This document shows, piece after piece, positions 1 to 64,000 of a DNA stretch of 64,000 nt. Within the stretch, counting starts at the first letter, position 1. Every line of letters begins with the position of its first letter. Source of the DNA: Omphalotus guepiniiformis. Lineage: Eukaryota > Basidiomycota > Agaricomycetes > Agaricales > Omphalotaceae. Below the pieces are notes generated by a model, which searched no databases, was not told where the DNA came from, and worked only from the letters and a program-made list of their open reading frames with translations. Made by a program: the position numbers and the translations under genes. Location of the stretch: contig JAQOOI010000079.1 in the NCBI GenBank assembly GCA_028554645.1, positions 1,860,001-1,924,000 on the forward strand. The letters are read 5' to 3'.

Positions 1-2349
1 GTATATACCCTTACTGATAAGCGCCACGTGTGGAGCATCGCAGTCGGTGTAAGTACCGTACCAGAGGAGACCAGAGGCTTGCTAGACCAGAAGACCAGAA
101 GGATACGAAACTGAAAACACCGAAACACCGTAAGAGTTTGGGGGTTCGTATTACATCAGCCAGAAAGAAAACCGAAGCATACATAAGTAGGTCATTTGAG
201 TCCTGGGGAGGTCGGTATGTGTGTGTGTGTAGGTGTGTGGGGGAGGGGAACCCAACAAAAACCCGTGTCAATGATCGAACCATTGAAGGAATTCCAACAA
301 ACCCATCAGGGATTTCTTCAGAACGTCAACCGCGGAAGACTTCTTCATGGCAAAGCCAGAGATTGTATCGTTATCTATTTTGAACCCCGAGGTGTTGATT
401 TCTTCTGAGACCTAGACTATATGCTATGTAGGAGTCCCAGTTGTACCGGGAATTGACTGCGTTACTTTCTATCTCATCGGAATTCCCAGTTCCGAGCCTT
501 CCGAGACTTCCGAGACTTCCGAGCTATTCCGCTTGAATATCCCGCTCAAAGCCGATGGATTGACCCATGTACTATGTTAGTACTAGTTGGCAGTAGTTGC
601 GGCGGTGGCTCCACATCGGAAGGATCGTATGATATGTATTGAATATTGATATGATACGATAATGATGTGAGTGGCGGTCTGTGGCGGTTCGTCGGTGAGA
701 GCAGCGTCAACTCATGAGAGAAGTGCGAATGACAACTGAATTAGTTTGTATAGCTCCCGTAGGTGAACTTCTGCGAGGATCATCATCTCCTTTGGAGCAA
801 CAGACACCTCTTATCGCCCTTATCGCCGTTTATTCGAGAAGAGAGCAATCTGAGAGAACAATTCGCACAATGACAGTGGTGCAGTCACTGTTCCGAACGC
901 CAGATTCAATGGAACATGAGAGGGAGGAATTCGAGTGGATTGATGGCATGGTGCATGATGAGTCAGATTGTCAGATTGACCCAACGAATTCTGGTGTCCG
1001 GTGAATCTTAGAATAGACTGATGAGGCACAAGCTCAAGTTCCCTTGCGGTAAGTTTACTGCCATTTCGGTGCCAATTGGACAGAGCCACGGCGGAGCGAG
1101 AGTAACGGGGGGAAAAGGGGTTGAAACTTTCAAACGAATTCCAAGTTGAGATGAAGCAAAACCTTGGAAGGGTTACCGTTGAGGGGTGGTGGCTAGCGCG
1201 AGCTATGTAGCTATGCATACAAATCTTCCAAGACGTAACGTTCCCGGCGGTTGAACAGGAAGAAACTGCTAAAAAGCCAAGTCAGCTATGTATAAGTATA
1301 ACAAAATGACAAATCTGGCGTACCGCAAAGTCGTTTAGAGCTAGGTTAACCCATACGAGGGGATTGCGGCGAGAAATCGAGAATCGAGAGGCATGGTAGG
1401 GTTGGAGGACATGTGCCGCACACTCGTAAGAGAACCCCTCCCTACCCTACCCTCCCCCTCTGGTCGTCCCGACAGAATCTTCATCTTCACGGTAACGGAT
1501 AACTTCACCACCACCCCCAAATGTTGACCAGCCGTATTGACTAGTAACATGATCACAAGAAGCAGCATTTGCCAGCCTCGCCTCGCCTCGCCTCAGAAGG
1601 GGTATACGTATATGTATGTGTGTAGCATAGCTACGCCGAAGGAGAAGACTCGGATTCGAAGCAGCGTTATGCCATTGCCAAGAGTTGGCAGGTGGTATTG
1701 AACGTCGAATGTCGAGCGAACGAGATTCGAGAATGAAATGGCGAGATGTCTCGAGATGTGTGCTAGGAGCCTAGATCAAAGATTCAAGATTCGGACACCT
1801 GTGGGGGTATTTGATATTCATCTTGTTTGTAGGTCTCTCTGTTGTTTTCCCCGCACGGGGTACTCAGTAGAACGAATTGCGTTGCATCTCAGAACGTACC
1901 CGATACATCTTGGGTTGCAGCTAACGAGTTTTCTTGATTTCTTCTAAGAAATGAACCGTATCCAGTTCAGTGGATTGGATTGTACAAGCTTTGATGTTTC
2001 GTGGAGAAGTAACCACTACGTGTGTTGGACCAATAGGTGAAGCAGGGAAGTGTGTAACCCATACGTCGACTCGTGGGATGGGGTCAGTTCATCCGGTTAC
2101 CGGTTAATTTAGAGCCGGAAGCTGCAGTAAAAGTGCGCATGCACTCGGGTTCAAGCTGAAAACCGTTGACAACATCTGGCCATGTAAAAATACAAAATAC
2201 AAAATCTTATAAATAAGTAGATAGTCCCTCGTACCCGCCACGCTTCAACGCATCAACTAAGCCTAGAACACCTATAGATGATGCTATATGACCTTCAAGT
2301 TAGTAAAGCTCCAAACAAAGTATCATTGAGTGGACTCGGATGAACGTAC
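1..2349. other. Stretch without a recognisable gene
   Basis: I see no frame longer than about 130 codons here and none that reads like a known protein or joins convincingly across introns. The stretch contains a short TTCCGAGAC tandem repeat (about 487-531), a GCCTC repeat (about 1573-1594) and a TG-rich run (about 217-240). It may include the unresolved 3' end of the minus-strand gene that begins at 4103. Confidence 0.5.
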
Positions 2350-4103
2350 CTTCGATCCGGATTTCGAGCCAGTCTTTCCTCCACGGCTGGTCTGAAAGGA
2401 AGGGAAGATCAGTTTACATTCAACACTGAAAACACGGATTACATGAATGTACCTTGCCCTTTGTCAATTTAGGGAGGTGGTGGCTCGACTGCGTGCGTAT
2501 GAAGGATAGGTTAGGTTGATATCGAAGAAGGAGAAACAGGAATGAAAATTGAAATAAGTCGTACCTTTGTGTGCTTAGGGGAGGAAGCTGCCTTTGTGTG
2601 ATGAGGTGAGGCAGCCTGGGTGGGTTTATGAGTCGAAGCCGCCGCCTTTATTGTGTGTTTGGGTTTGGGAGTCGCCGTGTGTTTGTGGGTTGCAGCCGCC
2701 TTCGTTGTGTGTTTGGGATTCGCACCCGCCTTAGTTGTGTGTTTGGGATTCGCACCCGCCTTCGTTGGCTTTGGAGTAGCATGCTTCGTAGAAGAGTGAG
2801 AGGCGGACTTATGAGCGCTTGATTTCTTAAATAACATTTTGTGTCAGCCTCACCGCTATGTCATACGATGCAAAAAAAAGACAAACCGGGCAGTCTGAAG
2901 CCTTGCTTTTCGGCGAAGACATAGACTTGGTTTTTGAGCGCCCGATGAGACCATCAAAATAGCTGCGAACTTGAGACCACCGACCCGAGTCGCGTCTGTA
3001 GTTGCAGTTGTAGTAATAAGTCCCAGCAGGTGTACCAGGTGCTACATAGGGAGGTTGTTGGGCGGCAGCAGTTTGCGCCCTGGATCAGAATTAGCGTGGA
3101 TCCCACAACAACCAATGAAATAAAATGAAATGTTTACTTTCGTATTACGCTGTCCAGTTGACGCTTATAACGAGAGTCGAATCCGGATGAGAAACCGTTT
3201 CCGGTGCCTACGATGCCATCCAGTTCGTCACTGATTGTCTTTGCAATTTTGAGTCCTGGATATGATCGATGCGCCTTGAGTTCTGTGAGATACTTGACAA
3301 GCCCATTCTAGTCATCGGGTAGCATTTCGTCTAAATCAGTGTTGTATTTTGATCAACGACTCGGAGTGACATACCAAAGCTTTGCTAGTTGTATCAGACA
3401 GCGTTGGTGTCCGGGGACCAAAGTATTTTCCTTTCACGTTGTTGACCATGGCAGGAATATAGACGATATTATCACCACCGTTGATGAACTTTTTGAATTG
3501 ACTGAAGTGAGGTGGGCTTGCTGCGAAAATTTGACAGGCGGCGCTGCCAGCTCTAAGTTCATTTGCTATGAATTGTAGCTCTACGATGCTGCGAGAAACT
3601 TAGCCTTGTAGGACATGATATCAGGGATGGGGCCAGAAACTTACTGGTCTGAAGGTTGAGTAACATGAACAAGTCAGAAATGAGATGCAGAGAAAATCGT
3701 GCTCGAACACATACCACATTGGGAGTCGGAAACTTTGTTCTGTAGATATATGTATCTCAGACTCCATTCCAAGTTTTAAAAAAATGAGGAAAGGTATTCG
3801 ACGTACAGGTAGCAACCTCAAGCTCCCGTCTCTAGGATCGTTCGGATGACGAAAGTCGTACGTCGTTCCTCGGCACGAGAGAGCGCTCTTCCGTAGACCG
3901 AAATCTCGACCGCAAGCACACGGTGCCGCTCCCCCATCATTACACCTTCTTGCGCGGGGAACGATGGATGCTTCCTTCCCAGCGACAGGTTCGTCGTTGG
4001 TGATAGACGCACCAACGTCCTGAACAGGAGCCGCGTCGACAAGAGACGCGAAGAGATGCGGCGTGGCTAGAACTGCACAGAGGACAGACGTTGAGATTAA
4101 CAT
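2350..4103 (-). CDS. Secreted Cys-rich protein with basic repeat tail, copy 1
   Basis: Function unknown. The start at 4103 is chosen because the paralogues begin at the equivalent Met and because it opens a signal peptide (about 25 residues, ending near VDAAP). A small Cys-rich part with CNDG and CACG follows. Exon 1 ends near 3810. The next exon ends SDSQC, then comes a 4-nt exon (3645-3648), then an exon starting HIVELQFIANEL (about 3380-3590). A domain with IAKTISDELDGIVGTGNGF lies about 3130-3310, then a Tyr-rich part with YYYNCNYRR (about 2890-3080). The tail is a Lys/His/Thr/Ala repeat built on PKHTTKAGAN-like units (about 2560-2840), followed by a Gly/Ser/Lys exon ending at 2350. The last exon is unresolved. 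It is divergent from the F-box-like gene at 5444, an arrangement repeated at 38.7-42.7 and 43.0-46.9 kb. Confidence 0.6.
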
Positions 4104-5443
4104 GATGGGTTTGGAATATTTCGTTGGATTAATGCGATAGATAGACGTGCAATGCAAACAGGGAAGAGAAGATTGAGGGATTAGATATGAGTGAGAAGGA
4201 GTTACCAGGAAAGCGCCAGCGCTCTGAGGGAATACAGCCATGGCTCAGCTGGATTTTATAGTGAATCCAAGAGTGGTGAACAAATTGGTTGAATTCCAGG
4301 GTGTAGGCCCCCGGTTGGAAAGGTCACTGCACGCACGATACGATGCGGCCAAGATGCGAAAATTCCAGTCTGCAGCCCCCCGTTGGAGAGGTCACCCGAA
4401 GGAAAAAGTGTCATGTTTACTTTCGCAATGTGATACGTTGATCGTAGGCTCACTAAACCAGTACGCAGGTGAGTTGCACGCCGAAAGTTTGGCCATAGGT
4501 ATATCGTTCATCCTGGAGAAAAACAGGAGATGTCAAGATGGCTTCATGAGATACCGTAAATCAGGCCTTACGTCGATGTTTGTGAAGAACACCCGCACTT
4601 CCTCTGATTAAGGAGTACTGCCACCTTTCCATACAAGGACTTGGGAACGCGTAAAGTAAATCCCTTGAATGATATTACAGAGATCTTTCAACCGTGGTTC
4701 AAAACTACGCCGCTTGAAATTACAGCAAGGGGGCCGCCAGAAGCACCAGACAATTCAACTATGGGTGTACGAGTTAGCGACCCACGAGTGATAAATCATA
4801 GAGCACGATCAAAGTTCCACATACATAGTAGATAGTTCATGCAAATGTCCTTCGGACAGAAAGCAGCAGGAGAGAGCTGCTATACACATTCGTGCCTTAG
4901 GAAAGGAGAATCTCGCTTACTGACCCTAGTATAGGCCGCAAACAAAGTCCTGGAGTTGAATTCACTCTACAGGCAGAATTACGGTTCAAATTGGTTGTCT
5001 CGAGTCCGACTTTCGTATCCGGGGCTTCGTTCTGGCGAGGTCATTATGGTCGTCCGAATAAGATCATGATGAGGCTGTTAAAAGACCAAGATAGATACTA
5101 TCACGTTCATAAGAGTATCTTCGAAAGGAAGTAAGCATTCGCTAGTTCTCGAAGAGATGATGGTGGTCGGCTTGTACGCGACCATGGCGTGACCATCAAC
5201 GACACCCGGCACGGTTATATGAAGAAGCCGGTAATGGCCTCCAACACCCAATGAACTTGTCGACCATCATCATCTTACGGAGCCCAGTCTTAGATCATAG
5301 ATGCAGTACACCTGTACATCGAGTGCTGATGTCGTTCAAAGTTATTCCGTCAAGATTGATACGGCACACACCGCAGCAAAGTTGGTTAAGAACTATCGGC
5401 TTGGATAGACGCGTTGAACAAACTTGACATTTCGCTGGACAAG
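4104..5443. promoter_or_regulatory. Shared upstream region of the divergent pair, copy 1
   Basis: This is 1.3 kb between two divergent genes with no convincing coding frame. Its left edge resembles the regions at about 40.38 and 44.62 kb upstream of the paralogous secreted genes, so the whole region was probably duplicated with the genes. No specific promoter element is identified. Confidence 0.4.
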
Positions 5444-6841
5444 ATGGGCGTATTCTCAACCTTTTGTGCTTTCTGGTGCGCTTGTTTAATGCTTGTATCT
5501 GCTTCTCATGGATTCTGATCCATATATGCTTCTAAAATAATAGTTCTGGGCCTCTGGACGATGCATACGAGTCATGGCATGAATACCTGAAAGGCGATAG
5601 TGCTGTTTACCCTCCTGGAGATGGCGAATGGTACAATCCTCCAGGGTATCCGGTCCCCACGAAAGAACAGTCCGAAATCATTCGTATCACTCCGCAGGAC
5701 GGAGAATACTGGAATGACTGGGTATGCATTGGACCTCTATGGCAGCCGAGTTATGTATCTCCGGCATGGTAAGAGATATTTCCCTCCTATATTCATGGTC
5801 AACTGACTAGCAATCGTTTATAGCACAGAAGATTCATATGGCGGTATCTTTATTGACGACGAGGATATTACAGACCAGATCGAACGAACATCTCGCTTTC
5901 ATCGCGGATGTCTTTCGCTTTTCTGTCGGTTCACAAATTCAAACCCTCAATCGCTTTATGAAAGCCTCTATGCTGAAGGCTCTGAACATCTCCGCCTCAA
6001 TTATGGAAATGGGTTATTGCATTGCATTGCATACTATCACATGGAAGGGCGCGCTGGGCAGTCCTTCAACTATGCCGTCGAGAGGCAGACACCGTTAGAG
6101 AACGGTGCGGGGTATTCGAGCTGGCTTGACCCAGAGACGATGGAGGAGTGCAACTGGCTACTTGCGCGACCTACTGTCTTTCCTGTGGTACCAGATACCC
6201 CAGGTCTCGTAGCATCCACTGGTGAAAACGTGGCGCTCAAAACAACTACCTCTTCTTCCCCTAGTTCGGCTGCATCTAAAGTTCTCAACATCCCAGAACT
6301 CCTTGACATTCTTCTATCTGCCCTTATCGAGCCTCTTCCGAAAACGACAATATCTGAGGAGAAGTCTAAATCGAGTACTCCTCCGTCCCTTGCTACCTCC
6401 ACTCGTGTATTGCTCGGCCTGCTGGCCGTTAACAAATCGATCCGAAACCATATTTTGGCTTCACGACAAGATTTATTCTTGTCTCTCGCATGGCAGCACG
6501 CCTGGATGCTCCCTTGTACTCCGCTGGACGGACAATCTTGGGCTCAAGTCAACCCTTCGATTCCTCTGTCGGAGTTACGTCCATCCTTTGGCTCTGACAC
6601 GCAATGTCACTACCAGCCTGCGAGTCGGGATTGGCGGGCTTATCTGGTGACGTTCTTGCGCAAGGATGTCCCGCACGTACGAAATCGGTGGAGAATGTAT
6701 AGGATGGCGATGCAGTTTGCTTTGGGAAAGAAAATGTCGGCGCAAAAGGTGTGGAAGTGGCACTGCGGAGATCTGTCTTATGTTCCTATGCCGTTTGAGG
6801 AAGGGAAGGAAGAAGGTTGGGAGGTTCCGGTTCCCTCTTAG
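5444..6841 (+). CDS. F-box-like protein, copy 1 (diverged)
   Basis: Three exons: 5444-5475, 5544-5768 and 5824-6841, giving 424 residues. The same exon pattern (a 32-nt first exon with both introns in phase 2) occurs in the copies at 41246, 45446 and 51782. The N-terminus MGVFSTFCAFCSGP matches a fungal family that usually starts MGC-x4-C-x2-C, but Cys3 is Val here. The middle contains PPGYPVPTKE, a YGGIFIDDED block and SRFHRGCLSLFCRF. An F-box-like helix pair starts IPELLDILLSAL (about residue 245), with LLAVNKSIRNHI after it. The C-terminal part (FLRKDVPHVRNRWRMYRMAM) is the most conserved. If the F-box is real it would recruit substrates to an SCF ubiquitin ligase; this is inference. It is the most diverged of the four intact copies. 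Confidence 0.75.
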
Positions 6842-7104
6842 ATAAAAGAGTAGTGGCATATTCTTGATGTATTTGTACGTTTGACTATTAATTGCATGAG
6901 TAAATAATATCACACATTGCATTGAACGGGATACATTCGTATGAGAAAAGACAGGTGATAAAACTGGGAAAACTCTGAATTTTACAGAAAGGTGTATAGG
7001 CTCGTGAGCTGGTAGTGCCCTCAAACACGGTTTGCCTTAGACGCCCGGTTTGGTACACCATTCGAGCCTATGCATAACATCTCCGTGAGCTGACGGAGAT
7101 TATA

Positions 7105-7440
7105 CCGAGCATTCTTCCGCGCTGGAATATGAAGCTAAGTTTGGCGAGTGTTTCAGGTATGATGAAGAGGGCCGTGATTCGAGTTTGGCGAGTATCAACA
7201 TGCCAAACGCGCAATTCCGCGGAAAATAAGGGAAGTGGCCTGAGGTACAGCCTCATCCCGACGGGCATTCTTCCGAGCATTCCTCCGTACTCTAGAGCAA
7301 CTGAGCGAACATTTCAGGGATGATGAAAGGAGGCCGTAGTGATTCAATCTCGGCGAGTATCAACGTGCCATGCGCAATTCCACGAGAGAATATAGCGAGG
7401 CATTGGAAACTGAGGTTTAGCCTTTGGCGAGGATATAAAT
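7105..7440. repeat. Imperfect tandem duplication of about 165 bp
   Basis: Two diverged copies share GAGCATTC, GCGA(G/A)(T/C)(G/A)TTTCAGG, ATGATGAA and GGCGAGTATCAAC(A/G)TGCC blocks in the same order. They lie just beyond the stop codon of the minus-strand OB-fold gene. No open frame spans them. Confidence 0.5.
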
Positions 7441-7447
7441 AGGCATG

Positions 7448-8530
7448 CTAAATAGCAAGTCCGGCCATCTTCTCGAACCAGTGAACCACGGCAGCGACCT
7501 TCCTAACAGAAGCATCACTGCCTCCAAGCCGTAAATCAGGACGTAGGCGCATGTCTTCGTGCGTGTACGGCATTGTGCGGTAGCATATTTGAAGTTGAGA
7601 TTTGAGGAAAGGTGAAGCTGAGAGTGTTGGGGATGTCGAGGGGTCATAAGAGACCGTAACATCTAGAGCATCATGAAGCTCAAGGTCAGAAAGTGAAGTG
7701 TGTGAGAGAGAGAACTACTGACTTTCTATTAAGACGACGTCTCCTCGTTTCACTGATGTTCTGTCATCGTCCGAGCCACCCCAAGCTTCAGCAGTCTCTC
7801 TCCATGCTGTCAATTTACACACACTCCCTTGTTCATCCCCCAAGATCATCTTCAAAAGAGATATCTCTTCGCCGGCTTTAGGCCCTTTCTTCGTGCGAAT
7901 TGTATCGGGACCTTCGACTTCCAATACAGCCAGAAGCATAGCCACTTTATTCGAGTTTGAAGTTTTTCTCCCCGACTTGAGAATCGAAGAGAGTGAGGTC
8001 AGTGAGTGCAGACTGAAATGAAATGAGGGGAAGCGCGCGATGGAGGATGAATCAGAGTAGTTGTATGATTGAGATTCTTGAGATTCTTGAGATTCGAATT
8101 GTGTTTCTACGCGGGAGGTGTTCTTCCAGAACGAGCGTTTCGTGTTGACAGCTTCGTCTTCGGACTTTTCGACGTCTGAAGTAGGTGTAGGTGGCCATGT
8201 AATCACAGTAGATTGGTCTGTAAACGCGTATTAATCGACTGTAAAGGTAATTACACATACATACGTACCTCGATCTGCCATACTATCATCAGTAACATCA
8301 AAAGACTGCCCTCCCTGCTCTTCTTCATCGTCTCCGAAAATGACATTCTGGTACATCAATGATATTCGGCGACTCGCAGCTTCTAATGTTGCAGGTGGTG
8401 GCAGAGAGAGCTCAGATAATTGTCTTTGAATGGTTTGAGATGAAGATACAGTAGTCCATGTGTATTGAATAGGGTCTTTAGATTCCAGTAAGTCTTTTGC
8501 GGACGGTGCACCCAGGAAGACGCGGTACAT
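7448..8530 (-). CDS. OB-fold nucleic-acid-binding-type protein
   Basis: Three exons on the minus strand (8530-8269, 8217-7723, 7662-7448) join in frame with GT-AG introns to give 323 residues. The start at 8530 is the first Met after a frame without family-like sequence (MYRVFLGAPS). The first third is acidic and Ser-rich. The second exon holds the recognisable core: SSILKSGRKT, AVLEVEGPDTIRTKKGP, EISLLKMILGDEQGSVCKLTAW and VKRGDVVLIE, which reads like an OB-fold strand series. The last exon carries CYRTMPYTHEDMRLRPD and ends with KVAAVVHWFEKMAGLAI. It recalls fungal proteins related to the OB-fold part of Shieldin subunit 2 (double-strand-break repair). That link is from memory and needs a profile search. 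Confidence 0.75.
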
Positions 8531-8766
8531 GGAGGTGAAGGAAGGAAGAGAGGGGTCGGGCCGGACTAACCGTTTACAGAAGCCGACTTCGACCCTTACC
8601 CAACTTATGTAAACCAGAACCTCCCCTCGATGATATCTCCTCTCTTTAAAATGGAAGAGTTGTGAGTTTAAACGTAGGTCGCAAGTATTCTTCAAAACCT
8701 TGGAATTTGCTAAGTATAACCAGGGCATTTTAGTGGGATTCGGTCGTGCGAGCTTGGCATTCATTT

Positions 8767-8844
8767 TAATTATGTACTCGTCCTCGCGAAACAAGGTTGG
8801 ACGCTTACAATCAATATAATTATGTACTCGTCTTCGCGAAACAA
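8767..8844. repeat. Short direct duplication upstream of the membrane-protein gene
   Basis: The segment TAATTATGTACTCGTC(C/T)TCGCGAAACAA occurs at about 8767-8794 and again at about 8817-8844 with one mismatch. It lies between the divergent starts of the OB-fold gene and the membrane-protein gene. Confidence 0.7.
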
Positions 8845-9024
8845 ACGGAGAAACCGAATATGTCACTGTGTTCCTTCTTACTCTTGACGACGACGAAGGC
8901 ATTTTTACTTCGGATTTCTTCATTCATGAATGGAGGAGAAGATCCCGTATCCGCCAGAAGCTTGGTGAGTTTCAACCGTACTCGTTGGGTGAATCTGGTG
9001 CTGACGGTCTGGTGCAATATCCAG

Positions 9025-10437
9025 GTCCCTGCTCATTGCTTCTTGGATTAACCTCATTCTCTACGCTACGGAATTTCTCCTTTGTGTCTACTATTTCATC
9101 GAGTCGTCTCAACGAAAGACGAAATGGTTCATGATTTTCTCGCTGTTCGTCGACTCGCTTGGCACGGCGATGGTTTGCTGCAATGTCTACTATGTCAGTC
9201 CTCGATTCTTCTGGCTTGTATATCCGGGTAACTGACTTGAATATCTAGCCATTGGTTGTGTATAAGAGTGAGCCCGATATACGCGAAGTGGCCGCTAACA
9301 TTCGTCCTAATAACGTGAATTGATCGCAGCCATTTCTTTTGAGCCGTTCCTCAAGTGGGCAATGCCAATAACGGTGGGATCAACTTTTGTCTCTGCTATG
9401 CTTGAACAAGGATATTTCGCGTATCGTTATTGGGCTATGTGAGTTTTCACCAGCGCTGTTTCTCAGGCTGCGCACTAACAGGAGTCGCGGACAGTTCAAG
9501 GAATCGGACGGTCACTATATTCATGGTCGTCATAATCCTTGCATTGGTGGGAGCAAAGTTTATTTCCGAGAATTTCACGAATGGACGTGTTGCGATAGCC
9601 TGCTTTCAGTGTAGCTTCTTCAGTGGCGTTGTCGATAATAGGCTCAGTGAAATCGATAGAATTGGGGCGCAAGTCCGTTATGTGTGTACTTTATCTTTAT
9701 TGTCGATTTTAACCTGAATATCTTGGCAGTGTCTCTTGCGTGCTTGCAACCACCACGGATATTTTTCTGGCTGTCGTTACAGTCTGGAATCTGAGGAACA
9801 TAAGGACAGTTTATGATACTACAAAGAAGTGAGTTTCCGCATATAATCGGGCCAAATTTAATGCTTCAGTGACGGATGACTCTTTGACAGTCTAGTTCGC
9901 CGAGTATCTACGTATGCTACCGTGTACGGAGTCACAACAGCTGCTGCAACAATGCTCATGCTGTGCCTATTCTTTGTGAGCCCTGATGGTAAGTCGAAAC
10001 AATCATTGGATGAGAATTTCGTTTGACCTACAAATCACATTGCAGGATACATCATTGTGTTCTTCTGTCTAGGACGCATATACTCTTTGACTGTCTTTCT
10101 CAATTTAATCCTGCTACGCGAATGGGGCATCACTTCACCTTCCAACTCAGTAACTGCAAGTACGCAGTGCAATCCTCTTAACCAGATAGGTATGCATCAT
10201 CGACTTTCATTTACCGTCGCATGTTCATCCCTTTTGTAGACTTTAGAAACCTCGATCATGGAGATAGCACTATCAAGCAAACTCATGAATTGTCGGTACG
10301 TATATGTATCTATCTAATTCAACATTAAAATTATTCGCATTAACGTTTTATTTATGCTCCAGGAGTCTCGCAAGTCGATAGTAGAGCCGTATATGCGACC
10401 TACGCCTGCGCCAGCATTTTCGATGGACTCAATTTAG
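9025..10437 (+). CDS. Seven-helix membrane protein, DUF6534-like (5' exon unresolved)
   Basis: Nine exons join in frame: 9025-9193, 9249-9267 (19 nt), 9330-9438, 9495-9683, 9730-9828, 9891-9988, 10046-10189, 10240-10295 and 10363-10437, about 318 residues. Successive hydrophobic segments are SLLIASWINLILYATEFLL, WFMIFSLFVDSLGTAMVCC, PITVGSTFVSAMLEQGYF, VTIFMVVIILALVGAKF, CVLATTTDIFLAVVTVW, YGVTTAAATMLMLCLFFV and IIVFFCLGRIYSLTVFL. The order and the closing (K/R)-Y-x3-x-L-N motif fit the DUF6534 family of basidiomycetes, whose function is unknown. The C-terminal tail is polar. The first exon should end in phase 2 before 9025. A candidate ends at about 8979 (GEFQP), but no ATG lies in that frame, so the start is not called. 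Confidence 0.7.
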
Positions 10438-10748
10438 TTTGAATCTGAGCATGCGAGAGGGTATCTCTGCACGTCATCGAGGTTGAATTTTAGAATGTGG
10501 TGGGCCTTTATTTAAACGAGGGTCGGGACCCTCAAGGAAATAGGAATTGATACTATTCTACCGGTGTAAATATAACATAGACGTAGATAGGTTAGAATAG
10601 AAGAAACAACAGTGTTAGTATTCACCCTAAGTGGTACATCAGGTATAGACATAGTCTGTAATGGCGCGCGTGAAGGATGATTTGAACTTAAATAACCACG
10701 TCAACCGCCATGAACGATGCCAGCAGCAACGCACGTAAATAAACAAAC

Positions 10749-12198
10749 ATGGAATGGAACGACGACGAAACATGGCCGTATACTGTCCTTTCTGAACCCG
10801 ATCTTTCCTCTGAGCTCGCGAGACTTTCATTCGAATGCACTATAGGAGAAACACACTGCGTCTCGTTTCAGCCAAACGGCCTTCCGGAGAATTGGAATCA
10901 AGATAGATACGTTGTGGAAAATTTCGTTATGGACGATGGTACGACGTGGAAGTTTCGCGCTGTTTTTGACGGTTCGTGCGTAGTGCTTTCTTTCTTTTGT
11001 TGTTTCAAGGCAATAATCTAACACTTGAACCGTACACCAATCCGATTTACATAGGTCACTCGGGGCATGAAACGGTGGACTATGCGGTTGAGATTATTCC
11101 TTCCATGGTCAAAAAGGCACTCGTAGAATGTCTCGACCTCGGGAAGAGTTCTAAAATATCAGCGATTCTCTCGAATGTGATCACAACTTTCGATAATTCC
11201 ATTGCTGAAGATATTCTGGCTGTCCTTCCTTCGCGAGAGGAATTATCCAGACTGTCAGATGAAGATATTCGAATGATCATCAATGATCCCGAGCCTGGAG
11301 GAGTTAACAGCAGGAAAATGATGCGGGGCATGCAAGGTACTACCGCCGTACTAGTTCTTGTTGGGCCTGGAAGTGAGGATATGTGGATTGCAAGTCTAGG
11401 GGATAGTCAGGCTGGTGAGTAAGGACATTGCTGATTATCTTCTAACGCTGACGTTATGTTGTATGCTTGCTTTTCTCTGTGCTAAGTTCTTGGTATTCAG
11501 CAATCTTCAGGCGAATGGGAGGCGATGGTGCTTAGTTCAAACCACACTGGGTATGAAATGGAAGAGGCACAACGATTGATACGAGAGCATCCAAATGAAC
11601 CTGAAGTACTCGTAAGAGGACGCGTTCTCGGTGCCCTCGCTGTCACCAGAGGTATGTTCATCATCAACGTATGCTACTTCTGTCAACTAATGCGACAACT
11701 TTCCAAGCGATTGGAGACCATCTATATAAACTTCCACGCATATATACCGATCGAGTGTTTCTCAACGCACAACCAGGCTGGTCGCGTTCTCAACGCGACT
11801 TTGTGCATTTCTTCATCGAGCGGAATATCACACCTCCATACGTTTCGAGCTTACCTGATGTGCGCTACGTCAGTCTCACAGAAGAGAAGAAGAAGGGAAA
11901 CTCCGCTTCGAGGGCTTGTCTCATAATGTGTTCAGACGGCCTGAACGATCTTTATAACCAACACTCGGAGAAAGAGACTGATCCTAGTGACCTTGCCAAA
12001 AAGTGGATTCAAGTTTCTACCGCAGAACTTGGAGGGGCGGAGTTCGACTCTCAATTGAGAGGGTGTGGTAATCGTGCGCTCCACCTCTTACGAGACGCGT
12101 TGGGAGGTGCAGATGAGGACAAAGTGTCTAGAATGATAACTGTCGAAATGGAGGAAAAGTGGATGGACGATACCACTATACTCTTCGAGTTCTTGTGA
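10749..12198 (+). CDS. PP2C-family protein serine/threonine phosphatase
   Basis: Four exons (10749-10971, 11055-11414, 11511-11651, 11708-12198) give 404 residues. PP2C motifs appear in order: ENWNQDRYVVENF, FDGHSGHETVDY (the metal-binding DGH block, split by intron 1), GTTAVLVLVG, IASLGDSQAG, VLGALAVTRAIGD, LIMCSDGLNDL and a final WMDDTTILF (the D-D-T metal ligand). The enzyme should remove phosphate from Ser/Thr of proteins with Mg or Mn ions. The length is close to the catalytic domain plus an insert of about 60 residues (LNAQPGWSRS to LTEEKKKG). No signal peptide or membrane segment is visible. Its substrate is not predictable. Confidence 0.88.
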
Positions 12199-12413
12199 AT
12201 GCGTCCGAATGAAGAGTGGATGTGGTGCAGTGAATATTTCGGCGACCGCCGTTGGGTCGACTTCGACTTCTCTTTCACCAACATGGCTAGAGGAGGCTCC
12301 ATTGCCATTTATTATATTTAAAGGTCATAGAATGTGAGCACAAGGGATCCATCATATCAAGTTCCCACCAACAGTATCAACTTCTCTCCATATCCCTTAT
12401 CTACACACCAACG

Positions 12414-13850
12414 ATGTCTGGAGATACTCCATACACTCTGACTTCTAAGCAGTTGAGTCAGTTCAAGAAAGATGGCTGTATGTGTAATCTTGTTATAATC
12501 GTCTGTGGCGTATAACTGAATCTCATACCTAGTGTATCGCTCTTCCGTCTATCTCCGATGAAGTCACCCAAAACATCTCCCAATGGGCACAAGAGGTCGA
12601 GGTGTGTGGTGGTTTTGACTCTCGATTACACCCCCTTCTCAACACTCGAACAGTGTTTGCCATACCAGCCGGACTCTTGGATGCATTATGATGAAGTTAC
12701 AGAAAACGGTCATACCATCCTGAGCAGGACTGAGAATTTCGCTGCCTATCATAAGGGATTTGATGCCCTATTTCGAGGGGACGTAATCTTGGGTATCCTC
12801 AAGCAGTTGTCCGGCGAAGACATGGCTCTGTTCAAAGACAAGATTAACTATAAGGCGAGTTTTAAAAATCGTCACGTTTGATGTATCGAGTGTTTAGTCG
12901 TGTCTTTTGATAGTTCCCAGGAGGAGGAGGATTCAAAGCTCATGTTCGTGTATTTCTCGCAATTGGATCTGGCTTCTTTATTGATTGCCCCCGTAGATTG
13001 ACGCTCCAGACTGTGTGTTTAAATTTTCGGTAGATAATCGCCAAAGTTAGCCTTTTATCTGACGATGTCTTTAAGATGTACACATAGCGAATGTGAAACA
13101 CCTCACCAGTAAGTGCGTTTGATAGCTTAGCGATACTATCGCAATAACATTCTATAGTCTTAATGGCAGCTCAGCCCGCCACTTTGGAGAATGGCTGTCT
13201 CGAAGTGCGTTGTATTCGAATGTCTCCTCCTGTTATCATTGATTTGGTGTATGCAGGTAGTCGATGGTTCCCATGAAATGGACGTTCCTTTGGGGAAAGA
13301 CGTTTGTATTGAGTCGTCCTGGTGTGACCAACAGAAATGGGTGAGAAAAGATGTAGTCTCTCTCTCGGCATTCGCTGACAAACATGTACTAGACTCCCGT
13401 CCATCTGAAAGCCGGCGAATTCTTGGTCTTCGGCTCGTATCTTGCACATCGGTCTGGCCCAAATCTCTCCGACCATGGACGGGCGGCTATCTATGTGCAT
13501 TTTCGTATACCAGCAACCTGTGGAATCTGACTGCTCTACTCTTCAGTATGCAACTTACAATGCACTGTCGGACGGTGGCGACCGCCATGATGCGTACTAT
13601 AAGCACAGGTTAGTTCATCGTGTTCTGCAACTATCAGCCTCCGAGTGACGATTAATTGGTGATTGAAGGAGAGAATTTTGGCCCGCTACGGCTGACCGCA
13701 AGCCCGGTGAGAAATACGAGGAAGGAGCGCGGCTTTATGGGTACGTCATCTCAATGTTTCCTTTCGTACGGTACACTCATTCTGCTATGTAGATTCGGCA
13801 CACCTATGCTGACTGTTGACAAGGCTACGTACAAGGCCATGGGCCTATGA
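12414..13850 (+). CDS. Phytanoyl-CoA dioxygenase (PhyH) family enzyme
   Basis: This is a gene of many short exons. Joined pieces read: SKQLSQFKKDG, ALPSISDEVTQNISQWAQEV, SWMHYDEVTENGHTILSRTE, FRGDVILGILKQLSGEDMAL, FPGGGGFKAHIDAPD, HLTILMAAQPATLENGCLEV, VDGSHEMDVPLGKDVC, LKAGEFLVFGSYLAHRSGPN, YNALSDGGDRHDAYYKHR and LYGFGTPMLTVDKATYKAM. The HID and the later His before RSGPN are the expected Fe(II) ligands of this 2-oxoglutarate dioxygenase fold. It probably hydroxylates a small molecule; the substrate is unknown. The intron after INYK (exon end 12854) starts with GC. The first intron cannot be closed cleanly: the in-frame join needs the 5-bp TGTAT repeat at both ends, and no natural GT-AG choice keeps the frame. 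Confidence 0.85.
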
Positions 13851-14129
13851 GCAACTACTGAGCTGTAGAATCGACAGTGTTGACGGTAGAATGTTTGAAT
13901 TGATGTAAAAACACTTGCACCTCAAACGCTACGTGTGGCATCAGGTACTCAAGAGAACTCACTGGGTAGTTGTGGGGTACATGAACCTAGCACACTTTCC
14001 AGATACATTGGCCTCGGTCTTCTTCTAAGCCAGTTTAGTTTCACCTGATGTCAGAAACCTGATAGGAATCTTCGCGATTCCATCCTTATCGATGTATCGA
14101 ATACCTTCTCACTAGACTTTGATCAAGCT

Positions 14130-15191
14130 ATGGCTCAAGACGATGTGTCCGGAAGAGACCAGCTCACGAAGCGTCAGCTACCTCAGATGAAGCTGTCCGA
14201 GGCAACCAACCCATTGACTGCTCCGCTCAAGTCGCCAACCGGTCTCGCTCCAAAGGAGCGAGCGCAAAGGAGGTTTAGCATTGAAGGGAACGCCATAGGT
14301 AACGTTGCAGTCATGAATTGCCTGTTTCTGCGCTTCTAGAAAGACGCCCAACCACAATGCAGTTACCGGAGGTGCAGGGGCCATCGGGCTGGAAACCATT
14401 CGAGCACTTTTAGAGCACGGCGCGTCGGGTATCGCGATCTTCGACATCGGTGCTTCCTTTGCTACCGCTCAGCCATTGATCGACATCCTCAAATCTGATT
14501 TTCCTAATGCCAAGATTGTCACGATGGAAGTTGACGTGAGGGACGAAAATATCTTGGAGATTTCGGTGCAGAAGGTTGCCACGGATCTGGGGAGTGTGGA
14601 TGTATTAGTGTGTTGCGCTGGCATTGTCCATTGCACTCATGCGACGGAGACCAAGGCGGAGGATTGGAGGAGAGTCCTGGATGTTAACACTACTGGGAGC
14701 TGGCTCTGTGCGCAGGCAGCTGGGAGGCGAGGATTCTCGAGAATTCTTTCTCTTCACGTCGGGATCTGACATGGCCGTTTGTCTTCTCCAGACAAATGAT
14801 TGCGCAAGGTAGCGGCGGTAGTATCGTTTTCACCGCGTCGATATCCGCCCATCATGTCAACTTCCCGCAACCTCAGGTTGTGTATAACACTGCTAAAGGT
14901 GCTATTCTCCAGCTAACTCGTTCTCTCGCGGGCGAGTGGGCGAGGTACGGTATCCGGGTCAACAGTATCAGTCCGGGATACATGGATACTATCCTCAACG
15001 CTGGAGATGGCTTGGCTGAAGCTCGAAGTATATGGGCAAGCAGAAATCCCATGAGTCGGATGGGGGATCCTGAGGAGTTGACTGGGGCCATTGTGTTGCT
15101 TTGCAGTAAGGTCGGAGGACGGTATATGAATGGCATTGATATTATTGTTGATGGCGAGTCGTTCCGTCGTCGACAACTTCATTTGGATTAA
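14130..15191 (+). CDS. Short-chain dehydrogenase/reductase (classical SDR)
   Basis: Exons 14130-14298, 14363-14726 and 14792-15191 give 310 residues. The nucleotide-binding motif is formed across intron 1 (VTGGAGAIG, the TGxxxGxG type), with CCAGIV (NAG-like) in the middle, catalytic Ser in TASISAHH and YNTAK as the YxxxK pair. RVNSISPGYMDT follows, as usual in this family. It is closest in feel to sugar/polyol reductases (sorbose reductase or arabinitol dehydrogenase), but the substrate is a guess. Intron 2 is a GC-AG intron (donor at 14727). The neighbouring oxygenase gene is on the same strand, so the two could share a pathway; this is inference only. Confidence 0.88.
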
Positions 15192-15594
15192 TGGATTATG
15201 AACAGGCGGTGGCAGCATTTTCTAAAAGAGGAATAAGCATTCTCAGAACTCAGAAGTGTCAAAAACGTCGATAAACACGAGGGTATCCAAACGAGAGTAG
15301 TGGTAGTGCTTCAGACTTAGAAAATAGAATGGCTCTTTATGTTCCGTTTCATTTGTCATATGTGAGGGTGCCTTCACGCTGGATGAAGGGTTGCGAATGT
15401 CCTCCATTCTGAAGCCTTTGATCTCTTTGACCTAAAAGGTGAAAGGGCGATAACAATCGCGCAGCAGGTTGCACCTATCATTCGCAATAATAACGTATCG
15501 TTGGAGGATACGAAAGAAAACAAGAAAATACAGCGGTATTACACCATATCTTGAAGAATACATAATGTACTTTTTGACAGTCGCCAGCTATGTG

Positions 15595-18500
15595 TCAGGT
15601 CGCGGTCACAACCATCTCTACATCCTGGCCTGACTGCTTGACTTTACTCTGATCGACGATATAGGACAGTAGTGAAACATTCTGGTCGCATCTAAGAAAT
15701 GAAGGGTGGGTCAGGAACAATAATGCAGTTATTTTATGAAGACGAGCACTCACAATCGCGAAATGCTCTGCTCGCAGTCTGCTAGTCCTTTGTGTAACAC
15801 CCTAAGCACGCTCGCATACTCCCCTGACCTCTCCCTCAGATATCTTCCATGCGTCATCAGCAACGTATTCGCCCACAGAAGATCAAACTCCAAATGCGGC
15901 GTCCTTTGAATATGCTCCCCGACGAACCTCAACAGAGTCGAAACATACATCGTTGGGAGCTGCCGTACAACCAAGCGAATATCACCACTCGGTATGCTTT
16001 CGTACACACGCTGTATGAGTGAGGCCTCGTTGAGCCTAAAGGCCATGACGAGTGCTTTCAGAAATTCCCGTGAAGCAAGGACATCGATAACTGAGTCCGG
16101 GGTGAGGTCAATGGTCAGATCGAAGGGATCAAATGACACCGTATCGTCTAAACTGTATATCAACAACCCTTCAGTGGAAGCAGCAGCCCATGCTCGCCCC
16201 GTAGGACTGAACCTCACACACTTGGTCCTAGCTTCCTGTCGGTACTTCCGTATAGACATATCTTTCGCTCCTCTTGAAGCCCCTGGTAGACTTTCGTCTA
16301 ACCTATCAACCAAATCCTCCTCGTCCCCGCGCGTATCAATGAGGTCAATGTTAATCCCAGCCTCGTTCACGCGGCGCGAGTCAAGGAACTCTTGTGTCCC
16401 GTCAAGAGAGAGATTCTCCGAGATTTGCCATTTGCGGACCATCACACCCTCGCCCTCTCGAGTGTCATACAGACACACGTATTTGCTGTTCCCACCGGCC
16501 AATACGCATTTACCGTCTGCGGTGTACGTGAGGCTCGTGAAGGCTTTACCTGAAGTGCTATTGGCAGCAGACATCCGGTCATCCGCTTTCCTTCCACCAG
16601 AAATATCCTTCCGACCCTCGATAACGTTGGTTTGTTTGGAGTTTTGCACATCGAAAAAGAGGATCTGTCCATCTAACGTAGAACATGCAAGTTCGCGTCC
16701 ATCGGGTCTCCATCCGACAGCAAGAGCGTCTGAGTTGAGGGCGAAAGGCTCTACAGCGTGGGATCGTCCAAAGACGTTCCATACACGAGCTGTACGGTCC
16801 CATGACGCGCTCGCTAGTTGATTTGCACCTGAAGGGCAAAATGCCAGCGCACTGATAGGGCCTTCGTGTCCAGCGAGAATATCGAGGAGTTTACCTGTCT
16901 GGACAGACCAGAGAAATATTTCAAAAGAGTCTGCTGAACCCGCGGCGATGACTTCTCCGGATGGGTCTACAGCAAGACAAGAGAACTGCACAGGAGAAGG
17001 AGAGGTGAACGTGCGGAAGTTGCGGTACCGCACAAGGTCGTATGCACGGACCGTACCATCAAGACTTGCGCTAAAGACGATAGACCCATATTTTGCAAAC
17101 TCGACCGAGGATACAGGGGCAGAGTGTTCGGAAAAGGTGACAAAACAGAAACCAGAGTGGGTGGACCATATTTTGACCTTGCCGTCGTCACCGCCTGTGG
17201 CGATAGTCTGTCCATCGGGTGCATATGCCAAGGTGTTCATGTCGAAAAAGTGTCCTTGTTGTTTTAAAACGTATGATTCAGATTGCCACTCCCAGACTAG
17301 AAGTTGACCAAGTTTCCGAGCGCCAAACGCGAGCCATTCACCGGATGAATTTATGGCGACGGAAGATATCTTTTCGGAGGAAATGCTGAGGGTATGGATA
17401 GAGGTGAACGAGGGCATCTCCCACAGACCGAATATGCCAGAAGAAAACCCTATCACTAGGAGAGAGGTTGAAGGGTGGAAAGTGGCGCATACGACTTTAG
17501 AGCGGTCGGTGTTGTTGAAATAATTGCGTTTGAACACCCCCCAGCGTGTATTAATGATGCGATTGGAGTTGCTCGAAGAAGTCGAGGCAATGGGGAGGGG
17601 AGAGTCAGAATCAGAATCAGACTCTATGTCAGATGAGGATTCTTTGCCTTTCCAGACAAAGACCGCGCCGTCGCGGCTGACAGTGTAGATCTAGTCCTCT
17701 GTTAGACACGACTACAAAACAAGAAGAGTGGGAACGTACTGTCGTCCCATCCTGTGAGAAATACGCTCCAAGCACAGCGTCTTTATGCCCTGCAAACGTT
17801 TTTGGTCTAAATCCTTCGACAGGTTCTAGAGTATACAGGCGTGCGGTCATATCACGCGAAGTGGAAATAAAACATCTAATGGAGAGTCAATGATCATGAA
17901 AAGTCACGATATAGGCGTGACAAACATTTTGAATCTTGCGCCCACTGAATGCTCAGCACGTCGTCATGGTGGCCGGTGTATGTTCGATGAAGCACAAATG
18001 GAGCGAACTCGCGCGCCAGGTGATTGGGAGTTTGCCAAACTTGGAAGTGTGCGCCATGGGTGACCGCTATGTACCTACACTTATGATCAGCTTCGAAAAC
18101 TATGATCCATTAGAGCTTTTACTCGCTTTCCGTTGGGCGAAAACTTGACGTCCTGAACAGGTTTGTGGAAGTTAAAATGGTGTAGAACGACTCCTCGTTT
18201 GAAGTTCACTAGCAATGCTCGTCCATCTACGAAGAAGAACTCATTTAATGCTTTGATATATGCGTCATCTGCAGAGAGACACACCTTCATCCACGCTGAT
18301 CAAGATATTCGCATCGGGACTTAGTGCAATGGCATTTATGTTCTTTCGATTTTCGAATGCAAATGTCGAGGATTTGTTACTACCAAACAGTAGAATATCA
18401 GAGTTGGAATAAATATAAGAGCTCGAACACGTACTTGACGAGGTCAAAAACCGATACTCGATTGCCCACAGGACTCAGTAATGTGTTTCCGTCTGGGGTG

Positions 18501-18634
18501 AAGAGTACGTTCCCTTGTCGATAAACGGTCCCGCAGATGTTGGAGAACTAAATGAATGATTCTGCCGTTAAGTTTTTCGTGAATGAAGGTGTTTCGAGGC
18601 CATTCATGTTGCTCACCTTGAAGTTTGCCTTCAT
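15595..18634 (-). CDS. PWP2: Periodic tryptophan protein 2 (U3 snoRNP WD40 protein)
   Basis: Eight exons on the minus strand (18634-18617, 18547-18435, 18379-18285, 18226-18127, 18074-17922, 17875-17740, 17690-15754, 15691-15595) give about 882 residues, close to the usual length of about 900. It begins MKANFKFSNICGTVYRQGN, as Pwp2 does, followed by WD40 blades (SVDEDGRALLVNFKRGVV, VTHGAHFQVWQTPN, FISTSRDMTARLYTLEP, IATGGDDGKVKIWS, LASASWDRTARVWNV). A Ser/Asp-rich insert lies before the large exon, and the C-terminal helical part carries FLKALVMAFRLNE. Pwp2 is part of the UTP-B subcomplex of the small-subunit processome in the nucleolus and is needed for 18S rRNA maturation. The intron at 18126 starts with GC. 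The junction 17922/17875 is flanked by an ATGTTT repeat and adds two residues compared with the family. Confidence 0.92.
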
Positions 18635-18995
18635 CGAACGAGTGTCGAAAAGAGATGGAAACTTTTTACACAGCCACATCAAATTTACTCTCGACCACCG
18701 CAGTGCTCAGGCTCTACATCCTCAGAAACAAGGACTCTGTTCTCAGGCAAGAAAGGTTATATTCAAAACAAGATAGCTTGTGTGTAAACTTCAATTATCT
18801 TCTGCCTCCTTCGAATCTCAATGTTCACCGGCAAACGCTCATCTGGAATACGGAATACCTTCAGCGGCAATACAGGAGCAAGATAATCAGTCGAATCAGA
18901 TATTCTCAAAGCCTCAGGAAACTACAAAACTGCAACTACAACCCGCACAGATTATGATACAAGTGGATAATACATGTTTTTCGCTTTGATGTAAT

Positions 18996-19338
18996 TCATC
19001 TCAAGTTCAAGTCTTCATACACTTTCTGGACGCCATCCACGCCCCATTTTTTCATGAAGTAGGTCTCGCTGTATATATCATTGTAAGTCCTCATTCACGA
19101 AAGATTGGCGGAAAAGTTAACCTTTCTTACTGTGATTGTCTATCTCTCTAAACCCATAATAGTATATGAGTGAGGAAGCTCCCATAGCCGCAAGAAAGCC
19201 CATCATCTGCAAGACAATGTCTCAGCAAAATATCGCGTGGATCTACAAGTGAGACGAAGAACATACGACATTCCTGTTACTCGGCAGCCTTGGTGTCCCA
19301 CCACTTCCAACGCCAGGCGCAGAAGGGCTAGCGGCCAT
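18996..19338 (-). CDS. Small single-pass membrane protein, 65 residues
   Basis: Exons 19338-19267, 19206-19154 and 19068-18996 give 65 residues. The start MAASPSAPG is Ser/Ala/Pro-rich, followed by LPSNRNVMMGFLAAMGASS and a Tyr-rich segment end (LIYYYG), so one membrane span is likely. The tail ETYFMKKWGVDGVQKVYEDL is charged and looks conserved. The second intron may instead use the GT at 19130, which gives a different, shorter tail. Size and layout recall small mitochondrial inner-membrane proteins, but I do not recognise the family. It lies tail to head behind PWP2 on the same strand, with about 360 bp between them. Confidence 0.5.
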
Positions 19339-19810
19339 TTGCAATCGGGGTGTACGATACATCGTTACTTGCTACTCGTTCGAAGACTGGATTTAGGTCA
19401 ATAGGGCACAATCCGACCAGTGCTTTATATATCCCATTGAATGAAGTGGAGACATTGAGGTCATGCCGTGGCAGCCTCCAGGCTAGAATCTGTTGACGAT
19501 GGTCAGCTCACCTTGAAACATGACTAGGATTCAGGGGGTATGACGCGCTGTCTTGCGCCGCCCTATATACCGGGTATGATTCTACCTTACAGATTTCCCC
19601 TCATCGATGCCTACCCACCACTGCACCTCAGGATGGCTTCTTCGCAAAGTTCATCAATGTCTCAGGGCACCGCGCTGCCCACGCATTTTCTTGTCTACGA
19701 CCACAACAACGCCAGCTTCACTCTGCAGGCTCGCTAGCCTGCGCTCCTTGGCCCCCTAAGATTGTCTGTTCAGGCGTTCTTCGGCGTCATACGCCAACAA
19801 TTGGGCACAG

Positions 19811-20275
19811 CGTGCCCGCGAAGCCCACTAGCTCCTCGCTGTGGCTTTTCTGAATCGTCAGAAAAATTTGGTACCGCGTACCCGCGAAGCCCACTAGCTT
19901 AATCGCTGTGGCCTTTCTGAATCGTCAGAAAGATTTGGTGCCGTGCACCCGCGAAGCCCACTAGCTTAATCGCTGTGGCCTTTCTGAATCGTCAGAAAGA
20001 TTTGGTGCCGTGCACCCGCGAAGCCCACTAGCTTAATCGCTGTGGCCTTTCTGAATCGTCAGAAAGATTTGGTGCCGTGCACCCGCGAAGCCCACTAGCT
20101 CACGCTGTGGCCTTTCTGAATCGTCAGAAAGATTTGGTACCGTGTACCCGCGAAGCCCACTAGCTTAATCGCTGTGGCCTTTCTGACTTGTCAGAAAGAT
20201 TTGGTGCCGTGCACCCGCGAAGCCCACTAGCTCATCGCTGTGGCTTACTTGATTCGTCAGAAAATGTTCTAGTAC
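19811..20275. repeat. Minisatellite, 66-67 bp unit with an internal hairpin, about 7 copies
   Basis: Units start with CCCGCGAAGCCCACTAGCT at about 19816, 19881, 19948, 20015, 20082, 20147 and 20213. Each unit carries CTTTCTGA-ATCG-TCAGAAAG, an 8-bp perfect inverted repeat with a 4-nt loop; one unit has changed the loop to CTTG with the stem kept. Central units are nearly identical and outer ones diverge. Confidence 0.9.
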
Positions 20276-20787
20276 TATTCAGGCGCCAGGGATGTAAGGG
20301 TTTCACTCCCTTGGGCTCACACCAGGTGATGTATCAATATGTATCATTCTCTTGAGCTTACTCGTTTCGTCATTTGTAGACATTTTGTTCAAATCCTTCA
20401 CCTCTGTTCGAGTTGGGCGTTAGTCGGGGTTATATCAGAGGACATGTCCTTTTTTTGCAACTTTTGTATCCAGCGTACTCATACTTAATCCTGACCAGTC
20501 TTCTTCGATTGCTACTACCAAGTATTTCAGTATATTGAGGATAGAATTTATCATAAATTACAGAAAGCAATTTCATTTAACAAAAGCAATCTATGTTTCG
20601 TTTGGCGGCGCTCTTGATATCCATTGTATACCTGAATGTCTGTGCCGTACATATCCTCATCATCCGTAGTTGACCTCTAGTATAGATCAAAGACATGATT
20701 CACATGATGTTTATTAGTATTAGTCCTATTGCAGACGGTAAGTATAAAGAGTTTCCCATTGAAACAATGCTTTCCCCAAATCCAGAG

Positions 20788-21085
20788 ACCTCACCCACTC
20801 TCTTCACAGGGTGTGAGGTTCCTCACCCACTCCCTCCGGGGGATGTGAGTCGCTGTCCACCCACTCCTTTTCAGGGGCGTGAGCGATGGATTTCAAGCTC
20901 TTCACCCACTCCTCCAGGAATGTGGAGAATAGCTCTGTCACCCACTCCTCCGGGAATGTGACAAGCCCTCGCTTTCACCCACTCCTCCGGGAATGTGACA
21001 AGCCCTCGCTTTCACCCACTCCTCCGGGAATGTGATAAGCTCACTTTCACCCACTCCTCCGGGAATGTGAAAGCCTCGCCATCCA
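20788..21085. repeat. Second minisatellite, about 36-bp unit, about 8 copies
   Basis: Units share TCACCCACTCCTCCGGGAAT followed by GTGA and a variable CAAGCCCTCGC spacer. The right-hand units are almost identical and the left-hand ones vary. No coding frame crosses the array with protein-like sequence. Confidence 0.85.
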
Positions 21086-21654
21086 ACATTGGATCCGTAG
21101 TCGAGTCGACAGATTAGCCTGTTGCAATGGATACGTCACGTCTTTCTTGCTAACCGCTAGATGAGTACGAACAGTTCTCTAGGTGTTGACAACTTACTAT
21201 CCGCAGTCTACACTTCAGGTTCCTCGAGTTACTCGCCCTTCCGTGCTCGCTTTCTTTCCCTTTTCTTCACACTTTCTACTCGGTCTTTTTCATTGTCTTT
21301 CGACCATTTCTTGTTCCCTCTTGTTCTCGGAGAGCAGTATTACATCGAAATGTCTTCGTCCCACATAATATCCTGTATCCAAAGGTCCTTTGCCTTTAAA
21401 AGCGGCTAAGATCCAATACATGTCTTTGTTTCCCGGGCTCAGCCTGGGTGCAGCTGATGATGAACGAATCTGAAGGAGATGAATGACTCGAATTGAATGG
21501 GAGCTCTTAGCTGCGGACAAAACCCTTCAATGTGCGTCGAGTTTCGAACTTCGAAGATGAATGATTCTGGTAACATGATCATAGTGTCAATCCAGCAAAC
21601 ACGTTACGAATTCGGAGTGTAACGAAGGATTCGTTCTTATGGCGGCACCGTCCA

Positions 21655-21957
21655 GCCAAAAATTTGACGGTTAAGCGGGCCTCCGCTTTGATCGGAGCGA
21701 CCTTAAATTGCATATGTAATAATTGTATATTAGTCAGCATTTTCGGCCCTCGTTTTTGCGCACTTATGGTCAGTTAAGCTGGCCTCCGGTTAAGTCGGTT
21801 GTCATTGCCGGAGGCCTGATTAGTCAGCGTTTCTCTTGCGCTCCGTGGTCAGTTAAGGCTGGCCTCCGGTTCAATCGGTCCGTCCTTGCCCGAGGCTCGT
21901 TCTGCCCCTCATCTGCCCCCTCATTTTTGTGCTCCATGCCACTGGCAGGACTGGGTT
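21655..21957. repeat. Diverged copies of an 85-bp GC-rich element
   Basis: The block GTCAGTTAAG(G)CTGGCCTCCGGTT ... TCGGT ... GAGGC occurs at about 21768-21830 and 21849-21900, with a third weaker form (GCGGGCCTCCGCTTTGATCGG) at about 21675-21700. It lies at the left border of the AT-rich element. Confidence 0.6.
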
Positions 21958-22364
21958 AGATATTATTTTGAGGTTGTTATAAACATAAAATATTCTAGGA
22001 GGTCCAAGTTATAAATGTATTAAAACAAGATGTTAAATACAAGTAAAAAAAAACACTTTTTTTGTAAGAAACATGTAATTTTTTATACACTGGATGAAAT
22101 TTAACATAAAATCTGTGAGAAAATGCTAAACATATGTTGAATTAATACGGAAATTTTTCATCATTTTTTTGCTACTAATACTAAAATTATGTTGAAATTA
22201 TAGTAAATTGTATCAACACAATACCTTCATTTCTCCAACATCAAACACAGTGATTTACAGTGAACAGATGTTGAACAAATATCAAAAATCATTTATCATA
22301 AAACTTTAATTATACACTCTGTACACCTGTATACACACTGTCTGTATACAGGGTGACAGATGTA

Positions 22365-22640
22365 CAGGGTGTATACAGGTATACAGGATGACATGTATAC
22401 AGGATGTATACAGAGTGTATACAGAGTGTATACAGGGTGGATACAGGGTGGATACAGGGTGGATACAGGGTGTATACAGGGTGCATACAGAGTGTATACA
22501 GAGTGCATACAGGGTGTATACAGAGTGCATACAGAGTGTATACAGAGTGTATACAGGGTGTATACAGGGTGTATACAGGGTGTATACAGGTGGGAGTGTA
22601 TACAGTGTGTATACAGAGTGTATATGGGTGTATACCTTGT
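22365..22640. repeat. 12-bp satellite array 1
   Basis: Tandem units of the form GTATACAG(G/A)GT(G) repeat throughout, with G/A and T/C/G variants at fixed positions. Because 12 is divisible by 3, all frames stay open and give meaningless repeats on both strands. Confidence 0.93.
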
Positions 22641-23024
22641 CTGTATATACCTCACCTTGGAAACATCTTCTGTACGCAAGTTTGTATATATTAACCCCTA
22701 TGTTCTGTATACAGAGATGTCAGTGTCCATCTACTAGGTCCATGCAGATGCATCCTGGATGTATACACATGAGATATGCAAGATGAATTCACCTAATGTA
22801 CAACTGTGTCCATATACACAGACTATATACATAAATGATCCTGTTTACCATAGCTTTGTTATTTGTTTAACATATAGCCAGTATATATGAACAACCAAAA
22901 CATAAATTTTACCATCAGATATTTAACATTACTTTCACATATGTTTAGCATAAGTTCACAGTAATTTTCTGTCTGTTATTCTGGATCAATTTTAAATTGG
23001 TTTAGCATATTTTTCACACATCTA

Positions 23025-23163
23025 CACCGCCAACAACTCAACATAAATCCCACGGAAAAATATTACAAATATGGTGAAATAACATGAAAAATTAAACTTT
23101 TGATGTAATTTCACCATATTTTTAACATTTTCCCATGGAATTTATGTTGAATTGTTTGCAGTG
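23025..23163. mobile_element. Nested 139-bp MITE with 3-bp target duplication
   Basis: Starts CACCGCCAACAACTCAACAT and ends as the near-complement (its inverse reads CACTGCAAACAATTCAACAT), so the inverted ends are about 35 bp. It is flanked by CTA on both sides (23022-23024 and 23164-23166). The second module copy at about 24400 has the empty site with a single CTA. Its ends resemble those of the larger host element. Confidence 0.85.
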
Positions 23164-23469
23164 CTATTCTATTTCTCTCTGTATTTAACTCTGAATATAT
23201 CTTATTTGTTCAGCATATCTTCAGTATATTTGCACAAGCAAAACATGAATGTTATTTTAGAAACATTTAACATTAGTTTCACATTTGTTTAGCATAAGTT
23301 CACAGTAATATCCTGTCTGTTATTCTGAATTGATTTTGAATTGCTTTAGCATAGTTTTCACACACCTTTTCCATTTGTCTCTGTATTTTATGATGAAACA
23401 ATCATGATCTTGATTAACATAATTGCATCCAAAATTCAATATTTATTTTAAACAATTTTCTCAAAAATA

Positions 23470-23990
23470 ATGTATAGAGTGTATATAGGGTGTATACAGG
23501 TCTACAGGGTGTACTACAGGGTGTATACAGGGTGAGATGTATACAGGGTGCATACAGAGTGCATACAGAGTGCATACAGGGTGTATACAGGATGCATACA
23601 GGGTGTATACAGGGTGCATACAGGGTGCATACAGGGTGCATACAGGGTGTATACAGGGTGTATACAGGGTCAGGCTGGATACAGAGTGTATACAGGATGT
23701 ATACAGGGTGCATACAGAGTGGATACAGGGTGCATACAGGGTGCATACAGAGTGTATACAGAGTGCATACAGGGTGGATACAGGGTGGATACAGGGTGGA
23801 TACAGAGTGCATACAGGGTGGATACAGAGTGCATACAGAGTGCATACAGAGTGCATACAGAGTGCATACAGGGTGTATACAGAGTGTATACAGGGTGTAT
23901 ACAGGGTGTATACAGGGTGTATACAGGGTGTACACAGGTGTATACAGAGTGTATACAGGTATACAGGGTGACATGTATACAGGGTGTATA
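23470..23990. repeat. 12-bp satellite array 2
   Basis: Same GTATACAGGGT-type unit as the array at 22.4 kb, about twice as long. It is part of the second copy of the array-plus-tail module inside the CACTGG element. Confidence 0.93.
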
Positions 23991-24937
23991 CAGAGTTTAT
24001 ATGGGTGTATACCTTGTCTGTATATACCTCACCTTGGAAACACCTTCTGTACACAAGTTTGTATATATTAACCCCTCTGTTCTGTATACAGAGATATCAG
24101 TGTCCATCTACTAGGTCCATGCAGATGCATCCTGGATGTATACACATGGGATATGCAAGATGAATTCACCTAATGTACAACTGTATCCATATACACAGAC
24201 TATATACATAAATGATCCTGTTTATCATAGTTTTCTTATTTGTTCAACATATAGCTAGTATATATGAATAACCAAAACATAAATTTTACCATCAGAAATT
24301 TAACATTACTTTCACATATGTTTAGCATAAGTTCACAGTAATTTTCTGTCTGTTATTCTGAATCAATTTTAAATTGGTTTAGCATATTTTTCACACATCT
24401 ATTCTATTTCTCTCTGTATTTAACTCTGAATATATCTTATTTGTTCAGCATATCTTCAGTATATTTGCACAAGCAAAACATGAATGTTACTTTAGAAACA
24501 TTTAACATTAGTTTCACATTTGTTGGGCATGAGTTCACAGTAATATCCTGTCTATTATTCTGAATTGATTTTGAATTGCTTTAGCATAGTTTCCACACAC
24601 CTTTTCCATTTGTCTCTGTATTTTATGATGAAACAATCATGATCTTGATTAACATAATTGCATCCAAAATTCAATATTTATTTTAAACACTTTTCCCAAA
24701 AATAATGATAAGATTTTATGGAATTTATGATAAATGATTTTTGATATTTGTTCAAGATCTGTTCACTGTAAATAACTGTGTTTGATGTTGGAGAAATGAA
24801 GGTATTGTGTTGATACAATTTACTATAATTTGAACATAATTTTAGTATTAGTAGCAAAAAAAATGATGAAAAATTTTGGTATTGATTCAATATATGTTTA
24901 GCATTTTCTCAGATTTTATGTTAAATTGTGTCCAGTG

Positions 24938-25027
24938 ACAGTTTTGTCTGTATTGCATGCACAGATGTGCTGCCAAAACTGAATTCGTTCCCGCCTGCAT
25001 CCCGTGATGCAGGCTGACAGTCCAAGT
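24938..25027. repeat. Flank of the CACTGG element with palindrome (inverted copy at 63137-63230)
   Basis: About 90 bp next to the element are shared, in inverted orientation, with 63137-63230. They contain a 9-bp stem GCCTGCATC with a 4-nt loop and its perfect complement. Similarity stops sharply after CCAAGTT. Confidence 0.8.
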
Positions 25028-25339
25028 TTCAATGCAAGTTGAGACTGCCAGTTTGCTACATGGCAGTAGAGTGAGAAGACAAAGTTAACACGACTTGAAC
25101 TAATCAGTTTTTGAACGTATTTGCTGAATGTTGAATGTGAAAAAAAAAACATGAATGACCGCTGCGAATGGCAACTTCGTGATATCCTGTGTGAGACCGA
25201 ATAATTGAATCGGCAAGCTTCGGCAAAGTAGGCGGTGCCGCGGCACAAACTGTCATCCTGACTCTACCGGTCCGGGGATGTTTTCTTCATATATCTAAGG
25301 GGGTGCCTTGGCAAGCTGCGTCAATTCATCCATTCACAA

Positions 25340-26334
25340 ATGTCTAAACTCACTGATTTCCAAGTCCTCGTATTCGACGTATACGGTACCCTAGTGGTAA
25401 GATTATCTCATAAACATTTCAATGATACATAACAAATGATCGCCTGGAAATACAGGATTGGGAGACCGGAATCTACGAAGGCTTGAGACCACTCCTATCG
25501 AGATACCCCACTTCATCTAAATGGACAGCCAAAGAGGCCCTTGTAGCTTTCGAAGCAGTCGAAAAAGACCTTCAAGTGAAGTACCCAGATATGTTGTATC
25601 GCGATCTTCTTGCGAAAGCACATGAGGTTTTGGGTGAACGATTGAAGGCAGGTTCGGACAAAGCGGTTGAAAGCACGACCCTCGAAGGAAATCCAGCTAC
25701 TTTATCTTCTGATCTGTCCGGTTCTACGTCAGGGGAAGGTACTAGTAATCCGCAGGCTATTACCCTGGATGAACATGTTGCGTTTGGCCAATCGATCAAA
25801 GATTGGCGTGTTTTCCCTGATAGTACGGAGGCCCTACATTCCCTATCTAAACACTACAAGCTTGTCGTCTTATCCAACGTCGATAGAGGTTCATTCTCTT
25901 ATACTCTCGGGAAACTTTCAGAAGGAAGTTCCTCGAACTTCGATCCAGAGATCTATAAACCCCCTCCAACAATATCATCTGCCGATAATCGGTATTGGTT
26001 CCCACAGGAAACCTCAGGGTCCAAATCCCCTTTTACACTCATTCTGACTGCGCAGGATGTACAGAGTTACAAGCCTGCTGTACATGGCTTCGAAGTGGCG
26101 CTTGATGTCATTCGCGAGACACCTGCGTTGCTCAATACTCCGAAGGAGAAGGTCTTGTGGGTCGCGCAGAGTTTGTTTCATGATGTCGAGCCGGCTAGTA
26201 AGATTGGGGTGAAGAGTGTGTGGATTAACAGAAAAGGGGCGCATATGGGATTGATGGAAGGTCCTGGAGAGCCCAAGTATACTTGGTCGTTCAACACGTT
26301 GGGGGAGATGGCAGAAGCTGTGCGAAAGGAATGA
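25340..26334 (+). CDS. HAD-superfamily hydrolase, 2-haloacid dehalogenase type
   Basis: Exons 25340-25396 and 25456-26334 give 311 residues. Motif I is FDVYGTLVDWE with the nucleophile Asp, and the intron falls right after LV. Motif II is VVLSNVDR, motif III the Lys in YKPAVHGFEVAL, and motif IV VAQSLFHDVEPASKIGVKSV. The D-x-Y-G-T and LSN-x-D patterns fit type II haloacid dehalogenases, which hydrolyse a carbon-halogen bond of 2-haloacids; fungal members often have untested substrates. An insert of about 60 residues after the cap start (SDKAVESTTL to GTSNPQ) is Ser/Thr-rich. It should be a soluble cytoplasmic protein. Confidence 0.88.
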
Positions 26335-26358
26335 GAAACCGTGAATTAAACATTTAGT

Positions 26359-27857
26359 CTACAATGCAGGGTTCGTAGGCATCTGTAGTTTGAATCCTCT
26401 TGCCTTCCAATATTCTTCCATCTTAACCAAGCTGTCTATTGTATCCAGAACAGTCTCACGCCACGTCTTGTACGAGTCGACTTTCAGACCAATCACATCC
26501 TCGAGCAGCTTTCGATCAACACGCAGATCCATACTCGAAAACGAAGGTGCTTTATCCGGATCAGCTAGACGGTCCCGAAGAGCAGGTCGCTCCTCGCGCA
26601 ATAATCGAATAGCATTTGCGTACGATGCAGGTTGAGGAGAAATAAGAGCGAACCTTTTCAGCTCAGAAATAGGGCGTGGAGGTGATTCGAGCGCAAGAAC
26701 GTGAGCTCGCGCTACGTCTCTAACATCGACATTCCCAGGACCGGGAGAATAATAAGTACGGTCGGCGGAGGGGTTGAGCATTGCGTAGATGTAACTGTCT
26801 GTCCCAAACGATTGATAGTCTGGCTCGGGAACAATTTCCTCGAAACCAGGGACTAATGGTCCAAATATCCACGTAGGGCACACTAACATGAAAGAACTTT
26901 AGACGACAAGAACCTACAGGTTGCATTTAGACGAGTAGTGTATACTTACGAAACGTGATATCCAAGTTGGTATGAGTACCCGCGAATTCGATGACTGCCT
27001 TGTCAGCGAAAGTCTTCGAAACTTGATACGCCAACCAGTAGTTGGTTTGGGCTTGCTCCCATGTTACTGGGTTCCAGTCTGAGTAGTAGGTACGATATTC
27101 AACCAACCTGTCTCGAGCAAGATCGAGAGGGTTTCTTGCCATTAACTCCAAACAGTCCGTCTGAGCAGTAGGTAATTTAGTCAACCTGTCTCAAGCAAGA
27201 TCAAGATCAAGAGGGTTTCTTACCAATACCTCCAAAACGTCTGCCTCCGGATGGAGAGGTGGTAGTCGAACTTGTCATGACCACCCTGTTGATTCCAGCT
27301 TGTACTGCTTGCCTCATGAGATGCAGGGAGCCTTCGATCGCACCCTGAGATCTATGTTAGATCGACATGTAGATTGAAGTATAGCATTCACAGCGTACTC
27401 TTAGGACGCCTTCAGCATCGCCTCGACCTGGTAATGCGGCCGCACTATGAATGATGGCTTTCACGCCTATGACCTCGTGAGTAAACACATAGCTATACTG
27501 ACTTTTGAAAGAAAGCACCTTGAAGGGCCTCCGAAAGGTCGCTCGAAGATATATCTTCAATCCTCACGCTCTGGAAACGATCACCGTACTTCGCGAACGC
27601 CTTTTGCAAACGCTCGGCTTTTGCACCTCGGGCAGTTCTGCGACATGCGGGTTCAGAATCCACAAAGAACCCCTGTTGACAAGTAATAAATGATCGTACC
27701 CTTTGACAAAGTGCCCAGCCTCTAGGAGTTGATATACAATGTGTGAGCCCAGGAACCCCGACGCGCCAGTGACCTGGATATGGATATATCAGAGATCGAA
27801 CAGATAGGAAGTCAATGCTGGACTCACTAGAACTACTGATGGCTTGTTGCTGGACAT
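26359..27857 (-). CDS. NAD-dependent epimerase/reductase, tandem copy 1
   Basis: Starts MSSNKPSVVL, then VTGASGFLGSHIVYQLLEAG (Rossmann dinucleotide motif), GTARGAKAERLQKAF, VKAIIHSAAALPG, INRVVMTSSTTTSPSG, the catalytic YQVSK (YxxxK), CPTWIFGPLVPGFEE and a C-terminal part with NVDVRDVARAHVLALE. This is an extended SDR of the dihydroflavonol-4-reductase/cinnamoyl-CoA-reductase-like group, about 345 residues, substrate unknown. Introns are GT-AG, several near positions shared with the copy at 28859-30265. In this copy the intron before DWNPVTWEQAQ region is itself duplicated (about 27085-27240). This creates a possible extra 21-nt exon reading DGLFGVN, or one long intron. Confidence 0.85.
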
Positions 27858-28858
27858 GATGGGAAGAGGGATGATAATAGTGGGCTGTACATCAGCTTTT
27901 TATGCCTCCAGGTTATCAGGTAAAAGCTAGTCTTTCGGACCCAGTTCGAAAGCTCCGCTTTGAGTGTATGAGTGGGGCTGAAGCGACTGGTATCCGAGTT
28001 GAGGTGGGTCTAGCGCGTGATGAAAGCGTGGAGGCGGCTGAGTACCGGGGGTTCTATGGCAAACAACTATCCAAAACGTAAACGAACCTATCAAATCATT
28101 CGTAAGAAAAGTTGAACTGCAACGCATACACGAGGAACGACAACAAAAGAGATCACAAACCTCTTTTCATCCCGAGTGAGGGTGTCAAGAATGACAGGCA
28201 CTACCAATGAGCTTTAACCAGCCCAGTTGGCTCAATTTGAAATGGCGTGAAATCTGCTCGCTCTTTCAAGAGAAAAACACCGACAGCCTGATCTAGAAAG
28301 TGATCGTCGAACAGGATTAGACCGGCGAGCCATAGGCGGTACGAAGAGCGCATGATAAGCAAAGCCGTGGTCGAGAGCTAGGTTGAGCATACGATATGTG
28401 GAGACAAAGAAGACCTGCGGATGCGAAATGCTGAGAGAGATGTAGGAATTGCTCACAAGGAGCCTTACCGGAATGGACGAATATCTTACAGCATTTGATA
28501 GGTTCTTCAACCTAGAAGGTGCGAATAGCCTTAATTTCCAAACAGACTTCTTCGTGTATGCTCAAAAGCCAGGGAATAAACGTTAAACTTGAAGCTTGAA
28601 AGTTACGGGGCCTCGTCGATGTTTATTGCAGTGTTTCGGAGTTTCAAATTCGGAGTCTGGAGACTGGCGGAAGGATGCAAATATAGTCTCCACCCGAAAT
28701 CAACGCTGCTTTCTGATGAGTCGATAAGAGTACACTCTCATTTCTAGTCTGAATGCTTCCAGGATGCCAGAACTCCTTGATGATACGCAGCCTTCTAAGG
28801 TTGGCTACTATGCGAAAGAAATGAGGAATCGTAAATTAAACAAAAGCTATCTTTATGT
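27858..28858. other. Intergenic part of the tandem duplication
   Basis: No gene seen. Most of this stretch matches about 30.27-31.26 kb (shared TGAGTGGGGCTGAAGCG and GTTCTTCAACCTAGAA blocks). So the duplication covers the reductase gene and about 1 kb upstream, a unit of roughly 2.5 kb. Confidence 0.6.
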
Positions 28859-30265
28859 TCACAATGCAGGTTTCGTAGGCATCTGTAGTTTGAATCCTCT
28901 TGCCTTCCAATATTCTTCCATCTTAACCAAGCTGTCTATTGTATCTAGAACAGTCTCACGCCACGTCTTGTACGAGTCGACTTTCAGACCAATCACATCC
29001 TCGAGCAGCTTTCGATTAACCGGTCGATCCATACTCGAAAACGAAGGTGCTTTATCCGGATCAGCTAGACGGTCCCGAAGAGCAGGTCGCTCCTCGCGCA
29101 ATAATCGAATAGCATCTGCGTACGATGAAGGTTGGGGAGAAATGAGGGCGAACCTTTTCAGTTCAGATATCGGGCGTGGAGGTGATTCGAGTGCAAGAAC
29201 GTGAGCTCGCGCTACGTCTCTAACATCTATATTCCCAGCGCCTGCAGAATAATATGTATCATCTGCGGAGGGATTGAGCATTGCGTAAATGTAACCGTCT
29301 GTCGCAAACGATTTGTAGTCTGGCTCGGGAACGATCTCCTCGAAACCAGGGGCTAGAGGTCCAAATATCCATGGAGGGCACACTGACATGACAGAACTTT
29401 AGACGACAGGAACCTATGGGTTTCATGAGGAAGAGTAGTACTTACGAAACGTGATATCCAAGTTGGTATGAGTACCCGCAAATTCAATGACTGCCTTGTC
29501 AGCGAAAGTCTTCGAAACTTGATACGCCAACCAATAGTTGGTTTGGGCTTGCTCCCGTGTTACTGGGTTCCAGTCTGAGCAGTAGGTACATTTAATTAAC
29601 TTGTTTCAAGTAAGATTGAGAGGTTTTTTACCATTAACTCCAAACGGTCCGTCTCCGGATGGATAGGTGACAATCGAACTTGTCATGACCACCCTGTTGA
29701 TTCCAGCTCGGACTGCTTGCCTCATTAGATGCAGGGAGCCTTCGATGGCACCCTATATTTACGTCAGATCAACGTGCAGATTGAACTAAAACATTCATGG
29801 CGTACTTTTAGGATGCCTTCGGCATCAGCTCGACCTGGCAAAGCAGCCGCGCTGTGAATGATGGCATTCACGCCTAAAGCCTCGTGAGTACACACACAAC
29901 AGATACCGACTCGTGATTAAGCACCTTGAAGGGCCTCCGAAAGGTCGCTTGAAGATATATCTTCAATGCTCACGCTCTGGAAACGATCACCGTACTTCGC
30001 GAACGCCTTTTGCAAACGCTCGGCTTTCGCACCTCGGGCAGTTCTGCGACATGCGCTTCAGAATCTACAAAGCAAATCTGTTGACAAGTAATAAATGATC
30101 GTACCCCTTAACAAAGTACCCAGCCTCTAGAAGCTGATATACAATGTGTGAGCCCAGGAAACCCGACGCGCCAGTGACCTAGTGGATGTGGAGAAATCAG
30201 AGATCGGACAGATAGGAAGTCAATGCTGTACTTACGAGAACTACTAAAGGCTTGTTGCTGGACAT
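28859..30265 (-). CDS. NAD-dependent epimerase/reductase, tandem copy 2
   Basis: Close paralogue of the gene at 26359-27857, same strand and gene structure. The last exon (LCPPWIFGPLAPGFEE to QMPTKPAL) differs from copy 1 in about one residue in ten. The Rossmann start (VTGASGFLGSHIVYQLLEAG) and YQVSK are kept. The region that is duplicated in copy 1 is single here: ...PSGDGPFGVN joins DWNPVTREQAQTNYW through one intron. This copy therefore shows the ancestral arrangement. Both copies look functional. Confidence 0.85.
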
Positions 30266-31762
30266 GATTAGGAACGGAGTGATCATCGAGTTGTAACATC
30301 TACTTTTATATATGCCTCCAGGTTACCAGATAAAGATCTGTTCCCGGAAGGAAGGAAATTTATTATGGTACATACGGTGTATGAGTGGGGCTGAAGCGGC
30401 TGGTTTCCGAGTTGAGGTGTATAGCGCGTGATGAAGATTTGAAAGCGGCTGAAAACCGGGCGCAGAGTAACTCTGCTGACAAACTGACCCACAAAACCTC
30501 TCGCTGCAAGTCCATCTACCTAATTCAAGTCATTCGTGAGTACGAGCTGAAATGCCACACGAGGAACGACGATAAAAAGATATCCCGAACCTCCTTTCAT
30601 CCCGAGTGAAGGTGTCAAGAGTGACAGACACTGGCAACACCCATGAGCTATAACTAACCCACTTGGCTCGATCTGAAATAGAGTGGAATCTGGATGCTTG
30701 CTCAAAATGAAAACCCCCATCAGATTTAGAGAGCGCGTCGAACAGGATTGGACCGGCGAGGCGTAAACGTTAAAATTTGGTACGAAGAGTGCATAATAAG
30801 CAAAACCGTGGCCCGAGGGCTAGTTCAGCGTACGCGATACGAAGACAAAAGGGATCTGCGGATACGAAAGACTGAGATATGTAGAAAAAGAATGTTCGTC
30901 ACAAGGATACCGGAGAATGGACGAATATCTTACAACATTTGACAGGGTCTTCAACCTAGAAGATGCGAATAGCCTTGGACTCCAACGGAGTCACAAAAGT
31001 TTTCCTTGTATGCTCAATACTTCCATTGAGAGCCAGGGAATAAACTTTGAGGAAAGTTGAAAGCCTTGAAAGTTTCTGGGATACAGTTTACTGTCCTTCA
31101 GCATTGCGGAGTTTTGAAATCGAAGTCTGGCGCACAATATACAGTCTCCGCCCGAAATCAACGCTGCTTTCAATATCACTCTTGAGTCGATATACTATCT
31201 CACTTCAAGTCTTATTACTTCCAGGATGCCAGAATTCCACGATCATACGCAGCCTTCTAAGAATGGCTAACCTTTCGTTGTCCCCGCATTCATATCAATC
31301 GCAGTTCAAAAGCGCAAAACGAACATTGGCCATCTTGACGGTTCCTGAACGCACGTCTTCAGTCACCGAGATGTAGAAGGACACGTATTATCGTGAAATA
31401 GCAAATTGGTGAAGGTTCAATCGCCTGGTACGGTAGTCTCAAGACACAAATGTCCACTTTCAGACGCGGTAATGACTCACTTGGCGGGTGCGTATGTGGC
31501 GAGGCTCTTGAGACGGTAGACGCCGTGCCGGTTATTCTTCCATCCATCCATCCATCCATTTAATCGGGTTCCGTTCAGTGGCTGAGCTTCAATAAACGAT
31601 GTAAAATCATCGATTACATGATGCAGGTTCTCGAATAGGTCAAAAACCCTGAATCATGTCCATGTTAGGTACGAGCGTCTTGCTGCGTTCTCTGACATCA
31701 AGTTTTTTTATTTATTTCCACAACCCTAAAAACTGTGCCGATGTAAGTAACCGTGTGCAGGA
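30266..31762. other. No gene seen; right part of the duplicated unit
   Basis: Up to about 31260 this matches 27.9-28.8 kb. Beyond that, short frames only; a CCAT tetranucleotide run lies at about 31540-31560. Confidence 0.5.
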
Positions 31763-34168
31763 ATGATAAAAAGGCGAAGGACAATCCATCCAGACTCACT
31801 GTTGATTCCTCCTCGAGCAGCATGTTTGCCTACAATGCGGCTTAAACATGCGAGGTGCTGCTCAAACTTCGTCTCCAGAATTCTAGCCTTGATGCAATCC
31901 TCGCCGCCCACACACGACGCCACAATAGAAGAATACGGCCATCTTGAACGTCGTATTAGAGGTCTCTCTACCGCCATTTGGTTCACTCGTGTCCAGCCGC
32001 GTTCCAGCGTGTCTTCACGCAAGGAACCACGTCTAATTCGGGCTTACAGGGGCCTCGCCACTCTCCTGACTATGAACTCAGGCAACGAAGGGGCTGTGGT
32101 TGTGACTGGTGGTCCTTCCGTGAGCTCATCTCTCAGCCTGACTGTCGTTACCACGAAAAGCGCAATACCCGATCACGACTCCGCTTTGCGACATACTTCC
32201 CACTCGCATACTCCCTACCACAGGCTTCTGATCTCCGTGCGGAGGATCTCGCCTAGCAACAAGAGCATGCAAGATCTCTCTCAAAATATAGCGTGAGTGA
32301 TTTCTGTAATTACATTCAAAATTTTTACACAACTAAACCTTAATAGCTTAGCTCCTGTTGAACTCTCAGTTCATATTGCGGACGTTCTACGCAGTTTGAC
32401 CCTCATGGCAACGTCAATGAACACTGTCCAAGACAGATTAATGATGTATCGATTCGTTCTTAGTCGGTGTTGGTACGATGTCAAAGCTCGTATCGATGCC
32501 GCGAGATATCTACTCAACTTCGCCGTCGCGTCCACGACCCTGACCAGGGTCTTGAGGGGATGGCAACCTCAGGCCCATGACGGCTTAACATCGTATGGCG
32601 CCTGGGAACGCATCAAACACCCGGAACTTGAACAAGTACTAAGGCGCGGAGGTGTGCCAATGGCCATTCACCAAAACACGGAGTGCTTTCAGTTGAGCGA
32701 CGAAACGGCTTCAAAATGGATAAATGTTTTGTGCAAGATGTTTGAAGATCTTGAAGAGGCCACAAGATCCTTAGCTTCGAATGCAAGGGCTGATGCACAG
32801 TTGACCACGATGGCTCAAAGGATGATGATCTTGGCCCTTCTTCTAGACTGTCAGTCGATCAAGACGATATTTCGATTGAGGTCTTTCCAGAGTTATCTCT
32901 CGTCGTTCGACAAGCAACAATCACAGCGTTACACTGCCGTAGATTTCGCATCAACGGCGTACATTCTAAATATTAAAGGTACGTCTGACCTGGTCAAAGA
33001 TATTATGACCAATCGCCGCCGTTCGGCTGGTAAATTGTAGTCGGCTGAGAACTTTTTCTACATAGACGACGAGCGTAAGCCTGGAGAGAGCCGTGGGGAG
33101 CATATCTTGCGCTATTTCAGCTCTTTGTTAGCCTGGTACCATGCCGCTACAAACCTGCCGAGTGCAATTTCGCGTCTTGGGGATAGATTCCCCGTCGTTC
33201 ATCTTGTAATCGTTCCACTTCTCCAGCCGCGGGAGCCAAGAAGGATGTACTCTCCCCCCTTTGTAGCAAGAAGGGAGCTGAACAAGTTTCTGTCAGCTGA
33301 AATAGAACATCCCTACACAAAGCGCGAACTAGCGGACTTTGAGGCTTCCCTCGAAGAGTTATTTCTGGAGTATCCTCGGACTCAGGCTCAGTCGACGATG
33401 CGGAGTTCTCGGCTTTGGAGCAATGCTGGTCCACCGTTAGAAGATTTCATCGGAGGTATACACTTGAAAGCTTGCGCTATGGGTGTAATCAACGGAGATC
33501 CATCTTTGACCGCATCATCTTCTATGTCACCAACGTGGTCTATGGTAAGTGGCCGGCCTACAACACCGGTACCGGCATATCCTCCAACATCCCGAATTCA
33601 AATATCATCCCAAACTTTCGTCAAACCATCAGACGGAAATCTTGAGCTATCCTCGCGGAGATGCTGTTATTGCTGCAGTCTACTTGACGAGGTATTCAAA
33701 AGGATGTCCCAGAGTCAAAGGCATCCGGGTGAACCACCCAGCAGCGAATCGAGCTCGGAAGACTCACTGGATATCTCGGTTGATTTCAAGCCTGACTATG
33801 GGCTTTTCGTTCCTTGGACTCCTCCACCGATGGGCTACGGAGTGTCTTTGAGAGCTTTACGAGCCGTCGAGCGAGAGTTGCGTGGACTCCTTATGGCTGG
33901 ATTGACGAACTATCTCGAACCTGTATTTTCGAAGACTGCGGAAGCTAGGGCTAATTTCGGGGACCAGGAGGTTGAAGCTCGTGCCGGCGGCGGATCACAG
34001 CAACAGCAGCAACAACGCCAGGCACGTTATTCCGGTTCTGTGAGTACCGGACATCGGAGGGAGTCTCGAATGTCTTCAGTGACGGAGGCGTCGGAGAGTA
34101 GTCATCATAATCGTTTCGGGCATCATGGCGAGAGGGGGCATGCTTATCATGCTCGGGGTGCACGATGA
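31763..34168 (+). CDS. Large protein with deaminase-like HxK/CxxC motif
   Basis: Exons 31763-32292, 32347-33029 and 33066-34168 join in frame to 771 residues; the second intron is only 36 nt. The first exon is Ser/Thr-rich and basic. The second is helical (VELSVHIADVLRSL, DVKARIDAARYLLNFA, RADAQLTTMAQRMMI, STAYILNIKG). The third has FSSLLAWYHAATNLPSAIS, ELNKFLSAEIEHPYTKRELA, then GGIHLKACAMGV and, about 70 residues later, RRCCYCCSLLDEVF. The last pair resembles the zinc-binding HxE and CxxC of fungal nucleic-acid/nucleotide deaminase-like proteins, but Glu is replaced by Lys. The C-terminus is Gln- and His-rich. Start could be a later Met. Function unknown. Confidence 0.6.
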
Positions 34169-34185
34169 CTCCTGACCTCCCATCT

Positions 34186-34233
34186 CTTCCTTCCTTCCTT
34201 CCTTCCTTCCTTCCTTCCTTCCTTCCTTCCTTT
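34186..34233. repeat. TTCC microsatellite, about 11 units
   Basis: Uninterrupted (TTCC)n directly behind the stop codon of the 771-residue protein gene. Likely length-variable. Confidence 0.95.
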
Positions 34234-35840
34234 ATTTTCGGCGCTGAAGACGCCCACAAACCATCATAGTCAAGGTGAAGGCTATGACTGCGCTGAATCA
34301 GGTTCCATCCCGGTATTTGTATATTTGTTGTCTCTTGATGAACATAACTGTGTTTTTGGAGTCCGTGTATCGACTACATACATATACCACTTGTAACTAC
34401 TACTACCATACGTACCATACGCTTTACCATATATCCTCCATCTCAAGATGTATAACAAGTACTCGTTGAATACCTCCAATGTAGCTTCTAATACCGCAGC
34501 GCTCGCTCAATCTGATTTTGACCCCCTGCTTCGCCCCACCACCACCCTTTTGTGTATCTATTCAAAGCACGATCATCATGGAACCCAATGCCAGTGATGA
34601 ACGCGCGCGGAGGAATAATCATGGCATCATGATCTTCGAGATAAGTATACTGTATACGTTACTTGTGCATACGGTGTCTTGACCAAAAGATCGGAGTCCT
34701 CCTCATCGTTTTTTTCGAATTCCGCGATACAGTCGGTGACGCTTAGAGAAATTGCGTTTTTAACGTGAAAACAATTGCCCCATTTAAGCCTTGTGGGTCC
34801 CAGTTGGTCCCAGTTGGTCCCCCTGGTTCCGATACGCACATATGTACACAACTAATGTGATCCGCCGGCGCCTGAGCGATGCCATAAACTCGTCTTGACT
34901 CTGTAATCAGATTCATGACATAGACCCATGAACAGTTCCTATGAGCGCTTGGGAAGGCTCGAGTCATGTCTAAAGAAGAGGAGCTGAATTTGCATTAAGT
35001 CCTAGTTAAGGACACTGGTCCGTATCAAGTACAGGCACTCGCGATCGCCCAGACCGTGTATCACTCCATATACTCTCATATACATACTCCCATATACCTC
35101 CACAGCGATTCCCTGCAATTCCCCGTAGCGATTTCCAATTAATATGTAACCGACATCAGAAGTGTTGACCTATAGGGCTGAGTAGGGCTGAGTCTTCAAT
35201 CAGTGTACGAATGCCCATAACCGGATTCTTCCAGATACTGCTTGACCTTGATACCCGTTGCATCTTGAATGAAATCTATATTAATTTTCACTTACACCCG
35301 ACGGTTCAAGTTCATGATATTTCCGTTCAACCGTGTCCTACAGATGTAGGAAAAGAACCACCGGTCATATACATACCGTATCCATCGGACGTCCTCAAAG
35401 CTCTTCCCGCGACGATATGCATGAATGCCGGCTGAGCAGAAAGCGTTGATGGTTCCTAACTTCAGCATATGGGATAAAATTCTTTTAATTTATTTGATCT
35501 GCCGAACATAGGACGAGTTGTGGATGCGAGACTAAGATAAAGGAGTAAATAATCGTATTAGAGATTAGAGACGCACATCGCTACCGTCATTGTTAAGTAA
35601 TTCCAGGAATGAGATAATTTTCTTCACGAAAGATGGTAATAAAAGTCTAGCATCCAGTCGCACTAGGTGCGTGGAACACTGAACCTAACCTACCAATCAT
35701 CAAATGGCGGCTTTCTACGTCCCTTGATTCCCCGCCGTTCACCCTTCTCATCCGCTTCTCCGCCCTTCTATCCATCCTGGTCGTTCCCCATCCATTCAAC
35801 CTAGCTCAAAGTAGAGCGTGCAACGAACACCCCAATGCCC
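34234..35840. other. Stretch without a recognisable gene
   Basis: Only short frames. A 10-bp GGTCCCAGTT repeat occurs in tandem at about 34796-34815. Nothing else is supported. Confidence 0.5.
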
Positions 35841-37126
35841 TCATGAAATAACCACCTTCTCTGGCTTAGGATATATCCTTTCTTTGAGCTGCCACGGCTG
35901 CTGCAAATACATCCTCTTCTCGAACAAAAAGTACTCCGTCAGGCGATGTTTTTTCGCTGGCACTCGGCGGCCTTTGTGTGGGGCATCTGGATCGGGAGTA
36001 TGGAGAGCTTTGCCGTTGGGATCATAAATTTCAAGTGACTGGTAAAAATGAAGAAAGTTGTGTTAGGCCAGGTCGACGCGCGAGTAGTAAAAAGGAAAGA
36101 TGTAGGGGAAATCTATGTCAAGGGGGAGAAAGTAAAGAAACGCACCTGCTCCGTATCGAACTTGACGAGGACTTGGATCAAAAGCCTGTTACCATGTTGC
36201 GGAGGTTGCTTGCCTAAATAACCTTCAATAGACCGCATGGAAAGAATCTGAGTCGGGGAGACTTCGCGGTGAAAGTTCCAAATGTAGGTATTGCTCCTAT
36301 CTCTCCGCAAGAGTTTTCCGACTTCTTCCAAGTATGTGTATTGGGAGAGGCGTTCAATGGCGGGTTTATCGCGTCTGCAATCCGATAGCAATGAAAAGAG
36401 AACTCGATTAAAGGAAATTTTTCAAGATAATTGGAGAGGGTAATTACTTGGCTATGGCTGTTTGCATGGAGATATAGTTGTCCAGAAGAATCTTTCGGAG
36501 TGGTGCAGTCCAGGAGTTGGGTTTTGTTGACCTTAGGCTGAACATTTGAACTGGATATTTCCACGCGCTCTTCCACGTCAATTCCTGCAAATCTACCCCC
36601 GGGAAGCTGTTGTAGGAAATTACATGGTTGAAGCTGTAATGACGCATATATTAGGTTTGGAATATGAAGAAGTGGAAAGAATAAGACGCGCCTGAATAGA
36701 TTCTTCATGTTGTTGGTTTGATTTGCCCACCACTGCGATAATCTTTCACCGATTCCGGAGTATTTTGAGCGGGACCATAGTCTCGTTTCATAAGGTATGT
36801 GAACATCTAACGTTCCGTTCAAAAATTGCCAAAAGATTATATAGCGAGAGAAGAACATCTAACGCCTGAGTCGGTTGCGTCCACATATCAAACGTAGCAA
36901 GCTTTTGATTCGCAATTTGAGCTTGTATAACGCCCTCCGCTTGTTCGTCTGGGGACAACTCGGAATCGCCTCCAGTGTCTTCGATCACATTCTGAGGTTT
37001 GCGCTTAACCTGCTTTTTAGCTGCGTATGCAAAAGAGGCTTTTCTACGACAAGGCAAGCTCCTAGCAGAAATAAAGAGAAGATTACGGTGAAGACGTAAG
37101 TTTTTCGAGGCGAGCGCGACGCTCAT
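35841..37126 (-). CDS. Mitochondrial mL45/Mba1-like protein (Tim44-like domain)
   Basis: Minus-strand exons 37126-about 36853, about 36800-36692, 36633-36448, 36374-36146 and 36038-35841 give about 331 residues. The N-terminus is Arg-rich and without acidic residues (MSVALASKNLRLHRNLLF...RKASFAYAAKK), a typical mitochondrial presequence. After VHIPYETRLWSR comes SFPGVDLQELTWKSAWKYP, LRKILLDNYISMQTAIAK, a NTF2/Tim44-like part (YTYLEEVGKLLRRD, YIWNFHREVSP, LIQVLVKFDTEQSLEIYD) and LTEYFLFEKRMYLQQPWQLK. Such proteins sit at the inner membrane, bound to the mitoribosome exit tunnel. Intron 2 starts with GC (36691). Intron 1 lies between two copies of GAACATCTAACG. Divergent from the CHCH gene at 37271. 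Confidence 0.8.
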
Positions 37127-37270
37127 CGCAGTCACAGTGCAGAAGCCTGTATTTGGCTTGCTTTGGCACTTCGGCAAAACTCGGCAGAGATTCTTACAGC
37201 TTACGTGGTCCGGCAGAGAGGGTGCCGCGTATAATTTCGACAGAGTGCTTTTTTCTTTCTTACCATCACC
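37127..37270. promoter_or_regulatory. Bidirectional promoter region between two mitochondrial-protein genes
   Basis: Only 144 bp separate the start codons of the mL45-like gene (minus) and the CHCH-domain gene (plus), so both promoters must lie here or overlap the genes. A pair CTTTGGCACTTCGG / CTTCGGCAAAACTCGG lies in the middle. No known factor site is claimed. Confidence 0.6.
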
Positions 37271-37923
37271 ATGGCTGTAAGTTCTCGAGTTTTAGGTCTA
37301 ATGATTGAATCGAAAACTCACTTTTTCTTGTTATTGTCGTTAGCGTCAATCTCGTGGACGTTCTTCTGCTCGCCCCGCTGCACCACCACCTCAATCTAGG
37401 AGCGCACACACTGCCGCTGCTCCTGCAGGATACGCTTCAAGCCCAGCTCATGCTCCTGCCCCCGCTCATCATGCTCCGCCTGCCGCTGCTTCTGCTGCTC
37501 CCACTTCTAGTCAACCTGGAATGTTGGCACAGATGGCTGCTACAGCCGGTTCCGTAGCCGTTGGATCAACCATTGGTCATGGAATTTCTAGCATGCTCTT
37601 TGGTGGATCGAGTAGTGCGGCCCCTGCTCCAGAAGCTCAGGCTCAGGCTCCTCCTGCCCCTCAACACCAGGCAGGGATTAGCTGTGATGTTCAGGCGAAA
37701 GGTACGTTTGTTTAGGTGGATGGTTCAAGTTACCTTGTTCTCATGGTTTTTCTTTCTCTATGCAGACTTCACTCAGTGCTTAGAGAGAGCTGATCTTCCT
37801 TCGTGCACCTGGTACCTTGAACAGTTAAAGGCCGTACGTGTATTTCTTGTCACTATGCTTATACTCTTCTGATTTTTTCCTTGTTTTTTCTTGCAGTGCC
37901 AAGCAGCCGCCGCACCTTACTAA
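37271..37923 (+). CDS. MIX17: Twin CX9C (CHCH) mitochondrial protein, MIX17/CHCHD2 family
   Basis: Exons 37271-37276 (only MA), 37344-37701, 37766-37833 and 37897-37923 give 152 residues. The N-terminal half is Ala/Pro/Ser/His-rich with RQSRGRSSARPAAPP. A Gly/Ala-rich hydrophobic middle follows (MAATAGSVAVGSTIGHGIS). The C-terminal CHCH part has CDVQAKDFTQC and CTWYLEQLKAC, both exact C-x9-C, with the last Cys encoded on the final exon. This is the pattern of yeast MIX17 and animal CHCHD2/10, which are imported to the intermembrane space by the Mia40 disulfide relay. Short first and last exons are certain from phase and splice sites. Confidence 0.9.
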
Positions 37924-38194
37924 TTGTAACACGTTGGTTGGGTATCGGGTAGATTCATTACTTGTATAGACTGAGCAGGGCTTTGGGTTTCCTGTACATT
38001 CATAAACACACTGCTCACTCATTGTCAACACGATAATTTCAAGAATGTTCGTTGTTCGTTATGTTTCGGGATCGCAAGCCCAAGAACCAATCGGCCAGTA
38101 TGGATTATTAAATGTCACGTGGCTACTTTACTTCCGGAATCCCAGTGGGCGCTTGGTGGGCGCGTCGCGTCGCCACCATCTACGTCTCGAGAAT

Positions 38195-38490
38195 GAGTAC
38201 TGAGTGTAGGGTATCTATTGTCAATTAAGGAAGATAGATGTAGATGAGCCTCGTCCTACTTAGAGTGTACAGCGGCGGAACTTCCTTCTGGTGGCGACTG
38301 CCATCGTGGTTTTCGCAGTGACAGTGGGCCTTACAGTCTTTCGTTTATCGAGTGCCCGAAGCTCGACAGCGGACGGAACAACGAGGAGACCACCCAAGGT
38401 GAGGGGTGATGGTGGTAATGGTGGTGGTGGTTTGCATAGCCTATCCCATATTACGCTGATGTCAAAACTTTTGACGAGAGAATGTGAGCT
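38195..38490. pseudogene. Collapsed remnant: tail of a secreted-family gene joined to F-box 3' flank
   Basis: 38204-about 38345 matches the 3' end of the secreted genes at 38716 and 42958 (TAGATGAGCCTCGTCCTACT, then the GTTTTCGCAGTGACAGT tail-repeat DNA). About 38437-38490 matches the DNA just behind the F-box-like gene stop at 42660 (TAGCCTATCCCATATTACG, GACGAGAGAATGTGAGCTTT). What lay between, a full secreted/F-box unit, is gone. Confidence 0.75.
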
Positions 38491-38715
38491 TTGTGTAAGC
38501 AAGTTCAGAAATCAGTCGCAAATGATAAGAAAAGAGAATATCACAACGTTTTATTATAGATACGAGCATTAGAACCATAAACCATTAATAGACCCCCCGA
38601 AGCCCCAATACATAAAGCTGCTATTCTGCGGTGCCTCTACATTTCAACAATACAAGAATCTTCGTCATGAACGGTGTCTATTGATTAACGAAAATAGATG
38701 TGGATGAGCCTCGTC

Positions 38716-40271
38716 CTACTTAGAGTGTACACCGGGGGAAGGCTTCGTAGTTTTCGCAGTGACAGTAGGCTTCACGGTAACCTTCGCAGTGGTAGCAACT
38801 ACCTTCGTGGTCTTCGCAGTGACAGTAGGCTTCACTTGAATCTTCGTACTGGTAGGAACTGCCTTTGTGGTCTTCGCAATAGCAGATGACTTCGTAACAG
38901 CCTTTGCAGGTGCACTAGACTTCAAGCTCGCCCGTGGAGGTTCCGAACTTGAACGAGAGCCGCCATTTGGCATCTGGGATGAAGCATGGCGATCCTTAAA
39001 TGAACGTAAGCATCGTTGCTGAATTGTGAATCGAACTGTAGGACGATCCACGCAATCTGCTCCTGACGGTGAAGTTGAAGCCTTGCTGTTAGAGCGCCCG
39101 AGCAGTGTGTTGAATACACCGCGAAGTCGAAGCCAATTCGTTTGGATGCCGGAACGTGTTGAGAAGTCGCTAGGGCATAGATTCCACCACTGGGGCTCTG
39201 TTGAACCAGGAGGTTGATATGGCTTCAGTCTAGGAGCTTGTGCTTTCGCTCTAATCATGTGTGGGTCAGATTTAGCAGGAGCAGCTAAAGATTTAAAAAA
39301 CTACTCATCCATGACACGTTTCATTCCATCCTGAAAGCGAGTCGCAAATCCGGGTGCGAAACCGTTTCCTTTACCTACGATTTCGTCTAGCTTGTCGCTG
39401 ATGGACTGTGCAATGCCAATTCCTGGATATTGTTGACCGTTATCGAGGAGTTGTTCAACGAAGGAAGCAGCCGCATCCTAGAGCAATGAGCAACGTGATC
39501 ATAATCAGCATGATACATACACTAATACTTGTTCATATTCATTTAAGCACATACCGCTTCTTTCCTGGTGGTCTCGCGTAAGGTGCTGCCTTGTAAAAGC
39601 GCTCCTTTGGCCGAATTGCATCCGCGAGGTATGTAAACAAGGTTTTCGCCACTGTTGATGTAGTCGAAGAATTGCTTATACTTGTCGGAGTCAGTGGTGA
39701 AAATTCCGCAAAGATCATCTCCAATTTCTCCTGCTATGAATTGAAGCTCTACAATGCTAAGGCGCAAGAAGAAATCAGGCAGTTAGAAAATGATATAAGC
39801 ATATCAGATACTTACTGGTCTGCAAACAAAGGTGGGTTGGATCAAGCAAATGGTCAGTCTGAAAAGCTAGACCCAGGATAAGTACTTGACACGAACCACA
39901 TTGGATGGCATAAGGTAAACCATAGTTACTCTGTGTGCTATGTTAATGCACTGCGGACTTTGAGGAAGAATCAACTTACTATCAATTAACTTCAACGTTC
40001 CATCGGTTGGATCATTTGGCGTCTGGTATGCAAATGTCTTCCCTGCACACTTGACTTTATTGAGCCGTAGACCAAGCTCTTTGTTACAGACACATGGCGG
40101 GTTATTATACGCCAAGGATGTACATTGAGCTTTTTGACCAGCGCGGGAGGTGAGGGAACTACCATTTGAAGGTGACGAAGGTGCAACAGAGTCTCGGAAA
40201 GGAGCGGCATTAACAAGAGGCATGTAAGGCGCAGCTAGAATAGTGCACAAGACAAAGGACATAAATAACAT
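38716..40271 (-). CDS. Secreted Cys-rich protein with Lys/Thr tail, copy 2 (possibly broken)
   Basis: Starts at 40271 (MLFMSFVLCTILAAPYMPLV, signal peptide). Then a Cys part (QCTSLAYNNPPCVCNKELG...YQTPNDPTDGTLKL), exon SNYGLPYAIQC, the 4-nt exon at 39816-39819, exon IVELQFIAGEIGDDLCGIF (about 39560-39760), SISDKLDEIVGKGNGFAPGF (about 39310-39480), and a long exon RAKAQAPRL...FSTRSGIQTNWLRLRG. The tail repeats VKPTVTAKTTK units and ends PSPGVHSK at 38716. In copy 3 exon 1 ends ATAGAT|GTACG. Here the sequence is ATTGATAGTAAG, which puts the only GT one base out of phase, and splicing there would give an immediate stop (TAA). It may be a recent pseudogene or use another site. Confidence 0.6.
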
Positions 40272-41245
40272 GGTGAATGAAATCAGCGAGATAAAGGGAC
40301 ACGAGTGAGAAGCAGTAATGAATGAGTGAAGAGTATTGAGGAGGGCGCCAGCGCTCTGAAGAACACATACCATTTCTCAATCGAATTTATAGAAAAACTG
40401 GGCCCATCGCAGTGATGAATCGGTCGCTGATACGAGAGCGTGATAATGGGCAGATTGAACCGTAGCTAGAATAGGTAAGTCTGTGGGCTCGCCTGCCGTC
40501 CCTACATCGAGACACAGATGTTGAGGAACTGATAGCATCAGCGCCGTCAAATGAGTTCCGCTGAACGGCCGACTCCTTGAAATCTGTGAGAAAAGACTCA
40601 CCTCAGGAGTCAAAACAAAGTCGTACCCATGTCATGACCGTGGTCAGTCGACCCAGCGACTCGAGTCCCAATTATGAGAAACCTCAGGTCAGTGATGTTA
40701 TTATGGTTGCGCTCCAGAGTTCAAACAAAGTAAGACTGCATTGAAGCGTTCAAAGTAAGAGAAAGCACTATTAGACATGTCAAGTATGGAGATTCCAAGC
40801 CCAGAGAATAGGGCTCGCCGGGAGCTTGCCCACTTCAAACTCATTGCGATGATGGTAGTTCAATTGAACGAGTCGTTTATTACATAAGCGCTAATGTACT
40901 TCCTAGTCATCATGATCACCGCCTCACCGCCTGCGCGATGGTAGTGAAACATTCCAAACGGTAGATACGAGATATCTCTTGGATATCTCGGGCTTCTCGT
41001 TGTGTTTGTGCCATATTACATAGGTACGCGAGCTTGGACCTGCTTTGGACACACTTTCAGCTGATGATTGATCCGAGTTCAACGTTGCAGACGTGTTCAG
41101 CTGGAGCGGCTAGCAAATTTGTTGACGCCAGTCTGTGGCAGTACTCATAAAACTATGGCAATGTCCGAGTGTGGTGACTGGATATAAATCAGGACGTTTC
41201 CGGCTTTTGTTTTGCAAAATTCCTCGGCCTGGTGATTGATTCAAG
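40272..41245. promoter_or_regulatory. Shared upstream region of the divergent pair, copy 2
   Basis: This region is closely similar to 44503-45445, and its right part to 51480-51780. Shared blocks include TTGGATATCTCGGGCTTCTC and ACACTTTCAGCTGATGATTG, the latter about 190 bp before the F-box start. Such conservation suggests either recent duplication or shared control; the sequence alone cannot separate these. Confidence 0.5.
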
Positions 41246-42660
41246 ATGGGCTGTTTCTCAACCTATTGTGCATTCTGGTATGTGTCTATTTAGTGTCTGG
41301 CATTCAATCTTTTAGACTTTCACGAGTTGATTCCTAGTTCTGGACCGTTCGACGACGCATACGACGCATGGCACCGTTTCGTGTTAGATGATCGGGACCG
41401 TTCCTATCCTCCTAAGGACGGACAGTGGTGTGGCAATCCTCCAGGATATCCTGTACCTACGAAGGAGCTGAGTGAGCTCATTCGCATTACCCCTGAAGAT
41501 GGGATATTCTGGCTGGACTGGGTTTGCATTGCACCCTTGTGGCCAAGTTATACTTCTCCGGCTTGGTGAGTCCTCCTTGTACCCCCCTTATCTGGTTTTG
41601 GTTTGCTGAAAATGCATGCGTTAGCACTACTGATGCATACGGTGGTATATTTATCAACGATGTGGACATGCGGGATGAGATTGGTCGCACATGGCGGTTC
41701 CACCGTGCATGTCTTTCCTTCTTCTGTCGATTCACCAATTCCACCCCTCAGTCACTCTACGAAAGCTTCAACTCTGCTCAATATTGTCGATTTACTGAAG
41801 ATCCACCTGGGATGGTGTATTGTGTTGAATACTTCGACATGGAACACCGCGCGGAGCAGGACTTCGGGTATGCCACCCGGAAGTGTATGACCCTGGAAGA
41901 ACACCAGAAGACCGGAGACTCGTGGTGGTACGATCCTGACACGATGGAGGACTGCAATTGGTTACTCGCACGACCTACAGTCTTCCCCGTCGTTCCAACC
42001 ACTCCGAATCTCGCGTACCCTACAAGCGATATCGTGACTCCTGAAGCGCATACAGCGTCATCCACGCACTCCAGAACGGCTGCACAACAAGTTTTCTGTA
42101 TACCAGAACTTCTTGATATGATTCTGACTGCTCTTGTTCAACCTCTCCCGCGGAGAACAAACGGCAGGGAGAAATCTGCATTCGGTGCTCCACCCTCTCT
42201 TGCTGCCAACACCCGTGCCGTGTTCTGTTTGCTGTCCATTTCCAAGCATGTTCACAACTACATCATCACCTCACGACAAGATCTATTCTTATCCATCGCA
42301 TGGCAGCATTCCTGGATGCTCCCTTGCACCCCAATGGACGGACGTTCATGGACTGAAAGCAACCCTTCCATTCCTCTATCAGACCTGCGCCCCATCTTTG
42401 GCTCCAACAACACATCGTTCCGCTACCAGCCACCCAGTCGTGATTGGCGGGCTTATCTTCTGACGTTCCTTCGCAAGGACACACCACACGTAAGGAATCG
42501 ATGGCGGATGTATCGGATGGCAATGCAGTTTGCGATAGGGAAGGGTTGTCGTGGGCAGAAGGATTGGTCTTGGAATTGTGGGGATCAGTCTCATGTTCCT
42601 TTGCCGTTTCAGGAAGGGATGGAGGAGGATTGGGAGCTCCCGCCGGATGATGAAGAATGA
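41246..42660 (+). CDS. F-box-like protein, copy 2
   Basis: Exons 41246-41277, 41338-41565 and 41625-42660 give 431 residues. It starts MGCFSTYCAFCSGPF, the Cys pattern C-x4-C-x2-C of a widespread fungal family. It continues with NPPGYPVPTKELSELIRITP, YGGIFINDVDM, TWRFHRACLSFFCRF, DPDTMEDCNWLLARPTVFP, the F-box-like IPELLDMILTALVQPLP (about residue 247), LLSISKHVHNYI, SRQDLFLSIAWQHSWMLP and FLRKDTPHVRNRWRMYRMAM, ending with an acidic tail PPDDEE. It is probably intracellular (no signal peptide). An adaptor role in ubiquitin ligases is inferred from the weak F-box only. It is highly similar to copies 3 and 4. Confidence 0.8.
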
Positions 42661-42957
42661 GAGGACATGTTTGTATAGCCTATCCCATATTACGTTGATG
42701 TCAACACTTTAGACGAGAGAATGTGAGCTTTATATCTGACATGTGTAATCAAATTCAGAAATCGGTCGCAAATGATAAGAAAAGAGCTCGTAGTTGATTA
42801 TCACAACGATTTATCATAAATTACAAGCATTAGAACCCCCGAAGCCCCAGTACACAAACCTGCTATTCTGCAGTGCCTCTACATTTCAACAATACAAGAA
42901 TCTTCGTCATGAACGGTATCTATTGATTAATGAAGATAAATGTAGATGAGCCTCGTC

Positions 42958-44502
42958 CTACTTAGAGTGTACACCAGGGGAAGGCTTCGTAGTTTTCGCA
43001 GTGACAGTAGGCTTCACCGTAACCTTTGCAGTGGTAGCAACTACCTTCGTGGTCTTCGCAGTGACAGTGGGCTTCACTTGAATCTTCGTACTGGTAGGAA
43101 CTGCCTTTGTAGTCTTCGCAATGGCAGATGACTTCGTAACAGCCTTTGCAGGGGCACTAGACTTCAAGCTCGCCCGTGGAGGTTCCGAACTCGAGCGAGA
43201 GCCGCCATTTGGCATCTGGGATGAAACTTGGTGATCCTTAAATGAACGTAAGCATCGTTGCTAAACTATGAATTGAACTGTAGGGACGAACCACGCAATC
43301 CGCTCCTGACGGTGAAGTTGAAGCCTTGCTGTTAGAGCGCCCGAGGAGCGTCTTGAATACACCGCGAAGTCGAAGCCAACTCGTTTGGATGCCGGAACGC
43401 GTCGAAAAGTCGCTAGAGCATGTATAGACCCACTGAAGCTGTGTTGAGCCCTGAACTTGATATGGGTCTAGTCTAGGAGCTTGTGCTTTCGCTCTAAACA
43501 TGTGTGAGTTCAGTGGGAGCAGCTAAAGAGTCAAACAACATACTCATTTTTGACACGTTTCATTAAATCCTGAAAGCGAGTCGCGAAACCGGGTGCGAAA
43601 CCGTTTCCTTTACCTACAATTTCATCTAGTTTGTCGCTAATAGACTGTGCGATGCCAATTCCTGGATGTTGTTGACCATTATTGAGGAGTTGTTCAACGA
43701 AGGAGGCAACCGCATTCTAAAGCAATGAGTAATGAGATCATAATCAGCATAATGATACATCCACTGGTACTTATTGAAGCACATACCGCTGCTTTGCTTG
43801 TGGTCCTTTGTAGGGTGCTGCCTCGTAAAAGCGCTCCTTTGGCCGAATTGCATTCGCTGGGCATGTCAACAAGGTTTTCGCCACTGTTGATGTAGTCGAA
43901 GAATTGCTTATACTTGTCGGGGTCAGCAGTAAAAATTCCGCAGAGGTCATCTCCAATTTCTCTTGCTATGAACTGAAGCTCTACAATGCTAAGGCGCAAG
44001 AAGAAATCAAGCAGTGCCTTAAAAAATGATGAAGCATATCAGATACTTACTGATCTGCAAACAATGGTAGGTTAGGTACAGCGAATGGTCACTCTGATAA
44101 GCTAGACCCATAATAAGTACTTGACACGTACCACATTGGATTTTGTATGGTATACCAAGATTCGTCTGTGTGCTATATTAATTCACTGTGGACTCTAAGG
44201 AAGAATCAACGTACATCTATCAACTTCAACGTTCCATCGGTTGGATCATTTGGCGTTTGGTATGCAAATGTCGTCCCTGGACACTCGATGTCATTGAGCC
44301 GTAGACCAAGCTCTTTGTTGCAGACACATGGCGGGGTATTATACGCCAAGGATGTACATTGAGCTTTTTGACGGGAGGTGAGGGAACTACCATTTGAAGG
44401 CAACAGAGGTGCAACAGAGTCTCGGAAAGGAGCGGCATTAACAAGAGGCATGTAAGGCGGCGCAGCTAGAATAGTGCACAAAACAACGGACACAAATAAC
44501 AT
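42958..44502 (-). CDS. Secreted Cys-rich protein with Lys/Thr tail, copy 3
   Basis: The cleanest member. Signal peptide MLFVSVVLCTILAAPPYMPL; Cys part with CTSLAYNTPPCVCNKELG and ECPGTTFAYQTPNDPTDGTL; exon 1 ends at ATAGAT|GTACG. Next comes exon TNLGIPYKIQC, the 4-nt exon ATCA (44051-44054), exon IVELQFIAREIGDDLCGIF (about 43795-43995), SFVEQLLNNGQQHPGIGIAQ (about 43545-43718), and FSTRSGIQTSWLRLRGVFK. The tail (42958-43215) has VKPTVTAKTTK repeats and ends PSPGVHSK. Joined through the micro-exon the text reads C-D-H-I-V-E-L. The secreted product would have a folded Cys-bearing part and a strongly basic, Thr-rich tail, as seen in cell-wall- or polyanion-binding proteins. Function unknown. Confidence 0.7.
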
Positions 44503-45445
44503 GGTGAATGAAGTCAGTTAGATAAAGGGAGACAGGTGTGGCAAGTAAGAAGCAATAATGAATGAGTGAAGAATATTGAGGAGGGCGCCAGCGCTCTGAA
44601 AGACACATACCATTTCTCAACTGAATTTACAGTAAATCCAGCGCAGTGAGGAATCGGTCGCTGATACGAGAGCGTGATAATGGGCAGATTGAACCGTAGC
44701 TAGAATAGGCATATCTGTGGGTTCATAAGTCTGTGGGCTCGCCTGCCGTTTCTACATCGACACACAGATGTTGAGGAACCGGTAGCATCAGCGCCGTCAA
44801 ATGAGTTCACACTGAACGGCTGACTCCCTAAAATCTGGGAGAAAAGACTCATCTCAGGAGTCAGAATGAAGTCGTACCCATGTCATCGCCGTTCAGTCGA
44901 CCCAGCGACTCGAGACGAGCGACGAGTCCGTTTGGTCCCAGTTATGAGAAACCTCAGCACAGTAAATGTTACTATGGTTGCGGTGCAGAGTATAAACAAG
45001 GTAAGACTGCATTGAAACGTTCAAAGTAAGGAAAAGCTTTCGATTAGATATGTCAAGCAAGCATGGAAATTTCCAAGCCCAGTGAACAGAGCCCACCGTT
45101 GTTCTCCTGATGATGGTTACGTTGAACAGTGGTTACATAAGCGCTACTGTATTCCTGGCCATCACCATGTGGGCGAAAGTGGCGAGATATCGTCTTGGAT
45201 ATCTCGGGCTTCTCGTTGTGTTTGTGTGCATAGGTACGTTAGCTTGGACCTGCTGAGGACACACTTTCAGCTGATGATTGATCCGAGTTCAACGTTGCAA
45301 CCGTGTTCAGCTGAAGCGGCTAGCAAACTTGTTGACGCCAGTCTGTGGCAATACTCATAAAACTATGGCATCCGAGACTGCTCATAAATAAGATCGTTCC
45401 CGGCTTGACTTTTGCACAATTCCTGGGCCTGGTGATTGATTGAAG
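44503..45445. promoter_or_regulatory. Shared upstream region of the divergent pair, copy 3
   Basis: Near-duplicate of 40272-41245 with small indels. No coding frame of note. Confidence 0.5.
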
Positions 45446-46864
45446 ATGGGCTGTTTTTCAACCTATTGTGCATTCTGGTATGTGTCTCTTTAATGTCTGG
45501 CTTTCAATCTTTTCAAGACTTTTATGATTCGATTTCTAGTTCTGGACCGTTCGAAGACGCATACGACGCATGGCACCGTTTCGTGACAGGAGTGGACCGT
45601 TCTTATCCTCCTAAGGACGGACAGTGGCGTTGTAATCCTCCAGGATATCCTGTACCTACGAAGGAGCTGAGTGAGCTCATTCGCATTGCCCCTGAAGATG
45701 GGATATTCTGGCTGGACTGGGTATGCATTGCACCCTTGTGGCCAAGTTATACTTCTCCGGCTTGGTGAATACTCCTTGTACCCCTCTTATCTGGTCTTTT
45801 TTGCTGAATTTGCATTGATTAGCACTACTGATTCATACGGTGGTATATTTATCAACGATGTGGACATGGGGGAAGAGATTGGTCGCACATGGCGCTTCCA
45901 CCGTGCATGTCTTTCATTTTTCTGTCGCTTCACCAATTCCACCCCTCAGGCACTCTACGAAAGCCTCAACTCTGCTCAATATCGTCGATTTACTGAAGAT
46001 TCATCTGGAATGCTGTATTGTGTTGAATACTTCAACATGGAGGATCGCGCTGAGCAAGACTTTAGGTATGCCATACGGAAAGAAACCAGCCTGGAGGTAT
46101 TTGAAGCAACAGGTTGCTCGCGGTGGTACGATCCTGACACGATGGAGGACTGCAACTGGTTACTCGCACGACCTACAGTCTTCCCTGTCGTTCCAATCAC
46201 TCCGAATCTCGCGTACCCTACGAAAAATATCGTGACTCCTGAAACACACACTGCATTCACGCACCCTAAAACGGCTGCACAAGAAGTTTTCTGTATACAA
46301 GAACTTTTTAATATGATTCTGTCTGCTCTTGTTCAACCTCTCCCGCGGATAACAATCGGCAGGGAGAAAACTGCATTCCGTGCTCCACCCTCTCTTGCTG
46401 CCAACACCCGTGCCGTGTTCCGTTTGCTGTCCATTTCCAAGCATGTTCACAAGTACATCATCACCTCACGACAAGACTTATTTCTATCCCTCGCATGGCA
46501 GCACTCCTGGATGCTCCCCTGCACCCCAATGGACGGACGTTCATGGACTGAAATCAACCCTTCCATCCCTCTATCAGACCTGTGCCCCATCTTTGGCTCC
46601 AACAACACGTCGTTCCGCTACCAGCCACCCAGTCGTGATTGGCGGGCTTATCTTCTGACGTTCCTACGCAAGGACACTCCGCATGTAAGGAATCGGTGGC
46701 GGATGTATCGGATGGCGATGCAATTCGCGGTAGGGAAGCGTTGTATTGGACGGAAAGAATTTGAGGATTGGTCTTGGTCTTGTGGGGATCAGTCTCATGT
46801 TCCTATGCCGTTTCAGGAAGGAATGGAGGAGGACTGGGAGCTTCCGCCGGATGATGAGGAATGA
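45446..46864 (+). CDS. F-box-like protein, copy 3
   Basis: Exons 45446-45477, 45540-45764 and 45823-46864 give 432 residues. Same layout as the copy at 41246: MGCFSTYCAFC start, PPGYPVPTKELSELIRI, YGGIFINDVDMGEEIGRTW, F-box-like IQELFNMILSALVQPLP (the Pro of IPEL is Gln here), LLSISKHVHKYI, and the C-terminal RKDTPHVRNRWRMYRMAMQF. It differs by GRKEFEDWSWSCG near the end (extra residues against copy 2). Stop and 3' flank match copy 2 for about 60 bp. Confidence 0.8.
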
Positions 46865-48318
46865 GAGGTCAAGCTTCTATATCTATTCTAATTTAGACTG
46901 ATGTCAACGCTTTGGACGAGAATGCGAGCTTAATGAGGCTTAATGACTCAAAAGTGTAATGAAAGTCACAGAATCCGGTCGCAAACGATAAGAACTGAGC
47001 TCTTTATTTGAAACTCACGACGATTTACATGGTATTAATTACGTGAAGCCATAAACTGCTATTCTGACCAGAGGCTCAAGCTTCAAGACCTTGAGGTATG
47101 TGATGATAGCTCTCCATTTGAAAGATAAGTCTTGATGTTCTTAAGTATTGATTGAAGCCCAGTCAAGGCGTACATACACTTGAATAGTAATTCGTGGTGA
47201 TAGTGTTTACGTAATGATTCAAAATCTTGTCTGCAACTACTTCGCTCAGCGGGCGAGGCAACGTGTAATTTCGAAAATCTCGGGCTTTGCGTGCATGGAG
47301 TGCTTGTGAGGAGCTGCATTACAGACGGTGGACACACCTTGGGACCTACTGATTAACATGCTTTAACCGAAGCTGCATTTCAAGATTTCAAAGCTTGTCG
47401 TCTCAGTCTTTTGCTAAAACACAAGCAGTCACCAGCGGGATCTTCAATATCAACGTTACTGTTTTCAGAAAAGATTCTATTGCCCGGTTTGCCAGTTACT
47501 CGAAGGTGGGCTGTTTTTCAACATAATGATATTGCGCATTCTGGTATGTTTCCGTAATCATTTTACCCCATCATTATTCTCAATGATCTTAGTTCTGGAC
47601 CTCTGCACGATGCTCGTATAACTTGCCAGTCGGCAGACTCGGATTCACGGATGACTATGGCCAGTTTCTCATCTCGGAATTACAAGACTGAATTCCTGCA
47701 AGCTCCCAAACTCGAAAATTTGAACCTCTCGGTCTCGGAATCGGGCTTACTTCCTCTCCGATGGGTCTCATGTTCAGGATCGCTAAAAGTAATTCGGAAG
47801 CGGGTACGGCTCGGTGTCTAGTCTACCATGGCGTTATGCAAATATATGCAATATCTTCATCCTTGGATCAGGCTCCGCATATAATAGGAAGAGGAAGCAC
47901 AACGTCAAAGCCTAAAGTCTGCTTTATTTGACCTTCAATATCACTTTCTGTGCTGACCCACCGTCATCCTACCACGTAGCGAACACGGTAATACAACCCT
48001 AGCAGCGCCGCGTGTCAAACGCATCGCCTTGAGGGTAATTTCGCCTTAAGACTTCCCCTCCGAGGACTCCAACTGAATGTGGTAGTCAACCTTCCGTTTC
48101 AACTATGGTCATTCGCAAATCGTGAAACCCCGCAATACTCACAACGGATAGCCTTGGCCGTCAAATATTTAGATCCTTTTGCAATGAAGCCCTCATAAAA
48201 CCGGACCACTAGTAGCGACATGCAGTACCCTAACACCGCTGCATCGAACGCCCCTCATCTTTCAACTTTCGGGATCCCCCTTGAACCTTTTTCTTTCAAA
48301 GCCCAAAATTTTGAAAAG
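46865..48318. other. Spacer with a decayed F-box gene start
   Basis: No intact gene. Contains the relic at 47506-47620 (listed separately). The rest holds only short frames. Confidence 0.5.
47506..47620 (+). pseudogene. Relic of the 5' end of an F-box-like gene
   Basis: GGGCTGTTTTTCAACATAAT, then GCGCATTCTGGTATGT and, after about 50 bp, TTAGTTCTGGACCTCTGCAC, reproduces exon 1, donor, acceptor and exon 2 start of the intact copies. The start ATG has become GTG, an insertion carries a stop, and similarity ends soon after exon 2 begins. Confidence 0.75.
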
Positions 48319-48807
48319 ATGCATATGGCCACATCCACTCGTTTCGTCTCCTTGCTCTTCACTGCTCTTATAACTGTCTTCACAATACCCAGCGCGTTCG
48401 CTGGTAGTGGTGAGCATCTCACTAGCCACATAGCTATTTAAACTGATGCAAACTCGGGTGTCTTAGCCACGTTCTACCGACCCGCAGGTCGCACCGGAGC
48501 ATGTGGCGCCACTCTTCAAAACTCTGATTATATCGCTGCTTTCGGCTACGAGGACTACGGAGATGGATCCAATTGCTGGAAACACATAACTGTATCTCGT
48601 TCGTCATTTTCGATATTCTCGATTCACCCAGGTTTTCTGATGGACATGTTTGTGTTTACAGACTATGGAAATACTGTCGACGTTATGATTGCGGATAAAT
48701 GCGAGTCTTGCCAGCCTGGAGACCTTGATTTATCCGAGGCAGCGTTCAAAAAGCTTGCGGATCTCAGCGAGGGGGATATTCAGGTGGATTGGTCCTATAG
48801 TAGTTGA
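48319..48807 (+). CDS. Small secreted double-psi beta-barrel (expansin/RlpA-like) protein
   Basis: Exons 48319-48409, 48467-48598 and 48662-48807 give 122 residues. An N-terminal signal peptide of about 28 residues (FVSLLFTALITVFTIPSAFA) is followed directly by the barrel: ATFYRPAGRTGACGATLQ, DYIAAFGYED, NCWKHITVSHYGNTVDVMIA, DKCESCQPGDLDLSEAAFKK and DIQVDWSY. The GACG, the DxC-x2-C block and the LDLS motif are the family marks. Related fungal proteins are small apoplastic or wall-loosening proteins, some of them effectors or protease inhibitors. The length fits a single domain. The start may be the second Met at 48325. Confidence 0.85.
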
Positions 48808-49087
48808 TGTTCTAGCTTGCGGGTATTGACCGAGCACCTGCTGGGAGGAAGGGAGGAAATCTTTTTCCCACTGTGAATGTTGTTCTTTGGGTTTTTGTAT
48901 CGCTGTGCAGTACTATATCTTGTCACTCTTTTATATTTATCACTGTCTTTACTGATTATATGCTGTACCTAGTGTATTGAACTCATATCTTTTTTCATAA
49001 TCATACTGTACTGCACAAACTGAGCTATCAAAGCGGGTACATTCAAAGCGAGATTTATTGATGTAGTCTGTAGGATATATACCGTTT

Positions 49088-50020
49088 TCAAGATGTGCAA
49101 AAACTGCTAAAATGGATACCCTGCTTGTTGCAATACGCAGCAAGATCGTTCTCCCCATACTCCTTGTCCTTCACGAACAGCACGTCCGGGTGCTTCGCAG
49201 CAGATATGTCTATGAAAAGATGTGGGTGTCTTCCGTCAGGACTCTGGTTGAGAGGATGAAGCTACGAACCTGAAACAAGAGGACAGTCGGACGGGTTTCC
49301 AGCTGGGAGGGTAAGATAGCTTGAGATTTGTCATGTCCATAGCCGCCGTAGGAGGGAGGGAGACGCGTCGTTGGAGTACTCCAGTAGCAGCAAAGTACCT
49401 CGTAGGATGTCTATATTTGATGCCCCAAGTTCCATGAGGATGAAGATCGACCTCGTTTGATATAATCTCGATCTCGTTAGCAGATTCTTCACCAACCAGG
49501 TTAGTTAGAACAGCACGGATAGTGGATGGTGTAATTTTGTTCGTTGAAGTGCGTTGAGCTTGATACCAATTGTAACCGACCTCATGATGACTGGAATATC
49601 GTTGGCTTTGCACCAGGCAAAAAAAATCTTTGAATCCAGAGTCTTAGGTTGATATCTGTAGTAGTAAACGAGAAGACCGCAGTACGCACTCTCTCGCAAG
49701 ACTATCCTCTTGCACTCCTCGAACGAATGTCACTTTGCAAGCATCTCACGAAATGCATATCTACGCGTTCACAAATCAGGGTTTCTTGAGTCGAAAGAAA
49801 CATACCAGATCACATACCTAGATGTAATCTTGTCATTCAAGACATCTCTCTTCTGAAATCCTCTTCCCCCTCCCAAAACCAATCATTTCTTCAACAAACG
49901 ACGCACAAACGAGTATTTCCCAATCGACTCGTTGATCCTCAGTTCACATTGGTAGACGAAAATACCACGATCATTAGAGTCGTACGTAGTTATCGTCTGG
50001 GTACCGTGCCATCCCTGCGT
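49088..50020 (-). pseudogene. Decayed HAD phosphatase, PYP1 (YNL010W)-like
   Basis: On the minus strand a chain of fragments follows the order of the fungal PYP1-type phosphatases: TTYDSNDRG near 49970, SFREML near 49760, LDSKIFFAWCKANDIPVI (about 49590-49640), TIRAVLTNLVGEESANEI and DLHPHGTWGIKYRHP (about 49400-49530), YGHDKSQAIL (about 49330-49360), and DISAAKHPDVLFVKDKEYGE with YCNKQGIHF ending at 49088. The nucleophile motif (DFDGT) and the Gly-Asp-Gly motif before DISAA cannot be read. Frames change several times outside plausible introns. The C-terminal part is well kept, so decay is recent, or the gene uses unusual splicing. Confidence 0.6.
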
Positions 50021-51781
50021 CCAATATCGTGAATTACTCGGCGTGAGATTGAGGAGACACGAAATGACATACCAACTTGAATCAGATGAAACTACGAACT
50101 TCCTGCCCTCGTGAATAGGTGGTCAAGGAAGGGGTACTGTTAGGTGCAACCTCTGTCATGTTGTAGCCTCAGGTGATGGTGATCGTTTGCGTCCCTTAGC
50201 CGATCTTGAATTTGCGTCTCTCACTACGTCTTTTTTGAACTCTTCTTTCGCCTATTCAATTCTCGCTCTTTATCCACGCCTTCGTCGAGGTTATTGGCGA
50301 TTTTTGCAATACAGACATGGCTCTCGCGTGCTCGCTGGACCGTCTAGACCAATTACACACGATGACCAACACAACATGCAAAATCTCTCCGAGGTTGTTC
50401 GAAGGGCAAGTTGTCGCAAGCGGCAAATACCAAAAGATTCATCGACTGTCACGGGAGGACACTCATAGCGAGTTGAGAGAGTTGGAGTATTGGTGAGTAC
50501 TTGAGTGCTTTTTTTCCAAGAAATAAACGCGATGACTTACTCGATAATTTGCTGGGTCCTGGCTAGGTCGATCCTTGCAATCGTGCGGATGATATTTCTT
50601 TTGGGAACACTCTTGACCGACCATTGCATTTGTATGAGGTACATTGGCCAAACGCTCAGTTCACCTATTTTTATGTTTTCTATGCTCATTTTACTCATTT
50701 ATTCAAGGTGCCTCATAGCTACGTTGATCTGACACTCGAGCACGATCCGAGGCCTCGCCACCCTCATCAGCGTCTTCTGCCTTGTCTTCACTGGACATTC
50801 GTCCTACTCTGGGAGCAGTGGCGGGAGTGAGTCGAGCAAGTCACACAAGCTCAAGAACGTGTTCACGGGAGTTACGAAAATCAAACGTATTCACAATGAA
50901 TGCCCTGCACATTCGGAAGAATAGCCGTTCTGCTTCCAGAACGCGAACTTGCGCAGGACGGTTTTCAGTGTCGCTGAGAATCGGCAGGCGATGCAGTTTG
51001 GTCTAAAGGTGAGTACTGCAATTTTATATCTCTTGTATTTTTCGTATTCTTCTTCGAGTATTATCTTCACTCGTCGCGTGTCATTTTCATTTATCTCACT
51101 CTGTATGTGTCCGTGTTGCTCATATGCATTTTCAGGACGTGATCAGGACTCCTTCTGCTACGGCCTCTCACGCCGTCTCTACGTCTCCCGGGTGGGATAT
51201 CGTTTGACCTTATGCGCTGGGATGGGCAACCGGTGAGGGGTTTGTCTGTGTGGGCGGAAACGTGCCAGTGTCAGCTGCATGGAGGCAGGTGTATGCCTCG
51301 TGGTCACATGGTTTCAAAGGGAGCTGCAGTAGCACCTAGTAGCGCTCATTCATTCATTATCTCATGTCTCTGTTCACTACGGCAGTGGCAGATGGTATCA
51401 CTTTCACATATCATGATACAGGTCTGCCTACTGTTCGGCGGCGAGCAACTTACACGACGCTCATGGAGCAGTGAAACATTTCATGAAACGGCAGATACGA
51501 GATGATATCTTATGGATATTTCGGGCTTCTCGTTGTGTTTGTGGGCCATATTACATAGGTACGTGAGCTTGGACCTACTTTGGACACACTTTCAGCTAAT
51601 GATTGATCCGACTCGAGGTTCAACGTTGCAACCGTGTTCAGCTGAAGCGGCTAGCAAATGTGATGACACCAGTCTGTGGCTATACTCATAAGACTATGGC
51701 AAATTCCGAGAGTGTAGTCATAAATAACATCGTTTCCGGCTTTTCTTTTCCAAAATCCCTCCGCCTGGTGATTGATTCAAG
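50021..51781. other. Unassigned stretch left of F-box copy 4
   Basis: A possible exon starts at 50319 (MALACSLDRLDQLHTMTNTT, up to ELRELEYW, with a GT donor at about 50491), but I could not extend it convincingly or recognise it. From about 51480 the sequence matches the F-box upstream regions at 40.9 and 45.2 kb. Confidence 0.35.
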
Positions 51782-53180
51782 ATGGGCTGTTTTTCAACCT
51801 ATTGTGCATTCTGGTATGTGTCTCTTTAATGTCTGGCGTTCAATTTTGTAGACTTCATGAAATAATTTCTAGTTCCGGACCGTTTGAGGACGCATACGAG
51901 GAATGGCACTACTTCGTGACAGATGGCAATCCTTATCCTCCTAAGGACGGACAGTGGCGTGGCAATCCTCCAGGATATCCTGTACCTACGAAGGAGCTGA
52001 GTGAGCTCATTCGCATTACCCCTGAAGATGGAATATTCTGGCTGGACTGGGTATGCATTGCACCCTTGTGGCCGAGTTATACTTCTCCGGCTTGGTGAAA
52101 ATTCCTTGTACTCTCATCTGGTCTTGTTTTGCTGAAAATGCATTCGTTAGCACTACTGATGCATACGGTGGTATATTCATCAACGATGTGGACATGTGGG
52201 AAGAGATTGGTCGGACATGGCGGTTCCACCGCGCATGTCTTTCTTTCTTCTGTCGCTTCACCAATTCCACCCCTCATTCACTCTACGAAAGTTTCAACTC
52301 TGCTCAGTATTGTCGATTTACTGAAGATCCACCTGGGATGGTGTATTGTGTTGAATACTTCGACATGGAACACCGCGCCAAGCAGGATTTCAGGTATGCC
52401 ATACAGAAAGAAACGAACCTGGAGGTTTTCGAAGCAACCGGTTATTCGCGGTGGTACGATCTAGACACGATGGAGGATTGCAATTGGTTACTCGCACGAC
52501 CTATAGTCTTCCCTGTCGTTCCAACCACTCCGAATCTCGCGTACCCTACGAACGATATCGTGACTCCTGAAACACAGACTGCATTCACGCACCCTAAAAC
52601 GGCTGCACAAGAAGTTTTCTGTATACCAGAACTTTTTGATATGATCGTAACTGCTCTTGTTCAACCTCTAGCGCGGAGAACAATCGGCAGGGAGAAAACC
52701 GCATACGGTGCTCCGCCCTCTCTTGTTGTCAACACCCGTGCCGTGTTCCGTTTGCTGTCCATATCCAAGCATGTTCACAAGTACATCATCACCTCGCGAC
52801 AAGACTTATTCCTATCCCTCGCATGGCAGCACTCCTGGATGCTCCCTTGCATTCCAATGGACGGACGTTCATGGACTGCAATCAACCCTTCCATCCCTCT
52901 ATCTGACCTGCGCCCTATCTTTGGCTCTAACACATCGTTCCGCTACCAGCCACCCAGTCGTGATTGGCGGGTTTATCTTTTGACGTTCCTTCGCAAGGAC
53001 ACACCACACGTAAGGAATCGATGGCGGATGTATCGGATGGCGATGCAGTTTGCGATAGGGAAGGGTTGTCGTGGGCAGAAAGATTGGTCTTGGTCTTGTG
53101 GGGATCAGTCTCATGTTCCTATGCCGATTCAGGAAGGAATGGAGGAGGATTGGGAGCTCCCGCCGGATGATGAGGAATGA
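51782..53180 (+). CDS. F-box-like protein, copy 4 (solo)
   Basis: Exons 51782-51813, 51873-52094 and 52151-53180 give 427 residues, with MGCFSTYCAFCSGPFEDAY, PPGYPVPTKELSELIRITP, YGGIFINDVDMWEEIGRTW, F-box-like IPELFDMIVTALVQPLA, LLSISKHVHKYI and the conserved RNRWRMYRMAM end. Unlike copies 1-3, no secreted-family gene stands upstream; the expected place holds unrelated DNA and a decayed phosphatase. The similarity to the 3' flank of the other copies ends about 20 bp after the stop. Confidence 0.8.
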
Positions 53181-54412
53181 GACTCGTTTGTGTAGCCTAT
53201 CGTCACCCTTGTCTCTTCGTTCCTTCGACGAGCAGCAGTGCAGATAATCTGATAGATATCATGCAAGATCTTGGTTACTCCGGGCTTGTCGTGGCTTGTT
53301 GCTGGTGCGATTTTGAGGCTTGGCCCACGATGTGGACACACATCACACCTACATGGGACCCACTATCAATGAGGCTGCAACTCATCTTGATCAGGGAAGA
53401 TCTTGACAGTACACACGCAGCCATTACCCTCTATGCTCTCTCTTGCTCTTCATCCGACTTCTCTTCTTCTGACTCGTCCTCATCGCCCAGTCTTCCTCCT
53501 TTCTCATCACCCCTCGCCGCTTCCTCAGGGATGACTCGTCTGCGCTCCGAGTAATACCTAGTGCCACGAACTACCATCAAACAGTCGAAGAAGTTGGATG
53601 AGGGATGAGAGAGCGGGTTTGTGTTTCTCGGTATGCCATCTACATAGCATATATTCGTTCAGAAACTCATGCTCAAGGTTACACTTACAGACGCACCATT
53701 CAGCACCCTCGGAGCACCTCTACCAAATGACATCACATTCCCAATCCACGACTTAACATTCCCTCCCTACAACCGTTATCATCTACTTCGCCCAGGTTCC
53801 TTTAGCCTTGTCGTCAACAAGTCATTCTCAGCATCGAAAGTTGCTCGACACCCTCACACCACCGACGTTCACATCCACACCTCTCGAAGAACTTTATTAA
53901 AATCCGATGCTACATTGTCTTGCTCTATCGGGCGAAAGGAGTGCTGTCGGACCAATTTTTGGTTGGTGTATCGCGAGGAGAGCGCGTGGAACGATTTTTT
54001 GGAGCACTTGGTGTGAGGATATGCTTCATCGTGTGGCGAGTGATAGCATGGGGTTGAGTTTCAGTTGATGATGTGTTTCGTTGACTCGGCTGGGTGGATA
54101 TATGCTAGATGGTTTATGGTGGTCCTGATATATTTATTGAGTTAGTATATATATTAGCGCTCTAAAATGAACGCGCAATGCCATTGTAGAATAGCCTAGA
54201 ACAGTCTTCCTGATGAACTCAGATACCGGAAGCTGCCGAGAAATTGTTGGGGGGGGTTCTGAACTCGTGTTGAACCATCTCTTTCTTCCTTTCTCTCACT
54301 CACCCTCAGCAACATTCAGCAGTAAGTCCTTTTCCTGCTGCAAATACTGCTATTCTAAGACTATGACTAATGGGATACTTAGAAGAGATTCTACAAGCTT
54401 TCAATTAGTACC
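53181..54412. other. Spacer without an assigned gene
   Basis: The frame at 53669-54016 (MLKVTLTDAPFSTLGAPLPN) is 115 codons long and Ser/Thr/His-rich, but I recognise nothing in it and find no exons to join. CpG content drops sharply to the right of about 54280. Confidence 0.4.
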
Positions 54413-57155
54413 ATGGAAACATTGAACAGTATATCAGGTGGAGCTTGGTGTGTGATATTGTGTTAGTTATTGAGCTATATTTTCATGCCTATATCTAGTG
54501 TGGAAGTGTTTCCCAATGCCTCAAACTTCACTGTCAGCAATAGTCAGATCCTGGCTGCTGGTCATGATCTTTATATCACAGTCAATTGTATGTTCACTAT
54601 CAATCTCATGCAGATATCAGTAAATAACATAACATAATAACCTTCTAGCCACTGATGCAAAATCTGAGATTTTGCAATGGCTTAAAGCTCCAAACCCAGC
54701 TATCAATTTCAGTGCTGCTAGAGATGCCATACAGCCAGGAACTGGTGATTGGCTCTTTGCTGATGCAAGATTTGCCAATTGGAAGCAGAACAAGGGATTG
54801 CTATGGTTGCAGGGAAAAGGTACCTGGTTTTACAACACAGTTTTATGCACCTACTAATCTACCTCAAGCTGGCTCTGGCAAAACATTCTTAAGGTAGGAT
54901 CATGTTCAATAGATGCTCTATATTGAATATACTAATTATTTATGTGTGTAGCACTCATATTATTGATGTGCTTGACAAGGAGTATTCAGCAAATCAGCCT
55001 TCTATGCTTCTGTTTCATTACTTTGATTCACGTGCTGAATTAAAGCAAACCTACCAAGGTTTCCTGCTGTCCTTGATAGCTCAAATAGTTATGTGCACCA
55101 GTGCAGTGCCCTCTGAGCTGGAAAATATGCATAGAAAGGAAAAAGGAAGTGTAATTCAAGACCTTTCTGTTTCAGATCTGGAAACTCTTCTTTCTGATCT
55201 GCTTGGAGCAAGGTCAAATATAGCCTCAGTATACATTGTCCTAGATGCCTTGGATGAATGTAAAGAGGCAGATCAGCTCAAAGTGGTTGCATTCATACAG
55301 AAATTGCTCTATCTGAGTAATATGCATATTCTTATCACCAGTCGTCATCCAACCCCTTGCCAGGAACTGGTAGCTGTCCTTGATCTAAAGGCAGAGAATG
55401 TTGATCCAGTTATTAGCAATTATCTTGATTGTGCAATCAAGGAGCTACCAGTGGTGAAAGGTGATCTAAATCTTACTGCAAAGATTAAAGAGAGCTTGAT
55501 GAATGGGGCAGATGGACAGTAAGTTATTTTGTCAATTTTAACGTAATATTTATTTAACATCATAATCATTCAGATTCCGCTGGATTGATTGCCAACTGAC
55601 TACACTCAGAGAGTGTGGAACAAGGAAAGCAGTAAACAAGAAGTTGAGAAATCTTCCAAACACACTGGAGAAGACTTACATCAATGAGCTCAACAATATT
55701 GACAGTGATCATCAAGATGATGCCAGACTGCTGCTTCAATGGCTGACATTCTCATTTGCACCATTATCTATTAAGCAATGCCAAGAAATACTGGCAGTTG
55801 ACTTAGAAGAATGGGAATTCAACCCAGAGGACCGGGAGGATAAACTTGAACACAGCATTTACAAGATTATTGGCTCTGTGCTTGTCACTGTGTCAGTGAC
55901 ACAAATAGTACAGCTTGCTCACCACTCTGTGAAGGAGTTTTTGAGCTGCAACTACATGGTGAAACCTCCAGTGCTCTTTCAAATAAATGAGCAGGTGGCC
56001 CACCAGACAATTACTAAGACATGCCTTATATATCTTCTGCACTATTGCAAGGAAAGAGAATCATCATTTCAAGATGAAGAGCTGCATCTTGATATCCTTT
56101 CTTTGGCAGAATATGCTGCAGAATATTGGTATGACCATGGGAGATTGCTGAAGGAAATGGATAATGAAACACTAAACCAAAGCATGAGTCTGATGGAGAT
56201 GCCATTATCATGGCACTGGCTAAAAATCAGGCAGCCTGATAGAAAATGGGCAGTGCATGAGCCTTGGTTGCAAAGATCAGAGGTGCAATCAGCAATATAT
56301 TATGCAGCCTGCTGTGAATTACATCATGTTGTTACAGAGCTGCTGGCAGCAGGTGTAGATGTGAATGCTCAGAATGGTGAACATAGGAATGCCCTACAAG
56401 CAGCTATTGCCAATGGATCTGATTCAGTGGTGCACCTTCTGCTAGAAGCAGGTGCAGATGTGAATGCTCAGGGTGGTTATTATGGAAATGTCCTGCAAGA
56501 AGCTGCTGCAAATGGATCTGATTCAGTGGTGCAGCTTTTGCTGACAGCAGGTGCAGATGTGAATGCTCAGGGTGGTGGATATGGAAATGCCTTGCAAGCA
56601 GCTGCTCAAAGAGGATCTTATTCAGTAGTGCAGCTTCTGCTGGCAGCAGGTGCAGATGTGAATGATAAGGGTGGTTTTTATGGAAGTGCTCTGCAAGCTG
56701 CTGCTGCAAATGGATCTAATTCAGTGGTACAGCTTCTGTTAACAGCAGGTGCAGATGTGAATGCTCAAGGTGGTTTTTATGGAAATTCCCTGCAAGCAGC
56801 TGCTGCAAATAGATCTGATTCAGTGGTGCAGCTTCTGTTGGCAGCGGGTGCAGATGTGAATGCTCAGGGTGGTGAATATGGAGATGCCCTGCAAGCAGCT
56901 GCTCAAAGAGGATCTGATACAGTGGTACAGCTCTTGCTAGAAGCAGGTGCAGATGTGAATGTTCAGGGTGGAGAATTTGGAAGTGCTCTGCAAGCTGCTG
57001 CTGCAAATGGATCTGATTCAGTGGTACAGATTCTACTGGCAGCAGGGGCAAATGTGAATGCTCAGGGTGGTCTCTATGGAAATGCCCTGCAAGTAGCTGC
57101 TGAAAATGGATATAATTCACTGATGCAGCTTCTACTAGATGCAGTGCAGATTTGA
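54413..57155 (+). CDS. NACHT-ankyrin (fungal NLR-like) protein
   Basis: Exons 54413-54447, 54499-54587, 54649-54819, 54869-54893 (25 nt), 54952-55518 and 55574-57155 give 822 residues. N-terminus: VEVFPNASNFTVSNSQIL then ITVNSTDAKSEILQWLK. Walker A is GKAGSGKTF, assembled from exons 3 and 4; Walker B is VYIVLDALDEC; ILITSRH (sensor-like) follows. About residues 280-520 form a helical part with LAHHSVKEFL. The C-terminal third has about nine 33-residue ankyrin repeats of the type GNALQAAAANGSDSVVQLLL. This is the STAND layout of fungal non-self recognition and programmed-cell-death receptors: the repeats should bind a ligand and the NTPase acts as switch. The repeats are nearly identical at DNA level. 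The gene sits in CpG-poor DNA unlike its neighbours. Confidence 0.85.
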
Positions 57156-57544
57156 ATCCACCAGCTTCTCTACTGTAAATTGTTTTATTCAGTGATTACT
57201 GTTCTGTTTGTTTGTAAGATGTCAATCACCAAGTATCTCTTGATTATTGTCCTGGTCCCTCAATTGCCTGATGCTAATACATATTCAAAACTTCACACAA
57301 TATTCAGGTTATTTCACATTCTAAGTGAGTCTGAGTCTAACTGAAGTGACAGAAAACTGCCAGATCCCCATTGTGACCCTTAAGCTTTTTTCTCATTCAG
57401 TAGCAAGTATGTAGACAAGTTCACCCCATCCATTTTGAGGCATACAACATATTGAACTACCAAGTGCTCATGCTAACCTCTCCAGTAGGCCAATAAGCAT
57501 GCTAATCTCATTTTAGGGAGCCTAGGATGAACCTAATTATCATG
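57156..57544. other. 3' flank of the NACHT gene, CpG-poor
   Basis: No gene. AT-rich, with almost no CpG until the F-box relic begins. Confidence 0.5.
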
Positions 57545-57845
57545 GACTGAAATCAACCAGAAATCAACCCTTCCATTCCTCTACCAGACTACCTTCAGCT
57601 CTAACATTTCGCTACCAGGTACCCAGTCGCGGTTGGCGGGGTCTATCTTCTGAGGTTCCTACACAAGGACATCCTGCACGTGCAATAGGGAAGTACTAGT
57701 AGTGTCCTGTGCGGGAAGACTTTGAGGAGTGGGAGTGGCTTTGCAGAGATCTGTCTCAGGAAGGGATAGAGAAGGAGGATTGGGAGCTTCTGCCGGATGA
57801 TGAGGAATGAGAAGAGTCATTTGCACAGCCAGCCTATTCCGTATT
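57545..57845 (+). pseudogene. Relic of the 3' end of an F-box-like gene
   Basis: ATGGACTGAAATCAACC, then CAACCCTTCCATTCCTCTA, TACCCAGTCGCGGTTGGCGG and finally GGATTGGGAGCTTCTGCCGG with GATGATGAGGAATGAGA match exon 3 and the stop of the intact copies. Deletions and frame breaks separate the blocks. Similarity continues into the 3' flank (AGCCTATTCCGTATTACAC). Confidence 0.8.
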
Positions 57846-57953
57846 ACACTTGATGTCAACGATTCGAGAATGCTTTGTGTTGAAACGGTCACAGTGGACT
57901 ACCGGGGACAGGTTAGCTACAAGACGGTAAGTACATACTCACCGATAGCTAAT

Positions 57954-58219
57954 TGTTTCTTGGATAGACAAGCAGTAGAGGTCGAACTTGAGTAAGTATT
58001 CAACTTGTCGTCCTTGCTGGACGACCTACTACTTTTATATGTAAAATACATGGTCCGTGCTCATGTATGTAAAGTAGCGTATGATTAAGAAGTACTAGTA
58101 TCTATAATACTGTCCAATAGCTATAATTCCTCTTGGGAATTTAGCGTAATCATACTTGCATAGTAATGCGATGTCGGACTACTGTACGTGTACGTCTACA
58201 CTAAGCAGATATTCCAACA
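57954..58219 (-). repeat. 3' LTR of the copia element (left border approximate)
   Basis: Read on the minus strand, a purine tract (GCAAGGGGGAG) is followed at once by TGTTGGAATAT, the usual start of Ty1/copia LTRs. That fixes the inner border at 58219. The outer border is set at a CA near 57954 and is a guess, because the 5' LTR is missing for comparison. Confidence 0.6.
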
Positions 58220-58276
58220 CTCCCCCTTGCTAAGAACATGTACATAATGTTTCGAAAGCATAATCATAAAGCATAG

Positions 58277-61200
58277 TTACTTGAAGAACTCAATGTTTAA
58301 GTAGGAGACGTGTTGCCAAAATAAAGTAGCTCCTAAGTTCTTCGTAAGTAGATCTGCGGTCTGCTGATCAGTAGGTACGTAAAGAAGCTCGATCTGTTTT
58401 GATTCGACCCATTCTCGGATTTGATGATATCGAACATCGATATGTTTCGTACGTTTGTCGGCAACAGGGTTTGATGCGATAAACAGTGACCCTTGATTGT
58501 CGCCTAGTAAGGCAACATATTTGACGTCAAAGCCTAACTCGGTTAGAATAGACTTTAGCCAAATGATTTGCTTCCCAGCTTCGCTAAGCGAGATGTATTC
58601 TGCTTCTGTGCTGGAAGCAGTAACAACCTTCTGTAATTGTGACTTCCATGTGATAGGCGCGCCGGCGAGAAATATGATATTTCCTGTTTGGGAGCGTCGC
58701 GTATCAGGGCATTGTGCATAGTCACTATCGGAGAAAGCCATTAGACCTAATCCTTCTTTTCCATCATAAACCATCCTATATTTATTTGTGCCTCGCAGGT
58801 ACCGTAAAACATACATTGCCCATTGGTAATGTTGTTGTGAAGGATTTATTGAGTACTGCGATAGCTTCGTGACAGCATAAGCAATGTCTGGTCTCGTGCC
58901 AAGCATTAAGTAAAGCAAAGATCCGATAACACGTTGATATTGAGTGCGAAGTTTTAGATCAACATCCTGTGTGTTCTTCCCTTGTTTGAAGTTCGTGGGA
59001 AGAGGAGTAGAAGCGACCTTTGCGTCCCACATACCGAAGCGTCTCACGATCTTCTCGAGATACGCGGTTTGATCTAGATATAATCTTCGATTCTTTCGGT
59101 CACGGGTTATGCGCATTGACAAGAATTCTTCGGGTTCGCCTAGGTCTCGGCATTCCCAGGTATCCATAAAGCGCTGTTTGAGTTCTCTCATCAGCTTCTT
59201 ATCTGGACCCATAAACATTGCATCATCGACATAGACTAGAGCAATCACCAATTGTTTGCCTCGTCGAAAGATGAATAGTCCGGCGTCAACTTGACTACGT
59301 TTAAAGCCTAACTTCTTCATCGACTGTTCACATTCGCGCCACCAGGCTAATGATGCCTGTTTAAGTCCATATAAAGCGCGTTTTAATCTCCAAACTTTAT
59401 TCCCCTTCCGGAAGCCCTCGGGCTGTTCCATATATATCTCCTCGTCTAGCTTGCCGTACAAGAAGGCAGTTTTAACATCTAGCGCCTCGATGTCCCAATC
59501 TTCGAGAGCTGCTATTGCCAAAAGGAGACGAACTGTTTCGTATTGAACGACAGGGGAAAACAGTTCATTGTAATCTATTCCATCCACTTGAGAGAATCCC
59601 TTAGCAACAAGACGTGCACGATATCGGCCGTCTTTCTTTTTATTGAAAACCCATCTACATTTAATTGCTTTCCGATCTGCCGGTAAATCGACTTCTTCAT
59701 AAACGTTCCGCTTCTTTAAAGCTTCTATCTCTTCGTGACAACCTTGGAACCATGGTTTTTGTTCTGATCTCGGAAGACGTAAGATGTCTTTATAATCCCA
59801 TTCTTTAATCACATCACTTTCAGGGATTTCCGATTGGTTCATAAGGTGCGCAACGTAAGCAACTCCCCCTTCCTGAGCACATCTGGATAGAGAGGCTTCT
59901 CGAGCAGTCTCATCCGATGGTCCAGATTGGGAAGGATCCGGTGCAGTACGTGAACCCAAATTGCCTTGACGCCGTAAGGTGTCAATGGCATGTGTGCGAC
60001 GGTGAAATTGTCGCTCAGTCATCTGTTCAGACTGAATAGGGTCACTACGTTCACCATATACGTTGCCTTCACGTAGAGGAGGCCTTACAGCACGTCGAGG
60101 GCGGAGACGCGCTTGTGGAGCAGGAGGTTCTATAGGAGGAGCAGGTAGTGTCTCACGAGGAGACCGTAAAGGAGAACGAGGTGGTACAGTCGGTAGAGGA
60201 GGTGGTGTTACTCCTCGACGTGTACGACGTTCCCGTGTTGGAGGTACCGTGCTACTCGGTGGAAGCTCTGTCTTTACTTCCTTTTTAGGTTTAGAAGAAC
60301 TACCGTGTGAGTCTGGATCTGCAGAATCCACATACTCTAAATCCTCGATCGGAGAAGAACTTCTACTTCTCGGATGATCGGGACGACCTGATGAGGGTCC
60401 GGTAGGATTGAAGTCATCATCGAATTCGGGAGTACCATCTGATGTCGTTAGATCGGGGATATTCTCGGGAGTAGTTACAGTTTTAGGTTCACATTTACAA
60501 CGTGGGAACCGTGTTTCATCAAAGGAAGTGTCTGGTGAGACCTTCACTTTGTTGTCTTTCGTCATGAATATCCATGCTTTAGAATGATCGGAATATCCAA
60601 TCATAGTCATCAATTCCGCCTTAGCTGTCAGTTTACGACGGTTACGTTCGTCTCTTGTAATATGAACGTAGGCAGCTGACCCAAAGGTGCGGAAGTAAGA
60701 AACATCCGGTTTCTTGTTATAGAAAAGTTCTACAGGTGTTTTCCAATTAATTATACGAGAGGGACTGCGGTTTCGAACATGAGAAGCCGCCAGTACTGAG
60801 AATTGCCACCAAGACTCTGGAAGGCAAGCATGCTGTCGCATTGCTTCCGATTTGTCTTCCAAGCTTCTATTCACGCGCTCGGCTCGTCCATTTTGTTGAT
60901 GAACATAAGAGGCGGAGAACTGAAGATGGATTCCTTCCTCTTTGAGGTAAGTACGGAATGGTTCATTCAGGAATTCTGTCCCTTGATCTACTCGTAATAT
61001 CTTGATCTTCTTTCCAGTTTCCTTCTCATGCAGCGCTTTATAGTATTTAAAGGCTAGCAATGTGTCAGGAGACTTGTTCTTTAGAAGGATAGGGTGTGCG
61101 TAAGAAGAATGATCGTCTAGAAAGGTGACGATATATTTGTAGCCGTGATAGGAACGTACAGGGAACTCCATGAGGTCCGCATGTACAAGATGTAAAGGTT

Positions 61201-62617
61201 CCGATTTACGTGGCTTCTCGGTTGCGGGATAGGACTTTGCCGGTTTCTTCCCTTTATTACAACCGTCACACATAGAAAGATTGATCGGCTTTATTGAGCC
61301 TGGAAAACCTTGAACTGAATTAGGTAGATGTCGCAATACATCTGATGACGCATGGGCAAATCTGTTGTGCCAAATGGTAAAGGAATTTGTTTGTTGTGGT
61401 TTAATGACGTGAGCATGCTCGGGATGCACTATTTCGGTCTCGACAGTGAATAACCCGTTGTGGTTCTCACTGGGAAATCCCATGAGCAGCATGTTACCAT
61501 TGGTATCATATACAGATAAGCGATCTTCTTTACGAAGATATCGTTGATATTTATTCAACGAGAAAAGCCTGTCTGTCCCTTGAAGATAATGAACCTCATC
61601 GAGTTTAAGAACTCGAGTGTTGTCGTTCAAGTCGCGTACGCGAATATGAACTGTGCCTATGCCCGTAAGCAGGTGTGTTTGTTCACCAGTCTTTCCAGAA
61701 GACGTTAGAACTTTAGGAACATCGAAATATTCGAAGTCCGTGAAATCAGATTTATCGCCGGTTATATGAACCGAAGCGGCTGAGTCCAGTATCCATTCAA
61801 TCGCACCATTGACATGAGAGAGAGAAGAGCTTTCCATGACCGACTTAGCTTGCTTCTTAGATGAATATGCTCGCAGATCACCGAATAGATTGACAGGTGT
61901 GAGAATTACATGATTTGCAGTCAACATTGTTTCAATAGAAAGTACATGATATGTGTCTGCGATACTATATAAATACATCTTCTTTTTCTCATTTGCGAGT
62001 TCTTTCATCTGTAAGCAAGTCATAAGTCTTGTGTGGTCATAATAAGGAAAGGTTACTCCCTGTTCATGAGGTACTGCAATATAAAAAACGCTGTCATTAA
62101 AATCACTGGGAAGACTAGCCTCGTCAACATGTGCTGCAACCTCGGAGTTAGGAATTCTTCGAAGATGTCTGTAATATGGTTCGTCATCAGAGCGCTGAAA
62201 GTTGATAATGTAAGAAGGGCGGTTAGGTCTTTCAGAGCGTGATGGCCCAAAATACTTGTCAAGTACCTCCTCGGCTGTGAGAGGAGTGACATCTGATGGT
62301 TCTGCGGACTCGATTGGCGGGGATACATGCTGCGGAGATGTTCGAGAAGGGTTTCCTGGAGACGCTGACGTTCTTGTCGTTCGGCCTCCATGTCTTCTCT
62401 GGACTGATGAGCTATCTGAGCCTGATAGTTCGCTATTGTCTGAGCTTCTCTGAGGTGGTTGTTCTGTTGCTCGTGTTCGTGTATTAGGAGATTGATCGAC
62501 TGAATGTCGCGATTCTCCGACAGTGGTTGGCACGGAAAACAGTGCACTAGGTCTTCTGGAATTGGAAGACGCGGAATTGTTGGTGTAGAAGTTGGAGAGA
62601 TCGAAGATCTCCTCCAT
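58277..62617 (-). CDS. Copia Pol polyprotein (protease, integrase, reverse transcriptase, RNase H)
   Basis: One uninterrupted frame of 1446 codons from the Met at 62617; the frame is also open further upstream. Order of domains: Ser/Pro-rich leader; protease with WILDSAASVHITG; integrase zinc-binding part (WHNRFAHASSDVLRHL ... CDGC); catalytic core with HADLMEFP, DQGTEFLNEP and NGRAERVNRSLEDK; a Pro/Arg/Ser-rich linker; reverse transcriptase with RARLVAKGFSQVDGIDY, LDVKTAFLYG and YVDDAMF; RNase H with SDSDYAQCPDTRRS and STEAEYISL. The order integrase before reverse transcriptase defines copia. No stop or frameshift is seen, so the protein-coding part is young. Without a 5' LTR and gag it should not move by itself. 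Confidence 0.93.
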   Translation of the reverse strand: MEEIFDLSNFYTNNSASSNSRRPSALFSVPTTVGESRHSVDQSPNTRTRATEQPPQRSSDNSELSGSDSSSVQRRHGGRTTRTSASPGNPSRTSPQHVSPPIESAEPSDVTPLTAEEVLDKYFGPSRSERPNRPSYIINFQRSDDEPYYRHLRRIPNSEVAAHVDEASLPSDFNDSVFYIAVPHEQGVTFPYYDHTRLMTCLQMKELANEKKKMYLYSIADTYHVLSIETMLTANHVILTPVNLFGDLRAYSSKKQAKSVMESSSLSHVNGAIEWILDSAASVHITGDKSDFTDFEYFDVPKVLTSSGKTGEQTHLLTGIGTVHIRVRDLNDNTRVLKLDEVHYLQGTDRLFSLNKYQRYLRKEDRLSVYDTNGNMLLMGFPSENHNGLFTVETEIVHPEHAHVIKPQQTNSFTIWHNRFAHASSDVLRHLPNSVQGFPGSIKPINLSMCDGCNKGKKPAKSYPATEKPRKSEPLHLVHADLMEFPVRSYHGYKYIVTFLDDHSSYAHPILLKNKSPDTLLAFKYYKALHEKETGKKIKILRVDQGTEFLNEPFRTYLKEEGIHLQFSASYVHQQNGRAERVNRSLEDKSEAMRQHACLPESWWQFSVLAASHVRNRSPSRIINWKTPVELFYNKKPDVSYFRTFGSAAYVHITRDERNRRKLTAKAELMTMIGYSDHSKAWIFMTKDNKVKVSPDTSFDETRFPRCKCEPKTVTTPENIPDLTTSDGTPEFDDDFNPTGPSSGRPDHPRSRSSSPIEDLEYVDSADPDSHGSSSKPKKEVKTELPPSSTVPPTRERRTRRGVTPPPLPTVPPRSPLRSPRETLPAPPIEPPAPQARLRPRRAVRPPLREGNVYGERSDPIQSEQMTERQFHRRTHAIDTLRRQGNLGSRTAPDPSQSGPSDETAREASLSRCAQEGGVAYVAHLMNQSEIPESDVIKEWDYKDILRLPRSEQKPWFQGCHEEIEALKKRNVYEEVDLPADRKAIKCRWVFNKKKDGRYRARLVAKGFSQVDGIDYNELFSPVVQYETVRLLLAIAALEDWDIEALDVKTAFLYGKLDEEIYMEQPEGFRKGNKVWRLKRALYGLKQASLAWWRECEQSMKKLGFKRSQVDAGLFIFRRGKQLVIALVYVDDAMFMGPDKKLMRELKQRFMDTWECRDLGEPEEFLSMRITRDRKNRRLYLDQTAYLEKIVRRFGMWDAKVASTPLPTNFKQGKNTQDVDLKLRTQYQRVIGSLLYLMLGTRPDIAYAVTKLSQYSINPSQQHYQWAMYVLRYLRGTNKYRMVYDGKEGLGLMAFSDSDYAQCPDTRRSQTGNIIFLAGAPITWKSQLQKVVTASSTEAEYISLSEAGKQIIWLKSILTELGFDVKYVALLGDNQGSLFIASNPVADKRTKHIDVRYHQIREWVESKQIELLYVPTDQQTADLLTKNLGATLFWQHVSYLNIEFFK

Positions 62618-63136
62618 GTCGTAGGTCTCTGGTCTGGGTTCTGGTGATTCTGATGTGACCCGGATGGGGTTTGATGAGGAACCGAGTGTTCGGTCCTCTG
62701 GTTCTGGTGATACCTCGGTTGATGAGATGTAGATGACTGTGGCGGAGGGCCTGATCTCCGTGATCGGAATCTCGATCTCCGTCTCGTCTGAGTCAGAGGT
62801 CTCGAGCTCGGAGCTTCTCCAATGAGTGTATTGTTCTCGGAGAGCGATGGCTCGTTCCTCGTCGTCTGGGGACTCTCTGGATATATCTGGTGGTACATAG
62901 GCAGGTCGCTCTCCGTGGTCGGAGGGCTGGTATTCTGGACTGGGATTGAGCCATCCGACTGCTGAGTCGGTAGATGGGCTGGTTCCTGCTGGGTAGAAGA
63001 CGCCATAATAGTGTCGACTTGCGACTGGGTATGCGATGGAGGATTCTCCGTCGCTATCCCATGGTTCGGCATCTGCCCAGGGATCAGGGTTGCGGTCATT
63101 CCCGCTTCCGCCCTGTGTATCATTATGCGGTTCAGA

Positions 63137-63230
63137 ATCAACTTGGACTGTCAGCCTGCATCACGGGATGCAGGCAGGAACGAATTCAGTTTTGGCAGCA
63201 CATCTGTGCATGCAATACAGACAAAACTGT
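63137..63230. repeat. Inverted copy of the 24938-25027 flank
   Basis: Matches the complement of 25027-24938 nearly base for base, including the 9-bp GCCTGCATC palindrome. It separates the copia remnant from the second CACTGG element. Confidence 0.85.
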
Positions 63231-64000
63231 CACTGGACACAATTTAACATAAAATCTGAGAAAATGCTAAACATATATTGAATCAATACCAAAATTTTTC
63301 ATCATTTTTTTTGCTACTAATACTAAAATTATGTTCAAATTATAGTAAATTGTATCAACACAATACCTTCATTTCTCCAACATCAAACACAGTTATTTAC
63401 AGTGAACAGATCTTGAACAAATATCAAAAATCATTTATCATAAATTCCATAAAATCTTATCATTATTTTTGGGAAAAGTGTTTAAAATAAATATTGAATT
63501 TTGGATGCAATTATGTTAATCAAGATCATGATTGTTTCACCATAAAATACAGAGACAAATGGAAAAGGTGTGTGGAAACTATGCTAAAGCAATTCAAAAT
63601 CAATTCAGAATAATAGACAGGATATTACTGTGAACTTATGCCCAACAAATGTGAAACTAATGTTAAATGTTTCTAAAGTAACATTCATGTTTTGCTTGTG
63701 CAAATATACTGAAGATATGCTGAACAAATAAGATATATTCAGAGTTAAATACAGAGAGAAATAGAATAGATGTGTGAAAAATATGCTAAACCAATTTAAA
63801 ATTGATTTAGAATAACAGACAGAAAATTACTGTGAACTTATGCTAAACATATGTGAAAGTAATGTTAAATTTCTGATGGTAAAATTTATGTTTTGGTTAT
63901 TCATATATACTAGCTATATGTTGAACAAATAAGAAAACTATGATAAACAGGATCATTTATGTATATAGTCTGTGTATATGGATACAGTTGTACATTAGGT
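63231..64000. mobile_element. Second CACTGG element, inverted, runs off the window
   Basis: From CACTGGACACAATTTAACAT onward the sequence follows the complement of 24937 down to about 24170 with few differences. It includes the AT-rich tail up to the point where the 12-bp array would begin. No coding frame. Confidence 0.88.

Follow-up and report, generated by a model that had tools for sequence, protein, structure and literature searches.

Why should two unrelated genes stay side by side through repeated rounds of duplication? The question is raised by a 64-kb stretch of Omphalotus guepiniiformis DNA (the window, from whose first nucleotide all positions are counted), in which a minus-strand gene for a secreted-type protein (S) stands head to head with a plus-strand partner gene (F), the two together making up a unit. 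Three such units were originally predicted in the window, and gene models with GT-AG introns could be built for both partners, bearing out this layout. The S/F pairing itself is well supported. What it is for can be approached through the history of the array, the distribution of the two families in other fungi and the features of the two proteins.

Organization and turnover of the array

The S gene of unit 1 (2272..4103, minus strand) has 10 exons and an open splice model of about 417 amino acids, with the terminal 12-nt exon and the stop codon placed by eye. A divergent intergenic region of 1340 bp (4104..5443) separates it from an open F gene of three exons and 424 amino acids (5444..6841, plus strand). 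In unit 3, an open S gene of seven exons and 393 amino acids (42958..44502, minus strand) and an open three-exon F gene of 432 amino acids (45446..46864, plus strand) flank a divergent intergenic region of 943 bp (44503..45445). Unit 2 likewise has an open F gene with three exons and 431 amino acids (41246..42660, plus strand), paired with an S gene (38716..40271, minus strand) that is probably disrupted: its first donor site is off by one base and the GT of its exon-6 donor is gone, while exons 1 and 4-7 are free of frame-breaking indels. Given this donor-site damage, a full-length protein is probably not to be expected from it, which amends the original prediction for unit 2.

The idea that the pair was multiplied as a unit is upheld by the 86% identity of units 2 and 3, taken whole, across 4.2 kb. 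Along its entire length their intergenic DNA shows 77% identity, in agreement with the predicted conservation of upstream DNA between the two later units, and a recent segmental duplication does explain these two units. Further to the right lies a solo F gene (51782..53180, plus strand; three exons, 427 amino acids, open), which has about 300 bp of upstream DNA in common with units 2 and 3 and no adjoining S match at E 1e-4. The predicted degenerate elements are also present. A collapsed unit (38210..38481) retains remnants of an S 3' end and of the F-side 3' flank of a unit, recovered by BLAST at 38210-38280 and 38430-38481. There are two F relics on the plus strand, a 3' relic at about 57560..57860 found by BLAST and a 5' relic at about 47505..47619 recognized by eye only, with no BLAST recovery at 1e-8.

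The array in the window is real, but it reaches further left than the original prediction had it. Whole-genome searches recovered two more units beyond the left edge, pair A, which is open, and pair B, which is dead, placing all five units within 87 kb of a single contig. Pair B has been broken up by a 9.2-kb LTR element, which is young (its LTRs are identical at 275 of 276 positions and it is flanked by a GTAGA target duplication); the two halves of its intergenic region match that of unit 1 at 82% and 77% identity. All five S copies found in the genome stand, or formerly stood, head to head with F, and F occurs alone once. Every open S (3/3) lies beside an open F, and two of the five open F genes lack an open S.

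Linkage in other species and divergence of the two genes

Relatives of F were found in 12 named species and those of S in 6, both families being found in four named species. The two lie on the same contig in two of these four and on different contigs in the other two, so that the outcome set against the pairing, namely that the families are usually unlinked in related species, was not cleanly obtained. In Marasmius sp. AFHP31 the S gene PQX77_007929 and the F gene PQX77_007931 share a 52,520-bp contig, and in Mycena galericulata the relatives of S and F share a contig of 1,774,573 bp; for this same-contig linkage the distance is known in one species only, as two locus tags, and orientation is not visible. 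Because S and F are linked in these two other mushroom species too, the partnership looks old. We accordingly reject, for the pair as such, the possibility that the pairing is merely a product of recent segmental duplication.

When the two clades of the array are compared, full-length dS is 1.03-1.35 for F and 1.31-1.75 for S. Judged by omega values of 0.21-0.35 for F and 0.25-0.48 for the S core, both genes are under purifying selection, and the solo F (omega 0.23) is the most constrained of the three F genes compared. The linkage in Marasmius and Mycena, together with the similar dS of S and F between the clades, suggests that the pair has outlived many chances to part. The comparison of pair A with unit 1 gives a dS of 0.22 for F versus 0.63 for S; these histories differ, and S and F are therefore able to separate.

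The S protein and its DHNNK signature

The S protein is Cys-rich, with a secretion-type N-terminus and a Lys-rich tail; in unit 1 it has a hydrophobic start, eight shared cysteines and a core of the form DHIVEL...N...N..NNxK. Basic processing-like sites are also apparent by eye. The D-H of the motif QCDHIVELQ is encoded in unit 1 by a 4-nt microexon (ACCA; 3645..3648, minus strand), supported by the splice model and by alignment, together with its flanking exons. In the splice model of unit 3, a 4-nt microexon (ATCA; 44051..44054, minus strand) lies at the same D-H junction.

The residues DH, N, N, N and K occur in this order and are invariant in all 10 aligned S cores, an alignment from which two of the nine database relatives, mis-modelled at the microexon, had been removed beforehand: P0022, a gene model without the D-H, and P0025, another M. 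roreri model, this one bearing an insertion. When the pattern is simplified to DH, N, N..K, it occurs in 11 of 12 S proteins, as against one of 494 six-frame ORFs drawn from part of the DNA only and one of 9880 shuffles. According to Zhang et al. 2012 (PMC3482391), DH-N-N-N-K is the signature of the Tox-DHNNK toxins, which have the HNH/EndoVII fold and are reported in basidiomycetes. The best of five structure models of the S relative P0001 has a mean pLDDT of 60.8, and its residues 51-230 have block values of 73-94, with one block at 62. It places D94-H95 in a strand or bridge, followed by helices, a strand at 136-138 and a helix at 141-151 bearing N144 and K147, an order that fits bba.

S thus shares with the Tox-DHNNK clade the ordered signature residues, the predicted strand-strand-helix order, a secretion-type N-terminus and an adjacent second gene, the last being constant at all five S copies here and on the same contig in two of the four other species. 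It differs in being a stand-alone protein with a Cys-rich head and a Lys-rich tail, in having a partner without a match to a known immunity family and in showing no detectable sequence similarity to the clade in the libraries searched. The P0001 model has no significant PDB or viral match, with nothing credible from Foldseek or VIA-align, and no HNH-type family was matched by S at E up to 10 in Pfam, NCBIfam and PADLOC, from which a dedicated DHNNK profile is perhaps absent. PHROGs gave only weak single-member matches to unknown families. None of these libraries put a name to the S family, which may belong to one that they do not list. The full-length S profile recovered nine PDB sequences, foremost through Lys-rich tails (best E 0.0041). 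Pattern scans gave 12 matches in prokaryote genomes and 13 in viral contigs, none confirmed as S relatives; tblastn at E up to 10 returned seven plasmid and two phage records. The one plasmid match that lies over the motif region (E = 9) proved on inspection to be due to chance. In this genome, PF13391 has six matches, none of them at the array, and PF07510, another HNH-type family, has none. Taken together, the residue pattern and predicted core lead us to regard S, with moderate confidence, as a nuclease-type protein.

The F protein

F had been labeled F-box-like, a designation that does not survive profile searches: no F-box match was found in the two of four window F proteins that were scanned nor in 16 of 17 relatives, the remaining one, P0015, having been left out of the Pfam scan on account of a long acidic insert. 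None of the 111 matches to PF12937 in the genome (150 of 229 candidates scored) falls at the array. Using hhalign and an F-box profile built from eight segments of this genome, we obtained a weak register over 16 columns (P = 0.046, probability 1.2; the control S gave P = 0.76). F resembles F-box proteins of the PF12937 type in a weak helix pattern in its middle part, but differs from them in matching no curated profile and in having an N-terminal CxxC-GP motif and a C-terminal DWR...RWRM region of unknown family. The same two window proteins and 16 of 17 relatives have no Pfam match to the SUKH, SuFu or Imm33 immunity families, and nothing in Pfam names the F family. A weak structure model of F (pLDDT 56.5) has no Foldseek match, and the F profile has one weak match among PDB sequences (E 0.43). 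In databases, the S and F families alike appear only as "hypothetical protein".

Functional interpretation and alternatives

We tentatively favor an explanation in which S is a secreted nuclease-type antagonist and F a linked intracellular self-protection gene. The array would then be made up of copied versions of an old two-gene cassette with divergent transcription. S would be an HNH-type nuclease-like protein with the DHNNK signature, secreted, rich in disulfides and probably dependent on a metal, and its Lys-rich tail would attach to nucleic acid or cell surfaces. F would be a cytosolic partner of unknown fold, most likely shielding the producing mycelium from S, by self-protection or neutralization, or else controlling S. 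The secretion of S and the cytosolic location of F are suggested by their N-termini. We infer the nuclease activity of S and its use as a weapon, and the proposed role of F as an immunity or safeguard protein for S we can only infer; what bears on neutralization of S by F is the asymmetric survival of the open copies. A more specific version, in which mushroom-forming fungi carry a toxin-immunity cassette that is nuclear and has introns—with a secreted HNH-type S whose catalytic D-H is encoded across a 4-nt microexon, an F representing a new intracellular immunity class and an array located beside an NLR gene—is less likely.

A doubtful but quite possible alternative is that S is nuclease-like and F an unrelated neighbor, held in place by a shared divergent control region or by segmental duplication without any partnership of the proteins. 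The duplication of 4-kb units as wholes, the survival of a solo F, the wider species range of F and the differing pair A/unit 1 histories of the two genes all agree with this, but the linkage in the Marasmius and Mycena species and the similar S and F dS between the clades argue against it, as do start codons 0.94-1.34 kb apart, a long distance for a single shared core promoter. The originally proposed role, with S acting outside the cell as a signal or effector and F inside it as an F-box responder in the same pathway, is improbable and not favored. It would account for the pairing and co-duplication and finds an echo in the weak hhalign register; however, the lasting pairing stands while this role is weakened, because F lacks an F-box profile match and S has the residue set of HNH-type nucleases and toxins. 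Least probable is a selfish toxin-antidote system of the spore-killer type, with S poisoning meiotic products or partner nuclei that lack F. Turnover in copy number that has left some copies dead or solo, the physical linkage of a toxin-like to a non-toxin gene and the fact that no open S was found in this genome apart from an open F are what such a system would share with the array, against which stand the secretion-type N-terminus and by-eye processing-like sites of S and the presence of F where S was not found.

If the favored antagonist and self-protection reading is true, a conserved nuclear pair would open a genetic route to studying how mycelia recognize or fight one another, and two families of hypothetical proteins would gain names. 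Should F have no immunity function, the pair would still be a test case for the long-term togetherness of unrelated fungal genes. Bacteria and yeast cytoplasmic plasmids offer well-known examples of weapons that carry their own self-protection, and we found no description of the S/F pair in the open-licence literature searched. A close fungal comparison is with yeast killer toxins such as gamma-toxin/zymocin and PaT (PMC3482391), which cut tRNA and are encoded by linear plasmids of the cytoplasm, and for which immunity genes are described (PMC10427833). The likeness lies in a secreted fungal protein, a nucleic acid target (presumed for S) and a linked protection gene (hypothetical for F), whereas S and F are nuclear, spliced and members of other families.

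A single array of divergent S/F pairs

Whole-genome searches of the 42.5-Mb, 80-contig genome carrying the window place all clear matches to S, the gene for the secreted-type Cys-bearing protein with a Lys-rich tail, and to its partner F within 1.831-1.918 Mb of contig JAQOOI010000079.1 (C78), whose bases 1,860,001-1,924,000 form the window; elsewhere there are only marginal matches, for S on contig C36 (E = 0.11) and for F on C63 (E = 0.016). Two further pairs, A and B, lie to the left of the window, with F on the minus and S on the plus strand. Both genes of pair A are open (F from 1,832,544 on C78, its stop read by eye; S from 1,833,838). Those of pair B are apparently dead, F (about 1,837,164-1,835,797) through frame-shifting deletions and S (from 1,847,786) through such deletions and a stop; the deletions were read by eye against the sister copies, and the stop was also returned by the genome search. 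Between them lies a 9,184-bp LTR element (C78:1837387-1846570) with 276-nt LTRs identical at 275 of 276 positions and a GTAGA target duplication. Since its two flanks align with the intergenic region of unit 1 over almost its whole length (82% and 77% identical), pair B stood head to head before the insertion. Hence, all five S copies found in the genome are, or formerly were, head to head with F, which confirms and enlarges the array of multiplied pairs originally predicted. The solo F copy (window 51782-53180) and F relics within the window (one read by eye) are likewise upheld.

Splice models were obtained by aligning the copies against each other, with GT-AG verified for every intron. S has seven (unit 3), nine (pair A) or ten (unit 1) exons, and F has three in each open copy. 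The S proteins (393-417 aa) begin with a hydrophobic stretch (best 12-residue Kyte-Doolittle mean 2.2-2.9, a measure of hydropathy only) and share eight Cys in all three proteins of this genome and in five of the seven relatives listed. The tail contains 17-32% Lys+Arg and at most 2% acidic residues in eight of the nine proteins computed, the exception being the relative P0023, whose gene model has no tail. The F proteins (424-432 aa) start with MGxFxx[YF]CxFCSGP and are less hydrophobic at the N-terminus than S (1.1-1.6 in the three computed); as they lack its secretion-type start, F is taken to be cytosolic.

The DH-N-N-N-K core of S and its microexon

In an alignment of seven of the nine database relatives with the three proteins from this genome, P0022 and P0025 having been dropped beforehand, the S core shows no variation in QCDH, VELQFIA, N, N, N and KG and also has invariant Cys residues; with all nine relatives included, the D-H columns are not invariant, the P0022 model having different residues there. 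In this genome the D-H codons, in the most conserved motif of S, span a 4-nt microexon (ACCA or ATCA) with an intron on each side (window 3645-3648 and 44051-44054; C78:1834278-1834281). The P0022 and P0025 gene models have insertions exactly at this site, and so the split is probably conserved and at times mis-annotated.

The AlphaFold model of the S relative P0001, computed from an alignment of eight of the nine relatives, has a mean pLDDT of 60.8 in the best of five models and 41.5 in the worst; residues 51-230 reach block means of 73-94, with one block at 62. D94-H95 form part of a strand or bridge; helices come next, then a strand (136-138) and a helix (141-151) holding N144 and K147. We take this order of elements, from D94-H95 to K147, to be that of the bba-metal motif. 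A simpler pattern (DH, N, N..K) is present in 11 of 12 S proteins but seldom in the comparison sets: 1 of 494 six-frame ORFs, taken from 20 sequences in which S places were not masked, and 1 of 9880 shuffles. None of the domain libraries or fold searches used recognized S as HNH, and we therefore stop short of assigning it to that family; nevertheless, it most likely works like one of its members. Measured against Tox-DHNNK, the HNH/EndoVII-fold toxin clade of Zhang et al. (2012; PMC3482391), S has the DH-N-N-N-K signature but differs in having no library or fold match.

F is not recognized as an F-box protein by curated profiles

The label F-box-like, which the original prediction gave to F, is dropped: curated profiles yield no F-box match, and no Pfam family exceeds its curated cut-off in the F proteins scanned. 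When F (21 proteins) was aligned profile to profile with an F-box profile derived from eight segments of this genome, the result was P = 0.046 across 16 columns, the register being plausible, versus P = 0.76 for S as the control. The AlphaFold model of the F relative P0004 (alignment of 16 of 17 relatives) is weak (pLDDT 56.5), and a fold search with it found no match.

Relatives, linkage and co-inheritance

Every named relative is a mushroom-group fungus, from Mycena, Marasmius, Moniliophthora or Punctularia. Protein searches recovered nine S-related clusters (three in the first search; eight, six of them new, in a second that scored only the 7995 candidates with most words in common) and, with a single-sequence query, 17 F-related clusters. 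S occurs in six named species (Mycena galericulata, Mycena amicta, Mycena albidolilacea, Marasmius fiardii, Marasmius sp. AFHP31 and Moniliophthora roreri), F in 12, and both in four. A shared contig is seen in two of these four: Marasmius sp. AFHP31 has S and F (PQX77_007929 and PQX77_007931) on one 52,520-bp contig and Mycena galericulata on one of 1,774,573 bp, a placement that is read from equal contig sizes and speaks to the shared contig, not to distance or orientation. In the other two the contigs differ (3,039,403 versus 830,878 in Mycena amicta; 23,018 versus 324,224 in Marasmius fiardii). The protein searches did not detect F in the S-bearing Moniliophthora roreri and Mycena albidolilacea, or S in eight F-bearing species, all of these being soft absences.

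By dS, the F copies fall into two groups, pair A with unit 1 and units 2 and 3 with the solo copy, and the three S models compared concur (A with unit 1, unit 3 apart). Between-group dS is high for both genes (F, 1.03-1.35; full-length S, 1.31-1.75), so that they were probably duplicated as a pair long ago. Within the A/unit 1 group the two genes have unlike histories (F dS 0.22 versus S dS 0.63), a difference that suggests F underwent gene conversion or exchange and that speaks against strict co-inheritance. For F, omega is 0.21-0.35; for S it is 0.25-0.48 in the core and 0.32-0.49 over the full length. When the branches are split three ways, constraint is strongest on the solo F (0.23), followed by F of unit 3 (0.30) and F of unit 2 (0.40), whose own S is apparently disrupted.

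Possible roles of the pair

Four new facts stand out as the most useful: the head-to-head rule for all five S copies of this genome, the shared contig in two further species, the microexon-split signature and the asymmetry in how S and F survive. Every open S (3/3) stands beside an open F, and two of five open F copies lack an open S, a pattern expected if S were harmful without F; the numbers are small and the support, which concerns a guarding role of F, is indirect. One may propose that S is secreted, trimmed at a basic site and held by disulfides, that its target would be nucleic acid in a competing or partner cell, and that F would guard the S-making cell. The earlier idea of an extracellular factor with an intracellular responder is one of several readings, not the favored one, and is shorn of the F-box label. 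That S and F are mere neighbors is almost as likely as the guard reading where function is concerned, but less likely to explain why the pair has persisted in different species. Conservation of F without an adjacent S allows for a separate role, or for protection by F against S from elsewhere.

Neighboring features

The part of the array that separates unit 3 from the solo F holds a small, apparently secreted DPBB_1 (double-psi beta-barrel) gene (window 48322-48807, plus strand, start read by eye). Adjoining unit 1 is a minus-strand open frame (7718-8230) that matches SHLD2_OB1, the first OB fold of shieldin subunit 2 (E = 3.6e-7). An NLR-like gene (54893-57152, plus strand) with an NPHP3_N piece, a winged helix and ankyrin repeats directly adjoins the array, and an F relic lies just behind it at 57560. 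The repeats of this NLR-like gene keep a 99-nt register (56241-57233), and those in the middle are 81-86% alike; high similarity among repeats is a typical trait of fungal NLRs involved in allorecognition. To the right of the array is a minus-strand retroelement open frame (58280-63160) with RVT_2 and integrase, presumably of copia type. AT-rich DNA with 11-nt tandem arrays occupies 22164-25028 and 63140-64000, and the 861-nt stretch 24168-25028 has an inverted, 100% identical copy 38 kb away. A 300-nt duplicate (26361-26660 and 28861-29160; 96% identity) lies inside two similar open frames.
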